A DNA stretch of 64,000 nucleotides, from positions 1-64,000 of the forward strand of contig CAITVK010000114.1 of NCBI GenBank assembly GCA_903895845.1, given 5' to 3'. Shown piece by piece: positions 1 to 64,000 of the stretch. The DNA is from an uncultured Chitinophagaceae bacterium (GTDB lineage Bacteria > Bacteroidota > Bacteroidia > Chitinophagales > Chitinophagaceae). Made by a program: the position numbers and the translations under genes. The notes beneath the pieces are model-generated. The model was not told the DNA's origin. It did no database searches and was given only the letters and a program-made list of their open reading frames with translations. Every line of letters starts with the position of its first letter. Within the stretch, counting starts at the first letter, position 1.

Positions 1-126
1 CACAGGTCAGTCAATGGTTTCTTGTTCAATATAATGTCTGCTCTTGCAGCTTATTCATTCTTCCCAAAGAAGCCTTCCCTGAACATAAAAATGGAACATT
101 CAAACCAACTTAAACTCGCAGCTTAA
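1..126 (+). pseudogene. C-terminal end of a probable transposase (cut by window edge)
   Basis: Frame 1 is open from the first base to a TAA at 124-126 and encodes about 41 residues. They begin HRSVNGFLFN and include a PKKPSL motif. A His-Arg-Ser-x-Asn stretch followed by a hydrophobic segment and PKKPS resembles the C-terminus of IS982-like DDE transposases; this is recalled similarity, not a search. The start lies outside the window, so I cannot tell an intact element from a remnant. No terminal inverted repeat is visible before the next element at about 150. Confidence 0.4.
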
Positions 127-153
127 CCCGAACTCACGTTATTTTAATGATTT

Positions 154-262
154 TACCACTAAGTACACAAAGAGAAAGAGACACAAGGAACACAAAGTTT
201 TACTAAATACTTGGCTAATCCTTGTGCCTCTTTGTGAAAACCTTAGCGTCCCTTGTGGTTAA
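154..262. repeat. Imperfect palindromic extragenic element
   Basis: A left arm at 154-197 rich in ACACAAAG-type words faces a right arm at 220-262 (CTCTTTGTGAAAACC, CCCTTGTGGTTAA) that is its imperfect reverse complement. The loop is about 22 nt. A shorter relative of the right arm lies at 48212-48246. Elements of this wording are common in Bacteroidota intergenic regions. It sits just downstream of the minus-strand TPR gene and may form a hairpin at its transcript end. Confidence 0.55.
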
Positions 263-267
263 TCTTC

Positions 268-1281
268 TCACTTATAATACTCTCCACCAGGTTGCTTGTA
301 CAATTTGTTTTGCTGATATACTTTAAAAAAGCTTTGTTCTTTGGTATGCGTATTTATCCATAGCTGATAATCGTCTGCATTTGCAGTCTCGCCAAATACC
401 CATTGGTTATAGGCATCAAATAGCCCTTCTTTTATGAGATAATGAAAATGATCGAACAGGTAAAAAGGCGTGGTTTCATTTTGTTTGGTATAAAACCAGT
501 TTAATATAAACCTTGTTCTCAATGCCCCTAATGTCTCGGCAGTAACCCCATTCTTTGTTACAGAACTTGCCGTTGTGATGTTGTTGTACCAAGCCTTCTG
601 AAATGCAGTATTTGCAGGATTGGCAACAAGTTTATCCAGCACATCGCCACTAAATAGCTTTTTGTAGGCATCAAACAATTTCACTTTTATCAGGGCAGTA
701 TGTGCGCTGTAGCTTTCTATATTGATAAAAATCTCCCCGTACTGTATCACCCAGAATAAATCCTCTTTTACCTTGCTGTAATACATAGTTGCGTTGAAGT
801 AATTGTTGCTATAACCAGGGTCTGCTTTAATGCCTGCCTCCCACTGCACGATGGCATCCGACAGTTTGTTTTGCATGGCAAACAACTCTCCAAATTCATT
901 GTACAACACACCACTCTCCGGAAACTTTGTCAAGCCTTGTTTATACAATTCTTCGGCTTCCTTATACGCCGCCTTGCCTTTATATGCCATCCCAAATGTT
1001 TGGTATGACTGTTCATTTGCACCGGGCTTTGCAATTAATTGTTTGCCTAATTCTATTGCTTTCACATATTCTTTTTCCAGTACCAGCACATAGCAATAGT
1101 CGTTCAGCGCATCTATGTTGTCGGGATCTTGTTTCAATAGGGCATTGTAGCTTACAACGGCATTGTCCAGATCGCCTTGCATCAAATAGCCCCGAGCTGT
1201 TTTATAAAGTTCCTTTGGCGTTTGGGAATAAGCAACAGAAAACATGACTAAAAGACTAATAAATAAACCAACCTTCTTCAT
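268..1281 (-). CDS. Secreted or periplasmic TPR protein
   Basis: The 337-residue product begins with a Sec signal peptide (MKK followed by a hydrophobic stretch; probable cleavage after VAYS, before Gln20). Tetratricopeptide repeats follow: residues about 21-55 (AVVSYNALLKQDPDN), 56-90, 90-125 and 126-160 (AIVQWEAGIKADPG). The C-terminal half (about 165-337) is helical and aromatic-rich without a recognised domain. TPR solenoids bind proteins, so it is probably an envelope scaffold; no enzymatic motif is visible. It has its own spacer on the 5' side, and a 21-bp repeat array lies about 100 bp upstream of its ATG, where its promoter should be. The start is set by the signal peptide. Confidence 0.75.
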   Translation of the reverse strand: MKKVGLFISLLVMFSVAYSQTPKELYKTARGYLMQGDLDNAVVSYNALLKQDPDNIDALNDYCYVLVLEKEYVKAIELGKQLIAKPGANEQSYQTFGMAYKGKAAYKEAEELYKQGLTKFPESGVLYNEFGELFAMQNKLSDAIVQWEAGIKADPGYSNNYFNATMYYSKVKEDLFWVIQYGEIFINIESYSAHTALIKVKLFDAYKKLFSGDVLDKLVANPANTAFQKAWYNNITTASSVTKNGVTAETLGALRTRFILNWFYTKQNETTPFYLFDHFHYLIKEGLFDAYNQWVFGETANADDYQLWINTHTKEQSFFKVYQQNKLYKQPGGEYYK

Positions 1282-1383
1282 AATAAACCCTTTTGAGTAG
1301 GCAATAAAAGTAAGTATTACTGCTATAAATTGAATATCCCTTCGGAATTAAAACAAATAAATAGGATTTACAGCCTTTGTATC

Positions 1384-1583
1384 TTACCCAGTAAAGCTTT
1401 TACCTTACTCAGTAAGTCTTTTACTTTACCCAGTAAGACTTGTACTTTACTCAGTAAGACTTGTACTTTACTCAGTAAGACTTGTACTTTACCCAGTAAG
1501 ACTTGTACTTTACCCAGTAAGACTTGTACTTTACCCAGTAAGACTTGTACTTTACCTAGTAAGACTTGTACTTTACCCAGTAA
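1384..1583. repeat. Array A: ten 21-bp tandem repeats
   Basis: The 11-bp core TTACCCAGTAA (or TTACTCAGTAA, once TTACCTAGTAA) starts at 1384, 1405, 1426, 1447, 1468, 1489, 1510, 1531, 1552 and 1573: ten copies in perfect 21-bp register. TTAC and GTAA are inverted repeats separated by 3 bp. The 10-bp spacer is GACTTGTACT in the centre and differs in the first units, so the array is homogeneous inside and worn at the left edge. It lies between two minus-strand genes. The plus-strand reading frame through it is a by-product of 21 being a multiple of three. Confidence 0.95.
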
Positions 1584-1634
1584 AAAGAGTAAAACAGGTT
1601 GAAAAGGGGGAAGAGAGGATGTTTTGAAGGGGAT

Positions 1635-2246
1635 TTAGGTATTGTCTTTCGGTTTGCGGGATTCCTTTAGAGCAATATTACCATTTCCTATTTTTTTATC
1701 CTTGTCGATTAAGTAAAAAATTCTGTCAGAATGCTCAAATGGAACTTTTGTTTTTAAACATTCGTCTCTTAATTTTTCTAAGTAATTAAGATAAAATTGT
1801 ATCTGCTCTTCTTTATTTTTAGGATAATCTTCTTCTAATTCCTTTCCGTAAATAATCCTATAAACACGTTGGTCTAGTATCTGATAGATATATGGATTTT
1901 TAAATCGTAGAATAGTAGATGCCATTGCAAGCCTAACACCTTTTTGATTTTGATCTAATAGTTTTTCTAAAATTTTAACTGTTATTTTTTTCAAATCTTG
2001 ATTTAACTCTCTATCTGTTTTCTTTATTTGGTTAATTAAATTTAAAACATCGGAATCTAATAAAGCATATCTATTTACTTTCCATAGAACTATCTCATTA
2101 ATAATTTCTTGATTAAAGTCCGAATCTATGACATCTAGTTTTTTGGTTAAATCGGTTTGATATGGATATTCCGATATGTCAATCTTTAGTTCATCGGGTT
2201 TGAATTTATCTATTGTTTTTATTTTCTGCATGGTATCAAATAGCAT
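1635..2246 (-). CDS. Hypothetical protein resembling HhH-type DNA glycosylase relatives
   Basis: About 203 residues from the ATG at 2246; the alternative ATG at 2231 begins MQKIKT, while the longest frame reaches 2270. Visible segments are NEIVLWKVNRY, KGVRLAMASTILRF and IYQILDQRVYRIIYG. The pattern of a helical pair, a 'G-x-A-ST-ILRF' helix and an 'IIDQRVYR' strand recalls uncharacterised proteins related to helix-hairpin-helix glycosylases; this is by memory only. The C-terminus is lysine-rich. It is coupled to the small gene upstream, overlapping its stop codon (2236-2238) by 11 bp if the 2246 start is right. Both are more AT-rich than the neighbours, suggesting acquisition. A role in DNA repair is only a suggestion. 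Confidence 0.5.
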   Translation of the reverse strand: MLFDTMQKIKTIDKFKPDELKIDISEYPYQTDLTKKLDVIDSDFNQEIINEIVLWKVNRYALLDSDVLNLINQIKKTDRELNQDLKKITVKILEKLLDQNQKGVRLAMASTILRFKNPYIYQILDQRVYRIIYGKELEEDYPKNKEEQIQFYLNYLEKLRDECLKTKVPFEHSDRIFYLIDKDKKIGNGNIALKESRKPKDNT

Positions 2247-2517
2247 TTTGAAGTAAGATAACCAAGGCATCTTGTATTGAATCTACGGCGTGTCCCTTAT
2301 TTGAAAGCTCTTTGGTGTAGAAATGTTTGTACCCAACTATCAGTTTGCTGAGGCTAATTTTATTACTACTTAAGATTCTCTTCAAAATTCCGAGTTTTTC
2401 CTCAACGGTGGTCTCATTCCATTCAGAAGAATGTAAATCAAACAGAGTTCTCAGAGTTCTATGAGGATAGTATGAGCCAAAGACTTCATCAACTATTTCT
2501 TGATAATGTTTATCCAT
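2236..2517 (-). CDS. Small hypothetical protein
   Basis: 93 residues from ATG 2517 (begins MDKHYQEIVDE). A longer frame to 2544 would need a TTG start and would come within 5 bp of the upstream methyltransferase gene's stop codon. The protein is acidic, helical, soluble and without a signal peptide; I do not recognise a family. It is followed with overlap by the HhH-like gene, so the two are probably translated together and may work together. Low GC and the lack of counterparts in the flanking envelope operon suggest accessory status. The two frames could also be halves of one frameshifted gene, but nothing at the junction favours that. Confidence 0.5.
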   Translation of the reverse strand: MDKHYQEIVDEVFGSYYPHRTLRTLFDLHSSEWNETTVEEKLGILKRILSSNKISLSKLIVGYKHFYTKELSNKGHAVDSIQDALVILLQNAI

Positions 2518-2548
2518 AAAGTTTCTTTTACTTACAACTCCCAACTAC

Positions 2549-3448
2549 TTACGCCTTTGCCAACACGTAGATAACCGAACTGCAAAGTTTATTATTGCTG
2601 GAGGCTTTTAAATTGGAAAGCAAGCCATTCCAAAAGGCTTTAATGAGATTTCCTTTGCCATTTTTATATTGCTCACTCAGCATACTCACATAAAAGCTAT
2701 CATACCACATAGGTTCGTATGCTTCTATCTTAAATCCTTTCAACTTTGCCAAACGTTCCATACTAGCTGGAGAGAAATGATAGAGGTGACGCGGTACATC
2801 ATAAGCCGCCCACAACTCGCCATAATGACTGGCGTCTGTACTTGTATAGTTGGGTACTGCAATAACCAGTTTCCCGGTTGATTTTAAGATTGAATGATAT
2901 TGCTCTAAGTAGCCGTGTAGATTGTGTACATGCTCTAGCACATGCCACATTGTAATAACATCGAGACTTTCAGCGGGTAGCGAAAACAGCCTCTCGGGAT
3001 CATCCATCTGTAAACCAAACTTATTGATGGCTACTTGCCTGGCGGTTGCATCGGGTTCCAAACCTGTTACTTTCCAACCTGCTTCTTGCATGGTATTGGC
3101 AAAAGCGCCTGTTCCGGCACCTACATCCAGTAAAGTGCCACCCGGAATTTTTGTTGCATCAATAATCAATTCCTTCTTGTTTTGAAGGGTTGTTTTACGT
3201 ACACGGTGGTACAACTTATTTATCAACCCTTCTTGGGTATCGGAATGAGAGACATAACTTGTAGACTGATAGTAAGGGCCAATACTAGAAGCGTCGGGAA
3301 CGTCCTGCGTGAATCTTAGGGTACAATCGTTACAATGCCAGATATCGAATAGCTTATTGCTAACTGTATAATCTTTTGCTTTAAGTTGCTGTACAATGTT
3401 GGTACTGCCACAGCAAGGGCATTGCTGATAGGTAATAATTGATGCCAT
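2549..3448 (-). CDS. Class I SAM-dependent methyltransferase with N-terminal zinc ribbon
   Basis: 299 residues. The N-terminus has two Cys pairs (CPCCGS at about 10-15 and HCNDCTL at about 38-44) like the zinc-binding module found before many SAM methyltransferases. The SAM-binding motif I is LLDVGAGTGAF at about 105-115, with an acidic residue ending strand 2 (GLEPD), and motif IV/post-IV is DVITMWHVLEHV. The fold is Methyltransf_23/11; the substrate is not evident (lipids, sugars and quinones are all known for the class). It is the last gene of a tight minus-strand run (15-bp gap to the HU-domain gene), so it may act on an envelope component. Confidence 0.8.
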   Translation of the reverse strand: MASIITYQQCPCCGSTNIVQQLKAKDYTVSNKLFDIWHCNDCTLRFTQDVPDASSIGPYYQSTSYVSHSDTQEGLINKLYHRVRKTTLQNKKELIIDATKIPGGTLLDVGAGTGAFANTMQEAGWKVTGLEPDATARQVAINKFGLQMDDPERLFSLPAESLDVITMWHVLEHVHNLHGYLEQYHSILKSTGKLVIAVPNYTSTDASHYGELWAAYDVPRHLYHFSPASMERLAKLKGFKIEAYEPMWYDSFYVSMLSEQYKNGKGNLIKAFWNGLLSNLKASSNNKLCSSVIYVLAKA

Positions 3449-3463
3449 AATAAGTGTAGAATG

Positions 3464-4048
3464 TTAAATGTAGTACCACAGCAAAGCCGCAACGCCCATC
3501 AAACCAAGGATGAGGGCATACACCCACCAATAATCTTCTTCCTTGTGTTTAATAATCATTTCTAGCTTGTCGTCTTCACTTTCCTCAGTTAAAATAAGGT
3601 GTTCGCCGGTACTGTACAGGTCTATTAAGTTAGCCCTGGAATCGTTTACGTTATTTAGTTTTATATCTGCCAAAGGCGTAATAGTTGCCTCTGCATCGGG
3701 GATAAGAAATATTTCATCATCATATCCTTTCTGTAGTTTTCCTATGCCGGGTAACTCCACCGCTTTGTTGCCAGCTATATTCTGTTTGATGGACTCGGTA
3801 AACTCTTGAAACTTCTTTGCCACCTGCCATTCTTCTAGCTTCATTTCTCTGCCTAGGTAAATGAACAAGTTGTTATCTACCTTGTCGTCGTCGTCTTTCT
3901 TTTTGAAGACAATTTTAGATTGAGGTGCATGCAAAGCTCCTTTTACAAAATCGAGTGTTGCTGGGGTATCTTCCAACGAAAAAATACCCAAGCCAGGAAT
4001 ACCTACCTTTTTGTTGACTAAGAAATATTTATACAATAGTGGGTACAT
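3464..4048 (-). CDS. CCDC81-type HU-domain protein with C-terminal membrane anchor
   Basis: 194 residues. The N-terminal 45 residues (LVNKKVGIPGLGIFSLED, then PATLDFVKGALHAP) match the two-part prokaryotic HU domain related to CCDC81, typical of Bacteroidota; a second HU-like part (AVELPGIGKLQKG) follows at about 95-105. The extreme C-terminus (about 174-194, YWWVYALILGLMGVAALLWYYI region) is one transmembrane helix. The DNA- or protein-binding domain would therefore be cytoplasmic and tethered to the inner membrane. A highly acidic-basic stretch (KKKDDDDK) sits near residue 50. It lies 9 bp after the barrel gene, so they are co-transcribed. No function is established. Confidence 0.65.
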   Translation of the reverse strand: MYPLLYKYFLVNKKVGIPGLGIFSLEDTPATLDFVKGALHAPQSKIVFKKKDDDDKVDNNLFIYLGREMKLEEWQVAKKFQEFTESIKQNIAGNKAVELPGIGKLQKGYDDEIFLIPDAEATITPLADIKLNNVNDSRANLIDLYSTGEHLILTEESEDDKLEMIIKHKEEDYWWVYALILGLMGVAALLWYYI

Positions 4049-4057
4049 ACAACAAAA

Positions 4058-5905
4058 TTATCTGAACGAATATACGACTCCTGCCAATAACTGAAAACCT
4101 AGCACCTGATATTGATTCCAACGCTGGTACTTGTTGTTAAGAAAATTATTGAATTGTATCCAGCCATTCAATTTCTTGGTCACGGGGAATTCTGCTCCCA
4201 AATTGGCATCAAAAGCAGGATTTAGCTTGTTTGTCTGTAATTTTTGACTGCGATAATAGCTTCCATCAAAGAAAAAGACATCACTTTTAAGTGTAAGGTC
4301 ATTTAGAACCTTCCAACGCAATGTTCCATTAAGCTCCAGAGGTACCAAACCATAAGCCCTATTATTCACACTTAGCTTTGTAAACTGTGTATAAGTTATT
4401 CCTCCCAAAATAGCCAATTTCTCTTGAATATCATAGCTGACTTCTGCTTTTAGTCGTAGGGCTTGCATAGAAGGTTCATTCAATAATAAGAAATCCTGTG
4501 TCTTTCCAGTGGTCGTATCGTTGGCAAAAAGCGCAATATTATCCATCTTCAAAAAGGATAGTTTTGCATTGGCAGTCAGGTGCTTGTCAATACTGCCCTT
4601 GAAACCAACATACAATTCTGTTATTTTGGTATTGAACAGGGTAGAGGGGGGCACAATGAAAGGATTGGTGGCAACTAAACTTTTGTAGGTATTCTTTTGG
4701 TAGTAGCCAATCCATCCACCATCAACAACCAGTCTTTTGTCGGCTAGTTTTCCTTCGGCAGTAAAGTTGGGTAATAACGAGAAGCTCCCATTATCCCACG
4801 AAGGCAACAAGCCTATGTTTGCCTTGAAATTGGGCGTGATAAAACGCAAGGAAGTATTGAAGTTGAAGAGGTTATTGTTTACAGTAGCGGTATCCTGATA
4901 CTGATTGGTTGAATAATGTGTGATGTCGGCTGTAACACCAAGATCCAACGAGAACAACTTGCCAAATGCTTTACTCACGGGCGCTTTTATCAAAAGATTT
5001 GTTTCCTTGGACGCGCTTGTGTTGGAAAAGTAATTGAACTGTAACTGCGGATGATAGGTAATATTATAAGCAGTGGGCACTTTGTTTTGCAATCCCACCT
5101 CTAGTCCGATTGTATTGAATTGTTGGTGTAAAGAGTCTTTGCCAATCTTCAAGGAATCGGGCTTGTAACCATATCTATAGGTACTGTTATTATCCCAATA
5201 AATCTTTGAAGTTATTTCCTGATTGTTGTTTGTATTAAAGATGCCAATCAGGTCTATTCCAGCTTTGCCATATTGTTGCAGGGGAAGGCTTCCTTTGGCA
5301 GATTGATATTTTCCATGCGCTGTAATCATCGACTTTACGCCATCCCCAAACGAAGCACCAGCTTCCAGATAAGGAGAAGAATAATTTCCGTAACCAACTT
5401 TTACATATTGATGATGTTCCCAAACAAAACCCGAATCTGCCGCTAAAGCCAATGGTTTGATAGGGACAGGTTGATAGGAGAAAAATAAATTCTGGGAAGG
5501 AATAGAATAGGTTAATTGCAACTTGGTGGTATCCAGCAACGGGGTGGCAGCCGTAAAGTTGATTTTTGCAGCATTTCTTAAAGAAGGTTTGAAGGAAGAT
5601 GTGATAATTACTTCCTTGGCAGTACTTAATGTATCCTCGCCAGTTGTGTCTTTGATGGCACTAACATCAATTGGGCTTTCCTTTTTTGGAAGCACAACCG
5701 TTGTAGGGGATTCTTCCGAAATGGCTGCTGCTTTCTTTGAATGCGTAGTTGCTTTGCCTGCACCTGCACGATGCTTCTTTGCTGGAGCTGCAGCTTCTCT
5801 CTTAGTTGTTTTCTTTTTCTTCCTATGCGTTTGCGCAGATAAAGTAGCTACAGACAAGGTTATTGTCAATGCTAATAAAAGTATATTCCTAAAATAATAG
5901 TTCAT
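4058..5905 (-). CDS. Outer-membrane beta-barrel protein (TonB-receptor-like barrel without clear plug)
   Basis: 615 residues. Signal peptide (cleavage after LSAQ-like site near residue 25), then an unusual basic Lys/Ala-rich segment (about 26-60), then repeated alternating hydrophobic/aromatic beta strands to a C-terminal strand ending in VVYSFR, a typical barrel terminus with an aromatic near the end. There is no recognisable plug sequence, and the barrel is shorter than a full TonB receptor. The gene starts 11 bp after the TPR gene, so a TPR-barrel pair at the outer membrane is likely. The cargo is unknown. The basic linker could touch peptidoglycan or another periplasmic partner; that is inference. 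Confidence 0.7.
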   Translation of the reverse strand: MNYYFRNILLLALTITLSVATLSAQTHRKKKKTTKREAAAPAKKHRAGAGKATTHSKKAAAISEESPTTVVLPKKESPIDVSAIKDTTGEDTLSTAKEVIITSSFKPSLRNAAKINFTAATPLLDTTKLQLTYSIPSQNLFFSYQPVPIKPLALAADSGFVWEHHQYVKVGYGNYSSPYLEAGASFGDGVKSMITAHGKYQSAKGSLPLQQYGKAGIDLIGIFNTNNNQEITSKIYWDNNSTYRYGYKPDSLKIGKDSLHQQFNTIGLEVGLQNKVPTAYNITYHPQLQFNYFSNTSASKETNLLIKAPVSKAFGKLFSLDLGVTADITHYSTNQYQDTATVNNNLFNFNTSLRFITPNFKANIGLLPSWDNGSFSLLPNFTAEGKLADKRLVVDGGWIGYYQKNTYKSLVATNPFIVPPSTLFNTKITELYVGFKGSIDKHLTANAKLSFLKMDNIALFANDTTTGKTQDFLLLNEPSMQALRLKAEVSYDIQEKLAILGGITYTQFTKLSVNNRAYGLVPLELNGTLRWKVLNDLTLKSDVFFFDGSYYRSQKLQTNKLNPAFDANLGAEFPVTKKLNGWIQFNNFLNNKYQRWNQYQVLGFQLLAGVVYSFR

Positions 5906-5916
5906 GATTGTCTTCT

Positions 5917-8900
5917 TTATTGTGGTGTTTCTACTTTATTGGTCTTATTTTTTTCTTCAATTACTTGTGCCAGCTTCGTAGTGGCCTCTTGCTTTAATTC
6001 ATCAATAGTACTATTCTCCGAAACACTTTTAAAAGTTGCTTCAGCATTGAATAAATCCTTTTGCTTAAAATATAAATCGCCAAGAAGGATATAGCTCTTT
6101 GTAACCCAATACGCATAAGAGCCTGCATTCTTTATCACTTCAAAAGCGGCCTTTTCTACTTCATCGTATTTCTCTTGTTGATACAATATCTCCGCAAGTC
6201 TGTATTCCGCTTCTGCACTGTATTCACTCTTGCCCAAAGCAATAACTGCTTTGTAAGCAGTGGTAGCATCATCTAATTTTTTATCTGCCTGATTGCTCTT
6301 TGCCAACACCATATTCGCCATCATCTTGTCATCAGTTTCTGTACCTGTCTGTGCCAACAAATCTTTGGCATTGTCTACAGCATCCTTAAACTGTTGTAGG
6401 TGATATTGGCAACGCAACAAACCGCGCATTGCTTCTAGTTTGTTTTCTTGTTGGTTGGTCAGGGACTTTAACTGGATAAAATACTTTTCTGCATTGGTAT
6501 AATCTTTCAGGTTGAAGTAGTAAATCCGTGCACTCTGCAAAGCACTACGTTCCGCATATTTGTTAGGGGCTTTATCGGCAACTGCTGTGTAGAAAGGCAA
6601 TGCCCCTTTTGTATCCTTTGCTGTAATACTTATTTCGGCAGAAAAATAGTTGGCCTCAACTGCATATTTACCAGCAGGATATTGTGAGATATAGTTTACA
6701 AAACCAGCCTTTGCTGCGGTATAATCTTTTGCCTCATATTGTATTGAAGCGGCCTTGTAAGTGATAGAATCTGCTTCGGAGGTGCTTACACTTCTACCAA
6801 TCTGTTGCATAAAACCAATAAACTCATTTGGTTTCTGTTGATTGATGTAGATGGTCCGTATATATTCTATTGCTTCATCGCTTTCCTGTGAGTTGGGATA
6901 TTGCTTTGCCAGTTGTGTAAAGTTGCTGAGGGCATCTGCATTTTTATCTGTGTTGAAGTACGAAACACCTGTTTTCAACAATGCCTTCGGCCATAACGAA
7001 CTTGCATTTTTGTTGGCAAGTATTTGTTGCAACGGCGTTAAGGCTTCTGCATATTTCTCGTCGGACAAATAGCCATTTGCAATCTCCAGATTTGCTTCAG
7101 CTGTTAATGGAGAAGATGGAAACTGCTGTAATAAGCTTTGAAGTAAATTTATTTTTTCTCCAGTCTTATTCAATGCACCCGCAATCACTGCCTTCTGATA
7201 CAAGGCATAATCTGCCGTTTGAAGTTTGTGAACCAATACATCGTCATATATTTTCAAGGCAGGTTTGTACTGCTTTTGCATATAATAGCAATCTCCCAAA
7301 CGGATGTAGGCATCTTGTTGCAGCGGAGATGAATTAGTACTTAATGAACTGGCTACTTCTCCAAAATACTTTTGTGCTTCCCTGTATTCTTCTTTCTTCA
7401 ACAGGCAGTAGGCGAGGCTATATTTTGCGTTGGCAGTATTGATTTCGCCATTAGTCAATGGGTTTTCCAGATATTTGGAAAAGTAAACAACGCCATCATC
7501 CAACCGGTCTTTTTTATAAGCTATTTCCCCTTTCCAGAAGTAGGTAAATGCCAATAACTTATTGTTGTAGGGTACTTGCAATATCTTGGTCAATAGCTTG
7601 TCTGCGTCTTCTGTTTCGTGGTCATTTATCAGTTCTACAGCCCTTCCATACAATATTTTTGGGTAGAGTCTTTTTACCTTGTCACTCTGTGTTTTCAGGC
7701 TTTCAAATAGTTTCAAAGCATCTTTATAGTTGCTTGTATTAGCCAGAACGCCCACCAACAGTTCCTTTGCTTCCTGGGTGTTGCTGCTATTGGGATAGGT
7801 TACAATAAACTTTTGCAGCTCGCTCAGGGCAACATCCAGATAACCTAACTCGTAGGAAAGTTTGGCATAGCTGAATGTAGAAATCTCTTGCTGTACCGCA
7901 TTGCTATTATTGCTGGCACAAAACAAAAAAGCGTTGCGGGCATTCTCTTTCTGATCTGTTTTCAGGTAGGCATCTGCCAGTAAATACATACTATTCTGTG
8001 CCAATGAATCCTCCTTGCCACCCAGCTGTTTAAAACCCTCAATACTTTTGGTCCAGTTGCCAGATTCGTAGTAGCAATAGCTTAGTTCATACAAATCTTC
8101 CCTGTTTACTTTGTCGGATTTGTCAATGTATTCTTCCAGATAAGGAAGTGCATTCTTAAATTGTCTTTTATCGAAGTATAGCTTTCCAGCCAGTTGTCTC
8201 AATTGCAGATCGTAGTATTGTCCGCCTGCTTTCAGTATAGATTCGGTATAGGTAAGTGACCTGTCTATCTGGTTATCGAAATAATATATTTCAGCAATGT
8301 AAAACGGAACTACCTTAGAATATTGTGGATTGTTTTCTGCTATTTTAAAGGAACTAAGTGCTTCTTTAAAATCCTTTTCGCCAAAGGCAATAAAGCCATA
8401 GTAATAGTTGGCTTCTACATAATTGGAATCGGTTGGTATCTGTCTAATTACATCAAACAAAGGCTTTGCCTCCTTAAACTGTTGCAGCGTAAAGTAGCAA
8501 TAAGCTTTGTGAAACTTCGATTCTCCTATTTCGTCATTCGAAAGGTTGTCTATACCGGCCCTATTATAATAGGTAATGGCGTCTGTATAATTTTTATTTC
8601 TAAAATAGTATTCTGCCAACTGAAAGGCAAGTTTGTGTTTTAGTGGTGCGGCTTGTTCCAACTCCAGAAATTCAATTGCTTTTCCTTTTATGGAGGCATC
8701 GTTTAACTTCAGTCCACAAGAGATATAGTAATATTTGCATTCCAGCGATACAGATACCGGATAGTTCCCCTTGCTGCCACCATTGCTGTAAATGGAATTG
8801 AAGATGGGATAGGCCAAGCTGTATTCTTCTTTGGAATAATATTCTTTTGCCAGTTTATAATCGGCATCTGCATCGTTGGTTATCTTGGTATTTTGACCAA

Positions 8901-8964
8901 AAGAAGCAGACCCAATGGAAGAAAAAACAAGAATGCTAAGTAGTATTTTTATTTGACGGTACAT
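5917..8964 (-). CDS. Large periplasmic TPR protein
   Basis: 1015 residues with an N-terminal signal peptide (hydrophobic stretch to about residue 23, then Gln-Asn). Almost the entire chain is built from tetratricopeptide-like helical repeats, for example around residues 35-60, 110-145, 180-250, 300-345, 430-470, 510-545, 555-590, 635-700 and 870-960. No catalytic motif is seen. Long outer-membrane-associated TPR proteins of this type serve as scaffolds for secretion, transport or gliding machinery in Bacteroidota. It heads the minus-strand run TPR, barrel, HU-domain protein, methyltransferase with gaps of 11, 9 and 15 bp. Its promoter must lie in 8965-9332. Confidence 0.75.
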   Translation of the reverse strand: MYRQIKILLSILVFSSIGSASFGQNTKITNDADADYKLAKEYYSKEEYSLAYPIFNSIYSNGGSKGNYPVSVSLECKYYYISCGLKLNDASIKGKAIEFLELEQAAPLKHKLAFQLAEYYFRNKNYTDAITYYNRAGIDNLSNDEIGESKFHKAYCYFTLQQFKEAKPLFDVIRQIPTDSNYVEANYYYGFIAFGEKDFKEALSSFKIAENNPQYSKVVPFYIAEIYYFDNQIDRSLTYTESILKAGGQYYDLQLRQLAGKLYFDKRQFKNALPYLEEYIDKSDKVNREDLYELSYCYYESGNWTKSIEGFKQLGGKEDSLAQNSMYLLADAYLKTDQKENARNAFLFCASNNSNAVQQEISTFSYAKLSYELGYLDVALSELQKFIVTYPNSSNTQEAKELLVGVLANTSNYKDALKLFESLKTQSDKVKRLYPKILYGRAVELINDHETEDADKLLTKILQVPYNNKLLAFTYFWKGEIAYKKDRLDDGVVYFSKYLENPLTNGEINTANAKYSLAYCLLKKEEYREAQKYFGEVASSLSTNSSPLQQDAYIRLGDCYYMQKQYKPALKIYDDVLVHKLQTADYALYQKAVIAGALNKTGEKINLLQSLLQQFPSSPLTAEANLEIANGYLSDEKYAEALTPLQQILANKNASSLWPKALLKTGVSYFNTDKNADALSNFTQLAKQYPNSQESDEAIEYIRTIYINQQKPNEFIGFMQQIGRSVSTSEADSITYKAASIQYEAKDYTAAKAGFVNYISQYPAGKYAVEANYFSAEISITAKDTKGALPFYTAVADKAPNKYAERSALQSARIYYFNLKDYTNAEKYFIQLKSLTNQQENKLEAMRGLLRCQYHLQQFKDAVDNAKDLLAQTGTETDDKMMANMVLAKSNQADKKLDDATTAYKAVIALGKSEYSAEAEYRLAEILYQQEKYDEVEKAAFEVIKNAGSYAYWVTKSYILLGDLYFKQKDLFNAEATFKSVSENSTIDELKQEATTKLAQVIEEKNKTNKVETPQ

Positions 8965-9332
8965 AATGATTGCTTGTAATGAAATGAAACTCCCTTTAGG
9001 ACTAGGAGTTACTAGAGGCGTTTAAAAGTAAACCTCGTTACTATAACGCAAACATCGTGATATTATTTGTTAGTAAAAAAACCTTCACATTTTCTTTACT
9101 AACATCAAATCGGGGGTAATAATATATAGCGGACGTACTCACAGGTAACTTTCAATAAAACGATATAATTGCTAATCTCAGTTTCTGAGGTATTCACAAA
9201 TTGTTGTGCATTGTTTGCTCCTTTTTTAACGCAATTACAACAGTAATAGCCCCCACCTTCGTACAACGTTTATAGAAAATAATAACTCTAGTAGACGAAT
9301 AACAGTAAACATTAAAAAATAAAAAGTAATCT
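8965..9332. other. Divergent intergenic region with a 10-bp inverted repeat
   Basis: This spacer separates the minus-strand TPR operon from the plus-strand Rieske gene and must hold both promoters. A perfect inverted repeat TGTTAGTAAA (9068-9077) / TTTACTAACA (9095-9104) with a 17-nt loop is centred near 9086. It has no T-run on either side, so it looks more like an operator or hairpin than a terminator. I could not place a confident TAnnTTTG box. Confidence 0.5.
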
Positions 9333-9749
9333 ATGGATCGTAAAGAGTTTTTATCTCAGTTAGGAATTGGTGCCGCAGGTTTGGTATTATTTGGTTGTAT
9401 GGGTGGTTGCGAAAAGGATACGGTTCCGGCAGCGCCAAGCAATGTAAATCTCACGTTGGATCTTACTTCTACCACCTATTCCAAGCTATTAACACCTGGG
9501 CAGTTTGCTTATACCAACAACGGTATTATTGTAGCTCAAACAAAGGCGGGTAACTATATTGCTGTTTCGCAGTATTGCACCCATCAGGGCGTTACGGTAG
9601 AATATGCGGCTACTACCGATATTTTTCTCTGCACGGCACATGGTTCCGAGTTTACTGAGACTGGTGCTGTAAAAAAGGGGCCGGCTAGTTCTGCCCTAAA
9701 GCAATATACAGTTACCAAAACGGGTACTAACCTTGTAATTACTGGATAA
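9333..9749 (+). CDS. Rieske-type [2Fe-2S] lipoprotein
   Basis: 138 residues. A signal sequence with lipobox LFGC (Cys22; a second candidate is Cys26) predicts a membrane-anchored lipoprotein. The Rieske cluster ligands are visible: Cys82-x-His84 (YCTHQG) and Cys100-x2-His103 (CTAHGSEF). This is a minimal Rieske domain without a cytochrome bc partner nearby. The product is therefore probably an electron-transfer protein exported as a lipoprotein; the partner is unknown. It starts with ATG at 9333 after an AT-rich leader. A REP-like hairpin lies 18 bp after its stop. Confidence 0.85.
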   Translation: MDRKEFLSQLGIGAAGLVLFGCMGGCEKDTVPAAPSNVNLTLDLTSTTYSKLLTPGQFAYTNNGIIVAQTKAGNYIAVSQYCTHQGVTVEYAATTDIFLCTAHGSEFTETGAVKKGPASSALKQYTVTKTGTNLVITG

Positions 9750-9766
9750 TACTTTTGCCGATGTTG

Positions 9767-9804
9767 GTGTTCCTGACTTCGCCGGGGTGTGGTGTCAGGA
9801 ACAC
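9767..9804. repeat. REP-like perfect inverted repeat
   Basis: GTGTTCCTGAC at 9767-9777 and GTCAGGAACAC at 9794-9804 form an 11-bp perfect stem with a 16-nt GC-rich loop. It lacks a T-run, so it is a repeat-type palindrome rather than a standard terminator, though it could stabilise the 3' end of the Rieske transcript. A second, imperfect dyad (GTTGG/CCAAC arms) lies at 9901-9923. Confidence 0.6.
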
Positions 9805-10043
9805 TTGCAAAGGCGTAAAATAATTCTTCTCCAAATTCTTTCCTCCCAATCCCAAACATATCCCATATCTTGCCGCCAAGCGAGGAAAAGGGGTTCAGAA
9901 GTTGGTAATGCGCTATTGCCAACAAACAGTCTTTACCAATTAAACTTTTGCTCGTGCCGCATCAATTTCATTATCATTCAGTTAGATATCCCCTGAGGTC
10001 GATAGGTCGGCTCACAGGTTTCGAGGGTGTAAGGGAATGAAAC

Positions 10044-10245
10044 GTACTCCGTACCTCATAAATCGTACTGCGTACCTCATAAATCGTACTGCGTACCCCA
10101 TAAATCATACTGCGTACCCCATAAATCATACTGCGTACCCCATAAATCGTACTCCGTACCTCATAAATCGTACTGCGTACCCCATAAATCGTACTGCGTA
10201 CCCCATATATCGTACTGCGTACCTCATAAATCGTACTGCGTACCC
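10044..10245. repeat. Array D: ten 21-bp tandem repeats
   Basis: The core GTACTGCGTAC (variants GTACTCCGTAC and ATACTGCGTAC) starts at 10044, 10065, 10086, 10107, 10128, 10149, 10170, 10191, 10212 and 10233: ten copies in exact 21-bp register. The two GTAC halves are separated by 3 bp, the same half-site geometry as array A, but the sequence is unrelated. The 10-bp spacer is mostly CCCATAAATC with T/C changes. It lies 88 bp before the ATG of the frameshifted FN3-like gene. Confidence 0.95.
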
Positions 10246-10332
10246 CCAGTGAATACTTTTCTTTTTTATAAACTTCCACCGCCGCGCTTAAAATATCATT
10301 AAAAAGAATTAGTAAATTATAAAACAAATTTT

Positions 10333-10967
10333 ATGAATCAGAATAGAGCAATTGAAGATTATACTGGTAAAAAAATGATGAAATAGTAACCATCGCAACA
10401 TCTGCAATTGCAGGATTAACTACGAACTCTAATTTTACATTTATGACTCAATTAACCGAGTTGGTTTCTTCAGTTTCTACCTACTCCACCAAACTTGGGC
10501 TGGTAGCAACTGGCGGATTAACTGCGGTAACGGCAAAGGATACCGCCAAAGGAGGGGTAGAAACCAAGCTCGCAGTTGTGGCAGTAGCTGTAAACTTGCA
10601 GGCAAATGGAGATTTGATCAAGCTGCAATCTAGCGGATTGCCTTTGGTAAAATTGCCTGTTCACAACAATATGGGCGTGCCAGCAAACTTTAGGGTTGTG
10701 CGCACAAACATTGCTGGCGATATGCTTGTGAGTGTGGACAAACCTATTTATGGCACGCATGGAACCATATTTGCTTTTTGGAAACCTTCTTTAGGCCCTA
10801 CTCCTGCCAACATCAACGATTGGTTTTTCCGTCATAGCAATGGGTTGAGTTTTAATATCACGGGTCTTACGCCCAATACGTCCTATCCGTTTGCAGCCGC
10901 CTACAAAGGCAATGATGGCGAAGCGTTTGTGTGGACGGCGATAATGACAAAATCTGCGGGAGACTAG
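10333..10967 (+). pseudogene. FN3-like protein gene, frameshifted in an A7 tract
   Basis: ATG 10333 opens a 17-codon frame (MNQNRAIEDYTGKK...) that stops at 10384-10386. One extra A in the seven-A run 10369-10375 would join it to the downstream frame as GKKNDEIVTIATSAIAG and on to the stop at 10967, giving about 211 residues. The restored product matches the layout I recall for a Bacteroidota family with an N-terminal helical part and a C-terminal fibronectin-III-like part (NITGLTPNTSYPFAAAYKG). The frame from ATG 10443 alone (174 residues) would lack the conserved N-terminus. It may be a pseudogene, a sequencing error, or expression by slippage. An upstream 21-bp array (array D) lies in its leader region. 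Confidence 0.65.
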
Positions 10968-11013
10968 CATTTAGTTATGAGTTATTAGATAGTAGATAAT
11001 AGTGTTTTAAAAG

Positions 11014-11047
11014 AAAAGCCCTTTCAAGAAATTGAAGGGGCTTTTTT
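11014..11047 (+). terminator. Rho-independent terminator after the FN3-like gene
   Basis: AAAGCCCTTTCAA and TTGAAGGGGCTTT pair with one mismatch around a short GAAA loop and are followed by a T-run. It separates the FN3-like gene from the mraZ promoter region. Confidence 0.8.
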
Positions 11048-11180
11048 ATTGATTTTATTTATATGCTAACGACTATCTACTTTATTTTTTCATCTTTTAG
11101 TGATCAAAAACTAATATCTACTAACTAATATCTACTATCTCCTTCCCAAATTCTTAATAATTCACACTCTTTGACAGCGG

Positions 11181-11292
11181 TTATCCACACTTATCCACAG
11201 CCTATTAACAGATAAAAAACAGTTAACCCAAATAAAATCCCTTGAAACATAACACTATATTGAATTGTAGCCCCAAAACCCTCTGTGGATAA
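11181..11292. promoter_or_regulatory. Cluster of three perfect DnaA boxes
   Basis: TTATCCACA occurs at 11181-11189 and 11191-11199 (same strand, 10 bp apart, one helical turn) and in reverse (TGTGGATAA) at 11284-11292. A one-mismatch box (TAATTCACA) lies just upstream near 11158-11166. The flanks are AT-rich. The site is in the 412-bp spacer upstream of mraZ. It may be part of a replication origin or a DnaA-dependent regulatory site for the division cluster. dnaA itself is not in the window. Confidence 0.7.
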
Positions 11293-11320
11293 ATGAAAAA
11301 CGCTAAAATGATGTAAGTAT

Positions 11321-11354
11321 GTGGGAAAAAGTGTTATTTTGTGTCATAAAGTGG
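11321..11354 (+). promoter_or_regulatory. MraZ operator: four GTG repeats at 10-bp spacing
   Basis: GTGGG (11321), GTGTT (11331), GTGTC (11341) and GTGGT (11351) are exactly 10 bp apart. Two of them extend to AAAGTG[T/G], the box reported for mycoplasma MraZ; the GTGGG unit resembles the TGGGN boxes of E. coli MraZ. The last repeat ends 26 bp before the mraZ ATG. This is the arrangement expected for autoregulation of the dcw cluster by the octameric MraZ ring. Confidence 0.8.
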
Positions 11355-11379
11355 TAATAATAAAACTTAATTAACGCAA

Positions 11380-11829
11380 ATGGCATTTTTTCACGGTGAA
11401 TATGAGGCAACAATAGATGCGAAGGGTCGCTTCTTGCTGCCTGGTGCCCTGAAAAAGCAATTTGAAGAAGGTGAAAATAAGTTTATGCTTGCCCGTGGAT
11501 TCGAAAAATGCGTTACTCTTTACCCCATGAAAACCTGGGAAAGCATCATGGAGAAGTTTAAAAAGCTGAACCAGTTCGATAATAAAGTAAGAGAATTCAC
11601 CCGTTTGTTTTTGGGTGGTGCTACCGAAATAGAATTGGACAGTGCAGGAAGAATGTTGATGCCTGCTACCTTAAAAGAATATGCATCCATCACCAAAGAT
11701 GTAACCATTAACGCAGTGATTGACCGCTTTGAAATATGGGATTCAACCAAATATAAACGATTGTTTGAGGAAGTTTCGCCTAAGGAATTCAGCGATTTAG
11801 CCAATGAGGTCATGTCGGGAATTCAATAA
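11380..11829 (+). CDS. mraZ: Transcriptional regulator MraZ
   Basis: 149 residues made of two SpoVT-AbrB-type halves. The first has GEYEATIDAKGRFLLP (about 5-20) and the second GATEIELDSAGRMLMPA (about 84-100); the DxxGR motif of the family appears in each (DAKGR, DSAGR). MraZ forms a ring that binds tandem boxes upstream of its own gene; such boxes are visible at 11321-11354. It is the first gene of the division/cell-wall cluster, 46 bp before rsmH. Length and position are standard. Confidence 0.95.
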   Translation: MAFFHGEYEATIDAKGRFLLPGALKKQFEEGENKFMLARGFEKCVTLYPMKTWESIMEKFKKLNQFDNKVREFTRLFLGGATEIELDSAGRMLMPATLKEYASITKDVTINAVIDRFEIWDSTKYKRLFEEVSPKEFSDLANEVMSGIQ

Positions 11830-11875
11830 AAAACAAGGAGGGGTTTATTATCTGATTGAATAAAGAATAAAAAAA

Positions 11876-12814
11876 ATGGCAGACAACGATTCAATAGATA
11901 ATACAAGCGACACAGTGTATCATGTTCCGGTTTTGTTTGAAGAGGTGTTGGAGGGACTAGATATAAAGAAGGAAGGGGTGTATGTGGATTGTACGTTTGG
12001 AGGTGGTGGACATAGCCGGGGGATCATTGATAGGTTGGGTGAAAAAGGCAAACTAATCGCATTTGACCAGGATGCAGATGCGGTTAAAAACATACCTGCG
12101 GATGAACGGGTTTTGTTTGTGCCACAAAACTTTAGATATATACAACGCTTTTTGAGGTTATATAAAATTGGTCCGGTAGATGGGGTGCTGGCAGATTTGG
12201 GAGTGAGTAGTCACCAGTTTGATGAAGGCGAAAGAGGGTTCTCCATCCGGTTTGATGGTCCGCTCGATATGCGGATGGATCAACGAGAAACACTAACTGC
12301 CGCAAGCATCATTGCCAATTACAGCGAAGGGAAACTGCATTTGTTGTTCGAACAGTTTGGGGAGGTGAGTAACTCCAGGACTTTGGCAAAGCACATTGTA
12401 GACGCCAGGAAACAGACACAGGTGCAAACTATCCTTCAATTTAAAGCGATGATTGCGCCGGTGGTAAAAGGGAATCCTAATAAATACCTCGCTCAGGTGT
12501 TTCAGGCATTGCGGATTGAGGTAAATGGTGAGATGGAAGTGCTGAAAGAGATGTTGTTGCAACTGAATGAAGTGGTAAAAGTGGGCGGACGAGTGGCCAT
12601 CATCACCTTTCATTCCTTAGAAGATAGGTTGGTAAAACAGTTCTTTAAAAATGGAAGTTTCGAAGAGGAAGTAGATGATAATCCTTTTGTTCAAACGATA
12701 AAAGAACAGAAATGGCGGTTGGTAAACAAAAAGCCTATCACTGCAACAGATAAAGAATTGAAGGTGAATAAGCGGAGTAGAAGCGCGAAGTTGCGGGTAG
12801 CGGAGAAGTTATGA
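11876..12814 (+). CDS. rsmH: 16S rRNA (cytosine-1402-N4)-methyltransferase RsmH
   Basis: 312 residues. The family signature HVPVLFEEVLEGL is at about 18-30 and the SAM-binding VDCTFGGGGHSRGII at about 38-52. DLGVSSHQFDEGERGFS (about 104-120), LDMRMD and the C-terminal KPITATDKE...RSRSAKLRVAEK are all canonical. It methylates N4 of C1402 in the ribosomal decoding centre. It is the second gene of the cluster, as in most bacteria, and its end is followed 21 bp later by the ftsL start within a short GAGTTATGAGT-type repeat. Confidence 0.96.
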   Translation: MADNDSIDNTSDTVYHVPVLFEEVLEGLDIKKEGVYVDCTFGGGGHSRGIIDRLGEKGKLIAFDQDADAVKNIPADERVLFVPQNFRYIQRFLRLYKIGPVDGVLADLGVSSHQFDEGERGFSIRFDGPLDMRMDQRETLTAASIIANYSEGKLHLLFEQFGEVSNSRTLAKHIVDARKQTQVQTILQFKAMIAPVVKGNPNKYLAQVFQALRIEVNGEMEVLKEMLLQLNEVVKVGGRVAIITFHSLEDRLVKQFFKNGSFEEEVDDNPFVQTIKEQKWRLVNKKPITATDKELKVNKRSRSAKLRVAEKL

Positions 12815-12835
12815 GTGATGAGTTATGAGTAAAAA

Positions 12836-13189
12836 ATGGCAGAGCAAGTAGAAAATAATAAAAAGAAAAGTAGCAAAGGGAAACGCTTGAAGGGCTTTGG
12901 CGATTTCTTGTCGGAGGGAAGCTGGATCACTAAAAACCTGAATTATTTCTTGTTCTTGTCGTTGGTAGCAGTGGTTTATATAGCAAATGGTCACATGGCA
13001 GATAAGACCATCCGGAACATCAACAAGACCCAACAGGAAATTAAGGATTTGCAATACGAATATAAAACGCTAAAAAGCGAGGTGATGTATAAAAGTGAGG
13101 AAGCACAAGTGGAGAAAGCCGCAGCACCCCTTGGTTTGAAGATAACGAAAGACGTACCGCAACGGTTGCAATTGGAAAGAAGCAAATGA
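12836..13189 (+). CDS. ftsL: FtsL-like division protein
   Basis: 117 residues. A basic cytoplasmic N-terminus (about 1-35, many Lys), one transmembrane helix (about 38-58, LNYFLFLSLVAVVYIANGHM) and a periplasmic coiled coil (about 62-98), ending in the FtsL-type tail with LGLKITKDVPQ. FtsL pairs with FtsB and bridges FtsQ to FtsWI in the divisome. Sequence conservation of FtsL is low; the assignment rests on topology, the tail and the position between rsmH and ftsI. It matches the divergent FtsL family of Bacteroidota. Confidence 0.85.
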   Translation: MAEQVENNKKKSSKGKRLKGFGDFLSEGSWITKNLNYFLFLSLVAVVYIANGHMADKTIRNINKTQQEIKDLQYEYKTLKSEVMYKSEEAQVEKAAAPLGLKITKDVPQRLQLERSK

Positions 13190-13234
13190 GTTATAAGTTG
13201 TAAGTTATGAGTTATGAGTTATGAGTTATGAGTA
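13187..13234. repeat. Heptad-type GAGTTAT repeat
   Basis: About six consecutive units of AGTTATG/AGTTATA-type 7-mers overlap the ftsL stop codon and fill the first half of the 78-bp spacer to ftsI. The same word recurs in many spacers of this window (10974, 12815, 16872, 48085, 50219 and others). Confidence 0.85.
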
Positions 13235-13267
13235 AGCACAGCTCTTAAAACTTAATACGAAAGAAAA

Positions 13268-15403
13268 ATGGAAGTTAAAAAGGACATATTATGGAGAGTT
13301 TATCTCAGCTACATCTTCGTTGTAGTGATATGTCTTGTAATTTTTGGAAAAGCCGTTTACATCCAGCAGTTTCAGGGTCATTATTGGAGAAGTATGAGCG
13401 ATAGCCTTCACCAGAAGATAGAAAATGTAGAAGCTGAAAGAGGTACTATCTACAGTGAAGATGGTAAAATGCTTAGTACAAGTATCCCTCAGTTTGATAT
13501 TTATATAGATTTCTCTGCAGATGGATTAAGAGAGAAGAGTGGCGTTCGTTTCAGGGAAAATCTGGATAGCTTAAGTCTGTGTTTAGCCAATCTTTTTCAA
13601 GACAATACTGCGGAAGCCTATAAAAAGGAGTTGTTATATGGTTTCAAATCAAAAGATCGGGCATTTCTGTTCCGCAAGAATGTAAACTATCGCCAATATC
13701 AGGAATTAAAGACCTTTCCTTTAATAAGATTGGGTAGAAACAAGAGTGGTTTTGTATTTACCAATCGGACTATCCGTTTAAATCCGTACAAACTATTTGC
13801 TTATAGAACCATTGGCTTAGACAGAGATTCGGGTAAAGGTCAAAAGGTAGGTCTCGAACAAACCTATGATACCCTTTTAAAAGGAACAAGTGGTAAAAGA
13901 TTAGTCAGATACATTGCCGGTGGCGTTAGTGTACCTATTGATGATTACCAGATTGAGCCAGAAAATGGAAAAGACATCGTAACCACCCTAGATGTATTTA
14001 TTCAGGAAGTAGCAGAGAATGCTTTGATGAAGATGATGGTGAACAATGAAGCAGAACATGGTTGTGCTATCGTATTAGAAACCAAAACTGGCAAGATCAA
14101 GGCAATGGCTAACCTTGGTAAGTTCCCTATTAAAAAAGATGGACGAGATACAAGCATCTATACTGAAGATTTCAACTATGCCATTAGTCCTTCTGAACCA
14201 GGTTCAACATTTAAGCTGGCTACCATGATGAGTATGCTGGAAGACAAAAAGATTACGCTTCAAAGTCAGGTGAATTTGAATGGGGGCACTTGGGAAATAA
14301 ATGGAAAAACAGTATTTGATTCAGAGAAACATGGTCGCATGTTTGTATCTGCCAAAGAAGCCTTTGAGTTAAGTAGTAATGTGGGGTTGGCAAAGATGGC
14401 ATGGACTAGTTATAGCAGTAACCCTAGTCAGTTTATCAGGCACCTGCATCAAATTCACATGGATACCCTTACTGGAATCGACATTACGGGCGAACGTTGG
14501 CCAATTATTCATAGACCTGGAACAAAATATTGGGATGCCAACACCTTACCATGGATGGCTTTTGGCTATAACCTCGAAGTAACGCCTTTACAAACAGCCA
14601 CTTTTTACAATGCGGTAGCAAATGATGGCAAAATGATGCGCCCTTATCTGTTGAATGCAGTAAAAGACGAAGGGGAAGTAATTGATGCTCGCGAACCTTA
14701 TGTTGCCATTGATAAAATATGCAGCGACCAGACAATTAAGGATTTACATACTTGTTTGGAAGGCGTTTGTATAGAAGGAACTGCAGCGCAGTTGTTTAGA
14801 AATAATCCTTATAAAGTTGCTGGTAAGACAGGAACCGCGTTAGTGGCAAACGGTAGTCACGGTTATGCAGATGGAATATACCAAAGCTCCTTTGCTGGAT
14901 ACTTTCCTGCAGATAATCCCCAATATACTTGTGTGGTAGTTATTAAAAACAAGCCTCATGCCCTTCGTTTTTATGGTGCAGAAGTGGCCGGTCCTGTTTT
15001 TAAAGAAATAGCAGATAGGTTATACACGACTTATGTGCGCCAGAATAATTATCAGCCTAAACTGGTTAAGCCTGATAGCAGCTTTTTTAGTTATGTAGGA
15101 TTGAAACAGGAAATTAAGAAGATAGCAAACACCATTCAGCTTCCTTACAAAGACAATGATGGCAAAGAAGATGAAATGGTGAGTATGGATGGCAACAGAA
15201 ACCAGGTTTCTTTTTCTGAAAGAATGATAGGCAATACGTCTATGCCGTCATTAAGGGGAATGGGTTTGAAGGATGCCGTGGTTTTGTGTGAGGGAATGGG
15301 ACTGAAGGTGAAGATTAAGGGACGTGGTAAGGTAAGTAACCAATCTATAGCGGCAGGACAATTTATTGCTCACGGACAAGAACTAACTGTTGAACTGAAC
15401 TAA
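13268..15403 (+). CDS. ftsI: Division-specific transpeptidase FtsI (PBP3-like) with C-terminal PASTA domain
   Basis: 711 residues. One N-terminal transmembrane helix (about 10-30), the PBP dimerisation domain (about 50-220, with ERGTIYSEDG), and the transpeptidase domain with the three active-site motifs STFK (313-316), SSN (369-371) and KTGT (520-523). A PASTA domain (about 655-711, MPSLRGMGLKDAV) ends the chain. It cross-links septal peptidoglycan together with FtsW. A PASTA-bearing FtsI is usual in Bacteroidota and resembles SpoVD in Firmicutes. The start is ATG 13268. Its stop is 1 bp before murE, so the two are translationally coupled. Confidence 0.95.
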   Translation: MEVKKDILWRVYLSYIFVVVICLVIFGKAVYIQQFQGHYWRSMSDSLHQKIENVEAERGTIYSEDGKMLSTSIPQFDIYIDFSADGLREKSGVRFRENLDSLSLCLANLFQDNTAEAYKKELLYGFKSKDRAFLFRKNVNYRQYQELKTFPLIRLGRNKSGFVFTNRTIRLNPYKLFAYRTIGLDRDSGKGQKVGLEQTYDTLLKGTSGKRLVRYIAGGVSVPIDDYQIEPENGKDIVTTLDVFIQEVAENALMKMMVNNEAEHGCAIVLETKTGKIKAMANLGKFPIKKDGRDTSIYTEDFNYAISPSEPGSTFKLATMMSMLEDKKITLQSQVNLNGGTWEINGKTVFDSEKHGRMFVSAKEAFELSSNVGLAKMAWTSYSSNPSQFIRHLHQIHMDTLTGIDITGERWPIIHRPGTKYWDANTLPWMAFGYNLEVTPLQTATFYNAVANDGKMMRPYLLNAVKDEGEVIDAREPYVAIDKICSDQTIKDLHTCLEGVCIEGTAAQLFRNNPYKVAGKTGTALVANGSHGYADGIYQSSFAGYFPADNPQYTCVVVIKNKPHALRFYGAEVAGPVFKEIADRLYTTYVRQNNYQPKLVKPDSSFFSYVGLKQEIKKIANTIQLPYKDNDGKEDEMVSMDGNRNQVSFSERMIGNTSMPSLRGMGLKDAVVLCEGMGLKVKIKGRGKVSNQSIAAGQFIAHGQELTVELN

Positions 15404-15404
15404 C

Positions 15405-16868
15405 ATGCAAACACTACAAAACATATTATACAAAGTGCGTTTGCAGCAGGTAGTGGGAAGCACAGCTACCACCGTGTCGTCTATAGCCATAGATAGTCGC
15501 AAGGTGGAAAAAGATTCGGTGTTTGTTGCCATCAACGGGGTACAAAGCAATGGTCATCTATTTATTGATAAGGCAATTGAAGCAGGTGCGATCGCTATCG
15601 TTTGCGAAACAATTCCATCGATAATACAAGAAAACATTACATACATCGAGGTAAAAGATGCAAGTGAAGCTGTTGCTTTGATGGCACACCAGTTTTATGG
15701 TGAGCCTTCTAGGAAAGTGAAATTAGTGGGCGTTACGGGTACCAATGGCAAGACAACCATTGCGACACTGCTCTTTAAATTGTTTAACCAGTTGGGTTAT
15801 AGTTGCGGATTAATCAGTACCGTTCAAAATCAGATAGGTACCACTATTATCCCTGCTACACATACGACCCCCGATGCAGTTAGTTTAAATAAGTTGCTGG
15901 CTGAAATGGTAAATGAAGGCTGCACCCACGTTTTTATAGAGTGTAGCAGTCATGCCATTCACCAGAAAAGGATTGCAGGGTTACAGTTTACGGGTGCATT
16001 GTTCAGTAACATCACCCATGACCACCTTGATTATCATAAAACCTTCGATGAATATATTAAGGTTAAGAAAAAATTCTTTGACGATTTGCCTTCCACGGCT
16101 TTTGCCATCACCAATGCCGATGATAAGCGTGGGATGGTGATGTTACAGAACACCAACGCCAAAAAGTACGCATATAGTCTCAAGACTATGGCTGATTTCA
16201 AAGGTAAAATCTTGGATAATGCCTTAACTGGTTTACAAATGATTGTAAACGAGATTGAGGTTCACTTCAGGTTGATTGGTGAATTTAATGCCTATAACCT
16301 GATGGCAGTTTATGGTGCAGCACTTTGTTTGGGAGAGGATAAGTACCAGGTGCTTACCGCCTTAAGTATGTTGACAGGTGCAGAAGGCAGGTTTGATTAC
16401 ATCATTAGTAGCCAACAAATCATTGGGATTATCGATTACGCCCACACGCCCGATGCTTTGGAGAATGTGTTGAGCACCATCAAGAAGTTGAGAAAAGGAT
16501 ACGAACAGATTATTACGGTAGTAGGTTGCGGTGGCGACAGAGACAAGACAAAGCGACCGATTATGGCACAGACGGCTTGCAACCTGAGCGACAAGGTTAT
16601 TCTTACAAGCGACAACCCAAGAAGCGAAGAGATTAGTGATATTTTGAAGGATATGGAAACGGGTTTGGATAGTGCAGCTAAAAGAAAATATATCTCTATT
16701 TCTGATCGGAAAGAGGCTATTAAAACGGCTGTAAGTCTGGCTAAGGAGGAGGATATTATCCTGATTGCGGGAAAAGGGCATGAGAAATACCAAGACATCA
16801 AGGGTACTAAATATCCATTTGATGACAAGGCGGTGTTGTTGGAGGTTTTCGAGATGTTGGGAAAGTAA
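15405..16868 (+). CDS. murE: UDP-MurNAc-L-Ala-D-Glu:meso-diaminopimelate ligase MurE
   Basis: 487 residues. The N-terminal UDP-binding domain includes IDSRKVEKDSVFVAI (about 29-43); the ATP-binding P-loop is GVTGTNGKTT (about 109-118). The C-terminal domain has the DNPR motif (in LTSDNPRSEE), the hallmark of meso-DAP-adding MurE rather than the lysine type, which predicts DAP-type peptidoglycan. GKGHEKYQDI near the C-terminus is also canonical. The cytoplasmic enzyme adds the third stem amino acid. The gene starts directly after ftsI (1-bp gap). Confidence 0.96.
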   Translation: MQTLQNILYKVRLQQVVGSTATTVSSIAIDSRKVEKDSVFVAINGVQSNGHLFIDKAIEAGAIAIVCETIPSIIQENITYIEVKDASEAVALMAHQFYGEPSRKVKLVGVTGTNGKTTIATLLFKLFNQLGYSCGLISTVQNQIGTTIIPATHTTPDAVSLNKLLAEMVNEGCTHVFIECSSHAIHQKRIAGLQFTGALFSNITHDHLDYHKTFDEYIKVKKKFFDDLPSTAFAITNADDKRGMVMLQNTNAKKYAYSLKTMADFKGKILDNALTGLQMIVNEIEVHFRLIGEFNAYNLMAVYGAALCLGEDKYQVLTALSMLTGAEGRFDYIISSQQIIGIIDYAHTPDALENVLSTIKKLRKGYEQIITVVGCGGDRDKTKRPIMAQTACNLSDKVILTSDNPRSEEISDILKDMETGLDSAAKRKYISISDRKEAIKTAVSLAKEEDIILIAGKGHEKYQDIKGTKYPFDDKAVLLEVFEMLGK

Positions 16869-16871
16869 AAC

Positions 16872-16973
16872 AGTTATGAGTTATGAATTATAAGTTATGA
16901 GTTTAAAGCAAAGAACTCATTCTTAATTCTTAAAAACTCATAATTCATAACTTATAACTCATAACTTATAATT
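16872..16973. repeat. Heptad repeats in inverted orientation (murE-mraY spacer)
   Basis: A left run of AGTTATGA/ATTATAA words (16872-16904) faces a right run of CATAACTTATAA words (16932-16973), so the spacer folds on itself as a long AT-rich hairpin. The right arm ends 6 bp before the mraY ATG, covering the ribosome-binding region. It belongs to the same family as the repeats at 13187, 50217 and 57410. Confidence 0.8.
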
Positions 16974-16979
16974 AAAAAG

Positions 16980-18293
16980 ATGGTTTATTACTTTTTTTAT
17001 TGGTTACATCAACAGTCGCACATTTCAGGGGCGGGGATGTTTCAATACATTACGTTCAGAGCGGCGTTGGCTATCATTTTCTCCCTGATAATCACCACTG
17101 TTTTTGGCAAAAAGGTGATTCTTTTTCTTCAGAAGAAGCAGATTGGGGAGAGTGTACGCGAACTTGGCTTGGCTGGTGAGAACTTGAAGAAAGGAACACC
17201 AACAATGGGCGGCATCATCATATTGATGGGTATATTAATCCCTACTTTATTGTTTGCAAACCTGCATAAAACCTATATCCGGTTAATGATTTTAACAACG
17301 GTATGGCTTGGGGTGATTGGTTTTATTGATGATTATCTAAAGATCTCTGCAAGAAAAAAGGCCTTGGCCAATGGCGGAACTTACAAGAAGAAAGACAGCG
17401 ATGGATTGGCAGGTAACTTCAAAATCTTCGGTCAGGTTGGACTAGGAATCATCATTGGAAGCACTTTATACTTTGCTAAAAGTGTAGAAGTGCAACGTGA
17501 AATCTATACACCTCAGCATGTAATAGCTGATTCCATCATTCAAAAAGGAGAAAAGCTGGTGGGAGATACAATAAGGATTTATGATGGAAAAGCACACCAC
17601 TTTGCACGAGTTAGAACGCCCATTACGACGATTCCTTTCGTAAAAAATCATGAATTTAACTATAGTAAACTCATCAGTTGGCTGGGTCCTGAAGCAGAAA
17701 AGTTCACTTGGCTTATCTATATCTTGGCTGTTACTTTCATCATCACGGCTGTTTCCAACGGAGCCAATCTCACCGATGGTTTGGATGGTCTTGCAGCTGG
17801 AGTGAGTGCCTTGATAGGTATTTGTTTGGGGGTTTTTGTTTACGTAAGTAGCAATATCCGTTTTGCCGAATACCTCAATATTATGTACATCCCCAACTCG
17901 GCTGAATTAAGCGTTTTCATTGGAGCTTTTGTGGGTTCTTGCATCGGATTTTTGTGGTACAACGCGTTCCCAGCACAGGTTTTCATGGGCGATACAGGTA
18001 GTTTGGCTTTGGGAGGAATCATTGCTTCGTTGGCCATCATCGTTCGGAAAGAATTGTTGATTCCGATTTTCTGCGCCATCTTTTTAGTAGAAAATTTAAG
18101 TGTGATTATTCAGGTTAGTTATTTTAAATACACCAAGAAAAAGTATGGGGAGGGACGAAGAATCTTCCTGATGAGTCCATTGCACCACCACTATCAAAAG
18201 AAAGGTTTCCATGAAAGTAAAATAGCGGTGAGGTTTTGGATTGTGACCCTGATTTGTGTGGTGTTTTCGATAATTACTTTGAAAATCAGGTAA
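16980..18293 (+). CDS. mraY: Phospho-N-acetylmuramoyl-pentapeptide transferase MraY
   Basis: 437 residues, longer than the common 360 because of an insertion at about residues 165-225 between membrane helices, a usual feature in Bacteroidota. Polytopic. Diagnostic motifs: [11 protein letters not shown] (about 72-82), the catalytic-loop acidic pair in [19 protein letters not shown], and the C-terminal [14 protein letters not shown]. It transfers phospho-MurNAc-pentapeptide to undecaprenyl phosphate, making lipid I at the inner membrane. The ATG is directly preceded by the heptad-repeat hairpin. Confidence 0.96.
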
Positions 18294-18303
18294 ATGACAC
18301 TCA

Positions 18304-18497
18304 TTTTAATCCGGATTAAAATGGCTTTTTCTGGGTTAAAAAAGGTAGAATGGAGGGATAAAAAGGCATTATTACGGTAGAAAAGTTCTTTGTGGGTGAT
18401 TAAAGGGTTATTACTGAATTAGAATAGTCTTTTAAAGGGGGTTAAAAGGGGTAGGTTTTTCAGGATTCCTATTTTAATCCGCATTAAAATGGCTTTA
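18304..18497. repeat. Array B: decayed 21-bp array framed by two palindromes
   Basis: The spacer between mraY and murD begins and ends with near-identical 20-bp palindromes (ATTTTAATCC with its mirror GGATTAAAAT; second copy GCATTAAAAT) each followed by GGCTTT, at 18303-18322 and 18471-18490. Their TTAAAATGG words start at 18316 and 18484, exactly 8 x 21 bp apart. Between them TTAAAA/TAAAAAGG-like words recur near 18336, 18358, 18378, 18400, 18420 and 18442, close to a 21-bp step. I read it as a degenerated member of the same array class. Confidence 0.7.
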
Positions 18498-18550
18498 ATT
18501 CAATGATAAAGAGCTTAAATCGTCAGAAATAGAAGAAAAAGAAATTATAA

Positions 18551-19981
18551 ATGGAAAAAAATGTTGGACATAATCAATTAGAGGCTCAACCTGCCACTTT
18601 AGGTGCGGAAGTGAGTACTAGTGGGCATCCATCAAAAGATAAGAAGCATAAATTGATAATACTAGGTGGCGGAGAAAGTGGGGTGGGTGCGGCAATGTTG
18701 GGAAAGAAGAATGGGTATGAAGTTTTTTTGAGTGACGGGGGGATTTTAAAGGATGGCTATAAGCGCGAACTGGTTGCAAATGGAATTGATTTTGAAGAAG
18801 GCGGACACACAGAAGCAACGGTTTTGTCGGCAGATGAAATAGTGAAAAGTCCGGGGATACCAGAAAAAAATGAACTGGTAAAAAAGATTAGAGCAAAGGG
18901 AATAAAAGTAATTAGTGAGATAGAACTGGCGTATCGTTTTAAGGGAGATGCGACTATTATCGCCATCACAGGGAGTAATGGAAAGAGTACAACAACAAGT
19001 TTGATATACCATATCTGCAAAAAGGCAGGATTGGATTGTGCTTTGGTTGGAAACATTGGTTATTCGTTTGCAAAACAGGTTGCAGAAGACCCAAAAGCGT
19101 TGTATGTGGCGGAAATAAGTTCTTTTCAGTTGGATGACATCGATCAGTTCAGACCCAATGTGGCGTTGTTGCTCAACATCACCGAAGATCATCTGGATAG
19201 ATACGATTATAAGTTCGAAAATTACATCAACAGTAAGTTTAGAATAATAGAAAACATGACGGTAGACGATTATTTTATTTACTGTGATGACGATGAGGTA
19301 ATAAAAAGTAAACTAGATACACTAACAATAAATACAAACAAGCTCCCATTCTCGATGAAGCACGAAGTAAAAAAAGGCGGTCACATGACAGGAGATCAAA
19401 TCCTCCTACGCATTCAAGAAGAACGCGTAAGTATGAGCATTTATGATTTCGCAATTAAAGGCAAACACAACATCTACAACACTATGGCAGCGGGCATTGC
19501 AGCATGTACAATCGGTATCAGAAAAGAGATGATACGCGAATCTGTTGGTGACTTCCAAGGGTTGGAACACCGCGCAGAACACGTTGCAACCATCCGTGGC
19601 GTGGAGTTTATCAACGACAGTAAGGCGACCAACGTAAACAGTACGTGGTATGCTTTGGAAAGTCAGGAGCGTCAGGTGGTATTGATTTTGGGTGGTCAGG
19701 ACAAAGGCAATGATTACAGTATCCTCGACGAATTGGTGAAGGAAAAAGTGAAAGCCATTGTTTGCCTAGGGAAAGATAGCAGCAAAATTGTGAAGCATTT
19801 TAAGGACATCGTTCCTGCTATCCGTGAAACAAGTGATATTGAAACCTGTGTACGTGCGTGTTTTAAGATGGCAACGAAGGGAGACGTTGTTTTATTGAGT
19901 CCTGCTTGTGCAAGTTTCGATTTATTTAAAAATTACGAAGAAAGAGGAAGGCTGTTTAAGGCAGCAGTGAGGGAACTGTAA
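18551..19981 (+). CDS. murD: UDP-MurNAc-L-alanine:D-glutamate ligase MurD
   Basis: 476 residues. The Mur core begins at KLIILGGGESGVGAA (about 35-49), has P-loop AITGSNGKSTTTSL (about 139-152) and ends with LLSPACASFDLFKNYEERG, the MurD C-terminal signature. It adds D-Glu to UDP-MurNAc-L-Ala in the cytoplasm. The first ~33 residues are an extra, low-complexity segment absent from typical MurD; the DNA encoding residues 13-20 resembles a REP-like element seen also in murG and murC. No ATG lies closer to the core, so the extension is probably translated. Confidence 0.95.
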   Translation: MEKNVGHNQLEAQPATLGAEVSTSGHPSKDKKHKLIILGGGESGVGAAMLGKKNGYEVFLSDGGILKDGYKRELVANGIDFEEGGHTEATVLSADEIVKSPGIPEKNELVKKIRAKGIKVISEIELAYRFKGDATIIAITGSNGKSTTTSLIYHICKKAGLDCALVGNIGYSFAKQVAEDPKALYVAEISSFQLDDIDQFRPNVALLLNITEDHLDRYDYKFENYINSKFRIIENMTVDDYFIYCDDDEVIKSKLDTLTINTNKLPFSMKHEVKKGGHMTGDQILLRIQEERVSMSIYDFAIKGKHNIYNTMAAGIAACTIGIRKEMIRESVGDFQGLEHRAEHVATIRGVEFINDSKATNVNSTWYALESQERQVVLILGGQDKGNDYSILDELVKEKVKAIVCLGKDSSKIVKHFKDIVPAIRETSDIETCVRACFKMATKGDVVLLSPACASFDLFKNYEERGRLFKAAVREL

Positions 19982-20102
19982 TTATTTTGAATTTTATATT
20001 TTAAATTCTGAATGAAAGGTAAGAATTTAAGACTAAATGTTCGGAGCGATGGAAGCTGTTTTAAAGTAAAATTTAAAACACAAAATTTAAAACAACAAAA
20101 GA

Positions 20103-21416
20103 ATGACAGATACTTTATTCTCACAGATGCCCACCATACAGGGGATGCGCAGCCAACTGGCACTGCGGACGCGTGGAGACAAGTTTATCTGGGCAATTGT
20201 GGTGTTGTTGGCGTTGATATCTGTGATGGTCGTGTATAGTGCCACGGGGTCGCTTGCCTACAAGATGAATAAAGGAAATACAGAAATCTATTTGTTTAAG
20301 CAGCTGGCATTTATGCTGATTGGCTTATTCATCATCTACTTTTTACACCGGGTTAACTATAGTATTTACAGCAAAGTAGCGTGGATATTGTTTCTTACGG
20401 CTATCCCTTTCCTGATTTATACGTTATTCTTTGGAGCTAAAATAAATGAAGGGAGCAGATGGATTCGCTTACCAATAATCAATATGACAGTACAAACGAG
20501 TGACTATGCTAGGCTCGCTTTGTTTATGTATATCTCGAGGGTTTTGAGTAGAAAACAAGAGGTAATTAAGAATTTTAAAGAAGGCTTTTTGCCGATAATC
20601 ATACCAGTAGCGGTCGTTTGCGTATTGATTGCGCCAGCAAACCTTTCTACAGCATTGTTGACGGGGGCCACCTCCTTATTGCTGATGTTTATAGGGCGTG
20701 TAAGCTTCAAACACATCTTGTTGGCAATAGGTGTAGCGGCAATACCAATTGGTTTATTGATTTCAGTGGCGGTGTTGACACATAAAAACAAACCCGACAC
20801 AGAATTGGTAGGGGAAAATGTAAAAGAAGAAAAGTCAAAGGGACTGATGGTTCGTGCTGGAACATGGATAAAGCGGGTGCAAGATTTCATATATGCAAAG
20901 AATGAGGATGTGCCATATCAGGTGCAACAATCAAAGATTGCTATTGCAAATGGAGGGATATTGGTAGGACTTGGACCAGGCAATAGTCGACAAAGAAACT
21001 TTCTGCCACACTGTTATTCCGACTTTATATATGCCATTATCATTGAAGAATATGGTTTGTTGGGAGGGGCATTTATAATGATTGTCTACTTGATTTTCTT
21101 ATTCAGGGGTATACGGATTTTCAGAAAGTGTCCGTATGCATTTGGAGCTTTTTTAGCGTTGGGACTCAGCTTTACATTGGCAATTCAAGCCCTTGCAAAC
21201 ATGGCAGTATCGGTAAATATTGTTCCGGTAACGGGGGTGACGCTGCCGTTGGTGAGTATGGGAGGAAGTTCGTTTCTGTTTACGTGTATGTCCATAGGCA
21301 TCATATTAAGTGTAGCAAGAAATGTAGAAATAACGGAAGGAAAGGTGGAACCAGAGAGTGTTTTGATGGATTCACCCACCACTAAAGAAGGAGAAACGGC
21401 AGTTGCAACAGCGTAA
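20103..21416 (+). CDS. ftsW: Septal peptidoglycan glycosyltransferase FtsW (SEDS)
   Basis: 437 residues with about ten transmembrane helices, beginning GDKFIWAIVVLLALISVMVVYSATG (signature at about 25-49, quoted only in part here by its ends GDKFIW and VYSATG). SEDS motifs visible: NEGSRWIRLP (about 116-125), a periplasmic loop, KSKIAIANGG-type QSKIAIANGG and the terminal GVTLPLVSMGGSSF. It polymerises lipid II at the septum with FtsI as partner. It has a ~25-residue hydrophilic N-terminus. It sits 121 bp after murD and 47 bp before murG. Confidence 0.95.
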   Translation: MTDTLFSQMPTIQGMRSQLALRTRGDKFIWAIVVLLALISVMVVYSATGSLAYKMNKGNTEIYLFKQLAFMLIGLFIIYFLHRVNYSIYSKVAWILFLTAIPFLIYTLFFGAKINEGSRWIRLPIINMTVQTSDYARLALFMYISRVLSRKQEVIKNFKEGFLPIIIPVAVVCVLIAPANLSTALLTGATSLLLMFIGRVSFKHILLAIGVAAIPIGLLISVAVLTHKNKPDTELVGENVKEEKSKGLMVRAGTWIKRVQDFIYAKNEDVPYQVQQSKIAIANGGILVGLGPGNSRQRNFLPHCYSDFIYAIIIEEYGLLGGAFIMIVYLIFLFRGIRIFRKCPYAFGAFLALGLSFTLAIQALANMAVSVNIVPVTGVTLPLVSMGGSSFLFTCMSIGIILSVARNVEITEGKVEPESVLMDSPTTKEGETAVATA

Positions 21417-21463
21417 AGACGGATGACAATCCGTATTGAAATGACAAAAAGAAAAAATTAATA

Positions 21464-22606
21464 ATGAGTACATCATCTTTCAATAAGCAAGTTTCAAATC
21501 CTCCTTCAGGGGCGGAAAAGAACCGTGTAGTTATTGCGGGTGGTGGAACGGGTGGACATATTTTTCCAGCAATTGCGATTGCCAATGCCCTAAAAAAGAT
21601 AAACCCTTCAGTGGAAATACTTTTTATCGGGGCAAATGGAAAGATGGAAATGGAAAAAGTACCGCAAGCAGGATATGAAATAAAAGGATTGACGATAGCG
21701 GGTTTTAATAGGAGTTCTTTGATTAAAAATATTGGTCTTCCCTTCAAGTTGATAAAAAGCTTTTGGGAGGTTAGGAACATTTTTAAAGTCTATCAGCCAA
21801 CAATAGTGATTGGTGTGGGGGGGTATTCCACTTTTCCTGTGTTGAAATATGCTCAAAGCAAGGGAATACCCACTTTTATTCATGAAAGCAACTCTTTTGC
21901 TGGAAAAAGCAATGTTTTGTTGGGGAAGAATGCGACTAAAATATTTGTAGCCACCGATGGAATGGATCAGTTTTTTCCTAAAAGCAAGCTACTTATTACT
22001 GGTAATCCGGTAAGAAGTGTTATTGCTGATTCATCCATCAAAAAAGAAGAGGCAATTGCATTTTTTGGGTTGAAACAGGATAAGCCTACGGTATTAATTG
22101 TTGGAGGAAGCTTAGGTGCCAAAAGCATTAATGAGGCATTGGTTGGTTCATTGGAAAAGATAGAAAAGGCTGGGTTGCAATTGATTTGGCAAACAGGAAA
22201 GACCAACGCCGATAAGTACAAACAGGCGGCAAATGGGAATGATTCTATCTGGATAAATGAATTTATTACCCGCATGGAAATGGCTTATGCGGCTGCCGAT
22301 ATCGTGATAAGTCGCTCGGGTGCTATGGCGGTTACTGAATTGTGTGTGGTGGGCAAGCCTTCCATCTTTATTCCGTATCCATTTGCAGCCGAGGACCATC
22401 AAACGGCAAATGCGATGGCGTTGGTAGAAAAGAAGGCGGCGTTACTGGTAAAAGATAGTGAGGTGAATGATAAGCTGGTAGCTACTTTAATTACTTTATC
22501 AACAGATGAAGCTTTGAAAAGTGAGTTGAAGACAAACATCAGCGCTTTGGCAATTACCAATGCAGATGAAGTGATAGCGAGGGAAGTTTTAACCCTTAAC
22601 CCCTAA
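21464..22606 (+). CDS. murG: UDP-GlcNAc:lipid I N-acetylglucosaminyltransferase MurG
   Basis: 380 residues. The glycine-rich donor/acceptor loop VVIAGGGTGGHIFPAIAIA starts near residue 22 and the second loop VVGGSLGAKSIN near 205; RSGAMAVTELCVVGKPSIFIPYP is the C-domain signature. It converts lipid I to lipid II at the inner membrane face. Typical MurG begins a few residues before the first loop; here about 21 extra residues (MSTSSFNKQ... NPPSGAEKN) precede it, and the DNA for NPPSGAE matches a REP-like word (CTCCTTCAGGGGCGG). Confidence 0.95.
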   Translation: MSTSSFNKQVSNPPSGAEKNRVVIAGGGTGGHIFPAIAIANALKKINPSVEILFIGANGKMEMEKVPQAGYEIKGLTIAGFNRSSLIKNIGLPFKLIKSFWEVRNIFKVYQPTIVIGVGGYSTFPVLKYAQSKGIPTFIHESNSFAGKSNVLLGKNATKIFVATDGMDQFFPKSKLLITGNPVRSVIADSSIKKEEAIAFFGLKQDKPTVLIVGGSLGAKSINEALVGSLEKIEKAGLQLIWQTGKTNADKYKQAANGNDSIWINEFITRMEMAYAAADIVISRSGAMAVTELCVVGKPSIFIPYPFAAEDHQTANAMALVEKKAALLVKDSEVNDKLVATLITLSTDEALKSELKTNISALAITNADEVIAREVLTLNP

Positions 22607-22652
22607 AGGAAAATTAGAAAAGGGCGCGTTCTTTTATATAAGTTATGGATAA

Positions 22653-22855
22653 AGTGTATAAGTTTTACGACAGAAGCTATAGCTTTTATGACGAAAGCTG
22701 CAACTTATGCGATAAAAGCTAAAGCAAACGTGGCAAAAGCTATAGCTTATGCCACAAAAGTTTAAGCTTAAGCGACAAAAGCTTTAGCTTAAGTGACAAA
22801 AGCTATAGCAAATGCGATATAAGTTAAAGCTTTTATGACGGAAGTTAAAGCTGTA
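22653..22855. repeat. Array C: nine or ten 21-bp tandem repeats
   Basis: AAGC/AAGT-initiated cores (AAGCTATAGCTT, AAGCTTTAGCTT and variants) start at 22674, 22695, 22716, 22737, 22758, 22779, 22800, 22821 and 22842, an exact 21-bp step, with a worn unit at the left edge near 22653. The core is palindromic (AAGC...GCTT) and the spacer is TATGCGACA-like. It fills most of the 303-bp gap between murG and murC, interrupting the dcw cluster. Confidence 0.92.
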
Positions 22856-22909
22856 GGGGTTAACAGGATAAGGTATTAAAGGATTTGAATAAGAAAAGAA
22901 AGGATATAA

Positions 22910-24295
22910 ATGAATGACAACAATAAAAATATCGGCGACTTATTAAACTCCCCTTCAGAGGCTGGGGTTGTCTATTTCATCGGTATCGGTGGGATAGGGA
23001 TGAGTGCGCTTGCCAGGTATTTTCATTCGAAAAAGTATAAAGTAAGTGGGTATGATAGAACATCTACCGAGCTTACAAGGACTTTGGAGGCGAGTGGGAT
23101 AGCTATTCATTACGAAGAAAACCTTGATCTGGCTCCAAAAGATGCAAAAGTGGTGGTGTATACACCTGCCATTCCTGCCAATCATGCCGAACTGGTTTAT
23201 TACCAGCAACATGGCTATAAAGTGGTAAAGCGTAGTGATATTTTGCAATGGATTACCGAAAGTTCTTTCAATATATGTGTGGCTGGTACCCATGGTAAAA
23301 CCACTACCACCACCATGACGGGGCATATTTTACGTCATAGCGGTTATGGTTGTAATGCGTTTTTGGGTGGTATTGCTGCCAACTATCAAACGAACTTCTG
23401 GAGCGATACGAACAATGTGGTAGTAGTAGAAGCGGATGAATATGACCGAAGTTTTTTGAAATTAACGCCCGATGTTGCCATCATTACCGCCATGGATGCA
23501 GACCATTTAGATATTTATGGAACGCCTGAGGATTTTGGGAATGCCTTCATCCAGTTCTCTGAAAAGATAAAAGCTGGTGGGCTATTGATAAGTAAATATG
23601 GATTGGAAAGAACGGATGAATTTGCAGTAAGTAATCACCTTACCTATAGTTACAGTGATGAAAGGGCATCTGTTTATGCAAAAGAAATCAAGGTAGTAAA
23701 TGGTTCTTACCTGTTTGATGTGGTATATAAAGGGGAAACTATCAGCGACATCACTTTAAACATGGGTGGTTTACACAACATAGAAAATGCAGTTGCTGCT
23801 ATTAGCGTAGCAAAGTATCTGGGAATTGAGGAAGAAAAGATTAAGGCGGCTGTGGCAGATTTTAAAGGGGTAAAGAGACGATTTGAATACATTGTTAAGA
23901 CAGAAAAGCAGGTGCTGATTGATGACTATGCACACCATCCCGAAGAATTGAGGGCTTTGATAAGTGGCATCAGAAGTTTGTATGGAACGGAGAAGTTGAC
24001 GTTGATTTTTCAGCCACATCTCTACTCCAGAACCAATGATCAGGCAGCAGAATTTGGGGTGAGTCTGAGTATGGCAGATGAAGTTGTTCTACTTCCAATT
24101 TATCCTGCAAGAGAATTGCCTGTTCCGGGGGTTACAAGCGAGATGTTGTTAGATAAAATGACCATTACCAACAAGCAAGTGCTGGGTAAAAAGGAAATGG
24201 TAGCGTGGGTTAAAGCTAATAAGCCGGGTTTGATAGTAATGGCAGGTGCAGGGGATATAGATGTGTTGGTGGGCGAAGTGAAGAACGTTTTGTAA
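22910..24295 (+). CDS. murC: UDP-N-acetylmuramate:L-alanine ligase MurC
   Basis: 461 residues. VYFIGIGGIGMSALARYF begins near residue 21; the P-loop is VAGTHGKTTTTT (about 122-133), and EADEYDRSFLKL and LIDDYAHHPEELRA are diagnostic for MurC. It joins L-Ala to UDP-MurNAc in the cytoplasm. The first ~19 residues (MNDNNKNIGDL then LNSPSEAG) look like a small leader plus a REP-like element (CTCCCCTTCAGAGGCTGGGG) read in frame. The stop is 6 bp before ftsQ. Confidence 0.96.
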   Translation: MNDNNKNIGDLLNSPSEAGVVYFIGIGGIGMSALARYFHSKKYKVSGYDRTSTELTRTLEASGIAIHYEENLDLAPKDAKVVVYTPAIPANHAELVYYQQHGYKVVKRSDILQWITESSFNICVAGTHGKTTTTTMTGHILRHSGYGCNAFLGGIAANYQTNFWSDTNNVVVVEADEYDRSFLKLTPDVAIITAMDADHLDIYGTPEDFGNAFIQFSEKIKAGGLLISKYGLERTDEFAVSNHLTYSYSDERASVYAKEIKVVNGSYLFDVVYKGETISDITLNMGGLHNIENAVAAISVAKYLGIEEEKIKAAVADFKGVKRRFEYIVKTEKQVLIDDYAHHPEELRALISGIRSLYGTEKLTLIFQPHLYSRTNDQAAEFGVSLSMADEVVLLPIYPARELPVPGVTSEMLLDKMTITNKQVLGKKEMVAWVKANKPGLIVMAGAGDIDVLVGEVKNVL

Positions 24296-24301
24296 TAGGG
24301 A

Positions 24302-25318
24302 ATGATTAATACGTTATACGATAAAACAATTAAGTTGAATTGGAAGAAAACGATAGTACAGGTTTTATGGGTGCTCATGGGAGTGGGTACTATCGTGCTG
24401 TTTGGTGCGGCAATGATTATTAAAAATCACAAGGCTTGTGCGGACATAAAAGTGGAGATTACTGGTGCGGATGAACATTTGTTTATAGATGAAAAAGATG
24501 TGAAGGATCTGATTAACGAGCATTCTATACTTGAAAATAAAAAGGTAAATCAGATTGATTTAAAAGCGATTGAAACAGAGTTGGAAAAAACGCCTTGGGT
24601 AAAGAATGCAGAATTGTTTTTTGATAATAACCAAGTGTTACAAGTTAAGATTCAGGAAAGACAACCGGTTGGGAGGGTTTTTACGGCTGAGGGTAGCTCT
24701 TTTTATGTGGATAGCAGTGGCGTAAGGCTTCCATTAAGCGATAAGTTGAGTGCAAGGGTACCCATGTTCACCAACTTCCCTAGCGACAAAGAAGTGATGG
24801 CATCATCGGATAGTGAATTATTGAGAGGCGTGGTAGATATGGGCAAGTTTATTACAGCCGACAGCTTCTGGATGGCACAGATTGCACAGGTTTACATTAC
24901 GCCACAAGGAACATTTGAACTGACGCCAACAGTTGGTAACCAAACCATCATTTTTGGGGATGCAGATGATGTAGATAATAAGTTTAATAACCTCTATACC
25001 TTTTATAAGAAAGCGTGGTTGCAAAACGGAATAAACACCTATTCGAAACTGGATGTCCGTTTCGATAATCAAGTGGTAGCGGTAAAGAGAGGGGCAGAAA
25101 TAAGTGTCGCGGATACTGCAAAAGCAAATGCAGCTATTCAGGCATTGATGATTGACAAAAGAAGTTTCACGGCAAAGGCTACAATGCCAGCGAAAGATTC
25201 AACGGTTCCAGTAAAGGAAAAACAGGAAAATAATTTAAAAACTAGTTTGTCTTCTAATAATAAAAGAAGAAGTAATACGTTCTCTATTGTGAAGAAGTCT
25301 AACCAAATAAAAAAGTAA
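24302..25318 (+). CDS. ftsQ: Division protein FtsQ
   Basis: 338 residues: short basic N-terminus, one transmembrane helix (about 19-39), then a POTRA-like region (about 48-115: ADIKVEITGADEHLFIDEKDV, TPWVKNAELFFDN given here only by its ends) and a beta-rich FtsQ domain to about 265. A low-complexity Lys/Ser/Asn tail (about 295-338) follows. FtsQ holds FtsBL and links early and late divisome proteins. Conservation is low; position between murC and ftsA and the TM-POTRA layout support the call. Confidence 0.88.
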   Translation: MINTLYDKTIKLNWKKTIVQVLWVLMGVGTIVLFGAAMIIKNHKACADIKVEITGADEHLFIDEKDVKDLINEHSILENKKVNQIDLKAIETELEKTPWVKNAELFFDNNQVLQVKIQERQPVGRVFTAEGSSFYVDSSGVRLPLSDKLSARVPMFTNFPSDKEVMASSDSELLRGVVDMGKFITADSFWMAQIAQVYITPQGTFELTPTVGNQTIIFGDADDVDNKFNNLYTFYKKAWLQNGINTYSKLDVRFDNQVVAVKRGAEISVADTAKANAAIQALMIDKRSFTAKATMPAKDSTVPVKEKQENNLKTSLSSNNKRRSNTFSIVKKSNQIKK

Positions 25319-25348
25319 TTAGATTGACATTGAATTAAAAATAAGTTT

Positions 25349-26764
25349 ATGAGTATTAACGAGTCGCCCATTATTGTAGGATTGGATATTGGAACAACAA
25401 AGATTGCCGTAATAGCAGGACGTAAGAATGAGTTTGGCAAACTAGAAATCCTTGGTTTTGGACGCTCGGAAAGTAATGGCGTGCAGCATGGTAAGGTATT
25501 GAATATCGATCATACCATCAAGGCAATTCATCAAGCAATAAAGAATTGTGCAGACAATGCCCCCGATTTAGAAATCAATGAGGTTTATGTAGGCATCGCG
25601 GGTCATCATATAAAAAGCATACAAACTCGTGGCGATTTAGTAAGACAAGACCCTGAATTAGAGATTCAACGTCATGAAATTGAAATGTTAATCAGTAATC
25701 AGAAGAAAACTTTTATCCCTGCGGGAGATGAAATTATCGAAGTGATTCCACAAGATTATACTGTAGATAATATCACCAATATTAAAGACCCGATTGGATA
25801 CAATGGGGTTAAGGTGGGTGCCAACTTTCACATCATTACAGGTGATAGAAATGCGATTAAGAATATTAAACGTGCCATTGAAAAAAGTTCTTTAAGTACC
25901 AAAGACCTTGTGTTACAGCCGCTTGCTAGTGCAAGTGCTGTGATGTCTGAAATTGATATGGAAGCAGGTGTTGCCATATTGGATATAGGTGGTGGAACGA
26001 GTGATTTAGCCATTTTTCAAGATGGAATCTTAAGGCATACTGCCGTGATTCCTTTTGGGGGAGAAAACATTACCAACGATATAAAAATTGGATTGGGTGT
26101 TTTGAAGAATCAAGCAGAAGCATTGAAAGTTCAGTTTGGAAGTGCTTTGGCTAATGAAGCCAATGCCAATGCTTTTATTACGATTCCTGGCTTGAAAGGA
26201 ATGCCTGCAAAGCAAATAAGTGTAAAGAATCTTGCTGAGATTATTCAAGCAAGGATGGAAGAGATATTGAATTTCGTTTGCTTCGAACTAAAGAAAGTAG
26301 GCTTAGATGCACGCACGCTTTTGGGAGGACTTATCATTACAGGTGGTGGGTCGCAGTTAAAACATTTGATACAACTAAGTGAATATACTACAGGCTTAAA
26401 TGCACGCATTGGTCTTCCTAACGAACACCTTGCACCTAATCATTTAGAGGAATTAAAGAAGCCGATGTATTCTACTTGTATCGGATTAATTCTAAAAGGA
26501 TTTAACGACTACGATAATCAGGTAAAACGCTATAACGATGCAAATCCCGTTAAGATAGAAAGAAAAGTAAAGGTTGTGGAAGTAGCTGCGACACCTGAAG
26601 CAATTGTTGAGGAAGTGCCGGTTGCCGAAGAGACAACAAAGAAAGGAAAGAAGAAAGCAGTGGAGACAACACCTCAACCAATTGAAAAAAGCAAATTCTG
26701 GGATAAGTTCAAAGGAAGCATTATTGATTTATTCCAGGAAGAAGAAGATAAAATTATAAAATAA
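25349..26764 (+). CDS. ftsA: Division actin homologue FtsA
   Basis: 471 residues. The ATP-binding phosphate-1 motif GLDIGTTKIAVI is at about 11-22, phosphate-2 AILDIGGGTSDLAIF at about 208-222, and adenosine-motif GLIITGGGSQLKHL at about 328-341. A linker (about 400-450, Glu/Val/Thr/Lys-rich) leads to a C-terminal amphipathic helix (KSKFWDKFKGSIIDLF) suited to membrane binding. FtsA tethers FtsZ to the membrane. It is 30 bp after ftsQ and 74 bp before ftsZ. Confidence 0.95.
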   Translation: MSINESPIIVGLDIGTTKIAVIAGRKNEFGKLEILGFGRSESNGVQHGKVLNIDHTIKAIHQAIKNCADNAPDLEINEVYVGIAGHHIKSIQTRGDLVRQDPELEIQRHEIEMLISNQKKTFIPAGDEIIEVIPQDYTVDNITNIKDPIGYNGVKVGANFHIITGDRNAIKNIKRAIEKSSLSTKDLVLQPLASASAVMSEIDMEAGVAILDIGGGTSDLAIFQDGILRHTAVIPFGGENITNDIKIGLGVLKNQAEALKVQFGSALANEANANAFITIPGLKGMPAKQISVKNLAEIIQARMEEILNFVCFELKKVGLDARTLLGGLIITGGGSQLKHLIQLSEYTTGLNARIGLPNEHLAPNHLEELKKPMYSTCIGLILKGFNDYDNQVKRYNDANPVKIERKVKVVEVAATPEAIVEEVPVAEETTKKGKKKAVETTPQPIEKSKFWDKFKGSIIDLFQEEEDKIIK

Positions 26765-26838
26765 ACGAATTGGCCGATATGGTCGATATACCCAGAAAAG
26801 AAAACAAATATTTAATCACTAAGTAATCCGCTCGTACC

Positions 26839-28767
26839 ATGATTCATTTCGATTTGCCCAAGCAAAAATCTTCTATCATCAAAGTAATTGGTGTAGGAGG
26901 AGGAGGCAGCAATGCAGTAAACTTTATGTTTAGTCAAACAGTAGATGGTGTAGACTTTATTGTCTGCAATACTGATTCTAAAGCATTGGAACAAAGTAAA
27001 GTACCTAACAAAATTCAACTAGGCCCTTATCTTACTCAAGGCCTAGGTGCAGGTGCTAACCCCGAAGTAGGTAAAAAAGCTACTGAAGAAAGCCTTGAAG
27101 AAATTAGAAAGATATTAGAAGTAAATACCAAAATGGCGTTCATCACCGTAGGCATGGGTGGTGGCACTGGTACCGGTGGTGCACCCATTATTGCACAGGT
27201 TTGTAAAGAACTAGGTATATTGACCGTAGGTATTGTGACCACTCCTTTTAATTTTGAAGGACCTCGCAGGTTGGCAATGGCCGAAGAAGGTATCAAGGAA
27301 TTGAAACCTCACGTAGATACCTTACTAGTTATCAGTAATGACAAATTGCGTATGCAATATGGCAACCTGAAAATGCGTGAAGCTTTTGGTAAAGCGGATA
27401 ACGTATTGGCTACCGCTGCAAAATGTATTACAGACGTAATCAATAGCCGTGGACATATCATTGTAGATTTTGCGGATGTATGCACTGTTATGAAGAATGG
27501 CGGTAGTGCTTTCTTGGGTAAATCAGAAGCAGAAGGTGAGAACAGAGCACAAGTTGCTATCGAAGAAGCATTGGCATCTCCATTGTTGAATGATAGTGAT
27601 ATTAAGGGTGCTAAATGGATTTTGATTAATATTAACAGTTCTGATAATGAAGATGAGTGTACGATGGATGAAATTGAAACCATCAACAATCACCTTCGTA
27701 TGCAAGCGGGTCCTGATACCGATGTGATTGTAGGTATGGGTCATGATAATACCTTAGGTAACAAGATTGGTATTACTTTGATTGCTACAGGCTTCGACTC
27801 AAAAGATCCTTTTGCAAAGCCCGTTGTTGAGAAAGTAAAAGCACCAGAGCCTGAGAAGATTGTAATGACTTTGGATTTAGAAGCAAGATCTGCTGCACCG
27901 GTTGAACAACAAGAAGAGACAAAATCTATTGTAGAGATAGTAGAACCAGTTTCTTATTTTGCTACAGAAACGCCGCTACCTACCATTGATGCACAAGCTC
28001 CTTTTATTTCATCAACAGAAGAAATCCTGTTTGCTGCTTCTGTTGTAGAAGAAACTAAAGAGAATGAAGATAGCACTAAGCTTTATTTCGAATTAAGCAC
28101 AGAGATTACGGATAGTTACACGCAGCCAGAAGTGATTGCAGAAGTGACACCTGAGCCAGTACCTGAACCTGAGCCAGAACCAATTGTGGATGAGTCTTTA
28201 CAATTTGTTTTAACAGAGAAAGAGGAAACTCCTGCTACTGGAATAATATCGAAACCTACCAACATTTATGAAGAAATTCATAACCAATACAACAACTACT
28301 TACATATTAAGTCGCATCTTCATTTAGACGATGATAGTACTTCTACAACTCCTACGGTTACAGATACTATCGAAATTAAAGAAGAAAAGAAAGTAGAAGA
28401 AGTGGTGGTAGTTCCTCCGGTTCAGGTGTATCAACAACCAGTTCAGGTGGCACCAACGTATCAGCCTTCTGTTAACACACAGGCTGCGATTGGGGATATT
28501 GAGGAATCTGCTGAAATAGAAGATCAACGTAGAAAAGCATTAGAGCGCATTAACAAATTGAGGAACTTGAGCTTCAATATGAAGGATGCCGACAATGCTG
28601 ATGACTTTGAAACAGTGCCAGCTTACATCCGTAAAAAGATGGATATGTTTGGCAATGCTTTTACTTCGGCAGAAAACTTCTACAGTAAGTACACCGTAGA
28701 TAAAGAAGAAAACAAAACAGTATTCTCTGCAATTAATACGTTCTTAGATGGTAAGAAGCCAGATTAA
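26839..28767 (+). CDS. ftsZ: Division tubulin homologue FtsZ with long C-terminal linker
   Basis: 642 residues, well above the common ~380. The GTPase core (about 1-330) carries GVGGGGSNAVN and the tubulin signature GGGTGTGG (about 107-114), with the T7-loop region DFADVC. Residues about 335-585 are an acidic, Glu/Pro/Thr-rich linker with a PEPVPEPEPEP stretch. A conserved peptide TVPAYIRKKM (about 597-606) follows, then a further ~36-residue tail. FtsZ polymerises into the Z ring. Long linkers are known in some Bacteroidota. It is the last dcw gene and is followed by a terminator. Confidence 0.96.
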   Translation: MIHFDLPKQKSSIIKVIGVGGGGSNAVNFMFSQTVDGVDFIVCNTDSKALEQSKVPNKIQLGPYLTQGLGAGANPEVGKKATEESLEEIRKILEVNTKMAFITVGMGGGTGTGGAPIIAQVCKELGILTVGIVTTPFNFEGPRRLAMAEEGIKELKPHVDTLLVISNDKLRMQYGNLKMREAFGKADNVLATAAKCITDVINSRGHIIVDFADVCTVMKNGGSAFLGKSEAEGENRAQVAIEEALASPLLNDSDIKGAKWILININSSDNEDECTMDEIETINNHLRMQAGPDTDVIVGMGHDNTLGNKIGITLIATGFDSKDPFAKPVVEKVKAPEPEKIVMTLDLEARSAAPVEQQEETKSIVEIVEPVSYFATETPLPTIDAQAPFISSTEEILFAASVVEETKENEDSTKLYFELSTEITDSYTQPEVIAEVTPEPVPEPEPEPIVDESLQFVLTEKEETPATGIISKPTNIYEEIHNQYNNYLHIKSHLHLDDDSTSTTPTVTDTIEIKEEKKVEEVVVVPPVQVYQQPVQVAPTYQPSVNTQAAIGDIEESAEIEDQRRKALERINKLRNLSFNMKDADNADDFETVPAYIRKKMDMFGNAFTSAENFYSKYTVDKEENKTVFSAINTFLDGKKPD

Positions 28768-28793
28768 TTACTTTGATTGATTAAATATTTATG

Positions 28794-28823
28794 TCCCCTT
28801 TGTTTTTAGCAAAGGGGATTTTT
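28794..28823 (+). terminator. Rho-independent terminator of the dcw cluster
   Basis: TCCCCTTTG (28794-28802) and CAAAGGGGA (28810-28818) form a perfect 9-bp stem with a 7-nt loop followed by five T residues, 27 bp after the ftsZ stop. Confidence 0.9.
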
Positions 28824-28955
28824 ATTGATATGCATCTACTAATTGGATATAAACAGCCATAATTACTTTCCCATCCCTTCTGCTAATTTCTTTCTGCATT
28901 AGTGGCTTGAGGGGAATTTAAAAAACAATTCTTATGTTTGTGCCATTACAAAAAA

Positions 28956-29006
28956 AGGAAATGGTGTCTTCCTAATTGAACCGCCCTAAAAAGCTGATGG
29001 CGCCTG
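28956..29006 (+). ncRNA. Fluoride riboswitch (crcB motif)
   Basis: The RNA has the motif parts in order: P1 arms AGGAA (28956-28960) and TTCCT (28969-28973), between them ATGGTGTC, then AACCGCC (28979-28985), a short loop and GCTGATGGCGCCT (28993-29005). GGTGTC can pair with GGCGCC as the family's long-range pseudoknot (G-U wobbles allowed). It lies 40 bp before the start of a CLC-F-like transporter, a classic target. Fluoride binding would switch expression on. Confidence 0.85.
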
Positions 29007-29044
29007 GTTTTGAATGTAAATGGACAGCATTTAATCAGGAAATT

Positions 29045-30355
29045 ATGAGTATTATCAAAAAAAGGTCATCAGGCAAAAAGGGGGTCTTGCTGCTACGCAT
29101 CTTCTTCAGGCAATATGCTGCTACACCCTATATACTTAAATGGCTGGTTATATGCAGCAGCATAGGGACTTGCATTGGAACGGCCTCTGCTGGTTTCTTA
29201 CAATCGTTGGATTGGGTAACTAACTATCGTGAATCGCATTTATGGCTGATTGCGCTGCTTCCTATTGGTGGTTTTGCCATTGGTTTACTCTATAAATCCC
29301 TAGGCAAAGACATAGAAGCAGGCAACAATCTACTAATTGATTCCATACATAACCCCAAAGAAATTATTCCCTTCCGGATGGCGCCATTTGTTTATCTAGG
29401 AACGATGGTTACACATATTCTGGGCGGATCTGCTGGACGTGAAGGAACTGCCTTGCAAATGGCAGGGGCTATTGCAGACCAGTTTAGTAAACCATTCCGT
29501 TTATCTGCAAGTGAACGTAAAATATTACTGATTAGTGCCATTGCAGGTGGCTTTGGTTCTGTATTCGGCACGCCATTGGCGGGCGCAATATTTGGATTAG
29601 AGGTGTTTTTGATAGGCCGCTTGAAGTACGATGCTATCTTTCCTGCTTTTGCCACAGCCACCATCGCGGATTTAGTAACTAAACTCTGGAACACGCACCA
29701 CACCCATTATCAGATAGATACAATACCCGCTATCTCAGCTTTGAATATTCTTTATGCCCTCGTTGCTGGCATTGCTTTTGGCTTATGTGCAGCTACCTTT
29801 AGCAAGGTAATTCATTATATAGCGTGTATTTTCAAATCAACAATCCCCTACCCTCCTCTTCGTCCATTTATTGGAGGAATCATAGTGGCGCTTGCCGTAT
29901 GGGCTATTGGAACCACCAAATATATAGGGTTAGGTATTCCAACTATTGTCGCTTCTTTCGAACAACACCTTCCACCTTTTGATTTTGCTTTAAAGATGGT
30001 TTTTACTATTCTCACGTTGGCAGCCGGATTTAAAGGAGGAGAGGTAACCCCTCTATTTTTCATAGGTGCAGCATTGGGAAATGCCTTGTCTTATTTTGTC
30101 CCATTACCTACAGGCTTGCTTGCAGGAATGGGTTTTGTTGCCGTATTTGCAGGTGCAACCAATACTCCTTTGGCTTGCAGCATCATGGCAATGGAGCTTT
30201 TTGGGAGTAGTTGTGGGGTGTATGTAGCTATCGCTTGTGTGGTATCTTATTTATTATCTGGCCATAACAGTATATATCAAAAACAAGTTATAGGCGAAGC
30301 CAAGCTAAAATCATTAACTCATCAGACAAATAAAACGCTAAAAGACCTCAGATAA
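29045..30355 (+). CDS. CLC-family antiporter, probably fluoride-specific (CLC-F)
   Basis: About 436 residues from ATG 29045, preceded by CAGGAAATT; upstream in-frame TTG/ATG codons fall inside the riboswitch and are rejected. Polytopic, with CLC motifs GGSAGREGTALQMAG (GREGT instead of the chloride-type GREGP), GGFGSVFGTPLAGAIFGLE and FKGGEVTPLFFIGAALG. EAGNNLLIDSIH replaces the usual GSGIP region, as in CLC-F fluoride/proton antiporters. Together with the fluoride riboswitch this supports fluoride export across the inner membrane. Annotation pipelines may call it a chloride channel. It is monocistronic. Confidence 0.85.
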   Translation: MSIIKKRSSGKKGVLLLRIFFRQYAATPYILKWLVICSSIGTCIGTASAGFLQSLDWVTNYRESHLWLIALLPIGGFAIGLLYKSLGKDIEAGNNLLIDSIHNPKEIIPFRMAPFVYLGTMVTHILGGSAGREGTALQMAGAIADQFSKPFRLSASERKILLISAIAGGFGSVFGTPLAGAIFGLEVFLIGRLKYDAIFPAFATATIADLVTKLWNTHHTHYQIDTIPAISALNILYALVAGIAFGLCAATFSKVIHYIACIFKSTIPYPPLRPFIGGIIVALAVWAIGTTKYIGLGIPTIVASFEQHLPPFDFALKMVFTILTLAAGFKGGEVTPLFFIGAALGNALSYFVPLPTGLLAGMGFVAVFAGATNTPLACSIMAMELFGSSCGVYVAIACVVSYLLSGHNSIYQKQVIGEAKLKSLTHQTNKTLKDLR

Positions 30356-30766
30356 AGAAGATAATAACAAATTTTCTTCATTTTCAGTTTACACATTTAC
30401 ATCATATCAACATTGGAATGAAATAAGATTGATTTAATGCCTCTTGAGGATGTAATTTTTTAAATTTTATATCTATTCAACGCCCTTAAAAAACAGTACT
30501 ATTGTAATTACCACCCTATACAGAAGTGACGTAGTTCACTCCAAATATGAAAACTTAATCAAAGAGTAGCACGATAAATCAAACGCTTCACTTTTATTCT
30601 TATTTGATCAAAGAATAGACCCATTTTCCGAATTGTGGATGTTTTGTTAGCACTTTTGAAGCTCATTGACATACAATTGTTGACTTTTTTGCTATTTATC
30701 CCTGTTAGCAGAGTTGGTTTGGTAAGATAGAAGATAGATGCTCTAGTAGATATAAACAAAAAGAGA
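30356..30766. other. Intergenic region without recognised gene
   Basis: About 410 AT-rich bases between convergent genes. A minus-strand frame of 66 codons at 30559-30759 has no recognisable domain or leader and I do not support it. Apart from the amtB terminator at its right edge I see nothing. Confidence 0.5.
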
Positions 30767-30799
30767 CTGCCTCAATTGAGACAGTCTCTTTGTTATTTT
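30767..30799 (-). terminator. Terminator of the porin-amtB transcript
   Basis: AAGAGACTG and CAGTCTCTT arms continue into CTCAATTGAG, giving a long stem with one mismatch (C/A) at 30769-30794. On the minus strand it is followed by TTTTTG. It lies about 20 bp after the amtB stop. Confidence 0.85.
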
Positions 30800-30817
30800 G
30801 AGATAAAATGGGTTATC

Positions 30818-32341
30818 TTATGTAGTTGGGTAAGCAAGGCTACCGTGTTCTAATAAATCCAATCCACCTTCTTCAATGTGTTTTTCAACGCGAAGTCCCC
30901 AAGGATTAGGCAACAACTTGATTAAATACATCATGATAAATGTGATAATGAAAACTGCAATAGCAATTGTAAATGTACCAATTACCTGAGCCTTTAACAC
31001 AGATGTACCGCCACCATAGAACAAACCAGCAACTGGAGCAGAGTTATCAGCACCTGTTGGACCAGTTGCACCATATTTTCCAGGAGCAAATAAGCCTAAA
31101 GAAATTGTACCCCAGATACCGGCAAAGCCATGCACTGGAACCGCACCGATAGGATCATCTATGCGTAGATATTCTAACAATTGAACGCCGTAGTAAACTA
31201 CTAAACCTGCAACTCCGCCCAAGATAACTGCTCCTAATGGATCTACCCAATAACAAGGACAAGTAATGGCAACCAGACCGCCCAATACACCGTTACAGGT
31301 CATGGCAAGGTCGAATTTACCTTTTGTTTCTCCAAACCAAAGAGCTAGGTACATAGCAACCATACCACCAGCACAAGCAGCCAATGTAGTATTAGTAGCT
31401 ACGCGACCAATACCTTGCATATCTACAGCAGACAAAGTACTACCTGGGTTAAATCCGTACCATCCAAACCAAAGGATGAATGTACCAACTGCACCCAAAG
31501 TCATATTGTGACCGCTCATTGGTCCGCCACCATCGCGTTTGAAAATACGACCCAAACGAGGTCCAAGAACCAAAGCACCAGCCAATGAAGCAATACCTCC
31601 GATGGTATGTACCACTGTTGAACCAGCGAAATCCCTGAAGCCATTACCTAAACTGGGTAAAAAGTGACCTGTAGAACCCATGTTTGCCAAGAAACCATCT
31701 GGTCCCCAAGCCCAGTTACCAATGATTGGATAAATGAAACCAGTAATACCGATACTGTAAAGGATATCACCTCTAAAGCTAGTACGACCGATCATCGCTC
31801 CAGAAACGATAGTAGAACAAGTATCAGCGAAAGCATATTGGAAAATCCAGTGTGCAATTACAGGGATACCAGTAGTAAGATACGTGTCTGGTGCACCTTG
31901 CAAGAAAAACCAGTGCTTACCAATAAAACCAAACCCGTCGCCGCTACCTGGGCTAAACATGAATGCGTAGCCAATAGCCCAGAATAACAGACCGCAAAGA
32001 CAAGTGTCGAAAATACACTCCATCAAAACGTTTACTGTTTCTCTCTGACGAGCAAAACCTGCTTCCAACATTACAAAGCCGGCTTGCATACCAAATACTA
32101 AGAAGGCTGCTACTAGAGTCCAGATGGTGTTAGCAGTGTTCATTAACATTGTTTCGTGAGCAGTATAGGTTTCTCCAGCTGAAGCGGGAGTAGCTATCAT
32201 ACCAGGCAACATTTTCATGGCCGCCAAAACAACTAATAGACCTAGGATTTTTCCTGTAAAAAGCGTAATACCCAAACGCCAGTTGATACCTTTTTTGAAT
32301 TTCTCTGAGAAACTCGGTTTCGTGATGCTGATTGCTTCCAT
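30818..32341 (-). CDS. amtB: Ammonium transporter Amt
   Basis: 507 residues, about 11-12 transmembrane helices. The first pore histidine lies in SGHNMTLGAVGTF with WFGWYGFNPGS following; the second is in VPVHGFAGIWGT. The Phe gate region reads FQYAFADTCSTIVSGAM, and FVMLEAGFAR is the typical second-helix motif. The extra N-terminal ~45 residues (with one more hydrophobic helix) precede the usual start. It imports ammonium at the inner membrane. It is downstream of a porin gene (36-bp gap) and near glnN, implying nitrogen-limited expression. No glnK/glnB PII gene is adjacent. Confidence 0.95.
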   Translation of the reverse strand: MEAISITKPSFSEKFKKGINWRLGITLFTGKILGLLVVLAAMKMLPGMIATPASAGETYTAHETMLMNTANTIWTLVAAFLVFGMQAGFVMLEAGFARQRETVNVLMECIFDTCLCGLLFWAIGYAFMFSPGSGDGFGFIGKHWFFLQGAPDTYLTTGIPVIAHWIFQYAFADTCSTIVSGAMIGRTSFRGDILYSIGITGFIYPIIGNWAWGPDGFLANMGSTGHFLPSLGNGFRDFAGSTVVHTIGGIASLAGALVLGPRLGRIFKRDGGGPMSGHNMTLGAVGTFILWFGWYGFNPGSTLSAVDMQGIGRVATNTTLAACAGGMVAMYLALWFGETKGKFDLAMTCNGVLGGLVAITCPCYWVDPLGAVILGGVAGLVVYYGVQLLEYLRIDDPIGAVPVHGFAGIWGTISLGLFAPGKYGATGPTGADNSAPVAGLFYGGGTSVLKAQVIGTFTIAIAVFIITFIMMYLIKLLPNPWGLRVEKHIEEGGLDLLEHGSLAYPTT

Positions 32342-32377
32342 AATTGAGGGGGTTTAATTATTAATAAATAAAACAAA

Positions 32378-33418
32378 TTAGAATTTGTATGTAGCAGCTA
32401 AGATGAAGCTAGTTGCAGACTTAGTAGCTGCACCATCTTTATCAGAGAAAATTGTATTCTTTGCGTTATCTAACCTTAATTCAGGAATTAGAGTAAGATT
32501 TGCCAAGTGAATGTTTGCAGAAAGTGTGGTAGCCATAATATTGTCAGCTCCTGGTACTTTAATGCCATCCTTGTCACTAAATAACTCTTCACGCAAAGTC
32601 CATCCAAGTTTGCTAGATGGGTCATAGCACAGATAAGCTGCAAAGCTGCTCCACGAATGACTGTCACCAACTTTAGGTTTAACAGATTGAATAGTACCAT
32701 CGAAGTTCAAACCCCATTTGCTGCTAAGAACAAAGTTTAATACTAAATCTTCTTGAGTTATGCTTGCACCAGATGAATCATTACCCCCTTGAAAATTCAG
32801 GTAAGCTTTGATTTTATCATCTTTAGTTCCAGTAAAGAACTGTGCAATTGCCATTTTGTTTCCTGAAGTTGTTGTGCTAAAATCAGTAGGATTAGCAACA
32901 CCAATCATTAAACCAGACTTTGCGCCTAGAGTGATGTCAGCTTTTAAACCTGTGTGAAAAAATGGCCCCTCGGAGAAACCGTAACTCATACTGTAATTAC
33001 GATTTGCATATGCATCCAACAATTCCCATCCAATGTGCGTAGCCCATTTACCAATTGTGAACTTTAATTTACTAGTTGCTTGATAGCTTACGTAGGCTTG
33101 CTTTACAGCAGCTAACGACAATTGAGGATTTGAAACATCATTGTAAGAAAATTCAGCCGCCCTTCTACCGAAACCCAAGTCTGCGGTAGCAGCAATCTTT
33201 CCGATGCTGTGATCAACACGAATTGATGCCATACCTAATTCGAAAGAATTTGTAGAATTTGTAAAACTTGTGATGTTGTTACCTTTTCCCGCAAAGTCAT
33301 ACCTAGTGTAGGCATCTACCGAATACGTCATTGTCGTTGTTCCTTTTGTAGAATCCTGACTGTGTGCAGCAGAAAATACTGCCATTGCTCCAATTACTGT
33401 TAGTACTTTTTTCAACAT
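32378..33418 (-). CDS. Outer-membrane porin (OmpL-like beta-barrel)
   Basis: 346 residues from ATG 33418, which begins a clear signal peptide (MLKKVLTVIGAMAVFSAAHS, then Gln-Asp). A frame open to 33532 would add a non-signal 38-residue leader and is rejected. The mature chain is alternating beta strands with DAYTRYDF near the start, WATHIGWELLDAYANRNYSMSYGF in the middle (cited here by residues about 130-153) and a C-terminal FILAATYKF strand. This is the bbp2/OmpL-like porin type found beside Bacteroidota ammonium transporters, presumably letting nitrogen compounds through the outer membrane. It leads amtB in the same transcript. Confidence 0.82.
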   Translation of the reverse strand: MLKKVLTVIGAMAVFSAAHSQDSTKGTTTMTYSVDAYTRYDFAGKGNNITSFTNSTNSFELGMASIRVDHSIGKIAATADLGFGRRAAEFSYNDVSNPQLSLAAVKQAYVSYQATSKLKFTIGKWATHIGWELLDAYANRNYSMSYGFSEGPFFHTGLKADITLGAKSGLMIGVANPTDFSTTTSGNKMAIAQFFTGTKDDKIKAYLNFQGGNDSSGASITQEDLVLNFVLSSKWGLNFDGTIQSVKPKVGDSHSWSSFAAYLCYDPSSKLGWTLREELFSDKDGIKVPGADNIMATTLSANIHLANLTLIPELRLDNAKNTIFSDKDGAATKSATSFILAATYKF

Positions 33419-33997
33419 GTTTTTTTTGTTTAAATTGTTAATAAAAAAATGAGAACTATTTCTTGTATTCACATCGCTTTGATCAGGAGCTTTGTAGATA
33501 AAGTTTGTAAACAATTCTCTGTTTAGAGACACTTGGTTGCTATGAAAAGACCTTGTAGCTACATATTAATATAGTAAGGCACTTTTAGAGTTGAGTTAGG
33601 AAATTGCATTTAAAATTTGCAATTGCACTAAATAGATTAGAAAAAACAGATAAGTTATAAAAATCCTATATATCAAAGAACAGGTATCAAATATGATTTT
33701 ACTTAGATTTTTATTAAAAATATGATTTAAAAAATAACTAATTCATAAAATCGACTGCAAAATAGTGTTTTTTTTCAAAGATTGAAATATTTTTTTAAAT
33801 ATATATTTTTTTTGTATAAGAATTGAGATTACAAATAATCATATTTACTATATAATATATGCCAGCGGTTACTTTGAATTTTTATTCTAAAAAAGTGTGA
33901 TTAAAATCTTTTTTTCAAAGTTTTTAATGATTTTTTGGAAAAATTGAAAAAAAATGCTTCTTTTGGAGGATTAATCACTTAATTAAATTTTTATATC
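33419..33997. promoter_or_regulatory. AT-rich divergent regulatory region, porin-amtB / glnN
   Basis: About 580 bp with long A/T runs, especially 33690-33960, between divergent nitrogen genes. It must contain both promoters and probably the nitrogen-control site. TTTGGAGGATT 25-35 bp before glnN contains a GGAGG that is too far upstream for a standard ribosome-binding site. I could not identify a sigma-54 GG-N10-GC promoter or a confident operator. Confidence 0.45.
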
Positions 33998-36187
33998 ATG
34001 TCACTAAGGTTTGATGCAATTACAAAGCTTACAGATGAGGTTGAAGCCAATGGCTCAAAATCGTCTAAGATTACAGCCATTTTTGGCGAAAATGTATTTA
34101 CTCTCAAAACAGCAAGAGAGTATTTGAGCGATGATGCTTATAAAAGTCTTGTAGGAAGTATTAAAGGTGGAAAAAAAATTGACAGGGCAGTAGCTGGACA
34201 AATAGCTAATGGTTTGCGTGCTTGGGCAGAGAGCAAAGGTGTAACTCACTTTACACACTGGTTTCAACCACTTACCGGTACAACTGCAGAAAAGCATGAT
34301 TCTTTCTTCACGTTGAAAAGCGATGGCACCGCTATCGAAGAATTTGATGGTGCAGCATTAGTTCAACAAGAGCCAGATGCCTCATCTTTTCCAAATGGAG
34401 GTTTGCGTGCAACTTTTGAAGCTCGTGGTTATACAGCTTGGGACCCTTCTTCTCCAGCATTCATTATAGAAATAGGTCATGGTAGAACACTTTGTATACC
34501 TACCATATTTGTTTCATACACAGGCGAATCATTGGACTATAAAGCTCCATTGTTGAAAGCTTTGGAAGCATTAAATAAAGCGGCTGTTGATGTTGCTCAT
34601 TACTTCGATAAGAATGTAACTAAAATAACTGCGACTTTAGGTTGGGAACAAGAATACTTTATCATTGATGAGGCTTTAGCAAATGCCCGTCCTGACTTGG
34701 TTCAAAGTGGACGTACTGTATTTGGAGCTGCTCCTGCAAAGGGTCAACAATTAGAAGATCATTATTTTGGTTCTATTCCTGAGAGAGTTTATGCTTTTAT
34801 GAGGGATTACGAAAATGAAGCTTACAAATTAGGTATTCCTTTACGTACTCGTCACAATGAGGTTGCACCTGCTCAGTTTGAGTGTGCACCTATTTTTGAA
34901 GAAGTAAACATCGCAGTAGATCACAATACCTTATTAATGGATGTGATGAGTCGTGTTGCTAAACGTCACAAACTTAGAGTGTTGTTACATGAAAAACCAT
35001 TTGCTGGTATCAACGGTAGTGGAAAGCACAACAACTGGAGTATGGCTACTGATACTGGTGTTAACTTGTTAGCACCTGGTAAAACGCCAAAAACCAATTT
35101 GATGTTCTTGACATTCTTTGTAAATACAATCAAAGCGGTTCATGACTATGCAGATATTTTGAGAGCATCTATCGCTTCTGCTCCAAACGATCACCGTTTG
35201 GGTGCAAACGAAGCTCCTCCAGCAATTATCTCTGTTTTCGTTGGTCAATACCTATTTAAAGTATTGGAAGAAGTAGAAAGCCGTGTTGGAGACAAGTTTG
35301 ACGAGCAAGATGAAGCTATCTTGAAATTGGATCTTCACAGAAGTATCCCAGAATTGTTATTGGATAATACAGACAGAAACCGTACTTCTCCATTTGCATT
35401 TACAGGAAACAAATTTGAGTTCCGCGCTGTTGGATCTACTGCAAACTGTGCTAACCCAATGACTGTTTTGAATACTATCATCGCAGAAACGTTGAAAACA
35501 TTCAAGAAAGATGTTGATGTTTTAATTGAAAAAGGCGAGAAAAAAGAAGTTGCAGTTATGCAAACTATCCAACGCTATATTGTTGAAAGCAAAAAAGTAT
35601 TGTTTGAAGGTGATGGTTATAGTGAAGAATGGCACAAAGAAGCTGAAAAACGCGGATTGCCTAATTTGAAGACAACTCCTGTTGCTTTGGATGCAATGGT
35701 TACTCCGAAAGCTAAGAAATTGTTTGAATCAAATGGTATCTACACCCACAGTGAATTGGAAGCCAGACACGAAATTGAACTGGAAAAGTATCTGAAGAAA
35801 GTTCAGATTGAAGCTAGAGTAATGGGCGATTTGGCATTGAATCACATCATTCCTGCTGCTGTAAAATACTTGACTCAATTGGCTAGCAACATCGAAAACT
35901 TGAAAGCTGTTGGTGTTCCTGAAAAAACTTACAGAAGTCAATTGGCTATTTTGAATGAAGTAAGCGAACACGTAAATATCATTTACGAGCAAGTAAATGA
36001 AATGGTGGAAGCTAGAAAAGTTGCTAATGCACTTCCTGATATCAGAGAAAAAGCAATTGCTTATTGCGATGATGTGAAAGGTAAATACTTCGATATCATT
36101 CGTTACCATGTAGACAAATTAGAGTCTTTGGTTGATGATGAAGAATGGACATTGCCTAAGTACAGAGAAATGTTGTTCTTAAGATAA
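33998..36187 (+). CDS. glnN: Glutamine synthetase type III
   Basis: 729 residues, the size of GSIII, far longer than GSI (~470). Visible motifs: GWEQEYFIIDEAL (about 210-222), RTRHNEVAPAQFE (about 282-294), GINGSGKHNNWSMATDTG (about 340-357) and NRTSPFAFTGNKFEFRAVGS (about 459-478). It makes glutamine from glutamate, ammonia and ATP as a dodecamer. The neighbouring Amt and porin place it in ammonium assimilation. Start ATG 33998 matches the family's N-terminus (MSLRFDAI). Confidence 0.97.
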   Translation: MSLRFDAITKLTDEVEANGSKSSKITAIFGENVFTLKTAREYLSDDAYKSLVGSIKGGKKIDRAVAGQIANGLRAWAESKGVTHFTHWFQPLTGTTAEKHDSFFTLKSDGTAIEEFDGAALVQQEPDASSFPNGGLRATFEARGYTAWDPSSPAFIIEIGHGRTLCIPTIFVSYTGESLDYKAPLLKALEALNKAAVDVAHYFDKNVTKITATLGWEQEYFIIDEALANARPDLVQSGRTVFGAAPAKGQQLEDHYFGSIPERVYAFMRDYENEAYKLGIPLRTRHNEVAPAQFECAPIFEEVNIAVDHNTLLMDVMSRVAKRHKLRVLLHEKPFAGINGSGKHNNWSMATDTGVNLLAPGKTPKTNLMFLTFFVNTIKAVHDYADILRASIASAPNDHRLGANEAPPAIISVFVGQYLFKVLEEVESRVGDKFDEQDEAILKLDLHRSIPELLLDNTDRNRTSPFAFTGNKFEFRAVGSTANCANPMTVLNTIIAETLKTFKKDVDVLIEKGEKKEVAVMQTIQRYIVESKKVLFEGDGYSEEWHKEAEKRGLPNLKTTPVALDAMVTPKAKKLFESNGIYTHSELEARHEIELEKYLKKVQIEARVMGDLALNHIIPAAVKYLTQLASNIENLKAVGVPEKTYRSQLAILNEVSEHVNIIYEQVNEMVEARKVANALPDIREKAIAYCDDVKGKYFDIIRYHVDKLESLVDDEEWTLPKYREMLFLR

Positions 36188-36209
36188 TATTTCACTTAAC
36201 TGAATAAAA

Positions 36210-36243
36210 GAAGCCTCGCATACTATCATGCGGGGCTTTTTTT
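36210..36243 (+). terminator. Rho-independent terminator of glnN
   Basis: AAGCCTCGCAT and ATGCGGGGCTT pair (one mismatch) around a 6-nt loop, followed by seven or more T residues, 22 bp after the glnN stop. Confidence 0.9.
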
Positions 36244-36342
36244 GTTGAGTTGATTCTTGAGAAAACCGAAAAAGAAGCATTTGTATAATAAAACTTTCAT
36301 TACACAATCGTTTTCGCTAAAATCAGTTTATATAAATATTAA

Positions 36343-36368
36343 TTGGATACTTGTTTGCCCTATTTTTG
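36343..36368 (+). promoter_or_regulatory. Bacteroidota-type promoter of sucD
   Basis: A -7 box TATTTTTG (TAnnTTTG) at 36361-36368 is preceded by a TTGG at 36343-36346, about 18 bp upstream. The ATG of sucD is 33 bp after the -7 box. Confidence 0.6.
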
Positions 36369-36401
36369 CGACGCATCGTAAAAAAGGGTGCTTACCTTAT
36401 T

Positions 36402-37274
36402 ATGTCAGTATTAGTAAATAAAGATTCTAAGATTATTGTTCAGGGTTTTACCGGAACAGAAGGTACTTTTCACGCTACGCAAATGATTGAGTATGGTACC
36501 CAGGTAGTGGGTGGCGTTACGCCAAACAAAGGTGGCACTTTACATTTGGATAGACCCGTCTTCAACACTGTGGCTGATGCCGTAAAAGCTACTGGTGCCA
36601 ATGTAAGTATCATTTTTGTACCACCCGCATTTGCAGCTGATGCAATTATGGAAGCTACCGAAGCTGGCATTGCCTTAGTAGTTTGTATTACAGAAGGTAT
36701 TCCAGTTCAGGATATGGTGAAAGTTAAGAATTATTTACTTGGAAAGCCAACCCGCTTGATAGGGCCAAACTGTCCTGGTGTAATTACTGCCGACGAAGCC
36801 AAAGTTGGTATCATGCCAGGATTCATCTTCAAGAAAGGAAGAATTGGTATCGTATCCAAATCTGGTACATTAACATACGAAGCTGCCGACCAAACAGTAA
36901 AAGCGGGTTTGGGTATCAGCACTGCAATCGGTATTGGTGGCGACCCAATTATTGGTACCCCTACTGTTGAAGCAGTAAAACTATTGATGGAAGATCCAGA
37001 AACTGATGGCATTATCATGATTGGTGAAATTGGTGGAAGTATGGAAGCCGATGCAGCCTATTGGATTAAAGAAAATGCAACTAAACCCGTTGTTGGTTTC
37101 ATCGCTGGTCAAACTGCACCTCCGGGTCGTAGAATGGGTCATGCGGGTGCAATCATTGGAGGTGCTGATGATACAGCTGCTGCAAAAATGAAGATTATGA
37201 CCGAATGTGGTATCCACGTTGTGGCTAGTCCTGCTGACATTGGAAAGACAATGGCCGAAGCATTGAAGAAATAA
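36402..37274 (+). CDS. sucD: Succinate-CoA ligase alpha subunit
   Basis: 290 residues from ATG 36402 ([18 protein letters not shown]), the standard SucD start; the 17-codon extension of the frame to 36351 overlaps the promoter. The CoA-binding Rossmann part has [11 protein letters not shown] and the ligase part has [12 protein letters not shown] and the phosphohistidine motif [12 protein letters not shown]. It forms succinate and a nucleoside triphosphate from succinyl-CoA in the TCA cycle. The beta subunit gene (sucC) is not adjacent, so the two are unlinked here. Confidence 0.95.
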
Positions 37275-37300
37275 ATAAGTATTCAATTTATATAGTTGAA

Positions 37301-37334
37301 AAGCCTACATCAAACCCTTGGTGTAGGTTTTTTG
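37301..37334 (+). terminator. Terminator after sucD
   Basis: CCTACATCA and TGGTGTAGG form a stem (one mismatch) followed by TTTTTTG. It lies between sucD and the CoA-binding gene, only 13 bp before the latter's ATG. Confidence 0.75.
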
Positions 37335-37346
37335 TTTAATTATACT

Positions 37347-37709
37347 ATGAGCAAGAAAACAGTAGTCATTGGTGCATCTACCAACCCGGACAGATATAGT
37401 TACCTGGCAATAAACAAATTAAGAAAATACTTGCATGAAGTAATAGCCATCGGGCAAAAAGAAGGCATAGTGGGCGATGTAACAATCTACAAAACCAATC
37501 CGCCCGTGGAGAATGTTGATACTGTAACGCTCTACATCAATCCTTCCATCCAAAAAAATTATTACCAATACATCCTTTCTCTGCATCCAAAGCGTATCAT
37601 CTTCAATCCCGGTACAGAAAATGACGAACTCTTTCAGTTGGCAAAAGAAAATGATATTCAACCATTGGAAGCCTGCACATTGGTAATGCTAGGCACTGGT
37701 CAATACTAA
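37347..37709 (+). CDS. CoA-binding (YccU-like) protein
   Basis: 120 residues from ATG 37347 (MSKKTVVIGAST), directly after the sucD terminator; the longer frame from 37296 crosses that terminator. A single Rossmann-type CoA_binding_2 domain: VVIGASTNPDRYSY, then a variable middle, NPPVENVDTVTLYINP and IIFNPGTENDEL, EACTLVMLGTGQ at the end. Small YccU-like proteins bind CoA but their role is unknown. Being close to sucD may be meaningful, as SucD uses the same fold. Confidence 0.82.
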   Translation: MSKKTVVIGASTNPDRYSYLAINKLRKYLHEVIAIGQKEGIVGDVTIYKTNPPVENVDTVTLYINPSIQKNYYQYILSLHPKRIIFNPGTENDELFQLAKENDIQPLEACTLVMLGTGQY

Positions 37710-38058
37710 AGCCACAAACAGGTTCAGCCGCTTTTTGACAAGGTAAGAGGAACTCATTAGAATCCTGCTCATTCTCAGATGCCGAATGGCAGCGAGTACC
37801 TGTTAAATACATATTGTCGCTAATTTAACGTGCGTTCGGGATAAGAAAATAAGAAAAAAGGTATAAAGTGAGTGGCTTAGAAAAAAATATACTTTGCACA
37901 AAAGGCACTATTGGAAGAAGCTCTAGTTTAAAAGCCCCGATAATGAGCTAAAGGATTTTGAAACGGAGGAAAAAAGCAATTTTTAGGGACGAGATTATCA
38001 ACTCAGCAGCAGAAAATAGGAGGCTATCGGGTGTTTATATTCTTCCGTTAAACATTTA
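37710..38058. other. Intergenic region without recognised gene
   Basis: About 350 bases between the CoA-binding gene and array E. It has no long frame on either strand and no hairpin that I could identify. It might be decayed coding sequence, but I could not match any piece. Confidence 0.4.
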
Positions 38059-38258
38059 GATATGTTTTCGACAGATTAAGATATGTTTTTACGGAAATAA
38101 GATATGTTTTCTCAAAAAGAAGATATGTTTTCGACAGATTTATATATGTTTTCTCAGAAATAAGATATGTTTTTCCAAAAAGAAGATATGTTTTCTGAGA
38201 AAGTAGATATGTTTTCGACAGATTTATATATGTTTTCGCAACATTTAGATATAAACGT
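38059..38258. repeat. Array E: ten 21-bp tandem repeats
   Basis: GATATGTTTTC (variants TATATGTTTTC, and GATATAAAC in the last worn unit) starts at 38059, 38080, 38101, 38122, 38143, 38164, 38185, 38206, 38227 and 38248: ten units in exact 21-bp register. The 10-bp spacer alternates between GACAGATTTA-like and CAAAAAGAA-like forms. Some units contain TTTCT-N-AGAAA dyads. It lies between convergent genes. Confidence 0.94.
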
Positions 38259-38279
38259 GAAATGGAGAGGGACGGAATG

Positions 38280-39080
38280 CTATTTTTTCTGAACCGCTGT
38301 ATCTGCTAAGACAGTGATATCGTAATTATCCTTGTATTCTTTTTTTTGTGTAGAATCATACTGAATGTCTGTAAACTCAATGTATTTTAAATTAAAAGGC
38401 ATCCTCTTCTTCAGCTCAATCAAATGTTGACCTGTAGTTACAAAAGAATCATATCCCAGTTGCTTTCCTTTTGCATCCAAATATCTAGCAGTAAGTTTAT
38501 TTGAACTTCGAAGTGGATTGGATTGCAGTATATACAGGGTAAATAAGTTTGAATCTAATTTTAATCTAGTACTTTTTATTTTATAGAAAAATATCCTACC
38601 ACCCCTCTTATTATTTTTTATATTCCCATTATTGTCATATTCCTGCAACATAGCTAGTTCTCCATTAAAATTATAAAACCTATAACTTTCGACCTTATTA
38701 TCGGTATAATTATAATTATCACCCACAACTTTATCATCAAAAAAGAATTCTTTAAAATAAAGATGCCCAACTATTGAATCATAAGCTACAGATTCTCCTT
38801 GGGCCAATCCGTTAATATAATTTATTGATTGAAAATAACTACCATTACCCCAGAAGATTTGTGATGTGCCATTCAAGTTACCAGATGAATCGTATACTTC
38901 TTTACGATTTAGTTGTCCATTTTCATAAAAGAAATAAGATGTGCCAACAATAATAGAATCGTTTAAGATACTATCTATCTCTTTAATCTTACCACCTGGA
39001 TAATACAGCTTTCTAATTTTTCCATTCTTACAAGCAAAGCAGCAAAGGATAAAACAGATAAGGGCAATTTTTTGTAGCAT
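38280..39080 (-). CDS. Lipoprotein with MORN-like repeats
   Basis: 266 residues. Signal sequence with lipobox CFAC (Cys17). Residues about 20-125 contain MORN-like beta-hairpin repeats (YYPGGKIKE, FYENGQLNRKEVYDSSGNLNG given by first part, IFWGNGSYF, YNFNGELAMLQEYDNNG). The C-terminal ~100 residues are unrecognised. Such repeats are common in Bacteroidota cell-surface proteins and in the YwqK family; no function can be given. It stands alone, facing array E on its 3' side. The base composition is more AT-rich than that of its neighbours. Confidence 0.65.
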   Translation of the reverse strand: MLQKIALICFILCCFACKNGKIRKLYYPGGKIKEIDSILNDSIIVGTSYFFYENGQLNRKEVYDSSGNLNGTSQIFWGNGSYFQSINYINGLAQGESVAYDSIVGHLYFKEFFFDDKVVGDNYNYTDNKVESYRFYNFNGELAMLQEYDNNGNIKNNKRGGRIFFYKIKSTRLKLDSNLFTLYILQSNPLRSSNKLTARYLDAKGKQLGYDSFVTTGQHLIELKKRMPFNLKYIEFTDIQYDSTQKKEYKDNYDITVLADTAVQKK

Positions 39081-39201
39081 TAATATTTTGTTTTCTTTTT
39101 CAAAGATGCAAAGAATTAATACTTTAATTTCATTTGAAGAAGAAAATATTTGTTTGAATGGGATTTGGAGGTTCTAATCTGAAACCTCTAGCTGTGTTTG
39201 C

Positions 39202-39233
39202 TCCCCTCGGAGTAAGGCTTCGAGGGGATTTTT
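39202..39233 (+). terminator. Hairpin with T-run, oriented against its neighbours
   Basis: TCCCCTCG (39202-39209) and CGAGGGGA (39221-39228) form an 8-bp stem with an 11-nt loop and a TTTTT tail on the plus strand. Both flanking genes are on the minus strand, so this would stop antisense transcription, or be left over from a lost plus-strand gene. Confidence 0.55.
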
Positions 39234-39252
39234 GTTGTGCTGTTATCAAGGA

Positions 39253-41091
39253 CTATTTACTCAGTTCCAACAGCCACATCTTTTTGGCAGGAATGGTAAA
39301 CTGATTGGCAGTTATCACATTGCCACTGATGATGTCAGTAGCTTTGATAAAACCTTTGGTGCGTTCCTCGTACTTATCTAGCTTAACGGTTTGTTCCTTG
39401 TCGCTCGTGTTCATCACACACATAATAGTCTGCTTGGCATCATATCTAAAGTAAACATACAAGCCATCATACGGTACAAACTGCATCAGTTTACCCGTTT
39501 TAAGGGCAGTAGATTGTTTGCGGTAGTTGCCCAATTTCTTCACCAGGTCTTGCACTTCTTTTTCGTCTGATGTAAGGTTAGCACCTGTAAATGCATTCTT
39601 CTTATCGCCTTTCCAGCCGCCGGCAAAGTCCAGACGAACCCAGCCATCGGGGTTACTTTCTCCCTTCATCAATATCTCGGTGCCATAATACAATTGAGGG
39701 ATACCACGGCAGGTAAACAACCACTCCAAGCCCATCTTCTGCTTGTCTATATCTTCTTTTACGTAACTAAAAAAGCGGGTCATATCGTGATTGTCCAGAA
39801 AGATTACGTTGCGGGTTGGGTCTTTGTATAAAATGTCTTGGGCTAATGTGGTGTACAGTTTAGTAACACCTTCGTTCCATCCATATTTTTCTGTCATGGC
39901 AGGTTGGATACCATTGAACAATACCTGAAAGTCGCATGGAGCCTGTAGGTTACTTTTGACGGGTACATTCAGATTATTCTGCACAAAATAGCTTTGATCG
40001 ATAACGCCATTTACCCACGTTTCGCCAAACATCGTCATCTTGGGATATTCATCCGTGAGGGCATTGTTGCAGCGGTTCATAAAAGGAAGATCATTGTAGA
40101 TGTAGGTATCAATGCGCCAACCATCCACGCCAAACTCTTCTACACTCCAAAGGGCATGTTGAATGAGGAAGTTTGCTACATAAGGATTGTATTGATTCAG
40201 GTCGGGCATCTCTTTGGTAAACCATCCATCGGTAGTAATCTTCGCTTCGTTTTTGGAACCATGCGGATCGAACAATGGCTGATCTTTAAAGCTAGTTTGT
40301 GTGAAGGACGGCCACTGGTGAAACCAATCTTTGCAGGGAGGATCCAGCACAGTGAAGTTATAACTGCCTACATGATTATAAACAGCATCCTGTATCAGTT
40401 TCATGCCTCTTTTGTGGAGAGAATCACTCAGTCTTTTATATAACTCAGCACCACCAAAGCGAGGTTCTATTTGGTAGTGATTGGTAAATGAATAACCATG
40501 TTCGGTACGATTGGGCTGGTCATTTTCTATTACAGGCGTCATCCAAAGGGTAGTTGCGCCCAGGCTCTGGATATAATCTAAGTGATTGATGATACCCTGA
40601 AAGTCCCCGCCGTGACGCGCATAGATAGAGTCACGATTGAGGCTTTGATCCCGCATACCAGCGATACGGTCGTTGCTTTCATCGCCATTGCTAAACCTGT
40701 CGGGCATGAGCATATAAATAAAGTCCGACGAGGTAACGCCTTGTGCGTATGCAGTGCCTTTGCCTTTTCTGCGGGCTTTGAGCGGCCATTGTACAGTGGT
40801 GGAATTGAACTTTATGTTTACAGTGCCGGGTTGGGCAGAGGGAGCAATAGCTAAATCCAAGGAGATATACTTACTGTTGTCTAGTGTATTTACTTTGGTG
40901 ATGGTTACCCCAGGATAGTTGATGGTTACCTTCTCTTTGTTGAAGCCTTCTTTATCTCCTTTTATGAGCAGTTGAACTTTGTTCCATTTCATCCCCACCC
41001 ACCAATTGGTAGGATAGATGGCTATGTTTTGGGCGGATACAAACTGTACAAATAAAGCAAGGAAGATTGTAAATGAAGTGAGCTTTTTCAT
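39253..41091 (-). CDS. Secreted GH13 alpha-amylase / cyclomaltodextrinase-type enzyme
   Basis: 612 residues from ATG 41091 (signal peptide MKKLTSFTIFLALFVQFVSA, cleavage before Gln-Asn); the frame extends 6 codons further. An N-terminal immunoglobulin-like cyclomaltodextrinase domain (about 22-115) precedes the GH13 barrel: DAVYNHVG (region I), DGWRIDTY with nucleophile Asp328, FGETWVNG with acid/base Glu357, and LDNHD with Asp436. A C-terminal beta-sandwich ends the chain. It probably cleaves alpha-1,4-glucans or cyclodextrins in the periplasm, like SusA-type neopullulanases. No susCD pair is adjacent. Confidence 0.92.
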   Translation of the reverse strand: MKKLTSFTIFLALFVQFVSAQNIAIYPTNWWVGMKWNKVQLLIKGDKEGFNKEKVTINYPGVTITKVNTLDNSKYISLDLAIAPSAQPGTVNIKFNSTTVQWPLKARRKGKGTAYAQGVTSSDFIYMLMPDRFSNGDESNDRIAGMRDQSLNRDSIYARHGGDFQGIINHLDYIQSLGATTLWMTPVIENDQPNRTEHGYSFTNHYQIEPRFGGAELYKRLSDSLHKRGMKLIQDAVYNHVGSYNFTVLDPPCKDWFHQWPSFTQTSFKDQPLFDPHGSKNEAKITTDGWFTKEMPDLNQYNPYVANFLIQHALWSVEEFGVDGWRIDTYIYNDLPFMNRCNNALTDEYPKMTMFGETWVNGVIDQSYFVQNNLNVPVKSNLQAPCDFQVLFNGIQPAMTEKYGWNEGVTKLYTTLAQDILYKDPTRNVIFLDNHDMTRFFSYVKEDIDKQKMGLEWLFTCRGIPQLYYGTEILMKGESNPDGWVRLDFAGGWKGDKKNAFTGANLTSDEKEVQDLVKKLGNYRKQSTALKTGKLMQFVPYDGLYVYFRYDAKQTIMCVMNTSDKEQTVKLDKYEERTKGFIKATDIISGNVITANQFTIPAKKMWLLELSK

Positions 41092-41187
41092 AATAGACTT
41101 ATTTAGCAAGCAATGTTGTTGTGAATATTGAACTGCAATACTAAGTCTTTTTATTTGTTCTAAAGCCCGCTTCGACCATTTAATGTG

Positions 41188-41880
41188 TTATTTGAACACA
41201 TTATCATCCAAGCCCTTATTGATGGTGTAGTTGCTGTAGTTGATTTGTACGCGTCCCTTCTTGCGTTTGATCTTCTCTGCATCAGTAAGTTTCTCTTCAT
41301 CTTCAAACTCAAGGGCTACACCTTTAGGCATTTTATAGTCTTTGGTATTGAAACTGAAAATAACTTTATCGGGAAGGGCGTAACTGATGAATTTGCCATA
41401 ACTCATCTCTATTTCGAAGGAGCCATTCTCTTTGGTAGTAGTAGAAGCTTTTAGTATGAGTAAGTTTGTTTCATCAATATATAGGGTAGAAAGTACCACA
41501 TCGCTGTTGTCGGTGGTGGGAATCAGTTTAACCACTTTCACTTTAGTACCATTAATAACTGCATCGCCACTTGATAGTGCTACAAAGTCATTGCCTGCTA
41601 CGAGGGTACTCATGTTCACCGTAACGCCTCCCTTTGGTAAGATAGAAATACCACCATCACGCTTCAGTTTGAAGTGGTTTGGTTTCTTAAAATAAACCTT
41701 CACCCTACCCACAGGTGCTTTGATGAACGCCACATCGGTCTTCATACTTCCTTCAGCAACATAGTCATTCACTTTGTCTAGTTTGGCTTTCACCTTATTA
41801 ACCAACGCAGTCATGTCCTGACTGAATGCAAAGGACTGAAACCCTATAAACGCTACTATTACTATTATTAATCTTTTCAT
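41188..41880 (-). CDS. LolA-like periplasmic protein
   Basis: 230 residues with a signal peptide (MKRLIIVIVAFIGFQSFAFS, then Gln-Asp). The rest is a half-barrel-like beta-rich chain of the LolA/outer-membrane-lipoprotein-sorting type (FKLKRDGGISILPKGG, LYIDETNLLILKAST). Such proteins carry lipoproteins or lipids across the periplasm. The gene lies directly after an ABC permease gene (35 bp) in the same direction, so it may be the periplasmic arm of that exporter. Specificity is unknown. Confidence 0.7.
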   Translation of the reverse strand: MKRLIIVIVAFIGFQSFAFSQDMTALVNKVKAKLDKVNDYVAEGSMKTDVAFIKAPVGRVKVYFKKPNHFKLKRDGGISILPKGGVTVNMSTLVAGNDFVALSSGDAVINGTKVKVVKLIPTTDNSDVVLSTLYIDETNLLILKASTTTKENGSFEIEMSYGKFISYALPDKVIFSFNTKDYKMPKGVALEFEDEEKLTDAEKIKRKKGRVQINYSNYTINKGLDDNVFK

Positions 41881-41915
41881 TTTAATCTCTTTTACTTAAT
41901 ACTTATCACTCATCA

Positions 41916-42791
41916 CTAACTGAGTATGTCCTTCTTTTTAAACAGTACCATCGTTGCACCCACAAAGCCTACAATGTGCAACACCAATATCAAGGCCGAT
42001 TGAATGATACGGTCGGGGTGTTGCAGGCTTCCTACTATCACCGCATTATCTGCATTCACTTTAGGGTCGAAGAACTCTTTCCAATTGACCATATACGTTG
42101 TAAAAAGGTAAGGTTGTATCTTTTGAAACAAAGGAATACTCATAGTGCTGAGGATGGTGAAGAAGATGATGACACTCATAGTTGCTACGATGGGGCCGAT
42201 GGAGTTCTCTGCAAAGTTGGATAGAAAGAAACCGAGTGCTGCTACTGAAAGCATGGACAATAACGCAAATCCGAAGGCACCCACATATCGCCAGAACACA
42301 TCGCCAACGGGTAATTGTACCAGATAGTTTGTCTTTTGAATCACCATATCATCTACCCCAAACAGAAACATACTCACAAACAAGGCGAGGAAGGCAATCC
42401 ATACCAATAACATAAAGGTGTAGATAGCGGATGCTGTGAACTTAGCCAATAGGAATTGTGTACGGCTAATAGGTTTGGTCAGCATCAAACGAAGCGTACC
42501 CATGTTAGCCTCCCCACTAATCATGTCGGCGGCTACAAGGGCAATCAATAAAGGAACGTGCACCAATAACAGTTGCAGAAGGATATAGCAAACGAGGTAG
42601 CCATTCAGTAGTTTTCCATCGAAAGAGAAGGACTGCATCACGTTGCCCATCACGAAGTTTACATAGTCGTCTCCATTCTTAACGAGTCCTAATTGGATGA
42701 CACCCACCAATGCAGTGATTGCCAGAAAGGCAATGTAAGTGCGCGGACGCCTGAATATCTTATATAACTCAATTTGTAAAAGCTTGTACAT
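41916..42791 (-). CDS. ABC-2-type exporter permease
   Basis: 291 residues with six predicted transmembrane segments (about 18-38, 68-92, 115-137, 167-190, 200-220 and 264-284). It belongs to the ABC-2/ABC-transporter-permease type, typified by ISGEANMGTLRLMLTKPISR between helices 2 and 3. It overlaps the upstream ATPase gene by 23 bp, so the two are translationally coupled. Substrate unknown. Confidence 0.85.
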   Translation of the reverse strand: MYKLLQIELYKIFRRPRTYIAFLAITALVGVIQLGLVKNGDDYVNFVMGNVMQSFSFDGKLLNGYLVCYILLQLLLVHVPLLIALVAADMISGEANMGTLRLMLTKPISRTQFLLAKFTASAIYTFMLLVWIAFLALFVSMFLFGVDDMVIQKTNYLVQLPVGDVFWRYVGAFGFALLSMLSVAALGFFLSNFAENSIGPIVATMSVIIFFTILSTMSIPLFQKIQPYLFTTYMVNWKEFFDPKVNADNAVIVGSLQHPDRIIQSALILVLHIVGFVGATMVLFKKKDILS

Positions 42792-43704
42792 GTTGGTTGT
42801 TCGAAGTGATTTGTAAAAAGAAGTCTTCCAGATTGTGACGGGGTTGCAAAGAGATAACCTGCACGTCCATCTCCACTAAGTTCTTGTGTAAAGAAGGAAT
42901 CTGGTTGCGGTGTAGTTTCAATAAAATGCTATGACTACGCTGCGGTTGTAACATAGACTGCCAACGACTCTGTTGTAGTTGTTGCAGCGCAAACAGGTTA
43001 TCAGTTGTTTCAATCTCCACGATAGTTTGAGCGGGGTCAAAGAGTTCGTGTGCATTCCCTTCCACCAGTTTCTTGCCTTTGTCAATGATTAATAATCTGC
43101 TAGCCACTTGTTCAATTTCGCTCAATAAGTGTGAGGAAACAACAATGGTCTTGCCCATTTCCTTACTCAAACTCAGTATCAGGTTTCTGATGTCGGCAAT
43201 ACCCTGCGGGTCAAGACCGTTGGTAGGTTCATCCAAAATAATCAACTGAGGATTGTGTACTAAGGCGATGCCAATACCTAGTCTTTGTTTCATCCCTTGA
43301 GAGAAAGTCTTAACGGTATCCTTAGCTCGTGAAGCTAACCCAACCATGGCTAGTTGGTCCATCACTAGTTTATCAGTGACCTTTACCCCACTGAGTTTAG
43401 CAAACAACGCTACGTTCTCGTAAGCGGATAAGTATTTGTAGACATCGGGCTTTTCTACTACAGCACCTACCTGACGCAGAATCTCGGAGCGGTGTGTTTT
43501 GATGTTCATGCCAAATAGTTCTATTTCGCCGCTAGTGGGGGCAATGAGGGTAAGTAGCATACGGATGGTGGTGCTTTTGCCAGCCCCATTCTGTCCGAGA
43601 AAGCCGTACACATCCCCTTTGTTAACCGAGAAAGATAAGTCGTTTACAGCAGTGAGTCCCTTGAATTGTTTGGTAAGATTAGAAACCTTTATTACAGATT
43701 GCAT
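42769..43704 (-). CDS. ABC transporter ATPase
   Basis: 311 residues. Walker A GQNGAGKST (about 38-46), signature FSQGMKQRLGI (about 139-149), Walker B LIILDEPTNGLDP (about 162-174) and the switch histidine in VVSSHLLSEIEQ. The C-terminal ~90 residues are the extra domain of ABC-2 exporters of the CcmA/NatA/BcrA kind. It heads the three-gene minus-strand run ATPase, permease, LolA-like. It energises export of an unknown substrate. Confidence 0.92.
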   Translation of the reverse strand: MQSVIKVSNLTKQFKGLTAVNDLSFSVNKGDVYGFLGQNGAGKSTTIRMLLTLIAPTSGEIELFGMNIKTHRSEILRQVGAVVEKPDVYKYLSAYENVALFAKLSGVKVTDKLVMDQLAMVGLASRAKDTVKTFSQGMKQRLGIGIALVHNPQLIILDEPTNGLDPQGIADIRNLILSLSKEMGKTIVVSSHLLSEIEQVASRLLIIDKGKKLVEGNAHELFDPAQTIVEIETTDNLFALQQLQQSRWQSMLQPQRSHSILLKLHRNQIPSLHKNLVEMDVQVISLQPRHNLEDFFLQITSNNQHVQAFTN

Positions 43705-43905
43705 GCAGGTATAACATTGAGCAGCTAAGATAGTTGAGTTGATGTATAAAGATGAGATTGAGCTGAATACGAATTGAGAGAAGCGTTGTTGTGAGAAATT
43801 TTATTGTAAAGATGATAGTGGGATGTCATTACAGTTGGGATTCAAAAGGTTAGTAACAAATAAGTTCATAATGGGGGTTGTTCCAGATTCAAGTACAGAC
43901 TTTGG

Positions 43906-44661
43906 CTAGTACTTTTTACCGTCAATTTGAAAAATATTGTTATCATAGTCATCCTTTAGCAATACCCCCGAAATTTGTTTGGTACGCATCTGTTGTAATA
44001 GGTAAGCTATCTTAAGCGCAGCCACCTCATACGATAACCCATCCGACTGAATATTTGATACACAGTTTCTTTTTTCATCGGTGTTTCCTTGTTGGGGCTG
44101 ATAGGTAATGTAAGCACCCATGCTATCAGGGGAACTTAAGCCGGGCCTTTCCCCGATTAGTAATAAAGAAATCTGTGCTTTAAGTATTTGTCCAATCGAG
44201 TCTGAAAGTGCCACTCTGCCCTGCTTAGCTAGAATAAGGGGAGATAAGGTCCAGTCTTTTAATAATGGCAGTAAATAGTTTATAAGCTTTACGGAGTGAG
44301 TATTAACCGCATTTGCAGATAATCCATCCGCAATGATGATACATAAGTCAACAGGTTCTTTCACTGCAAACTGTAGCTTGTTAATGCTCTCCTGGTCTAA
44401 TAATCTGCCCTTGTCAGGGCGCAGTAAGTAATCTTTTCTCTCGAACGCATTGCTTTTTACAACAACGCTCTTTATACTTGAATTTAGTAAATCGGCAGTC
44501 AATTGTGGTGTGTCTATCTCAGAATAAATTGCATCTTTCGCTAAGGAATGCGCCATTCTGAACTTCAGGAGCTCACTAGTAGGAAGCGATGCTCCCGAGT
44601 GTCCGATAGCAATTCGGGCATTGGTGTATTGCTTCAGGTTATACCAAGGGTCTTTTTTCAT
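43906..44661 (-). CDS. eutC: Ethanolamine ammonia-lyase small subunit
   Basis: 251 residues. Family motifs seen: ARIAIGHSGASLPTSELLKFR (residues about 15-35, cited by ends), LLRPDKGRLLD, ADGLSANAVNTH and LLIGERPGLSSPDSMGAYITY (by ends). Together with EutB it makes the B12-dependent enzyme splitting ethanolamine into acetaldehyde and ammonia. It is 11 bp after eutB. No eut shell, reactivase (eutA) or acetaldehyde dehydrogenase gene is present in the window. Confidence 0.95.
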   Translation of the reverse strand: MKKDPWYNLKQYTNARIAIGHSGASLPTSELLKFRMAHSLAKDAIYSEIDTPQLTADLLNSSIKSVVVKSNAFERKDYLLRPDKGRLLDQESINKLQFAVKEPVDLCIIIADGLSANAVNTHSVKLINYLLPLLKDWTLSPLILAKQGRVALSDSIGQILKAQISLLLIGERPGLSSPDSMGAYITYQPQQGNTDEKRNCVSNIQSDGLSYEVAALKIAYLLQQMRTKQISGVLLKDDYDNNIFQIDGKKY

Positions 44662-44672
44662 CTTGATTGAAG

Positions 44673-46046
44673 TTATGAAACAATGTTTAGTAGTTTATTT
44701 GATAAATCCAATTGTGTAAGCTGTAGGTTCTTATTCATAATGCCGGACTTTATCAACCACTCTTCAAACTCTGGAGCTGGTCTTAAGCCGAGTAACTGTC
44801 TGATATAAAGGGCATCATGAAAGGAAGTACTTTGATAGTTAAGCATAATATCATCAGCACCGGGAATACCCATAATAAAGTTGCAGCCGGCGGTACTCAA
44901 TAAGGTCATCAAAACATCCATATCATCCTGATCGGCTTCGGCATGATTAGTATAACAGACATCACAACCCATTGGTAAGCCCATTAGTTTACCGCAAAAG
45001 TGATCTTCTAGCCCTGCTCTTATTATCTGTTTGCTATCATACAAATATTCTGGTCCAATAAAACCAACCACCGTGTTTACCAATAATGGATCAAAAGCCC
45101 TTGCCACAGCATAAGCCCTCGCCTCCAATGTTTGTTGATCGATATTGTGATGCGCATTTGCCGATAAAGAACTACCCTGCCCTGTTTCAAAATACATTAC
45201 ATTATTGCCTACAGTACCTCTGTTTAATGAAACAGCCGCCTCTTTCCCTTCTTTGAGCATACTAAGGTTAATGCCAAAACTACTGTTCGTTTTCTCTGTT
45301 CCTCCAATTGATTGAAAAACCAAATCTACCGGAGCGCCTTGTTCTATAGCCAGAATTGTATTGGTAATATGACTAAGTACACAGATTTGTGTGGGTATTT
45401 CGTATCGTGTTCTAACATCTTCCAGCACTTGCAATAATTGAATCTGATTAGCTACATTATCTGTTGCGGGATTGATGCCAATCACAGCATCGCCACTTCC
45501 ATTAAAAATTCCATCAACTACAGATGCCAGTATTCCCTTTACATCATCTGTAGGGTGATTGGGTTGCAAGCGTGTAGCTAAACGACCTTCTAAACCAATT
45601 GTAGTTCTAAAACTGGTTATAACCTCGCATTTAGCGCTCACCAGAATCAAATCCTGAATGCTCATTATTTTACAAACGGCGGCAGCCATTTCAGGAGTAA
45701 TGGCTTTTTGTAATGAAGTTAATACTTCTTTGGTGGTTGTGTTATCCAGTAAAAAGTTTCGGAAATCACCGATGGTAAGATGCGAAATGGTTTTGAAGTT
45801 TGCCTTATCATGTGTGTCAATTATTAACCTTGTAATTTCATCTTGATTATAAGGAATCAAATGTTCTTCTAAAAAAACAGAAAGAGGCAATTCTGCAAGC
45901 GCCATTTGTGCAGCCACTCTTTCCTGATAGGAACGTGCCGCAATACCTGCCAGTTGATCGCCAGAGCGTAGCGGTGTAGCTTTTGCCATTAAATCGGCTA
46001 GGGAATTAAACTTGTAGACAGTGTGACCAACGGTATGCTTGTACAT
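44673..46046 (-). CDS. eutB: Ethanolamine ammonia-lyase large subunit
   Basis: 457 residues, the usual length. Motifs: RSGDQLAGIAARSYQERVAAQ near residues 27-47 (cited by ends), VVDGIFNGSGDAVIGINP, TGQGSSLSANAHHN and PMGCDVCYTNHAEADQDD. It carries the adenosylcobalamin-dependent active site. It is the first gene of a two-gene operon with eutC. The spacer upstream shows no cobalamin riboswitch that I can identify. Confidence 0.95.
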   Translation of the reverse strand: MYKHTVGHTVYKFNSLADLMAKATPLRSGDQLAGIAARSYQERVAAQMALAELPLSVFLEEHLIPYNQDEITRLIIDTHDKANFKTISHLTIGDFRNFLLDNTTTKEVLTSLQKAITPEMAAAVCKIMSIQDLILVSAKCEVITSFRTTIGLEGRLATRLQPNHPTDDVKGILASVVDGIFNGSGDAVIGINPATDNVANQIQLLQVLEDVRTRYEIPTQICVLSHITNTILAIEQGAPVDLVFQSIGGTEKTNSSFGINLSMLKEGKEAAVSLNRGTVGNNVMYFETGQGSSLSANAHHNIDQQTLEARAYAVARAFDPLLVNTVVGFIGPEYLYDSKQIIRAGLEDHFCGKLMGLPMGCDVCYTNHAEADQDDMDVLMTLLSTAGCNFIMGIPGADDIMLNYQSTSFHDALYIRQLLGLRPAPEFEEWLIKSGIMNKNLQLTQLDLSNKLLNIVS

Positions 46047-46427
46047 GATTTCAAATATACTTGATAGATTTAAAAAATGAATGCTTTTGTATTTTAATTG
46101 TATTGAAGTTTTTTCTACGGTTGTTTCTGCAACAACTTCAACTGAAAAATATTGTAATGTGCTAAAAGATATTTATGAATAGGTCTTTTTTATGAAGTGT
46201 GAAGTTGTCTGTTGAGGGTGATATTTTCGAAACATAACAATCTCAGCTTAATAAAACACTATGAAGCTTTTTTTAAGTGAATAACTGCATTGTCAGATTG
46301 AATATTTGCATTGCAATAGAGGGTTACAGCGTTGCTGATGAGAAATACTTTAGAATTATTATCCAAAAAAGAACCCTATCTTATCGTTGTGGCACTTACA
46401 TTTGCACGATTTTCATAAAAATAAATT
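46047..46427. other. Divergent intergenic region eutB / carB-N
   Basis: It must contain two promoters. A TACATTTG (TAnnTTTG) at 46397-46404 is a plausible -7 box for the plus-strand gene, 24 bp before its ATG. Inverted arms TTGAAGT (46103) and ACTTCAA (46136) lie near the eutB end. No cobalamin riboswitch box was found. Confidence 0.5.
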
Positions 46428-48074
46428 ATGCCTAAAGACAATTCGATTAAGTCGGTTTTGATTATTGGTTCGGGTCCAATTATTATTGGTCAGGCCTGTG
46501 AGTTTGATTATTCTGGTACGCAAGCGGCACGTAGTTTACGTGAAGAAGGTGTGAAAGTGATACTCATAAACAGTAATCCTGCAACCATAATGACCGATCC
46601 AATGATGGCAGACAGGGTGTATCTGTTGCCATTGACAGTGGAAAGTATTGAACAGATTCTGCAAGAAAACCAGATTGATGCGGTGTTGCCGACAATGGGC
46701 GGACAAACGGCATTGAACCTGTGTAAAGAGGCAGATGAACAAGGCATTTGGGAGAAATATAACTGCCGAATGATTGGGGTAGATGTGGCAGCGATTGATA
46801 CAGCTGAGGATAGGGAGAAATTCCGTCAGTTGATGGTGAAGATTGGTATTGCAGTGGCACCGAGCCACGTGGCAAATAGCTTCTTGGAAGGAAAAGAGTT
46901 TGCACAGAAGATAGGTTTCCCATTGGTGATACGTCCTTCGTTTACATTGGGAGGAACTGGTGGTGGATTTGTACATACCAAAGATGATTTGGACGCTGCG
47001 CTTGAACGTGGATTGAAGGCGAGCCCTATCCACGAAGTATTGGTGGAGAAAGCGGTGTTGGGATGGAAAGAATATGAATTGGAATTGCTTCGTGACAAGA
47101 ACGATAATGTAGTCATTATTTGTACCGTAGAAAACCTTGATCCGATGGGTGTTCACACAGGAGATAGCATTACCGTTGCACCTGCAATGACATTGAGTGA
47201 TACCGCTTTCCAAGACATGCGTAACAAGGCAATGCTCATGATGCGTAGTCTTGGCAACTTCCAGGGAGGTTGTAACGTGCAGTTTGCAATGAACCCGGAA
47301 ACAGAAGAGTTGATAGCGGTGGAAATCAATCCACGTGTAAGCCGTTCGTCTGCATTGGCTAGTAAGGCGACTGGTTATCCGATTGCGAAGATTGCTGCAA
47401 AGTTGGCTATCGGTTATTCTTTGGATGAATTGAAGAATCAGATTACTAAAACAACGTCCGCTTACTTCGAGCCTGCTTTGGACTATGTAATTGTAAAAAT
47501 ACCTCGTTGGAATTTTGATAAGTTCAAAGGAGCAAACGATACATTGGGTCTTCAGATGAAGAGCGTTGGTGAGGTAATGGCAATTGGTAGAAGCTTTAAT
47601 GAAGCCTTGCAAAAAGCATGTGTGAGTTTGGAGAATGACGCAATTGGCCTAGGATACTATGGTAAGAGTATGATGAAGAGTGAGGAGATTGTGGAATACA
47701 TCAAGACGCCGAAGTGGGATAGGATATTCAGAATTAAAGATGCATTGATGCAAGGCTCTACTGTTAAAAGTATTGCACAGGCAACAGGTATTGATCGTTG
47801 GTTCTTATATCAGATACAAAAGCTTTGTGTAATAGAAAAGGAAATTGCACACCACCGTTTGGAGACTTTACCTGATGACTTACTGAAAGATGCTAAGAAG
47901 AATGGCTTCAGTGATGCACAGATTGCTAAGGTTTTACAAGGCAACTGTTCTGATGATGAGGTATTTGAAAAGCGTAAGAAACTTGGTATTACCAGAGTTT
48001 ACAAGATGGTAGATACTTGTAGTGCTGAGTTTGAAGCAAAGACGCCTTACTTCTACAGTACTTTCGAGAACTAG
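46428..48074 (+). CDS. carB: Carbamoyl-phosphate synthase large subunit, N-terminal half only
   Basis: 548 residues, about half of a normal CarB (~1070). It has the N-terminal preATP-grasp motif LIIGSGPIIIGQACEFDYSG, ATP-grasp signature TLGGTGGGFV, EINPRVSRSSALASKATGYPIA (residues about 301-322) and the oligomerisation domain with TGIDRWFLYQIQKL. It ends at AEFEAKTPYFYSTFEN, exactly where the second, carbamate-phosphorylating ATP-grasp half would begin. A terminator follows, so the C-terminal half is not adjacent. The enzyme is either split into two genes, as in some archaea, or truncated. No carA is nearby. Confidence 0.9.
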   Translation: MPKDNSIKSVLIIGSGPIIIGQACEFDYSGTQAARSLREEGVKVILINSNPATIMTDPMMADRVYLLPLTVESIEQILQENQIDAVLPTMGGQTALNLCKEADEQGIWEKYNCRMIGVDVAAIDTAEDREKFRQLMVKIGIAVAPSHVANSFLEGKEFAQKIGFPLVIRPSFTLGGTGGGFVHTKDDLDAALERGLKASPIHEVLVEKAVLGWKEYELELLRDKNDNVVIICTVENLDPMGVHTGDSITVAPAMTLSDTAFQDMRNKAMLMMRSLGNFQGGCNVQFAMNPETEELIAVEINPRVSRSSALASKATGYPIAKIAAKLAIGYSLDELKNQITKTTSAYFEPALDYVIVKIPRWNFDKFKGANDTLGLQMKSVGEVMAIGRSFNEALQKACVSLENDAIGLGYYGKSMMKSEEIVEYIKTPKWDRIFRIKDALMQGSTVKSIAQATGIDRWFLYQIQKLCVIEKEIAHHRLETLPDDLLKDAKKNGFSDAQIAKVLQGNCSDDEVFEKRKKLGITRVYKMVDTCSAEFEAKTPYFYSTFEN

Positions 48075-48113
48075 AATCAAGAGGTATGAATTATGAACTA
48101 TGAAATATGAGTT

Positions 48114-48163
48114 AAAAGAGAAAGCCCTTGAAGCAAATGTTTCAAAGGCTTTCTCTTTTATTT
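48114..48163 (+). terminator. Terminator after carB-N
   Basis: AAAAGAGAAAGCC-TTGAA (48114-48132) pairs with TTCAA-GGCTTTCTCTTTT (48141-48159) in an 18-bp stem with one mismatch, loop of 8 nt, T-rich tail. It is embedded between heptad-type repeats. Confidence 0.85.
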
Positions 48164-48252
48164 ATGTCAATGCTAATTACTCATATTTCATACCTTATAT
48201 TTTATATCTTTCTTAGTGATTCTTTGAGTCTTTGCGCCTTTGTGGCAACTAA

Positions 48253-48657
48253 CTAAACCCCCAAAGAATCATACTTTACTGTTCTTTCCCAAAGCTTGCC
48301 GCAGGCGGCTACAAACTCTTGGTGAATGGGGTCTTTATGATAGACATCTATGTCGCCCGGCTCATCAAAAACCATCAGTAATGATACATGATAATTCTTT
48401 AATGGATCATCTGCCTTAAAAGTTTGGGGAACACCAATGTGGTGAAACTTTATTTGTTTCACAGTTACTAGCTGATGTAGTCCATCGATTAATTTTTGTT
48501 TGTCCGCTTCACTATCTGGATTCTTTAGCCAGTAATAAACCACGTGCATCAGACTTTGTTTGTTAACAATTCGTCTGTTGCTTATGCCCGAGGCGGTAGC
48601 TGCAATTGTAGCAAGGCTGGCTGCAGCTAGAAACTTTCTTCTGGATAAACTATTCAT
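48253..48657 (-). CDS. Tat-exported Dabb (stress-responsive A/B barrel) protein
   Basis: 134 residues. The N-terminus SRRKFLAAASLATIAATASG is a twin-arginine-type signal (SRRKFL). The mature part is one dimeric alpha-beta barrel (Dabb) domain: HVVYYWLKNPDSEADKQKL, HHIGVPQTF, HVSLLMVFDEPGDIDVY and HKDPIHQEFV. Dabb proteins are small and their functions vary; the exported versions in Bacteroidota are uncharacterised. It stands alone with a repeat element on its 3' side. Confidence 0.82.
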   Translation of the reverse strand: MNSLSRRKFLAAASLATIAATASGISNRRIVNKQSLMHVVYYWLKNPDSEADKQKLIDGLHQLVTVKQIKFHHIGVPQTFKADDPLKNYHVSLLMVFDEPGDIDVYHKDPIHQEFVAACGKLWERTVKYDSLGV

Positions 48658-48796
48658 GATGTAATTGTATATGGTACAATTAGCTGCAAAAATACAATAG
48701 ACCCGATAGCTAATTTGGTTAGGTGTATAAATAAATGCTAAAGTCTACAGTGTTCCCACTTTGCCTGTAACTGTGGAAACTGAATGTTAGCTGAAT

Positions 48797-48828
48797 AAAA
48801 AAGCGGGTCAGCAAATGATGCGACCCGC
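48797..48828 (-). terminator. Terminator of the Nfu gene
   Basis: GCGGGTC (48803-48809) and GACCCGC (48822-48828) form a 7-bp GC-rich stem. Read on the minus strand it is followed by six T residues. It is about 27 bp after the stop of the NifU-like gene. Confidence 0.85.
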
Positions 48829-48854
48829 CAATTAACAAACAAAACAAAAACAAA

Positions 48855-49454
48855 CTATTCTGCTTCTGCAATAACTTCTTTTACTTCCGGAATCATACGT
48901 TTCATCATACCCTCAATGCCTGCTTTCAACGTTATCATCGATGATGGACAACCACTGCAACTACCTTGTAGCATCAGGTTTACCGTTCCTTCTCTGTAAC
49001 TTCTGAATTGTATCGCACCACCATCCATTTCAACGGCTGGTTTTACGTAGTTTTCCAATAACTCTTTCACGCGTTTCACAATATCATCGTCATCAGCACT
49101 CACTGTATTGCTTGCTTCCTGACGCGTGTTTGCAACTTCATCTTCGTTCACTACTACGCCACCATTCTCCAAGTATTCTTTCAAGAATTGTTTGATGGTT
49201 GGAATCACATCTTGCCAGTCTTCCGTATCAGCTGTCTTAGAAAGCGTAATAAAGTTACTAGCTATAAAAACGCTTCTGATGAATGGAAAGCTGAACAATT
49301 CCTTTGCCAATGGAGAAGGGCCTGCACTGCTTTCATCTGCAAAATCAATGCTCTTTCCAGGATACAATAGCTTGTTTGCAACAAACTTCATGGTCTCCGG
49401 GTTTGGAGTCATCTCGGTATATATGCTGATGATGGGGTTGCCTGTCTTAATCAT
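48855..49454 (-). CDS. Nfu-type Fe-S cluster scaffold/carrier
   Basis: 199 residues. N-terminal Nfu_N domain (TEMTPNPETMKFVANKLLYPG, residues about 11-31, cited by ends) and C-terminal NifU-like domain (about 120-199) with VEMDGGAIQF and the cluster-binding Cys-x2-Cys in GSCSGCPSS. It carries [4Fe-4S] clusters to apoproteins in the cytoplasm. The length fits the two-domain Nfu of Bacteroidota and mitochondria. It stands alone. Confidence 0.92.
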   Translation of the reverse strand: MIKTGNPIISIYTEMTPNPETMKFVANKLLYPGKSIDFADESSAGPSPLAKELFSFPFIRSVFIASNFITLSKTADTEDWQDVIPTIKQFLKEYLENGGVVVNEDEVANTRQEASNTVSADDDDIVKRVKELLENYVKPAVEMDGGAIQFRSYREGTVNLMLQGSCSGCPSSMITLKAGIEGMMKRMIPEVKEVIAEAE

Positions 49455-49621
49455 AATAAATCAATTTAAAGTGCAAATATAACTAACCCTATTTAGCTAA
49501 ACGACTATAAAGCTACGTAGTGTCTTATAATTTCGCCTATCGAAAGGAAGATTTACCATTTAGGCACCTAGACACATGGAAAGGAATAAACTGAGTTAGA
49601 ATCCTATTTGGTACTGTTTGC

Positions 49622-50206
49622 TTAGGACAAAATAGTAATCAAACCTTTGATGATGGCACCTAATTTAACTGCTTCAAATATCTTGCTTTCACTGTATCCA
49701 TGTTGCAATACAGACTTCTCGTGAGAGGTAACGCACATTTCGCAACCATTGATGGAAGATACAACCAAGCTCAACAATTCGAAGAATGCTTTGCCCAAAA
49801 CAGGGTTCATCATGATGCTCATCTTGATGCCTGCGGGTTGATTAGAATAAAATTCTTTGTCCATAAAGTGTCTGAAACGATAGAATACATTGTTTGTATT
49901 CATCAAAGACGTACAAGCTATCACCTCTGCAATTTCTGCATCTGTGGCACCTGCTTCTTGGGCCATCTTGGTAAATGGAGCCTTCAACAAGTCAAACTTC
50001 TCATTCACCGCAATACTCAAAGCTAATAGTAAAGCTTCTTTCTTGTCAAGGTATTGTGCATTGTTCAGCACATTACCAACGTTTATCTTCAGGTCTTTTA
50101 TGTAGCGTGCATCTGTATTAAGAAGTACCAACGCATTGGTAGACGGGGTGTAATCGGGTATTTGTAACTCGTTCAACAAGTTTACAAATGTTTCATTCTG
50201 TATCAT
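49622..50206 (-). CDS. AhpD-like alkylhydroperoxidase (carboxymuconolactone decarboxylase family)
   Basis: 194 residues, helical. The active-site motif is GCEMCVTSHEK (Cys-x2-Cys-x3-His) near residue 160, as in AhpD/CMD proteins. Such proteins act as thiol reductants or peroxidases with AhpC. It lies 77 bp after ahpC in the same direction, separated by a heptad-repeat hairpin, and is probably co-transcribed with it. Confidence 0.85.
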   Translation of the reverse strand: MIQNETFVNLLNELQIPDYTPSTNALVLLNTDARYIKDLKINVGNVLNNAQYLDKKEALLLALSIAVNEKFDLLKAPFTKMAQEAGATDAEIAEVIACTSLMNTNNVFYRFRHFMDKEFYSNQPAGIKMSIMMNPVLGKAFFELLSLVVSSINGCEMCVTSHEKSVLQHGYSESKIFEAVKLGAIIKGLITILS

Positions 50207-50216
50207 ACTATAGATA

Positions 50217-50280
50217 TTAGTTATAAGTTATAAGTTATGAGTTTCAAGACTTAACTTATAACTCATAACTTATAACTAAA
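50217..50280. repeat. Heptad-repeat hairpin between ahpC and ahpD-like genes
   Basis: A left arm TTAGTTATAAGTTAT... (50218-50243) and right arm ...ATAACTTATAACTAA (50252-50279) form a long AT-only stem with an 8-nt loop. It belongs to the GAGTTAT family and could attenuate read-through between the two genes. Confidence 0.8.
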
Positions 50281-50283
50281 TGA

Positions 50284-50844
50284 TTAGTTTGCTGCCAACT
50301 GTGCAGTCAATGTTTCTTGACCATTTGTCCAGTTGCAAGGGCAAAGTTCATCTGTTTGTAATGCATCTAGTACACGTAAAACCTCTCCTACGCTACGACC
50401 AACGCTTAGGTCATAAACACTTACCCAACGGATGATTCCTTGAGGATCAACGATGAATGTAGCACGGTAAGCTACTTTTTCGCCTTCGGCTAATATGCCC
50501 AACTCTTCTGCCAATGATTTTGAAGTATCTGCCAACATAGGGAATTTAAGGTCGCGCAAGTCTGCGTGGTCTCTTCTCCATGCTGCGTGTACAAATTCGC
50601 TATCGGTAGAAGCGCCAATTAAAACGGCATCTCTATCTGCGAAGTCGCTGCTCTTTTTGTTGAACTCAGCAATCTCTGTAGGACATACAAATGTGAAATC
50701 TTTTGGCCACCAGAACATAACGGTCCATTTTCCAGAGGTTTCATTGGTTATTTCAACGAACTCTTTACCTTTCTCGATAGATACTACTGCTGTCTTTTTG
50801 AACTCAGGAAACTTACTTCCAATTGATAATACGTGATTACTCAT
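50284..50844 (-). CDS. ahpC: Peroxiredoxin AhpC
   Basis: 186 residues, thioredoxin fold. The peroxidatic cysteine is Cys54 in TFVCPTEIAEF and the resolving position is in DELCPCNW (Cys168/Cys170) near the C-terminus. The CPCNW tail is typical of the AhpC/AhpE-like enzymes paired with AhpD. It reduces hydroperoxides. AhpF is absent; the AhpD-like gene downstream is the likely reductant partner. Confidence 0.92.
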   Translation of the reverse strand: MSNHVLSIGSKFPEFKKTAVVSIEKGKEFVEITNETSGKWTVMFWWPKDFTFVCPTEIAEFNKKSSDFADRDAVLIGASTDSEFVHAAWRRDHADLRDLKFPMLADTSKSLAEELGILAEGEKVAYRATFIVDPQGIIRWVSVYDLSVGRSVGEVLRVLDALQTDELCPCNWTNGQETLTAQLAAN

Positions 50845-50965
50845 TTTGTTACTTTTTATTGTTTAGGCAACAAAGGTGCAGTCTTTTTTGATAGATAATA
50901 ATTGATAGATATAATTGAACGATAGAAAAAAACTATTTTATTTCTTTTGAGAAGCGTATTACAAT

Positions 50966-51005
50966 AAAAAAGAGGGCTCATTTTGGTTATTATGAGCCCT
51001 CTTTT
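50966..51005 (-). terminator. Terminator of the GH3-family gene
   Basis: AAAAGAGGGCTCAT (50968-50981) and ATGAGCCCTCTTTT (50992-51005) are perfect 14-bp arms with a 10-nt loop. On the minus strand six T residues follow. Confidence 0.9.
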
Positions 51006-51023
51006 CAATTATGTTGAAAGTGT

Positions 51024-52547
51024 CTATCGAGTCTTTAAAAACAATTGCCAGTCTTCCAGCATCTTGCCTTTGAGTACACGAGGGAATTTGTGCTGACCAC
51101 CAATCTTTCCTTTCTGGTTCATGAAGTCCATAAATTCTTTCTCACTCAATACATCAACAAAAATATTCTTGAGTGCACTTTTGCGTTCAACGGCATAGTC
51201 GTCGTTTAGCTCTTTCAGTTTATCATCAATGATGGTTGCAAGTTTTATCTTATCAACCACATCATTGCAAGCCACATACCATTGATGGGCAAAGAAACTT
51301 TGATAAGGGATACCAGTTACGGTAAACTCGGGAATAGAGATGTTCAGTTCTTCACTTGCCAACTGAATAGCTTTGTTCATATTGTCCACACTCAGGTGTT
51401 CGCCAACAAGGCTCAAGAAGTGTTTGGTACGTCCCGTTATTATGATTTCACTTCTAGCTTTATCTACAAATCGAACGGTATCGCCAATCAGGTAGCGCCA
51501 GGTTCCGGCACTTGTACTGATTAGTAGTGCATAATCCTTTCCTTCTTCTACTTCATGAATCATTAATGCTTCGGGATTATCTATCATCTCACCATCTGCA
51601 TCAAAGTTGTCATCATTAAAAGGAACGAACTCAAAGAAGATATGCTCATTGATCACCAACTTCATCCCCAATCCATTCTGTACATCCTGATAAGCCAGAA
51701 AGCCCTCACTTGCCAGATAGGTTTCAATATAAATTAGCGGTCTTTCAACCAATTTCTCAAATCCTTTTTTATACGGTTCAAAGCTTACGCCTCCATGAAC
51801 AAAAAAGGCGAGGTTGGGCCATATATCATGGATGGTATTCAGGTTATAGCGTTCAATCACCATCTCCATACACATCTGAATCCAAGCCGGAACGCCCACC
51901 ACAAAACCAATATCCCACTGAGGGGCTTTTTCAACAATCTCTTCCAATTTCTTTTGCCAGTCCTTTTCTTTGGCAATCTTCTTTCCAGGCTTATAAAAGG
52001 GCTGAAACCAGAACGGTGCTTTCTTAGCAGTAATGCCACTTAAATCTCCTGCATAATAGCCTGCTGAATAACGATCTAGTTGCGTGCTTCCACCCAAGGT
52101 AAGCCAACCTTTACTAATAGATTTTACCGGAATATCCTCATAGTTCCTTAATCCAAAGAACTGCTTGATCATCACATTTTTATTGCCTTTGAGAATATCA
52201 TTGGTAATGGGAATGTATTTGCTAGCCGATTCGGATGTACCAGACGACAAGGCATAGTATTTTACTTTACCAGGCCAGCAAACATCCGGAACGCCTTCCA
52301 AGGTTTTATACCACCACTGCTTGTAAATTTTATTGTAATTGAACGCTGGTACCAACTCCTGAAACTTCTTACCAACATGTTTGCTCAATAATATATCATC
52401 GAAGCGATAGGTTTGACCAAACTCGGTAAACCTTGCCTTACGCACTAACTTCTTCAACACCCTCAACTGCATGGTTCTTGGCGTGCTTTGTGGCAAACCA
52501 AGTGCTTTTGTAAGTCGTGCTGGAATCTTAAAATCAATAATCGCCAT
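51024..52547 (-). CDS. GH3-family acyl-adenylate-forming protein
   Basis: 507 residues, the length of the bacterial GH3 (auxin-responsive promoter) family. The AMP-binding loop is YALSSGTSESASKYIP (about 92-107), with VHGGVSFEPY, ETYLASEGF and STSAGTWRYLIGDTVRF (about 345-361), and ITGRTKHFLSLVGEHLS in the C-terminal domain. The fold is that of plant GH3 amino acid-hormone conjugating enzymes. The bacterial substrate is unknown. It has no gene partner in the same transcript. Confidence 0.9.
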   Translation of the reverse strand: MAIIDFKIPARLTKALGLPQSTPRTMQLRVLKKLVRKARFTEFGQTYRFDDILLSKHVGKKFQELVPAFNYNKIYKQWWYKTLEGVPDVCWPGKVKYYALSSGTSESASKYIPITNDILKGNKNVMIKQFFGLRNYEDIPVKSISKGWLTLGGSTQLDRYSAGYYAGDLSGITAKKAPFWFQPFYKPGKKIAKEKDWQKKLEEIVEKAPQWDIGFVVGVPAWIQMCMEMVIERYNLNTIHDIWPNLAFFVHGGVSFEPYKKGFEKLVERPLIYIETYLASEGFLAYQDVQNGLGMKLVINEHIFFEFVPFNDDNFDADGEMIDNPEALMIHEVEEGKDYALLISTSAGTWRYLIGDTVRFVDKARSEIIITGRTKHFLSLVGEHLSVDNMNKAIQLASEELNISIPEFTVTGIPYQSFFAHQWYVACNDVVDKIKLATIIDDKLKELNDDYAVERKSALKNIFVDVLSEKEFMDFMNQKGKIGGQHKFPRVLKGKMLEDWQLFLKTR

Positions 52548-52645
52548 CGTTAGTTGTAGGTGTTATGTGTTCTATTTTTACGAAAATATATCAATTCCCT
52601 CAAAAACAATTTATTGTTAGTAGTAGAAAAGGGTATTAGTTAACA

Positions 52646-54589
52646 TTAACCGCCTAATTGTTTATAATTTTTTAACAGAAGACCCACATCAAACCAAAAG
52701 TCGTAGTTTTTTGCATACTGAATGTTCAAATGGTGCAAAGCCTCCTTATTTAAAGGATGAGCGGCATTTAAAGGCAAACCACAGCAGGTCAACAAGTTCT
52801 TTTTTAGTTTGGGCAAGGCTATTTCTTCCTTAGTATATCCCACCCAGGTAGCCTGATTAAGCAATACTTTAAATATATTTCGTATCAGCCCGATCCTACT
52901 GCTCACAATTACCAATTGCACCGGAAGGGTAACCAACAAATAGCAAGCAAATAGTACATCGGCCACTCGTTTCATTCTTTTCTGATACGGTTCACTGATT
53001 CTGTAAAACCCTTCCGCTGCCAATGTTTCGCCAACAGTTGCTTTACTATCACTGCCCACAATGCTTTTTGTGTGTTGACCAATAAACCGATAACTAACAT
53101 TCTTGGGGAGCGTCTGTACCAATTGAATATTTAGATAATTGGTAAGATAGCCTTCGCAAAAAATTACTTCCTTAATATTTAGTCTGTTCAATAATTCTTT
53201 CAACTGCTTAACATCCCCAATGGATTTTTCTTCTTGTCCATTTACCTTAATTCTCCCGAGTAGCCTTTCTTCCAGCCCTGCTTTCTTGTAGATATGTACA
53301 ACTTGCTGGTACTCTTCCAGACTGCCTACAACCGCTGTTTGTTGAAACTTATATTCTTCATCGCTTTTCTCAATCCATTCAAACTGAATCAATAGCCATC
53401 TAAATACAGTAATTGCAATGCCCGCTACCAATCCACCAACAATCATAACGGCTCTCGAGAACCACATATCCGACGGTAATAATCCATAAACAGTTACCAT
53501 TACCAAAATACCCGAAAGGCTCGATACAAATGTTTTGGAAGGCTTATCCGGATTATCATACATGCCCGACAACGCCCCTGTTATCAAAAAGATAATAGCA
53601 AAAGAGAAAAACATCAACCGGAAGTTATCCTGAGAAAAAGGTTCTCCATCCCGCACCCATTTAATCCATTCATTTTTCACTTTCCACAAACATCCATAGA
53701 TAATTACTGCATCCAACAACGGCAATCCAATCCTGAAAACAATCATCTTAGCCAAAGAAATGCTTGCCCTAAAAAAGATTGCCAACTGAATAAACATCGA
53801 AAAAACACTTGCCTTTGTGCCTGAGTAATGCTTCCGTACAAAAATACTCATCGCACTATAAAACATCTTTACATAGTTGAGGCTACCCTTTTTGGTACTC
53901 TCCCCTTTGAAATGCAAGATGGTACTATCTGCAAAATAATAGTTATTGTATCCCAATTGTTGTATCCGGTAGCTGAGGTCAATGTCCTCTCCGTACATAA
54001 AAAAGGCCTCATCAAAACCATTAATTTCTTTGATGATGGTACTTTTTGCCATAATGAATGCCCCCGCCAATACATCTACCTGATGATTGACAAACGGATT
54101 GAGATAGCCCAATGAATATTGGTTGAGCAAGCGAGAACGTGGAAAAAGATCGGCCAGCCCAGTCAGTTTAAAAAAGGAGGCGACGGGAGAAGGGAATCCC
54201 CTTTTGCTTTCGGGTAAAAAGGTACCACTGCCATCAATCATTTTAATGCCCAAGGCGCCACAATCGGGTGTTTTCTCAAAGAAGTCTATACATTTCAGTA
54301 AGCAATCTTCGGGAATAATGGTATCCGGATTCAGGTACAGAATATAATCGCCGTTACAGTATTGCAATGCCTGGTTATTTGCCTTAGCAAAGCCTACATT
54401 TTCTTCGTTATAAATAAATTGTACAAAAGGAAACTTGGGTTGCAGGTAGGCAATGCTGTCATCGGTCGAATTATTGTCTATCACAATCACTTCGGCCTCC
54501 AGTTTATCAATTGCTTTCTTCACAGAGCAAAGGCATTGCTCCAGAAAGTATTTTACGTTATAATTGACAATGATGATAGAAATATGCAT
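52646..54589 (-). CDS. GT2 glycosyltransferase fused to Rossmann and degenerate sugar-transferase domains
   Basis: 647 residues. N-terminal GT2 domain (about 1-245): VIDNNSTDDSI, LNPDTIIPEDCL, YGEDIDLSYRIQQLGY (WbbL-like rhamnosyltransferase type). Four or so transmembrane helices (about 255-400) follow, then a Rossmann-like part (about 420-520, AVVGSLEEYQQV, IKEVIFCEGYL) and a C-terminal part (about 530-647) with KRMKRVADVLFACYLLVTLP and YAKNYDFWFDVGLLLKNYKQLG, the ends of a polyprenyl phosphosugar transferase. The middle of that last domain, with the catalytic Asp-Glu, is missing. It is likely a membrane glycan synthase whose last domain is a relic or scaffold. Confidence 0.82.
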   Translation of the reverse strand: MHISIIIVNYNVKYFLEQCLCSVKKAIDKLEAEVIVIDNNSTDDSIAYLQPKFPFVQFIYNEENVGFAKANNQALQYCNGDYILYLNPDTIIPEDCLLKCIDFFEKTPDCGALGIKMIDGSGTFLPESKRGFPSPVASFFKLTGLADLFPRSRLLNQYSLGYLNPFVNHQVDVLAGAFIMAKSTIIKEINGFDEAFFMYGEDIDLSYRIQQLGYNNYYFADSTILHFKGESTKKGSLNYVKMFYSAMSIFVRKHYSGTKASVFSMFIQLAIFFRASISLAKMIVFRIGLPLLDAVIIYGCLWKVKNEWIKWVRDGEPFSQDNFRLMFFSFAIIFLITGALSGMYDNPDKPSKTFVSSLSGILVMVTVYGLLPSDMWFSRAVMIVGGLVAGIAITVFRWLLIQFEWIEKSDEEYKFQQTAVVGSLEEYQQVVHIYKKAGLEERLLGRIKVNGQEEKSIGDVKQLKELLNRLNIKEVIFCEGYLTNYLNIQLVQTLPKNVSYRFIGQHTKSIVGSDSKATVGETLAAEGFYRISEPYQKRMKRVADVLFACYLLVTLPVQLVIVSSRIGLIRNIFKVLLNQATWVGYTKEEIALPKLKKNLLTCCGLPLNAAHPLNKEALHHLNIQYAKNYDFWFDVGLLLKNYKQLGG

Positions 54590-54730
54590 ATAGCCGTTGA
54601 CCGTATTGATAAAATGCTGTGTAAAAACAGCGTGTAAAGTAACAGGAATTGCAAATTAGATGCGCATTTTAATAATAATGTGGCTTTGGAAGTGAAAATA
54701 AGAATGATTGTTATGGTATACGATAAGAAA

Positions 54731-54952
54731 GTTCTTCTCTCAAATAAAGATGTCTTTTTGCCAAAAAAAGAGGTCTTTTGCCAAAAAAAAGAGGTCTTTT
54801 TTCCCAGAAAAGAGGTCTTTTTTCTCAATAAAGAGGTCTTTTACCCCAAAAAAAGAGGTCTTTTTTTTCAATAAAGAAGTCTTTTACCCCAATAAAGAGG
54901 TCTTTTTTCTTAATAAAGAGGTCTTTTTTTTCAATAAGAACATCCTTATTGG
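54731..54952. repeat. Array F: about eleven 21-bp tandem repeats
   Basis: The core AAAGAGGTCTTTT (palindromic AAAGA-GG-TCTTT) has its central GTC at 54752, 54773, 54794, 54815, 54836, 54858, 54879, 54900 and 54921, with worn units at 54731 and 54942. The step is 21 bp except for one 22-bp step in an A-run. The spacer is TTCTCAAT-like or ACCCCAA-like. It sits between divergent genes, upstream of both. Confidence 0.93.
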
Positions 54953-55031
54953 TTGGTATTTCATTGTCATAATCTGATAGTTTGTATAAAATGTTACCAT
55001 CCTTTCCTATATTCGATTTTTAAATTAATTT

Positions 55032-55967
55032 ATGGATTCCATACTAGAATTACACAATCTAAAAAAATATTACGCTACACAGAAAGCCGTTGACGACATC
55101 AGTTTCAACATAAAACAAGGAGATATCTTTGGCTTATTAGGTCCAAATGGTGCGGGAAAAACTACCTTACTTAGGATGATTACGGGTATCTTTTACCCCG
55201 ACAGTGGCAGTATTACGTTTGACGGAAGACCTTTTGAACCCGAAAACGACATCATCAAGATTGGTTATATGCCCGAAGAGCGTGGTCTTTATAAGAAAAT
55301 GAAGATTGGTGAACAAGCTTTGTATCTGGCACAGTTGAAAGGGTTGAGCCGGGCAGATGCCATGCAGAAGATAAAGTTCTGGTTTAAAAGACTGGAGATG
55401 GAGAGCTGGTGGAACAAAAAAGTAGAAGATCTGAGCAAGGGGATGAGTCAGAAGTTGCAATTTGTAACGACTGTATTGCACGAACCCAAACTAATTATAC
55501 TAGATGAACCCTTTAGCGGACTCGATCCTGTGAATGCCAACCTGATAAAAGATGAAATCTATGGCTTGGCTCAACGAGGAAGCACTGTGATATTCAGCAC
55601 ACACCGGATGGAACAGGTGGAGGAGATTTGCGACCATATTGTGCTGGTAAACTTAGGTAAAAAGATACTTGACGGAACGGTTGCCGATGTAAAACAACAG
55701 TTTAAAGAGAATAAATTCAGCATTAAACTGGCAGGCATCCCTGCAAGTGTAGAAGATGGGGCTTATCAGATTATTAATCAGCAAGCGAATGAATTTACGA
55801 TGAAAATAAATGAAGGTTATCGTAGTAATGATGTGTTACTGCATTTCATTAACCAAGGAATTGGGATAGAATCTTTTAATGAGATACTGCCTTCCCTCAA
55901 CGACATCTTCATTCAATTGGTTGATGGAACAAAATCGGTAACAAGGGCTTTTCAAAATCTTTCTTAA
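55032..55967 (+). CDS. ABC transporter ATPase (NatA-like)
   Basis: 311 residues. Walker A GPNGAGKTT (about 37-45), signature LSKGMSQKLQF (about 137-147), Walker B LIILDEPFSGLDP (about 156-168) and switch His in STHRMEQVEE. The C-terminal ~80 residues carry the extra domain of sodium/peptide exporters of the NatA type. It drives the permease 109 bp downstream. Start ATG 55032; array F lies about 80 bp upstream in its leader. Confidence 0.92.
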   Translation: MDSILELHNLKKYYATQKAVDDISFNIKQGDIFGLLGPNGAGKTTLLRMITGIFYPDSGSITFDGRPFEPENDIIKIGYMPEERGLYKKMKIGEQALYLAQLKGLSRADAMQKIKFWFKRLEMESWWNKKVEDLSKGMSQKLQFVTTVLHEPKLIILDEPFSGLDPVNANLIKDEIYGLAQRGSTVIFSTHRMEQVEEICDHIVLVNLGKKILDGTVADVKQQFKENKFSIKLAGIPASVEDGAYQIINQQANEFTMKINEGYRSNDVLLHFINQGIGIESFNEILPSLNDIFIQLVDGTKSVTRAFQNLS

Positions 55968-56075
55968 GCAGGTATCAGGCATTAAGTAATAGGAAATAAG
56001 TCACACAACCCTACTACTTAATCCCTCAACTCTTACTTACAACTTAAGACTTATCACTTACGACTTTATAGACTT

Positions 56076-57401
56076 ATGAATAAAATTTGGATAATAGCAC
56101 GACGCGAATTTTTGAGCAGGGTACAAAAGAAAACATTCTTATTGACGACGATACTACTGCCTGTAGTTATTTTCGGTTTGTATGGACTGATTATTTATCT
56201 CTCTGTAAAATCGTCAGAGAATTATACGGTTGCCATTGCAGATAATGCAAATGTATTTGGAGGGAAAATAGATAGTAAAGACGATATAAAGTTTGTTTTT
56301 GTAAAGGATGAATCCCTCGTTCAGCTGAAAGAGAAGATTGCTAAAAAGGAATTGGATGGTTATGTGTGGGTGCCAGAAGATTTTAAACCTTCAAAAGGCG
56401 ATACCATTTCTGTTGTTTCAGGCAAAACGGTGGGGTTGATGAACCGGGAAGAAATTCAGAAACGCATCAATGATGCTTTGGAGAATCAACGGCTTCTTTC
56501 ATCCCTGCAAATAAGTAAAAAGCAACTGGATAGTCTTCAAAAAGGAAATGAAGTAAAATTCTCTACCACAGAAGGAAAGGAAGAGAATGATACCAAAGTG
56601 GGCATTAGTTATGGTGTAGGATATGCCTCTGGGTTTATGATTTATCTGGTTCTTTTTATCTATGGAACTATGGTGATGAGAGGTGTAATGGAAGAAAAAA
56701 CAAATCGTATTGCCGAAGTAATCATCAGCAGCGTAAAACCTTTTCAGTTGATGATGGGAAAGATTACAGGCATTGGTGCAGTAGGGTTGGTGCAGTTTAT
56801 AATTTGGGTTGCGCTTACTGTTACACTCCGGTTTATACTTCCTTTATTTGTTCCTGATATGCGAGAAACCGCCAATGTTATGAATCATGGGGCAAATGAA
56901 GCATTACAAACAGCCAAACAAAGTGGCGCTTTGGATAACTTGATGCATGGACTTTCTGATATTAATTTCCCTCTGATTATTGGCTGTTTCATTTTCTATT
57001 TCTTAGGCGGGTATCTGTTGTATTCTTCCTTGTTTGCGGCAGTAGGAAGTGCTGTAAATGAAGATCCTCAAGATGCACAAAGTCTTACGTTGCCAATTAC
57101 GATGCCCATCATATTTGGTATTGTAATTATGTCGAGTGCCATTAATAATCCCACAAGTAATCTAGCTGTATTTGGAAGTTTGTTTCCTTTGACATCGCCC
57201 ATTGTAATGATGGCCCGGATACCATTTGGTGTGCCGAATACGGTGCCCTATTGGCAACTAGCACTAAGTATGCTATTCTTAATCTGTGGATTCCTCTGCA
57301 CCACCTGGATAAGTGCGAAGATTTATAGAGTTGCCATCTTGATGTATGGCAAGAAACCGACCTGGAAAGAAATGTGGAAATGGGCTTGGCGGAAAAACTA
57401 A
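56076..57401 (+). CDS. ABC exporter permease (NatB-like)
   Basis: 441 residues. One helix near the N-terminus (about 22-44), a large periplasmic domain (about 45-175), then five helices (about 180-205, 225-250, 305-335, 345-370, 395-415). RREFLSRVQKKTFLLTTILLP at the start and VMEEKTNRIAEVIISSVKPFQLMMGKI (cited by ends: VMEEKTNRI, MMGKI) are typical of ABC-2 permeases of the NatB/YhaP type. It probably extrudes sodium or a small toxic compound; the substrate is not shown by sequence. Confidence 0.88.
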   Translation: MNKIWIIARREFLSRVQKKTFLLTTILLPVVIFGLYGLIIYLSVKSSENYTVAIADNANVFGGKIDSKDDIKFVFVKDESLVQLKEKIAKKELDGYVWVPEDFKPSKGDTISVVSGKTVGLMNREEIQKRINDALENQRLLSSLQISKKQLDSLQKGNEVKFSTTEGKEENDTKVGISYGVGYASGFMIYLVLFIYGTMVMRGVMEEKTNRIAEVIISSVKPFQLMMGKITGIGAVGLVQFIIWVALTVTLRFILPLFVPDMRETANVMNHGANEALQTAKQSGALDNLMHGLSDINFPLIIGCFIFYFLGGYLLYSSLFAAVGSAVNEDPQDAQSLTLPITMPIIFGIVIMSSAINNPTSNLAVFGSLFPLTSPIVMMARIPFGVPNTVPYWQLALSMLFLICGFLCTTWISAKIYRVAILMYGKKPTWKEMWKWAWRKN

Positions 57402-57409
57402 GCATTAGC

Positions 57410-57473
57410 CATAAGTGGTAAGTAATAAGTTATAAGTAAAATACAAATGCTTACTTATTACTTACCACTTATG
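57410..57473. repeat. Perfect 21-nt inverted repeat between convergent genes
   Basis: The arm 57410-57430 (starts CATAAGTGGTAAG) is the exact reverse complement of 57453-57473 (ends CTTACCACTTATG); the loop is 22 nt. It lies 9 bp after the permease stop and 11 bp before the nucleotidyltransferase stop on the other strand. It looks like a bidirectional transcript end derived from the heptad-repeat family. Confidence 0.9.
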
Positions 57474-57483
57474 ACTTGCTTGT

Positions 57484-58476
57484 TTATCCAAAATCTATTT
57501 CTGTGTTGTCACCAATGTTCAGGCTTCTGCTCAATCCCTTTACAGAGGCATCGCTTCCAATAAGTGAATTGTCTAGAACTACCTCGTATAGGTTTGTATA
57601 CGAACCAATAATACTATCTCTTACTATTGAATGTTTGATGGTTGTATTGGCACCTATTGCAACGTGCGGACCAATGATGGAGTGTGATATTTCGCAACCG
57701 TCTGCAATGCTTACTGGCTGAATAATAATGCAATCTTTATAGGTATGATCTTCCTGAACATTGCCACCAGTTTTCTTTAGCATGGTAGCATTGCTTTCCA
57801 ATAATGTTTCTTTTTTACCACAATCAAACCAATTTTTTACTTTAAAGGACTTCATCTTCACACCTTTCTTCACCATGCAATCCAAAGCATCCGTCAGGTT
57901 GTAGTCGGTATTGGGTTTCCGTTGGTGCGAGAACATTTCGTTGAGACACTCATACAAAAGCATCCCTTCTTTTATCTTATAAATGCCTACCAACGCCATA
58001 TTGCTTTTTGGGATGGAAGGCTTCTCAACCAGTTGCTCAATAAATCCTTCTTCATTGATGGTTGCTACACCAAAACTGCCAGGATTATCTACCTTCTTCA
58101 CACCCAACATCGAGCAAGGGCTGTCCATTACTTCTTTAATATCATATTCGCAGATGGTATCGCCAAGGGCAATAAACACTTCATCATCCCCAACAATGTT
58201 CTTTGTCAATTCTATAGCGTGCCCGGTTCCTTGCCTTTCATTTTGAAACACAAAATGAGTGGTAAGATCAGGATAGGTCTGTAAAACATATTCCTTAATC
58301 TTCTCACCAAGATAACCAACTATAAAGACAAATTCATTAATCCCAGCTTCATGCAATTGATCTACAATAAAACTTAAGATTGTTTTTCCTGCAATAGGAA
58401 TCAAGGCTTTGGGTTGAGTGTATGTATGTGGTCGAAGCTTGGCACCAGCACCTGCTACGGGTATAATTGCTTTCAT
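57484..58476 (-). CDS. Sugar-1-phosphate nucleotidyltransferase
   Basis: 330 residues. N-terminal nucleotidyl-transferase fold (about 1-235): IIPVAGAGAKLRPHTYTQPKALIPIAGK (residues about 3-30, key GxGxxLRP and PKxLIPI), FIALGDTICEYD and LVEKPSIPKSNMALVGIYK. The C-terminal ~90 residues are left-handed beta-helix hexapeptide repeats (SIIGPHVAIGANTTIKHSIVRDSIIGSY, cited by ends). It makes an NDP-sugar, probably dTDP- or UDP-glucose, in the cytoplasm. It is monocistronic, ending at the perfect inverted repeat. Confidence 0.9.
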   Translation of the reverse strand: MKAIIPVAGAGAKLRPHTYTQPKALIPIAGKTILSFIVDQLHEAGINEFVFIVGYLGEKIKEYVLQTYPDLTTHFVFQNERQGTGHAIELTKNIVGDDEVFIALGDTICEYDIKEVMDSPCSMLGVKKVDNPGSFGVATINEEGFIEQLVEKPSIPKSNMALVGIYKIKEGMLLYECLNEMFSHQRKPNTDYNLTDALDCMVKKGVKMKSFKVKNWFDCGKKETLLESNATMLKKTGGNVQEDHTYKDCIIIQPVSIADGCEISHSIIGPHVAIGANTTIKHSIVRDSIIGSYTNLYEVVLDNSLIGSDASVKGLSRSLNIGDNTEIDFG

Positions 58477-58722
58477 TTATCAGTGTTTTTTATGAGTCAA
58501 ATACTTTCCAAGAACTGTTTTGCCGTATCTGACATGTCCTCTTCGGGCGGTGAAAGTAAGAAAATCTTTCCTCAAGTACACTTTTCGTTTATTGATTGCT
58601 GATTAAAGTGCCTGTTAAGTTATAGAAACAACAAAAGAAGATAAACAGAATGAATCGTTTGCTTTAATCAAACCGATTTTTAGCTATTAATTTAAACCAA
58701 TACCAAATGAAGTATGCTATTG

Positions 58723-61515
58723 TTAATCTATCCCTCTTCCACCTCTTCCGCCACCCATTCCCCGCATTCCTTTGAAGATTCCTGGGATAGCAGCTTGTTG
58801 CCCAGCAAACTTGCGGAGGTTATAACTAAACGTGATGCTAAAATATTGTTTCAACACATTATTCTGAACATCGGCAACACTGTTGTTGGTAGTTGTTCTG
58901 GTTACATTTTGATTTTTGTTCAATATATCATACAATGCAAACTTCAACTCCCCATTTTGATTTTTGAACATCAATTTACTGATATATGCATTCCATAATG
59001 GCACAGAAAAATTATATCCCGAAGTACGTCCTGTGTAAAAAGTGTAGGTAAAATCATTACTAAATACCCATCCCCCTTTGAAGGTGTATGTAGGCTCGGC
59101 CCAAAGACTATTGGTGTAATAATTGGAATTAGTCTGTGTATTGATTGTATTCTTGATAATGCTATAAGTGGAGGAAGCATGAAGGTTCATATCAAACTTT
59201 TCGTTTAGGTTCATCGTCCAGCCAATGGTTTCCCCGATGGTAGAGTTGTAAGTATTATTTTCACTTCCATTCAACAAGCTTATATTTTTACTATTACTTA
59301 GGTTGGTACTAAAGTTCAGGTTGCTCTTGGGGTTACTGAGTTGAAAGCCATAGTTAAAGTAGCCGCTCAAGCTATAAGCCCCACTTTTATTGATATAAGT
59401 AGTGTGCTGCGTACCCGCTTTTGCGCCAGAATTAATCTGGGTAATGTCACTTACAATTCCGTTTAGGGTATTGCTTGCATTGATGACTGCAAAGATGTTT
59501 CTTAGCTTAAATACATCAAAAGAGGTAAAGAATATCCGCAATGAATTGGTAAATGCTTGCGACAATTTCTGATTACCTGTTGTGATGTTCAATTGGTTGG
59601 TGTTATTTGTTACGGGTTCCAACTGTGATAAACTCGGGGCACTTGTTCGCCCATTATAATTGATACGGATATTGGTAGTACGTGTAAAACTATACATCAA
59701 ATTGGCGGTAGGATACAGGTTGGTATAGTGTTTTATGATAGGCATGGTATCAGCCGTTCTGTTGTTACTATTCAAATTGGTGAACTGTACCCCACCAGTT
59801 ACACCAAAGTTCAGATTAGAACTTTGCATCCTATATCCCAACGTAAATCGTTCACTTTCGTTAATGTTTTTGAAGTTGTTCGTTAGATTATTAACTGGAA
59901 CCGTGTACTTCCCAACACTATCAAGCGAATAAGTGTACTGATCGGATGTGCCGAGACTATAACTATAGTTGGCTCCTAGTTGAATTAACTGATTTTTGGC
60001 AACGGGATGCGTATAAGAAAATGTAGTACTGATATTACCCGAATTACTCCCATTGTTATTGTATTGATTTAAGGTATCCAATAGTTTGGGTGTACTCGTA
60101 GTTGAGTAGTTGTTTTGATTGCCATCATTGTTGGAGTTGCCTCCGCTTACATCTAGGGAATAGGTATGTCCCGGCAGCTTGAACCGATGCCTGAAAAGAA
60201 CATCAATAGAGTTATTAAATCCATTATTGTAGGTATGCAGGTTTTGATTCACGTTACTCAACTCACTCACATTATTCAGCGTAGTGTTTGTACCCGTTTG
60301 TGTACCCACAGTACTTGCCTGATAACTGACATTAGGACGAATTATCATGGAGTTAGCACTATCAAAAGGCATTTCTATATTGAAATTAAACCGATGATTC
60401 TGATTTTGATTGAGTGAGTTACTTGCTTGTGTGGCAAACTGAGAAGAATCGGGATTGGTAGCAAACTTCTGTGTAAGGCTGTTCGAAATATTGTTGATAG
60501 CTACATTATTATAAAAATAGCTACCATACGCATCAGTACTCTTTCCCCAAACATCTTTATAATTTAGTCCTGCTGCCCAAACAGTCGTGATGCCTGTACT
60601 ACTGTTTCCACCACCTAGTTCACCAGCTCCTCTCCCACCGCCACCTTTGCCAACAACACCCAAAAAGTCCTGCACACTAAAGGCTTGCTTGTTTACATTG
60701 TTTGCCTCCGATACAAAACTTATCTGTTGGTTGTTTTTAAACCGATTAAAAGTGGCACTTCCTTCATAGCGGCCATCATTGCCCCCGCCTGCCATTGCCT
60801 TACCAAAGTAACCTGCACGCTTATCTTTTTTGGTGGTGATATTAATTGTCTTTGTCCGGGTTCCATCATCAAATCCACTAAAAGCACTCTGATCGCTTTG
60901 GGCATCATATACCTGAATCTTATCAACCATATCTGGCGGAAGGTTTCTGGTTGCCATCTTTGGATCATCTCCAAAAAACCTTTTTCCGTCTACCAAAACG
61001 CGTTGCACCGTTTCTCCCTGAGCCGTTATTGCTCCTTTCTTATCCACTTCCACACCGGGTAGTTTCTTCAACAAATCTTCTACTACTGCATTGGGCTTGG
61101 TCTTAAAACTACTGGCATTATATTCAATCGTATCTTTTTTAACGGTCATTGGTGGGGCTTCTACAATTACCTCATCCAGTTCTTTGGCTTTTATCTTCAT
61201 ATAAATATTGCCAAGGTCTGCAATTAATTTCTCTTTGCTGATAGTAATTCTTTTTCTTACTGTCTTATAGCCTTCATAAGTAATTTTAACAATAAACTGC
61301 CCTTGGGAGATACCTCTCAAGTTGAAGTTACCATCATCATCAGACAATCCAAATACTTCCAGGGTAGAATCTTGAGCATCGAGGACAGTAATGGAAGCGG
61401 ATCTTAGAGACTGACCGCCCACGCTATCGATCAGCTTTCCTTTTAGTGTACCTTTTTGGCCAAAAGAGGCAATGGAAAAGAAGAGAAGCAATGATAAAAT
61501 TGAATATTTATACAT
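58723..61515 (-). CDS. TonB-dependent receptor-like outer-membrane protein
   Basis: 930 residues. Signal peptide (about 1-19), carboxypeptidase-D-regulatory-like domain (about 22-105: GKLIDSVGGQSLRSASITVLD, FIVKITYEGYKTVRKRI, cited by ends), plug domain (about 110-215: EDLLKKLPGVEVDKKGAITAQGETVQRVLVDGKRFFGDDP, key LPGVEV and VDGKRFFG), then a beta-barrel. The C-terminus is the unusual Gly/Arg-rich GGGRGGRGID rather than the standard aromatic ending. No SusD partner is adjacent. It imports or binds an unknown ligand and would be energised by TonB. Confidence 0.92.
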   Translation of the reverse strand: MYKYSILSLLLFFSIASFGQKGTLKGKLIDSVGGQSLRSASITVLDAQDSTLEVFGLSDDDGNFNLRGISQGQFIVKITYEGYKTVRKRITISKEKLIADLGNIYMKIKAKELDEVIVEAPPMTVKKDTIEYNASSFKTKPNAVVEDLLKKLPGVEVDKKGAITAQGETVQRVLVDGKRFFGDDPKMATRNLPPDMVDKIQVYDAQSDQSAFSGFDDGTRTKTINITTKKDKRAGYFGKAMAGGGNDGRYEGSATFNRFKNNQQISFVSEANNVNKQAFSVQDFLGVVGKGGGGRGAGELGGGNSSTGITTVWAAGLNYKDVWGKSTDAYGSYFYNNVAINNISNSLTQKFATNPDSSQFATQASNSLNQNQNHRFNFNIEMPFDSANSMIIRPNVSYQASTVGTQTGTNTTLNNVSELSNVNQNLHTYNNGFNNSIDVLFRHRFKLPGHTYSLDVSGGNSNNDGNQNNYSTTSTPKLLDTLNQYNNNGSNSGNISTTFSYTHPVAKNQLIQLGANYSYSLGTSDQYTYSLDSVGKYTVPVNNLTNNFKNINESERFTLGYRMQSSNLNFGVTGGVQFTNLNSNNRTADTMPIIKHYTNLYPTANLMYSFTRTTNIRINYNGRTSAPSLSQLEPVTNNTNQLNITTGNQKLSQAFTNSLRIFFTSFDVFKLRNIFAVINASNTLNGIVSDITQINSGAKAGTQHTTYINKSGAYSLSGYFNYGFQLSNPKSNLNFSTNLSNSKNISLLNGSENNTYNSTIGETIGWTMNLNEKFDMNLHASSTYSIIKNTINTQTNSNYYTNSLWAEPTYTFKGGWVFSNDFTYTFYTGRTSGYNFSVPLWNAYISKLMFKNQNGELKFALYDILNKNQNVTRTTTNNSVADVQNNVLKQYFSITFSYNLRKFAGQQAAIPGIFKGMRGMGGGRGGRGID

Positions 61516-61695
61516 AAAGTTAGTTTGATAAAATTGAGTTGCTGTTGCAGCTAATTTGTAACAGATGAGGCAAGCTAAATAGTAAGGTTATGTTGAATGA
61601 CAGAAAATCGGCGAGATAGCTTTTCTAATTGTTTAACGATGGTCGAGAGTGGTGGAAGCCTTGGTTTCAATATTTTTCAGCTTAACAACTATTTG
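61516..61695. other. Intergenic region upstream of TonB receptor gene
   Basis: About 180 bases with the promoter of the receptor gene on the minus strand. No gene is seen. It ends at the first copy of the dispersed repeat. Confidence 0.4.
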
Positions 61696-61763
61696 AGCGA
61701 ATGCACACGCGAAACGCACGCACTAGCCCTTGTAGATTTTAGCGCGTTTGACGCGGACTAGCT
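61696..61763. repeat. Dispersed repeat, copy 1
   Basis: A 68-bp sequence with the words GCGAATGC, GCGAAACGC (hairpin GCG-AAA-CGC), CACTAGCCCTTGTAGATTTT, AGCG and GCGGACTAGCTG. It is about 80 percent identical to copy 2 (62441-62506). It ends 4 bp before the stop codon of the DUF5615 frame, that is, directly behind that minus-strand gene. Confidence 0.9.
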
Positions 61764-61767
61764 GATG

Positions 61768-62092
61768 TTATGAAATCTCAATGATGTTTTGCAAGTTTCC
61801 TTCGGCAAGTCTGTCAAAAAGTATAGGTATTAACCTAGAAAGTGTTTCTCTCCTATTGTCAACGGCACAAAGTACAAATATGGTCAATGGCAGTCGATCT
61901 AGATTCTGTTGGTATGGTAGGTTTTGGTCAACCAGTAATAAAAAGTTCGAAATGGTCTTCAACCATTAATTTCAATAATGCTCCATTCTTTTGACCCAAC
62001 CAGTTTTTGTCACGTACAGTCCAAATTTCATGATCTGTTCCAAAATCATTTTTAAGTTTTCTAGGCAAACTTTCATCAAGCAAAATTTTCAT
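61768..62092 (-). pseudogene. DUF5615 toxin, frameshifted
   Basis: ATG 62092 opens a frame (MKILLDESLPRKLKNDFG) that stops at 61928-61930 after 54 residues, at FELFITG. Removing one G of the GG at 61932-61933 (minus strand) joins it as FELFITVDQNLPYQQNL to the frame ending at 61768, restoring about 107 residues of a PIN-like DUF5615 protein (VLCAVDNRRETLSRLIP at the end). DUF5615 proteins are predicted RNases paired with DUF433 antitoxins. It overlaps the antitoxin gene by 17 bp. The toxin is therefore broken by a single-base insertion. Confidence 0.85.
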
Positions 62093-62306
62093 GTAAAACT
62101 TTTTCAGTTGTCAAAGTACGTTTTGCCATTTCCAAAACTGCAACAGCAGATTCTTTGGAAACTGAGGGAAAGTCGTCGAGAAATTCAGTTAGGTCTTCAC
62201 CACCTTCAATATAGTCAAAAAGATTTTGAACAGGCACACGGGTTCCTGCAAAAACTGGTGTTCCGCTCATTATTTCAGGGTCAATGCTTACTTGTCCATA
62301 CAACAT
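62076..62306 (-). CDS. DUF433 antitoxin
   Basis: 76 residues from ATG 62306 (MLYGQVSIDPEIMSGTPVFAG); the frame runs 26 codons further but without the family start. Conserved parts: DPEIMSGTPVFAGTRVPV, YIEGGEDLTEFLDDFPSV and AVAVLEMA. It is a small DNA-binding-like antitoxin fold of the DUF433 family, found next to DUF5615. The gene is intact and overlaps the toxin gene, suggesting the loss hit the toxin only. Confidence 0.9.
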   Translation of the reverse strand: MLYGQVSIDPEIMSGTPVFAGTRVPVQNLFDYIEGGEDLTEFLDDFPSVSKESAVAVLEMAKRTLTTEKVLHENFA

Positions 62307-62440
62307 AATAATTAAATTTATTTTGACCGAAGTTACAAAGTTTGTAGGACTTTGTAGAATAGGAGTTGCTTGGATAACCCTCAACTTAGCTTTCGACAGC
62401 AGAGAGGCTATGCGACATTGCTGATTTGACTTTAACTAGC

Positions 62441-62506
62441 AGCGAATGCAAACGCGAAACGCGTGCACTAGCCCTTGTAGATTTTAGCGATTGATGCGGA
62501 CTAGCT
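62441..62506. repeat. Dispersed repeat, copy 2
   Basis: The copy contains GCAAACGCGAAACGCGTGC, whose ACGCG-AAA-CGCGT is a perfect hairpin flanked by TGC/GCA, then CACTAGCCCTTGTAGATTTT, AGCG and ATGCGGACTAGCTG. It ends 12 bp before the stop codon of the minus-strand gene at 62518, the same placement as copy 1 behind its gene. Confidence 0.9.
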
Positions 62507-62517
62507 GGGGAGCGAGC

Positions 62518-62742
62518 TTATTTTCTAAGATATAAGCCCACAATTGCAGCCATTTGGGCAATCCAAAAGCCGACCATCCATTTTATCAGGTCTACTTTAT
62601 CATCTTTTGTTAGGAAGATGTCCGCCTTTTGTTTAAATTTTTCTTCCACTTTTGAATCAAAGAATTCTATTAATGTTTCAGCTTCCTTTTCACCAAGCTT
62701 TGATTTGAATATTTCGTATGCTTTAAGTTCCAAGGTGCTCAT
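62518..62742 (-). CDS. Small coiled-coil membrane protein (CCDC90/DUF1640-like)
   Basis: 74 residues. A helical, charged part (about 1-50, LELKAYEIFKSKLGEKEAETL by ends, EEKFKQKADIFLTKDDKVDLI by ends) and one C-terminal transmembrane helix (about 53-71, WMVGFWIAQMAAIVGLYL). The layout matches small bacterial relatives of the CCDC90/DUF1640 family. Function unknown. It lies in an accessory stretch between two copies of the dispersed repeat. Confidence 0.7.
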   Translation of the reverse strand: MSTLELKAYEIFKSKLGEKEAETLIEFFDSKVEEKFKQKADIFLTKDDKVDLIKWMVGFWIAQMAAIVGLYLRK

Positions 62743-62811
62743 CGTTGTTATTTTAAACGAAACTAATGAATAATGTTCACAAGTTATTTTTATTTATTTG
62801 TTACGAACCAT

Positions 62812-63015
62812 CTACCACCAAATGAATAAACTCCCCGAAGCCTTATTGCCCTTTATATACCCTTTAAAACCTCCGCTGGCACTAGCCACTACCACTTCTT
62901 TTGGATAAGCATCATAACCACTATTATTTCCGAATCTTCCACCAAATTCACCACCCCATCCTTCGACCAATACTTTTGCAACTCCAATGGGCGGTGTACA
63001 ATTGAGATGCCCCAA
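62812..63015 (-). CDS. Possible small ORF or gene fragment
   Basis: 67 codons. The translation is Gly-rich (GWGGEFGGRFGNNSGYDAYP) and ends GSLFIWW. I recognise no family. Because it is short and lies between repeat copies it may be the 3' end of a lost gene. Kept only as a possibility. Confidence 0.25.
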   Translation of the reverse strand: MGHLNCTPPIGVAKVLVEGWGGEFGGRFGNNSGYDAYPKEVVVASASGGFKGYIKGNKASGSLFIWW

Positions 63016-63019
63016 CCTT

Positions 63020-63050
63020 TATAGATAGTAGCGTGTGATGCGGACTAGCT
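63020..63050. repeat. Dispersed repeat, partial copy 3
   Basis: ATAGATAGTAGCG then TGATGCGGACTAGCT matches the last ~30 bp of copies 1 and 2. The hairpin half is missing. Confidence 0.75.
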
Positions 63051-63106
63051 AGGAAAATAAGGTTTAATAACTTTTTGAAAATACAAAATCATCCAAAAGA
63101 AACGGC

Positions 63107-63114
63107 TACTTTTG
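63107..63114 (+). promoter_or_regulatory. Putative -7 promoter box TACTTTTG
   Basis: TACTTTTG fits TAnnTTTG and lies 40 bp before the ATG of the beta-barrel gene. The nearest upstream TTTG is about 29 bp away, a little far, so this is tentative. Confidence 0.4.
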
Positions 63115-63153
63115 ATTTTCAAATAAATTATTTAAACTTTAAACAATCAAACA

Positions 63154-63786
63154 ATGAAAAAAATCTCAATTCTCGCTGGAATCCTCTTCTTATTTACCAT
63201 TGCCAATGGACAGTTTAAAAAAGGGACATTTGTACTGGGAGGGCAGTCTAGTTTTTCTAGCTCAAAAACTACAGAAGTCTTTGGTCCTGGAAATCCAACC
63301 TACCAATCATCGACTAATAATAATTTAATTGTTTTTTCGATAGCTAGGGCTTTTAAAGACAACGATGTGTATGGCTTCTCCGTGGGATTTTTCCCCAATT
63401 CAGGTTCTAGTTCCATCTATTCTGGCGGAAACTCCGAAACTGGCAATGAAAACACATACAGCTTCGGTATTTATAATAGAACTTATAAAAAGATTGTTCC
63501 CTCGCTGTATTCCTTTTGTGAGTTAGGAACTGGACTAAGCTTTTCGCACAAATTAGTAGAGGCATATAGTGCTTATTTATACTTTACACCTGGCATCTCA
63601 TATCGAATCCACAAGTATATTGATATAGAACTCCTTATGCCCAACCTAACAAGATTGTTTTACAACACTAATAAGGCTGCATACAATAATGGAGATTATA
63701 AAAGTACCTATAAAAATTCTTCCTACGGGTTAAGTACCAGTCTAAGTTTTTCCTCTATATCTGCTGGAGTTAGAATTATTTTATAA
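63154..63786 (+). CDS. Outer-membrane beta-barrel protein, paralog 1
   Basis: 210 residues. Signal peptide MKKISILAGILFLFTIANG, cleavage before Gln-Phe. The mature chain alternates beta strands with FVLGGQSSFSSSK, YGFSVGFFPNSGS, LYSFCELGTGLSFSHK, YFTPGISYRIHKYIDIELLMP (by ends) and a final SAGVRIIL strand, the pattern of small 8-strand outer-membrane proteins. Function unknown. The next gene starts with a closely similar signal peptide and first strand, so the two are tandem duplicates. Confidence 0.8.
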   Translation: MKKISILAGILFLFTIANGQFKKGTFVLGGQSSFSSSKTTEVFGPGNPTYQSSTNNNLIVFSIARAFKDNDVYGFSVGFFPNSGSSSIYSGGNSETGNENTYSFGIYNRTYKKIVPSLYSFCELGTGLSFSHKLVEAYSAYLYFTPGISYRIHKYIDIELLMPNLTRLFYNTNKAAYNNGDYKSTYKNSSYGLSTSLSFSSISAGVRIIL

Positions 63787-63882
63787 ATATGATTTGATAG
63801 ATTCTGAGATATTATCAAATCTATCAAACTTAACTACTGCATTACTTCTCAAATAATTAATCTACTTATTAAATTATCAAAA

Positions 63883-64000
63883 ATGAAAAAGATTTCAATA
63901 ATATTAGGAAGCTTCCTATTCTTTACAATTGCAAATGGTCAGATAGAAGAAGGTACTTTACTTGTTGGCGGGCAATTAAGTGGTAGTAGTAGTGACGCTA
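63883..64000 (+). CDS. Outer-membrane beta-barrel protein, paralog 2 (cut by window edge)
   Basis: Begins at ATG 63883; 39 residues are visible: MKKISIILGSFLFFTIANG (signal peptide) then QIEEGTLLVGGQLSGSSSD. The signal sequence and first strand are close to those of the preceding gene (Gln after cleavage, then GT-x-L-V-GGQ). It is the second copy of a tandem pair, continuing beyond the window. Confidence 0.8.
   Translation, partial: MKKISIILGSFLFFTIANGQIEEGTLLVGGQLSGSSSDA

Follow-up and report, generated by a model that had tools for sequence, protein, structure and literature searches.

The mraZ/dcw promoter of Escherichia coli is repressed by MraZ. In Mollicutes the MraZ repeats read AAAGTG[T/G], according to the passage of PMC8475190 on that promoter. 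The promoters of Bacteroidota have a -7 consensus, TAnnTTTG, positioned from -12 to -5 (as given in the promoter passage of PMC9723704). DnaA is an established transcription factor, which activates or represses depending on the site and on its nucleotide state. In Caulobacter crescentus, DnaA has been proposed to activate ftsZ and so to link replication to division. In E. coli, DnaA boxes lie upstream of ftsZ (within ftsQA) without a role in ftsZ transcription, and in Bacillus subtilis DnaA binds at ftsL. These statements on DnaA follow the relevant passages of PMC8203912. The coupling of replication initiation to division in bacteria is still an open question.

The locus described here lies in a window of 64,000 nucleotides, the whole stretch of DNA that was analysed, from the draft genome of an uncultured Chitinophagaceae bacterium. 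It carries DnaA boxes at the head of a complete division and cell wall (dcw) cluster.

DnaA boxes upstream of mraZ

The original prediction was of three perfect DnaA boxes upstream of mraZ, two of them in tandem 10 bp apart and one inverted, that might mark a replication origin. An exact-copy search for TTATCCACA recovered all three, spanning 11181-11292 (Table 1), and they are the only exact copies in the window. Shuffled 64 kb windows averaged 0.79 copies, and three copies anywhere were found in 2/100 shuffles. The draft genome (4,012,082 bases, 138 contigs) has 30 exact copies in total, and only the three upstream of mraZ have another within 200 bp. A relaxed search for direct pairs (TTWTNCACA, gap 0-30) returned 4 places genome-wide, with two perfect boxes only upstream of mraZ. 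The register of the degenerate box CTATTAACA is occupied in relatives by TATTCACA/AATTCACA.

Two side observations were made. The reversed control pattern has 55 copies in the draft genome, where TTATCCACA has 30 exact ones, a hint at avoidance of strong DnaA boxes at stray sites. The window also contains five tandem arrays with unrelated repeat units and a 21-bp period, equal to two helical turns, at 1377-1583, 10043-10246, 22668-22832, 38054-38252 and 54738-54937.

Table 1. Features of the mraZ upstream region and of the dcw cluster in the window.
Feature	Position	Strand	Basis or remark
Intrinsic-terminator-like hairpin	11012..11047	+	Consensus scan; 1 found vs shuffle mean 1.4, weak by itself
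Weak direct DnaA-like box TAATTCACA	11158..11166	+	23 bp ahead of first perfect box; register also used in relatives
Perfect direct DnaA box TTATCCACA	11181..11189	+	Exact match
Perfect direct DnaA box TTATCCACA	11191..11199	+	Exact match; 10 bp past first perfect box
Degenerate direct box CTATTAACA	11202..11210	+	Read from sequence; 11 bp past second perfect box
Perfect inverted DnaA box TTATCCACA	11284..11292	-	Exact match; 96 bp ahead of mraZ start codon
Candidate MraZ operator: four GTG repeats, one every 10 bp exactly (GTGGGAAAAAGTGTTATTTTGTGTCATAAAGTGGT)	11321..11355	+	Sequence; near-invariant in relatives
Promoter-like element TTATTTTG	11334..11341	+	One mismatch to Bacteroidota -7 element TAnnTTTG
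mraZ, division/cell wall cluster repressor	11380..11829	+	TIGR00242, 129.4 bits vs cut-off 98.35
Remaining dcw cluster: rsmH, ftsL-like, PBP/ftsI-like, murE, mraY, murD, ftsW, murG, murC, ftsQ-like, ftsA, ftsZ	11876..28767	+	NCBIfam, Pfam

Gene context and candidate promoter

The predicted change of gene orientation was found, with the main ORFs at 268-8964 on the minus strand and those at 9333-30355 on the plus strand. Profile searches (NCBIfam and Pfam) placed the entire dcw cluster, mraZ to ftsZ, on the plus strand from the mraZ ATG at 11380 to 28767, headed by the DnaA boxes. Its penicillin-binding protein is of the class B type and the mraY product is an MraY-type transferase. The FtsW, PBP and FtsQ-like (POTRA) matches fell under curated cut-offs and the FtsL_2 match above. 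The terminator-like hairpin closes the upstream gene (10443-10967), which puts the boxes within the regulatory region of mraZ itself.

About 28 bp past the inverted box lies AAAGTGGGAAAAAGTGTTATTTTGTG, which is almost letter-perfect across Chitinophagaceae and contains both the GTG repeats and TTATTTTG. This segment looks like an MraZ operator combined with a promoter. The tandem GTG-type repeats lie over the candidate promoter, and mraZ heads the dcw genes as in MraZ-controlled dcw promoters, the operator being assigned by resemblance and the promoter by analogy. A promoter at TTATTTTG would place the transcription start near 11346. The inverted box would then be centred near -58, a usual position for an activator. 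No clear -33 element was evident in the window upstream of mraZ.

Conservation across Chitinophagaceae

Twelve mraZ loci were retrieved for an initial comparison; one begins inside the gene and two are from Bacteroidales. All nine of the remaining loci, from named Chitinophagaceae/Bacteroidetes metagenomes, carry at -95/-96 an exact copy of the inverted box and at -187 to -199 a direct box (at most 1 mismatch), and the DNA between the boxes has diverged. The element was absent upstream of the two Bacteroidales mraZ loci compared.

The direct-inverted pair TTNTCCACA-N70..100-TGTGGATAA occurred in 90/294 family genomes, a count that is a lower bound, being based on an exact pattern, and that includes some chance pairs. 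When such loci were excised, 29/30 directly preceded mraZ. The exact inverted box followed by the exact promoter motif, 24-34 bp apart, was found in at least 156/294 family genomes (exact patterns, hence a lower bound), and the reversed-pattern control gave 0.

A sample chosen independently of the boxes was drawn from the family search for MraZ, which found the protein in 115/117 genomes; it consists of the 30 best MraZ matches and is not a random draw. In these 30 best-scoring loci, at least one direct ATNCACA box was present within 320 bp upstream in 30/30, and two or more in 25/30 (mean 2.43). An inverted box (at most 1 mismatch) was located at -85 to -97 in 27/30; the other three loci (L179, L194, L198) have no inverted box recognisable within one mismatch. 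In the loci sampled outside the family the direct boxes were missing. A phylum sample of 30 mraZ loci, reduced to 25 by removal of 5 from Chitinophagaceae, had no direct box (0/25) and only one inverted-type box between -105 and -70 (1/25, L203).

The tandem pair TTATCCACANTTATCCACA was rejected as the conserved unit. It was present in only 4/147 family genomes, and three of these sites do not adjoin mraZ. What is conserved is a looser, phased array of direct boxes together with the inverted box.

Geometry of the array

The 150 bp upstream of the inverted box were examined in 62 distinct sequences. They contain 2.03 direct boxes per sequence, compared with 0.066 after shuffling, and 0.016 boxes per sequence in the opposite orientation, so the array boxes nearly all point one way. 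Successive direct boxes (n=67 spacings) are most often 10 bp (23) or 11 bp (23) apart, followed by 20-23 bp (12) and 12 bp (3), and box positions have an 11-bp periodicity with a vector length of 0.755. The periodicity and the 10/11-bp spacings put the direct boxes on much the same side of the helix. The distance from the start of the inverted box to the mraZ ATG is 95 bp (24 sequences), 96 bp (19) or 94 bp (10) in 53/65 anchored sequences. The boxes are conserved in register with the candidate promoter, as in a DnaA-regulated promoter.

Near-perfect dyads were seen between the array and the inverted box in three loci (L181, L185, L182), with a palindrome arm of 16 bp in L181. A spacer palindrome was rejected as a general feature; the best inverted-repeat score was 5.75 vs 5.29 for shuffled DNA (62 sequences).

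Replication origin, titration site or another regulator

GC skew at the third codon position of the plus strand was sampled in four complete relatives (G018, G237, G229 and G055). If the element were an origin, the skew should switch there; instead, the switch sits at nadA in G018, G237 and G229. In G018 a negative skew gives way to a positive one at about 2.376 Mb, and the mraZ element, at 2.764 Mb, is within the positive arm. The gap upstream of nadA in this genome (G018:C1:2375480-2375900) has 7 strong DnaA boxes and 12 within one mismatch. In G237 the skew goes from -0.068 to +0.109 between the 20-kb stretches flanking nadA and is positive around mraZ. G229 changes from -0.059 to +0.061 at nadA, with mraZ in the negative arm, and is less clean, as a stretch at 0.15-0.77 Mb is near zero to positive. 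The skew of G055 is not clean either: the positive arm is broken by stretches of negative skew at 5.1-5.6 Mb. In this genome 2.98 Mb separate the mraZ element from nadA, and the skew on both sides of the element is positive. None of the four genomes has a change of skew sign at mraZ, and in all four dnaA is at least 1 Mb from nadA. A skew switch and DnaA-box clusters far from dnaA recur in the region upstream of nadA, by ppiD or near mnmG (L141, L142, and L034/L033 of G102, G002). The intergenic region upstream of nadA is probably the chromosomal origin in several Chitinophagaceae, and its position far from dnaA matters for the zero point and for ori/ter ratios in genomes of this family. In genus g12, direct and inverted DnaA boxes were seen to be densely clustered at G233:C243:5929-6173 and G111:C1:1057924-1058029; in G111 the cluster is on C1 and mraZ on C15. 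These clusters are possibly the origin of that genus.

The part of the original prediction that named a replication origin was therefore not borne out. An origin has in its favour that this is the densest cluster of perfect DnaA boxes in the draft genome, that it occupies an AT-rich intergenic region, that gene strand and raw GC skew both switch near 9-11 kb, and that the nadA-ppiD region, the marker of oriC in relatives, is poor in good boxes here. But the same element precedes mraZ in G018, G237 and G229, where the switch at nadA is 0.39, 0.94 and 1.26 Mb away and the skew keeps its sign across mraZ, and as a class the element was rejected as an origin for this reason. In the draft genome the skew (plus strand, third position) to the left of the element is +0.025, not negative, a weak signal over 138 contigs that does not decide the origin alone, and five close relatives have no clearly negative left flank (0.00, 0.10, -0.05, 0.01, 0.12). 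The change in raw skew at 11 kb goes along with the dcw genes and weakens past 29 kb, as an effect of gene strand would. The draft genome also retains mnmG...nadA-[580 bp AT-rich]-ppiD on contig C60 (gap 6334-6914); this gap is syntenic with the origin of relatives and AT-rich, with few recognisable DnaA boxes. A move of the origin to mraZ in this genus alone is unlikely, and we consider it most improbable that the element is the oriC of the source organism.

A DnaA-titration or nucleotide-exchange locus of the datA/DARS kind, parked before mraZ, would also appear as a tight, high-affinity, non-coding cluster of DnaA boxes outside oriC, which is what was found. To our knowledge, datA, DARS1 and DARS2 of E. 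coli are not fixed in promoter register. The inverted box, in contrast, keeps throughout the family a distance of about 95 bp to the mraZ start and a near-constant spacing to the promoter motif, and such a register, which titration does not need, counts against a pure titration site. The element also stays with mraZ although the distance of mraZ from the skew origin varies over the range given above. Titration loci are known in E. coli, and boxes in promoters may titrate too (in the passages of PMC12371093 on these loci). We regard a pure titration locus as unlikely, and titration may be an additional role or a side effect of the boxes. Binding of the repeats by a regulator other than DnaA, one with a DnaA-box-like site, is very unlikely. 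Compared with oriC boxes, those of the array are less constrained at the first three bases, yet their letters match those of the boxes at the nadA-upstream origin of G018 (ATNCACA core, T-rich 5' end), a comparison in which only the flanking letters are informative as both sets were gathered by the ATNCACA core. Moreover, the draft genome encodes a DnaA with a normal domain IV, and this DnaA carries near its C terminus the motif GGRDHTTVIHS, which we take to be the box-recognition signature.

Proposed control of the division cluster by DnaA

Control of the division cluster by DnaA, raised in the original prediction as an alternative, has good support from the position and phasing of the boxes and from their conservation throughout the family, with DnaA binding itself predicted from sequence. 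The fixed promoter register, helical phasing and shared orientation favour a regulatory complex over a storage site. We consider it likely that this is a composite mraZ/dcw promoter region regulated by DnaA and conserved across Chitinophagaceae. That DnaA activates mraZ-ftsZ rather than represses it seems only somewhat the more probable of the two directions.

In the mechanism that we propose, the phased direct array (two perfect and two weak boxes) would lie ~140-185 bp upstream of the putative transcription start and be occupied cooperatively by DnaA. Array-bound DnaA would contact, or loop to, the inverted box near -58, where DnaA would stimulate RNA polymerase. Output of mraZ-ftsZ would then track the level or nucleotide state of DnaA, and MraZ, the first product, would repress its own promoter through the candidate GTG-repeat operator. 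In the full proposal, the DnaA of Chitinophagaceae would activate the whole dcw cluster directly and in step with the cell cycle, MraZ autorepression on adjacent DNA would oppose it, and one promoter would thereby tie production of FtsZ and the peptidoglycan enzymes to the initiation of replication. This proposal is tentative, and we give it less credence than activation as such.

The family is a natural test case, as nearly all examined members keep the phased array and inverted box in register with the dcw promoter, and the two sites allow a clear two-site mutation experiment.

Comparison with known systems

In the full-text literature that was searched, which has most subscription journals outside its scope, no paper was found to describe mraZ of Bacteroidota as controlled by DnaA, or a conserved composite promoter of DnaA and MraZ that serves the whole dcw cluster. 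Matches to "mraZ" in PMC7561715 were to the author name Mrazek. DnaA boxes in the promoters of division genes are already known, and the element upstream of mraZ is a variant of these.

The best-known precedent, the boxes upstream of ftsZ in E. coli, counts against regulation by DnaA. As a small cluster of DnaA boxes away from the origin, the element resembles datA, DARS1 and DARS2 of E. coli (as these are described in the passages of PMC12371093 concerned). With E. coli and B. subtilis it shares DnaA sites in or near the dcw genes; in those organisms, however, the sites are internal to the cluster or at ftsL, whereas here they precede mraZ. The Caulobacter crescentus ftsZ promoter is similar in having DnaA boxes in the promoter of a division gene, but there they serve ftsZ alone, while here they head the entire mraZ-ftsZ cluster, as a phased array plus an inverted box beside a candidate MraZ operator (all three organisms as covered in the division-gene passages of PMC8203912). 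The MraZ-repressed mraZ/dcw promoters of E. coli and of Mollicutes share with the element GTG-containing direct repeats in 10-bp steps; DnaA boxes are not described in the passage of PMC8475190 on the Mollicutes promoter, and in the one family studied here they are an upstream addition.
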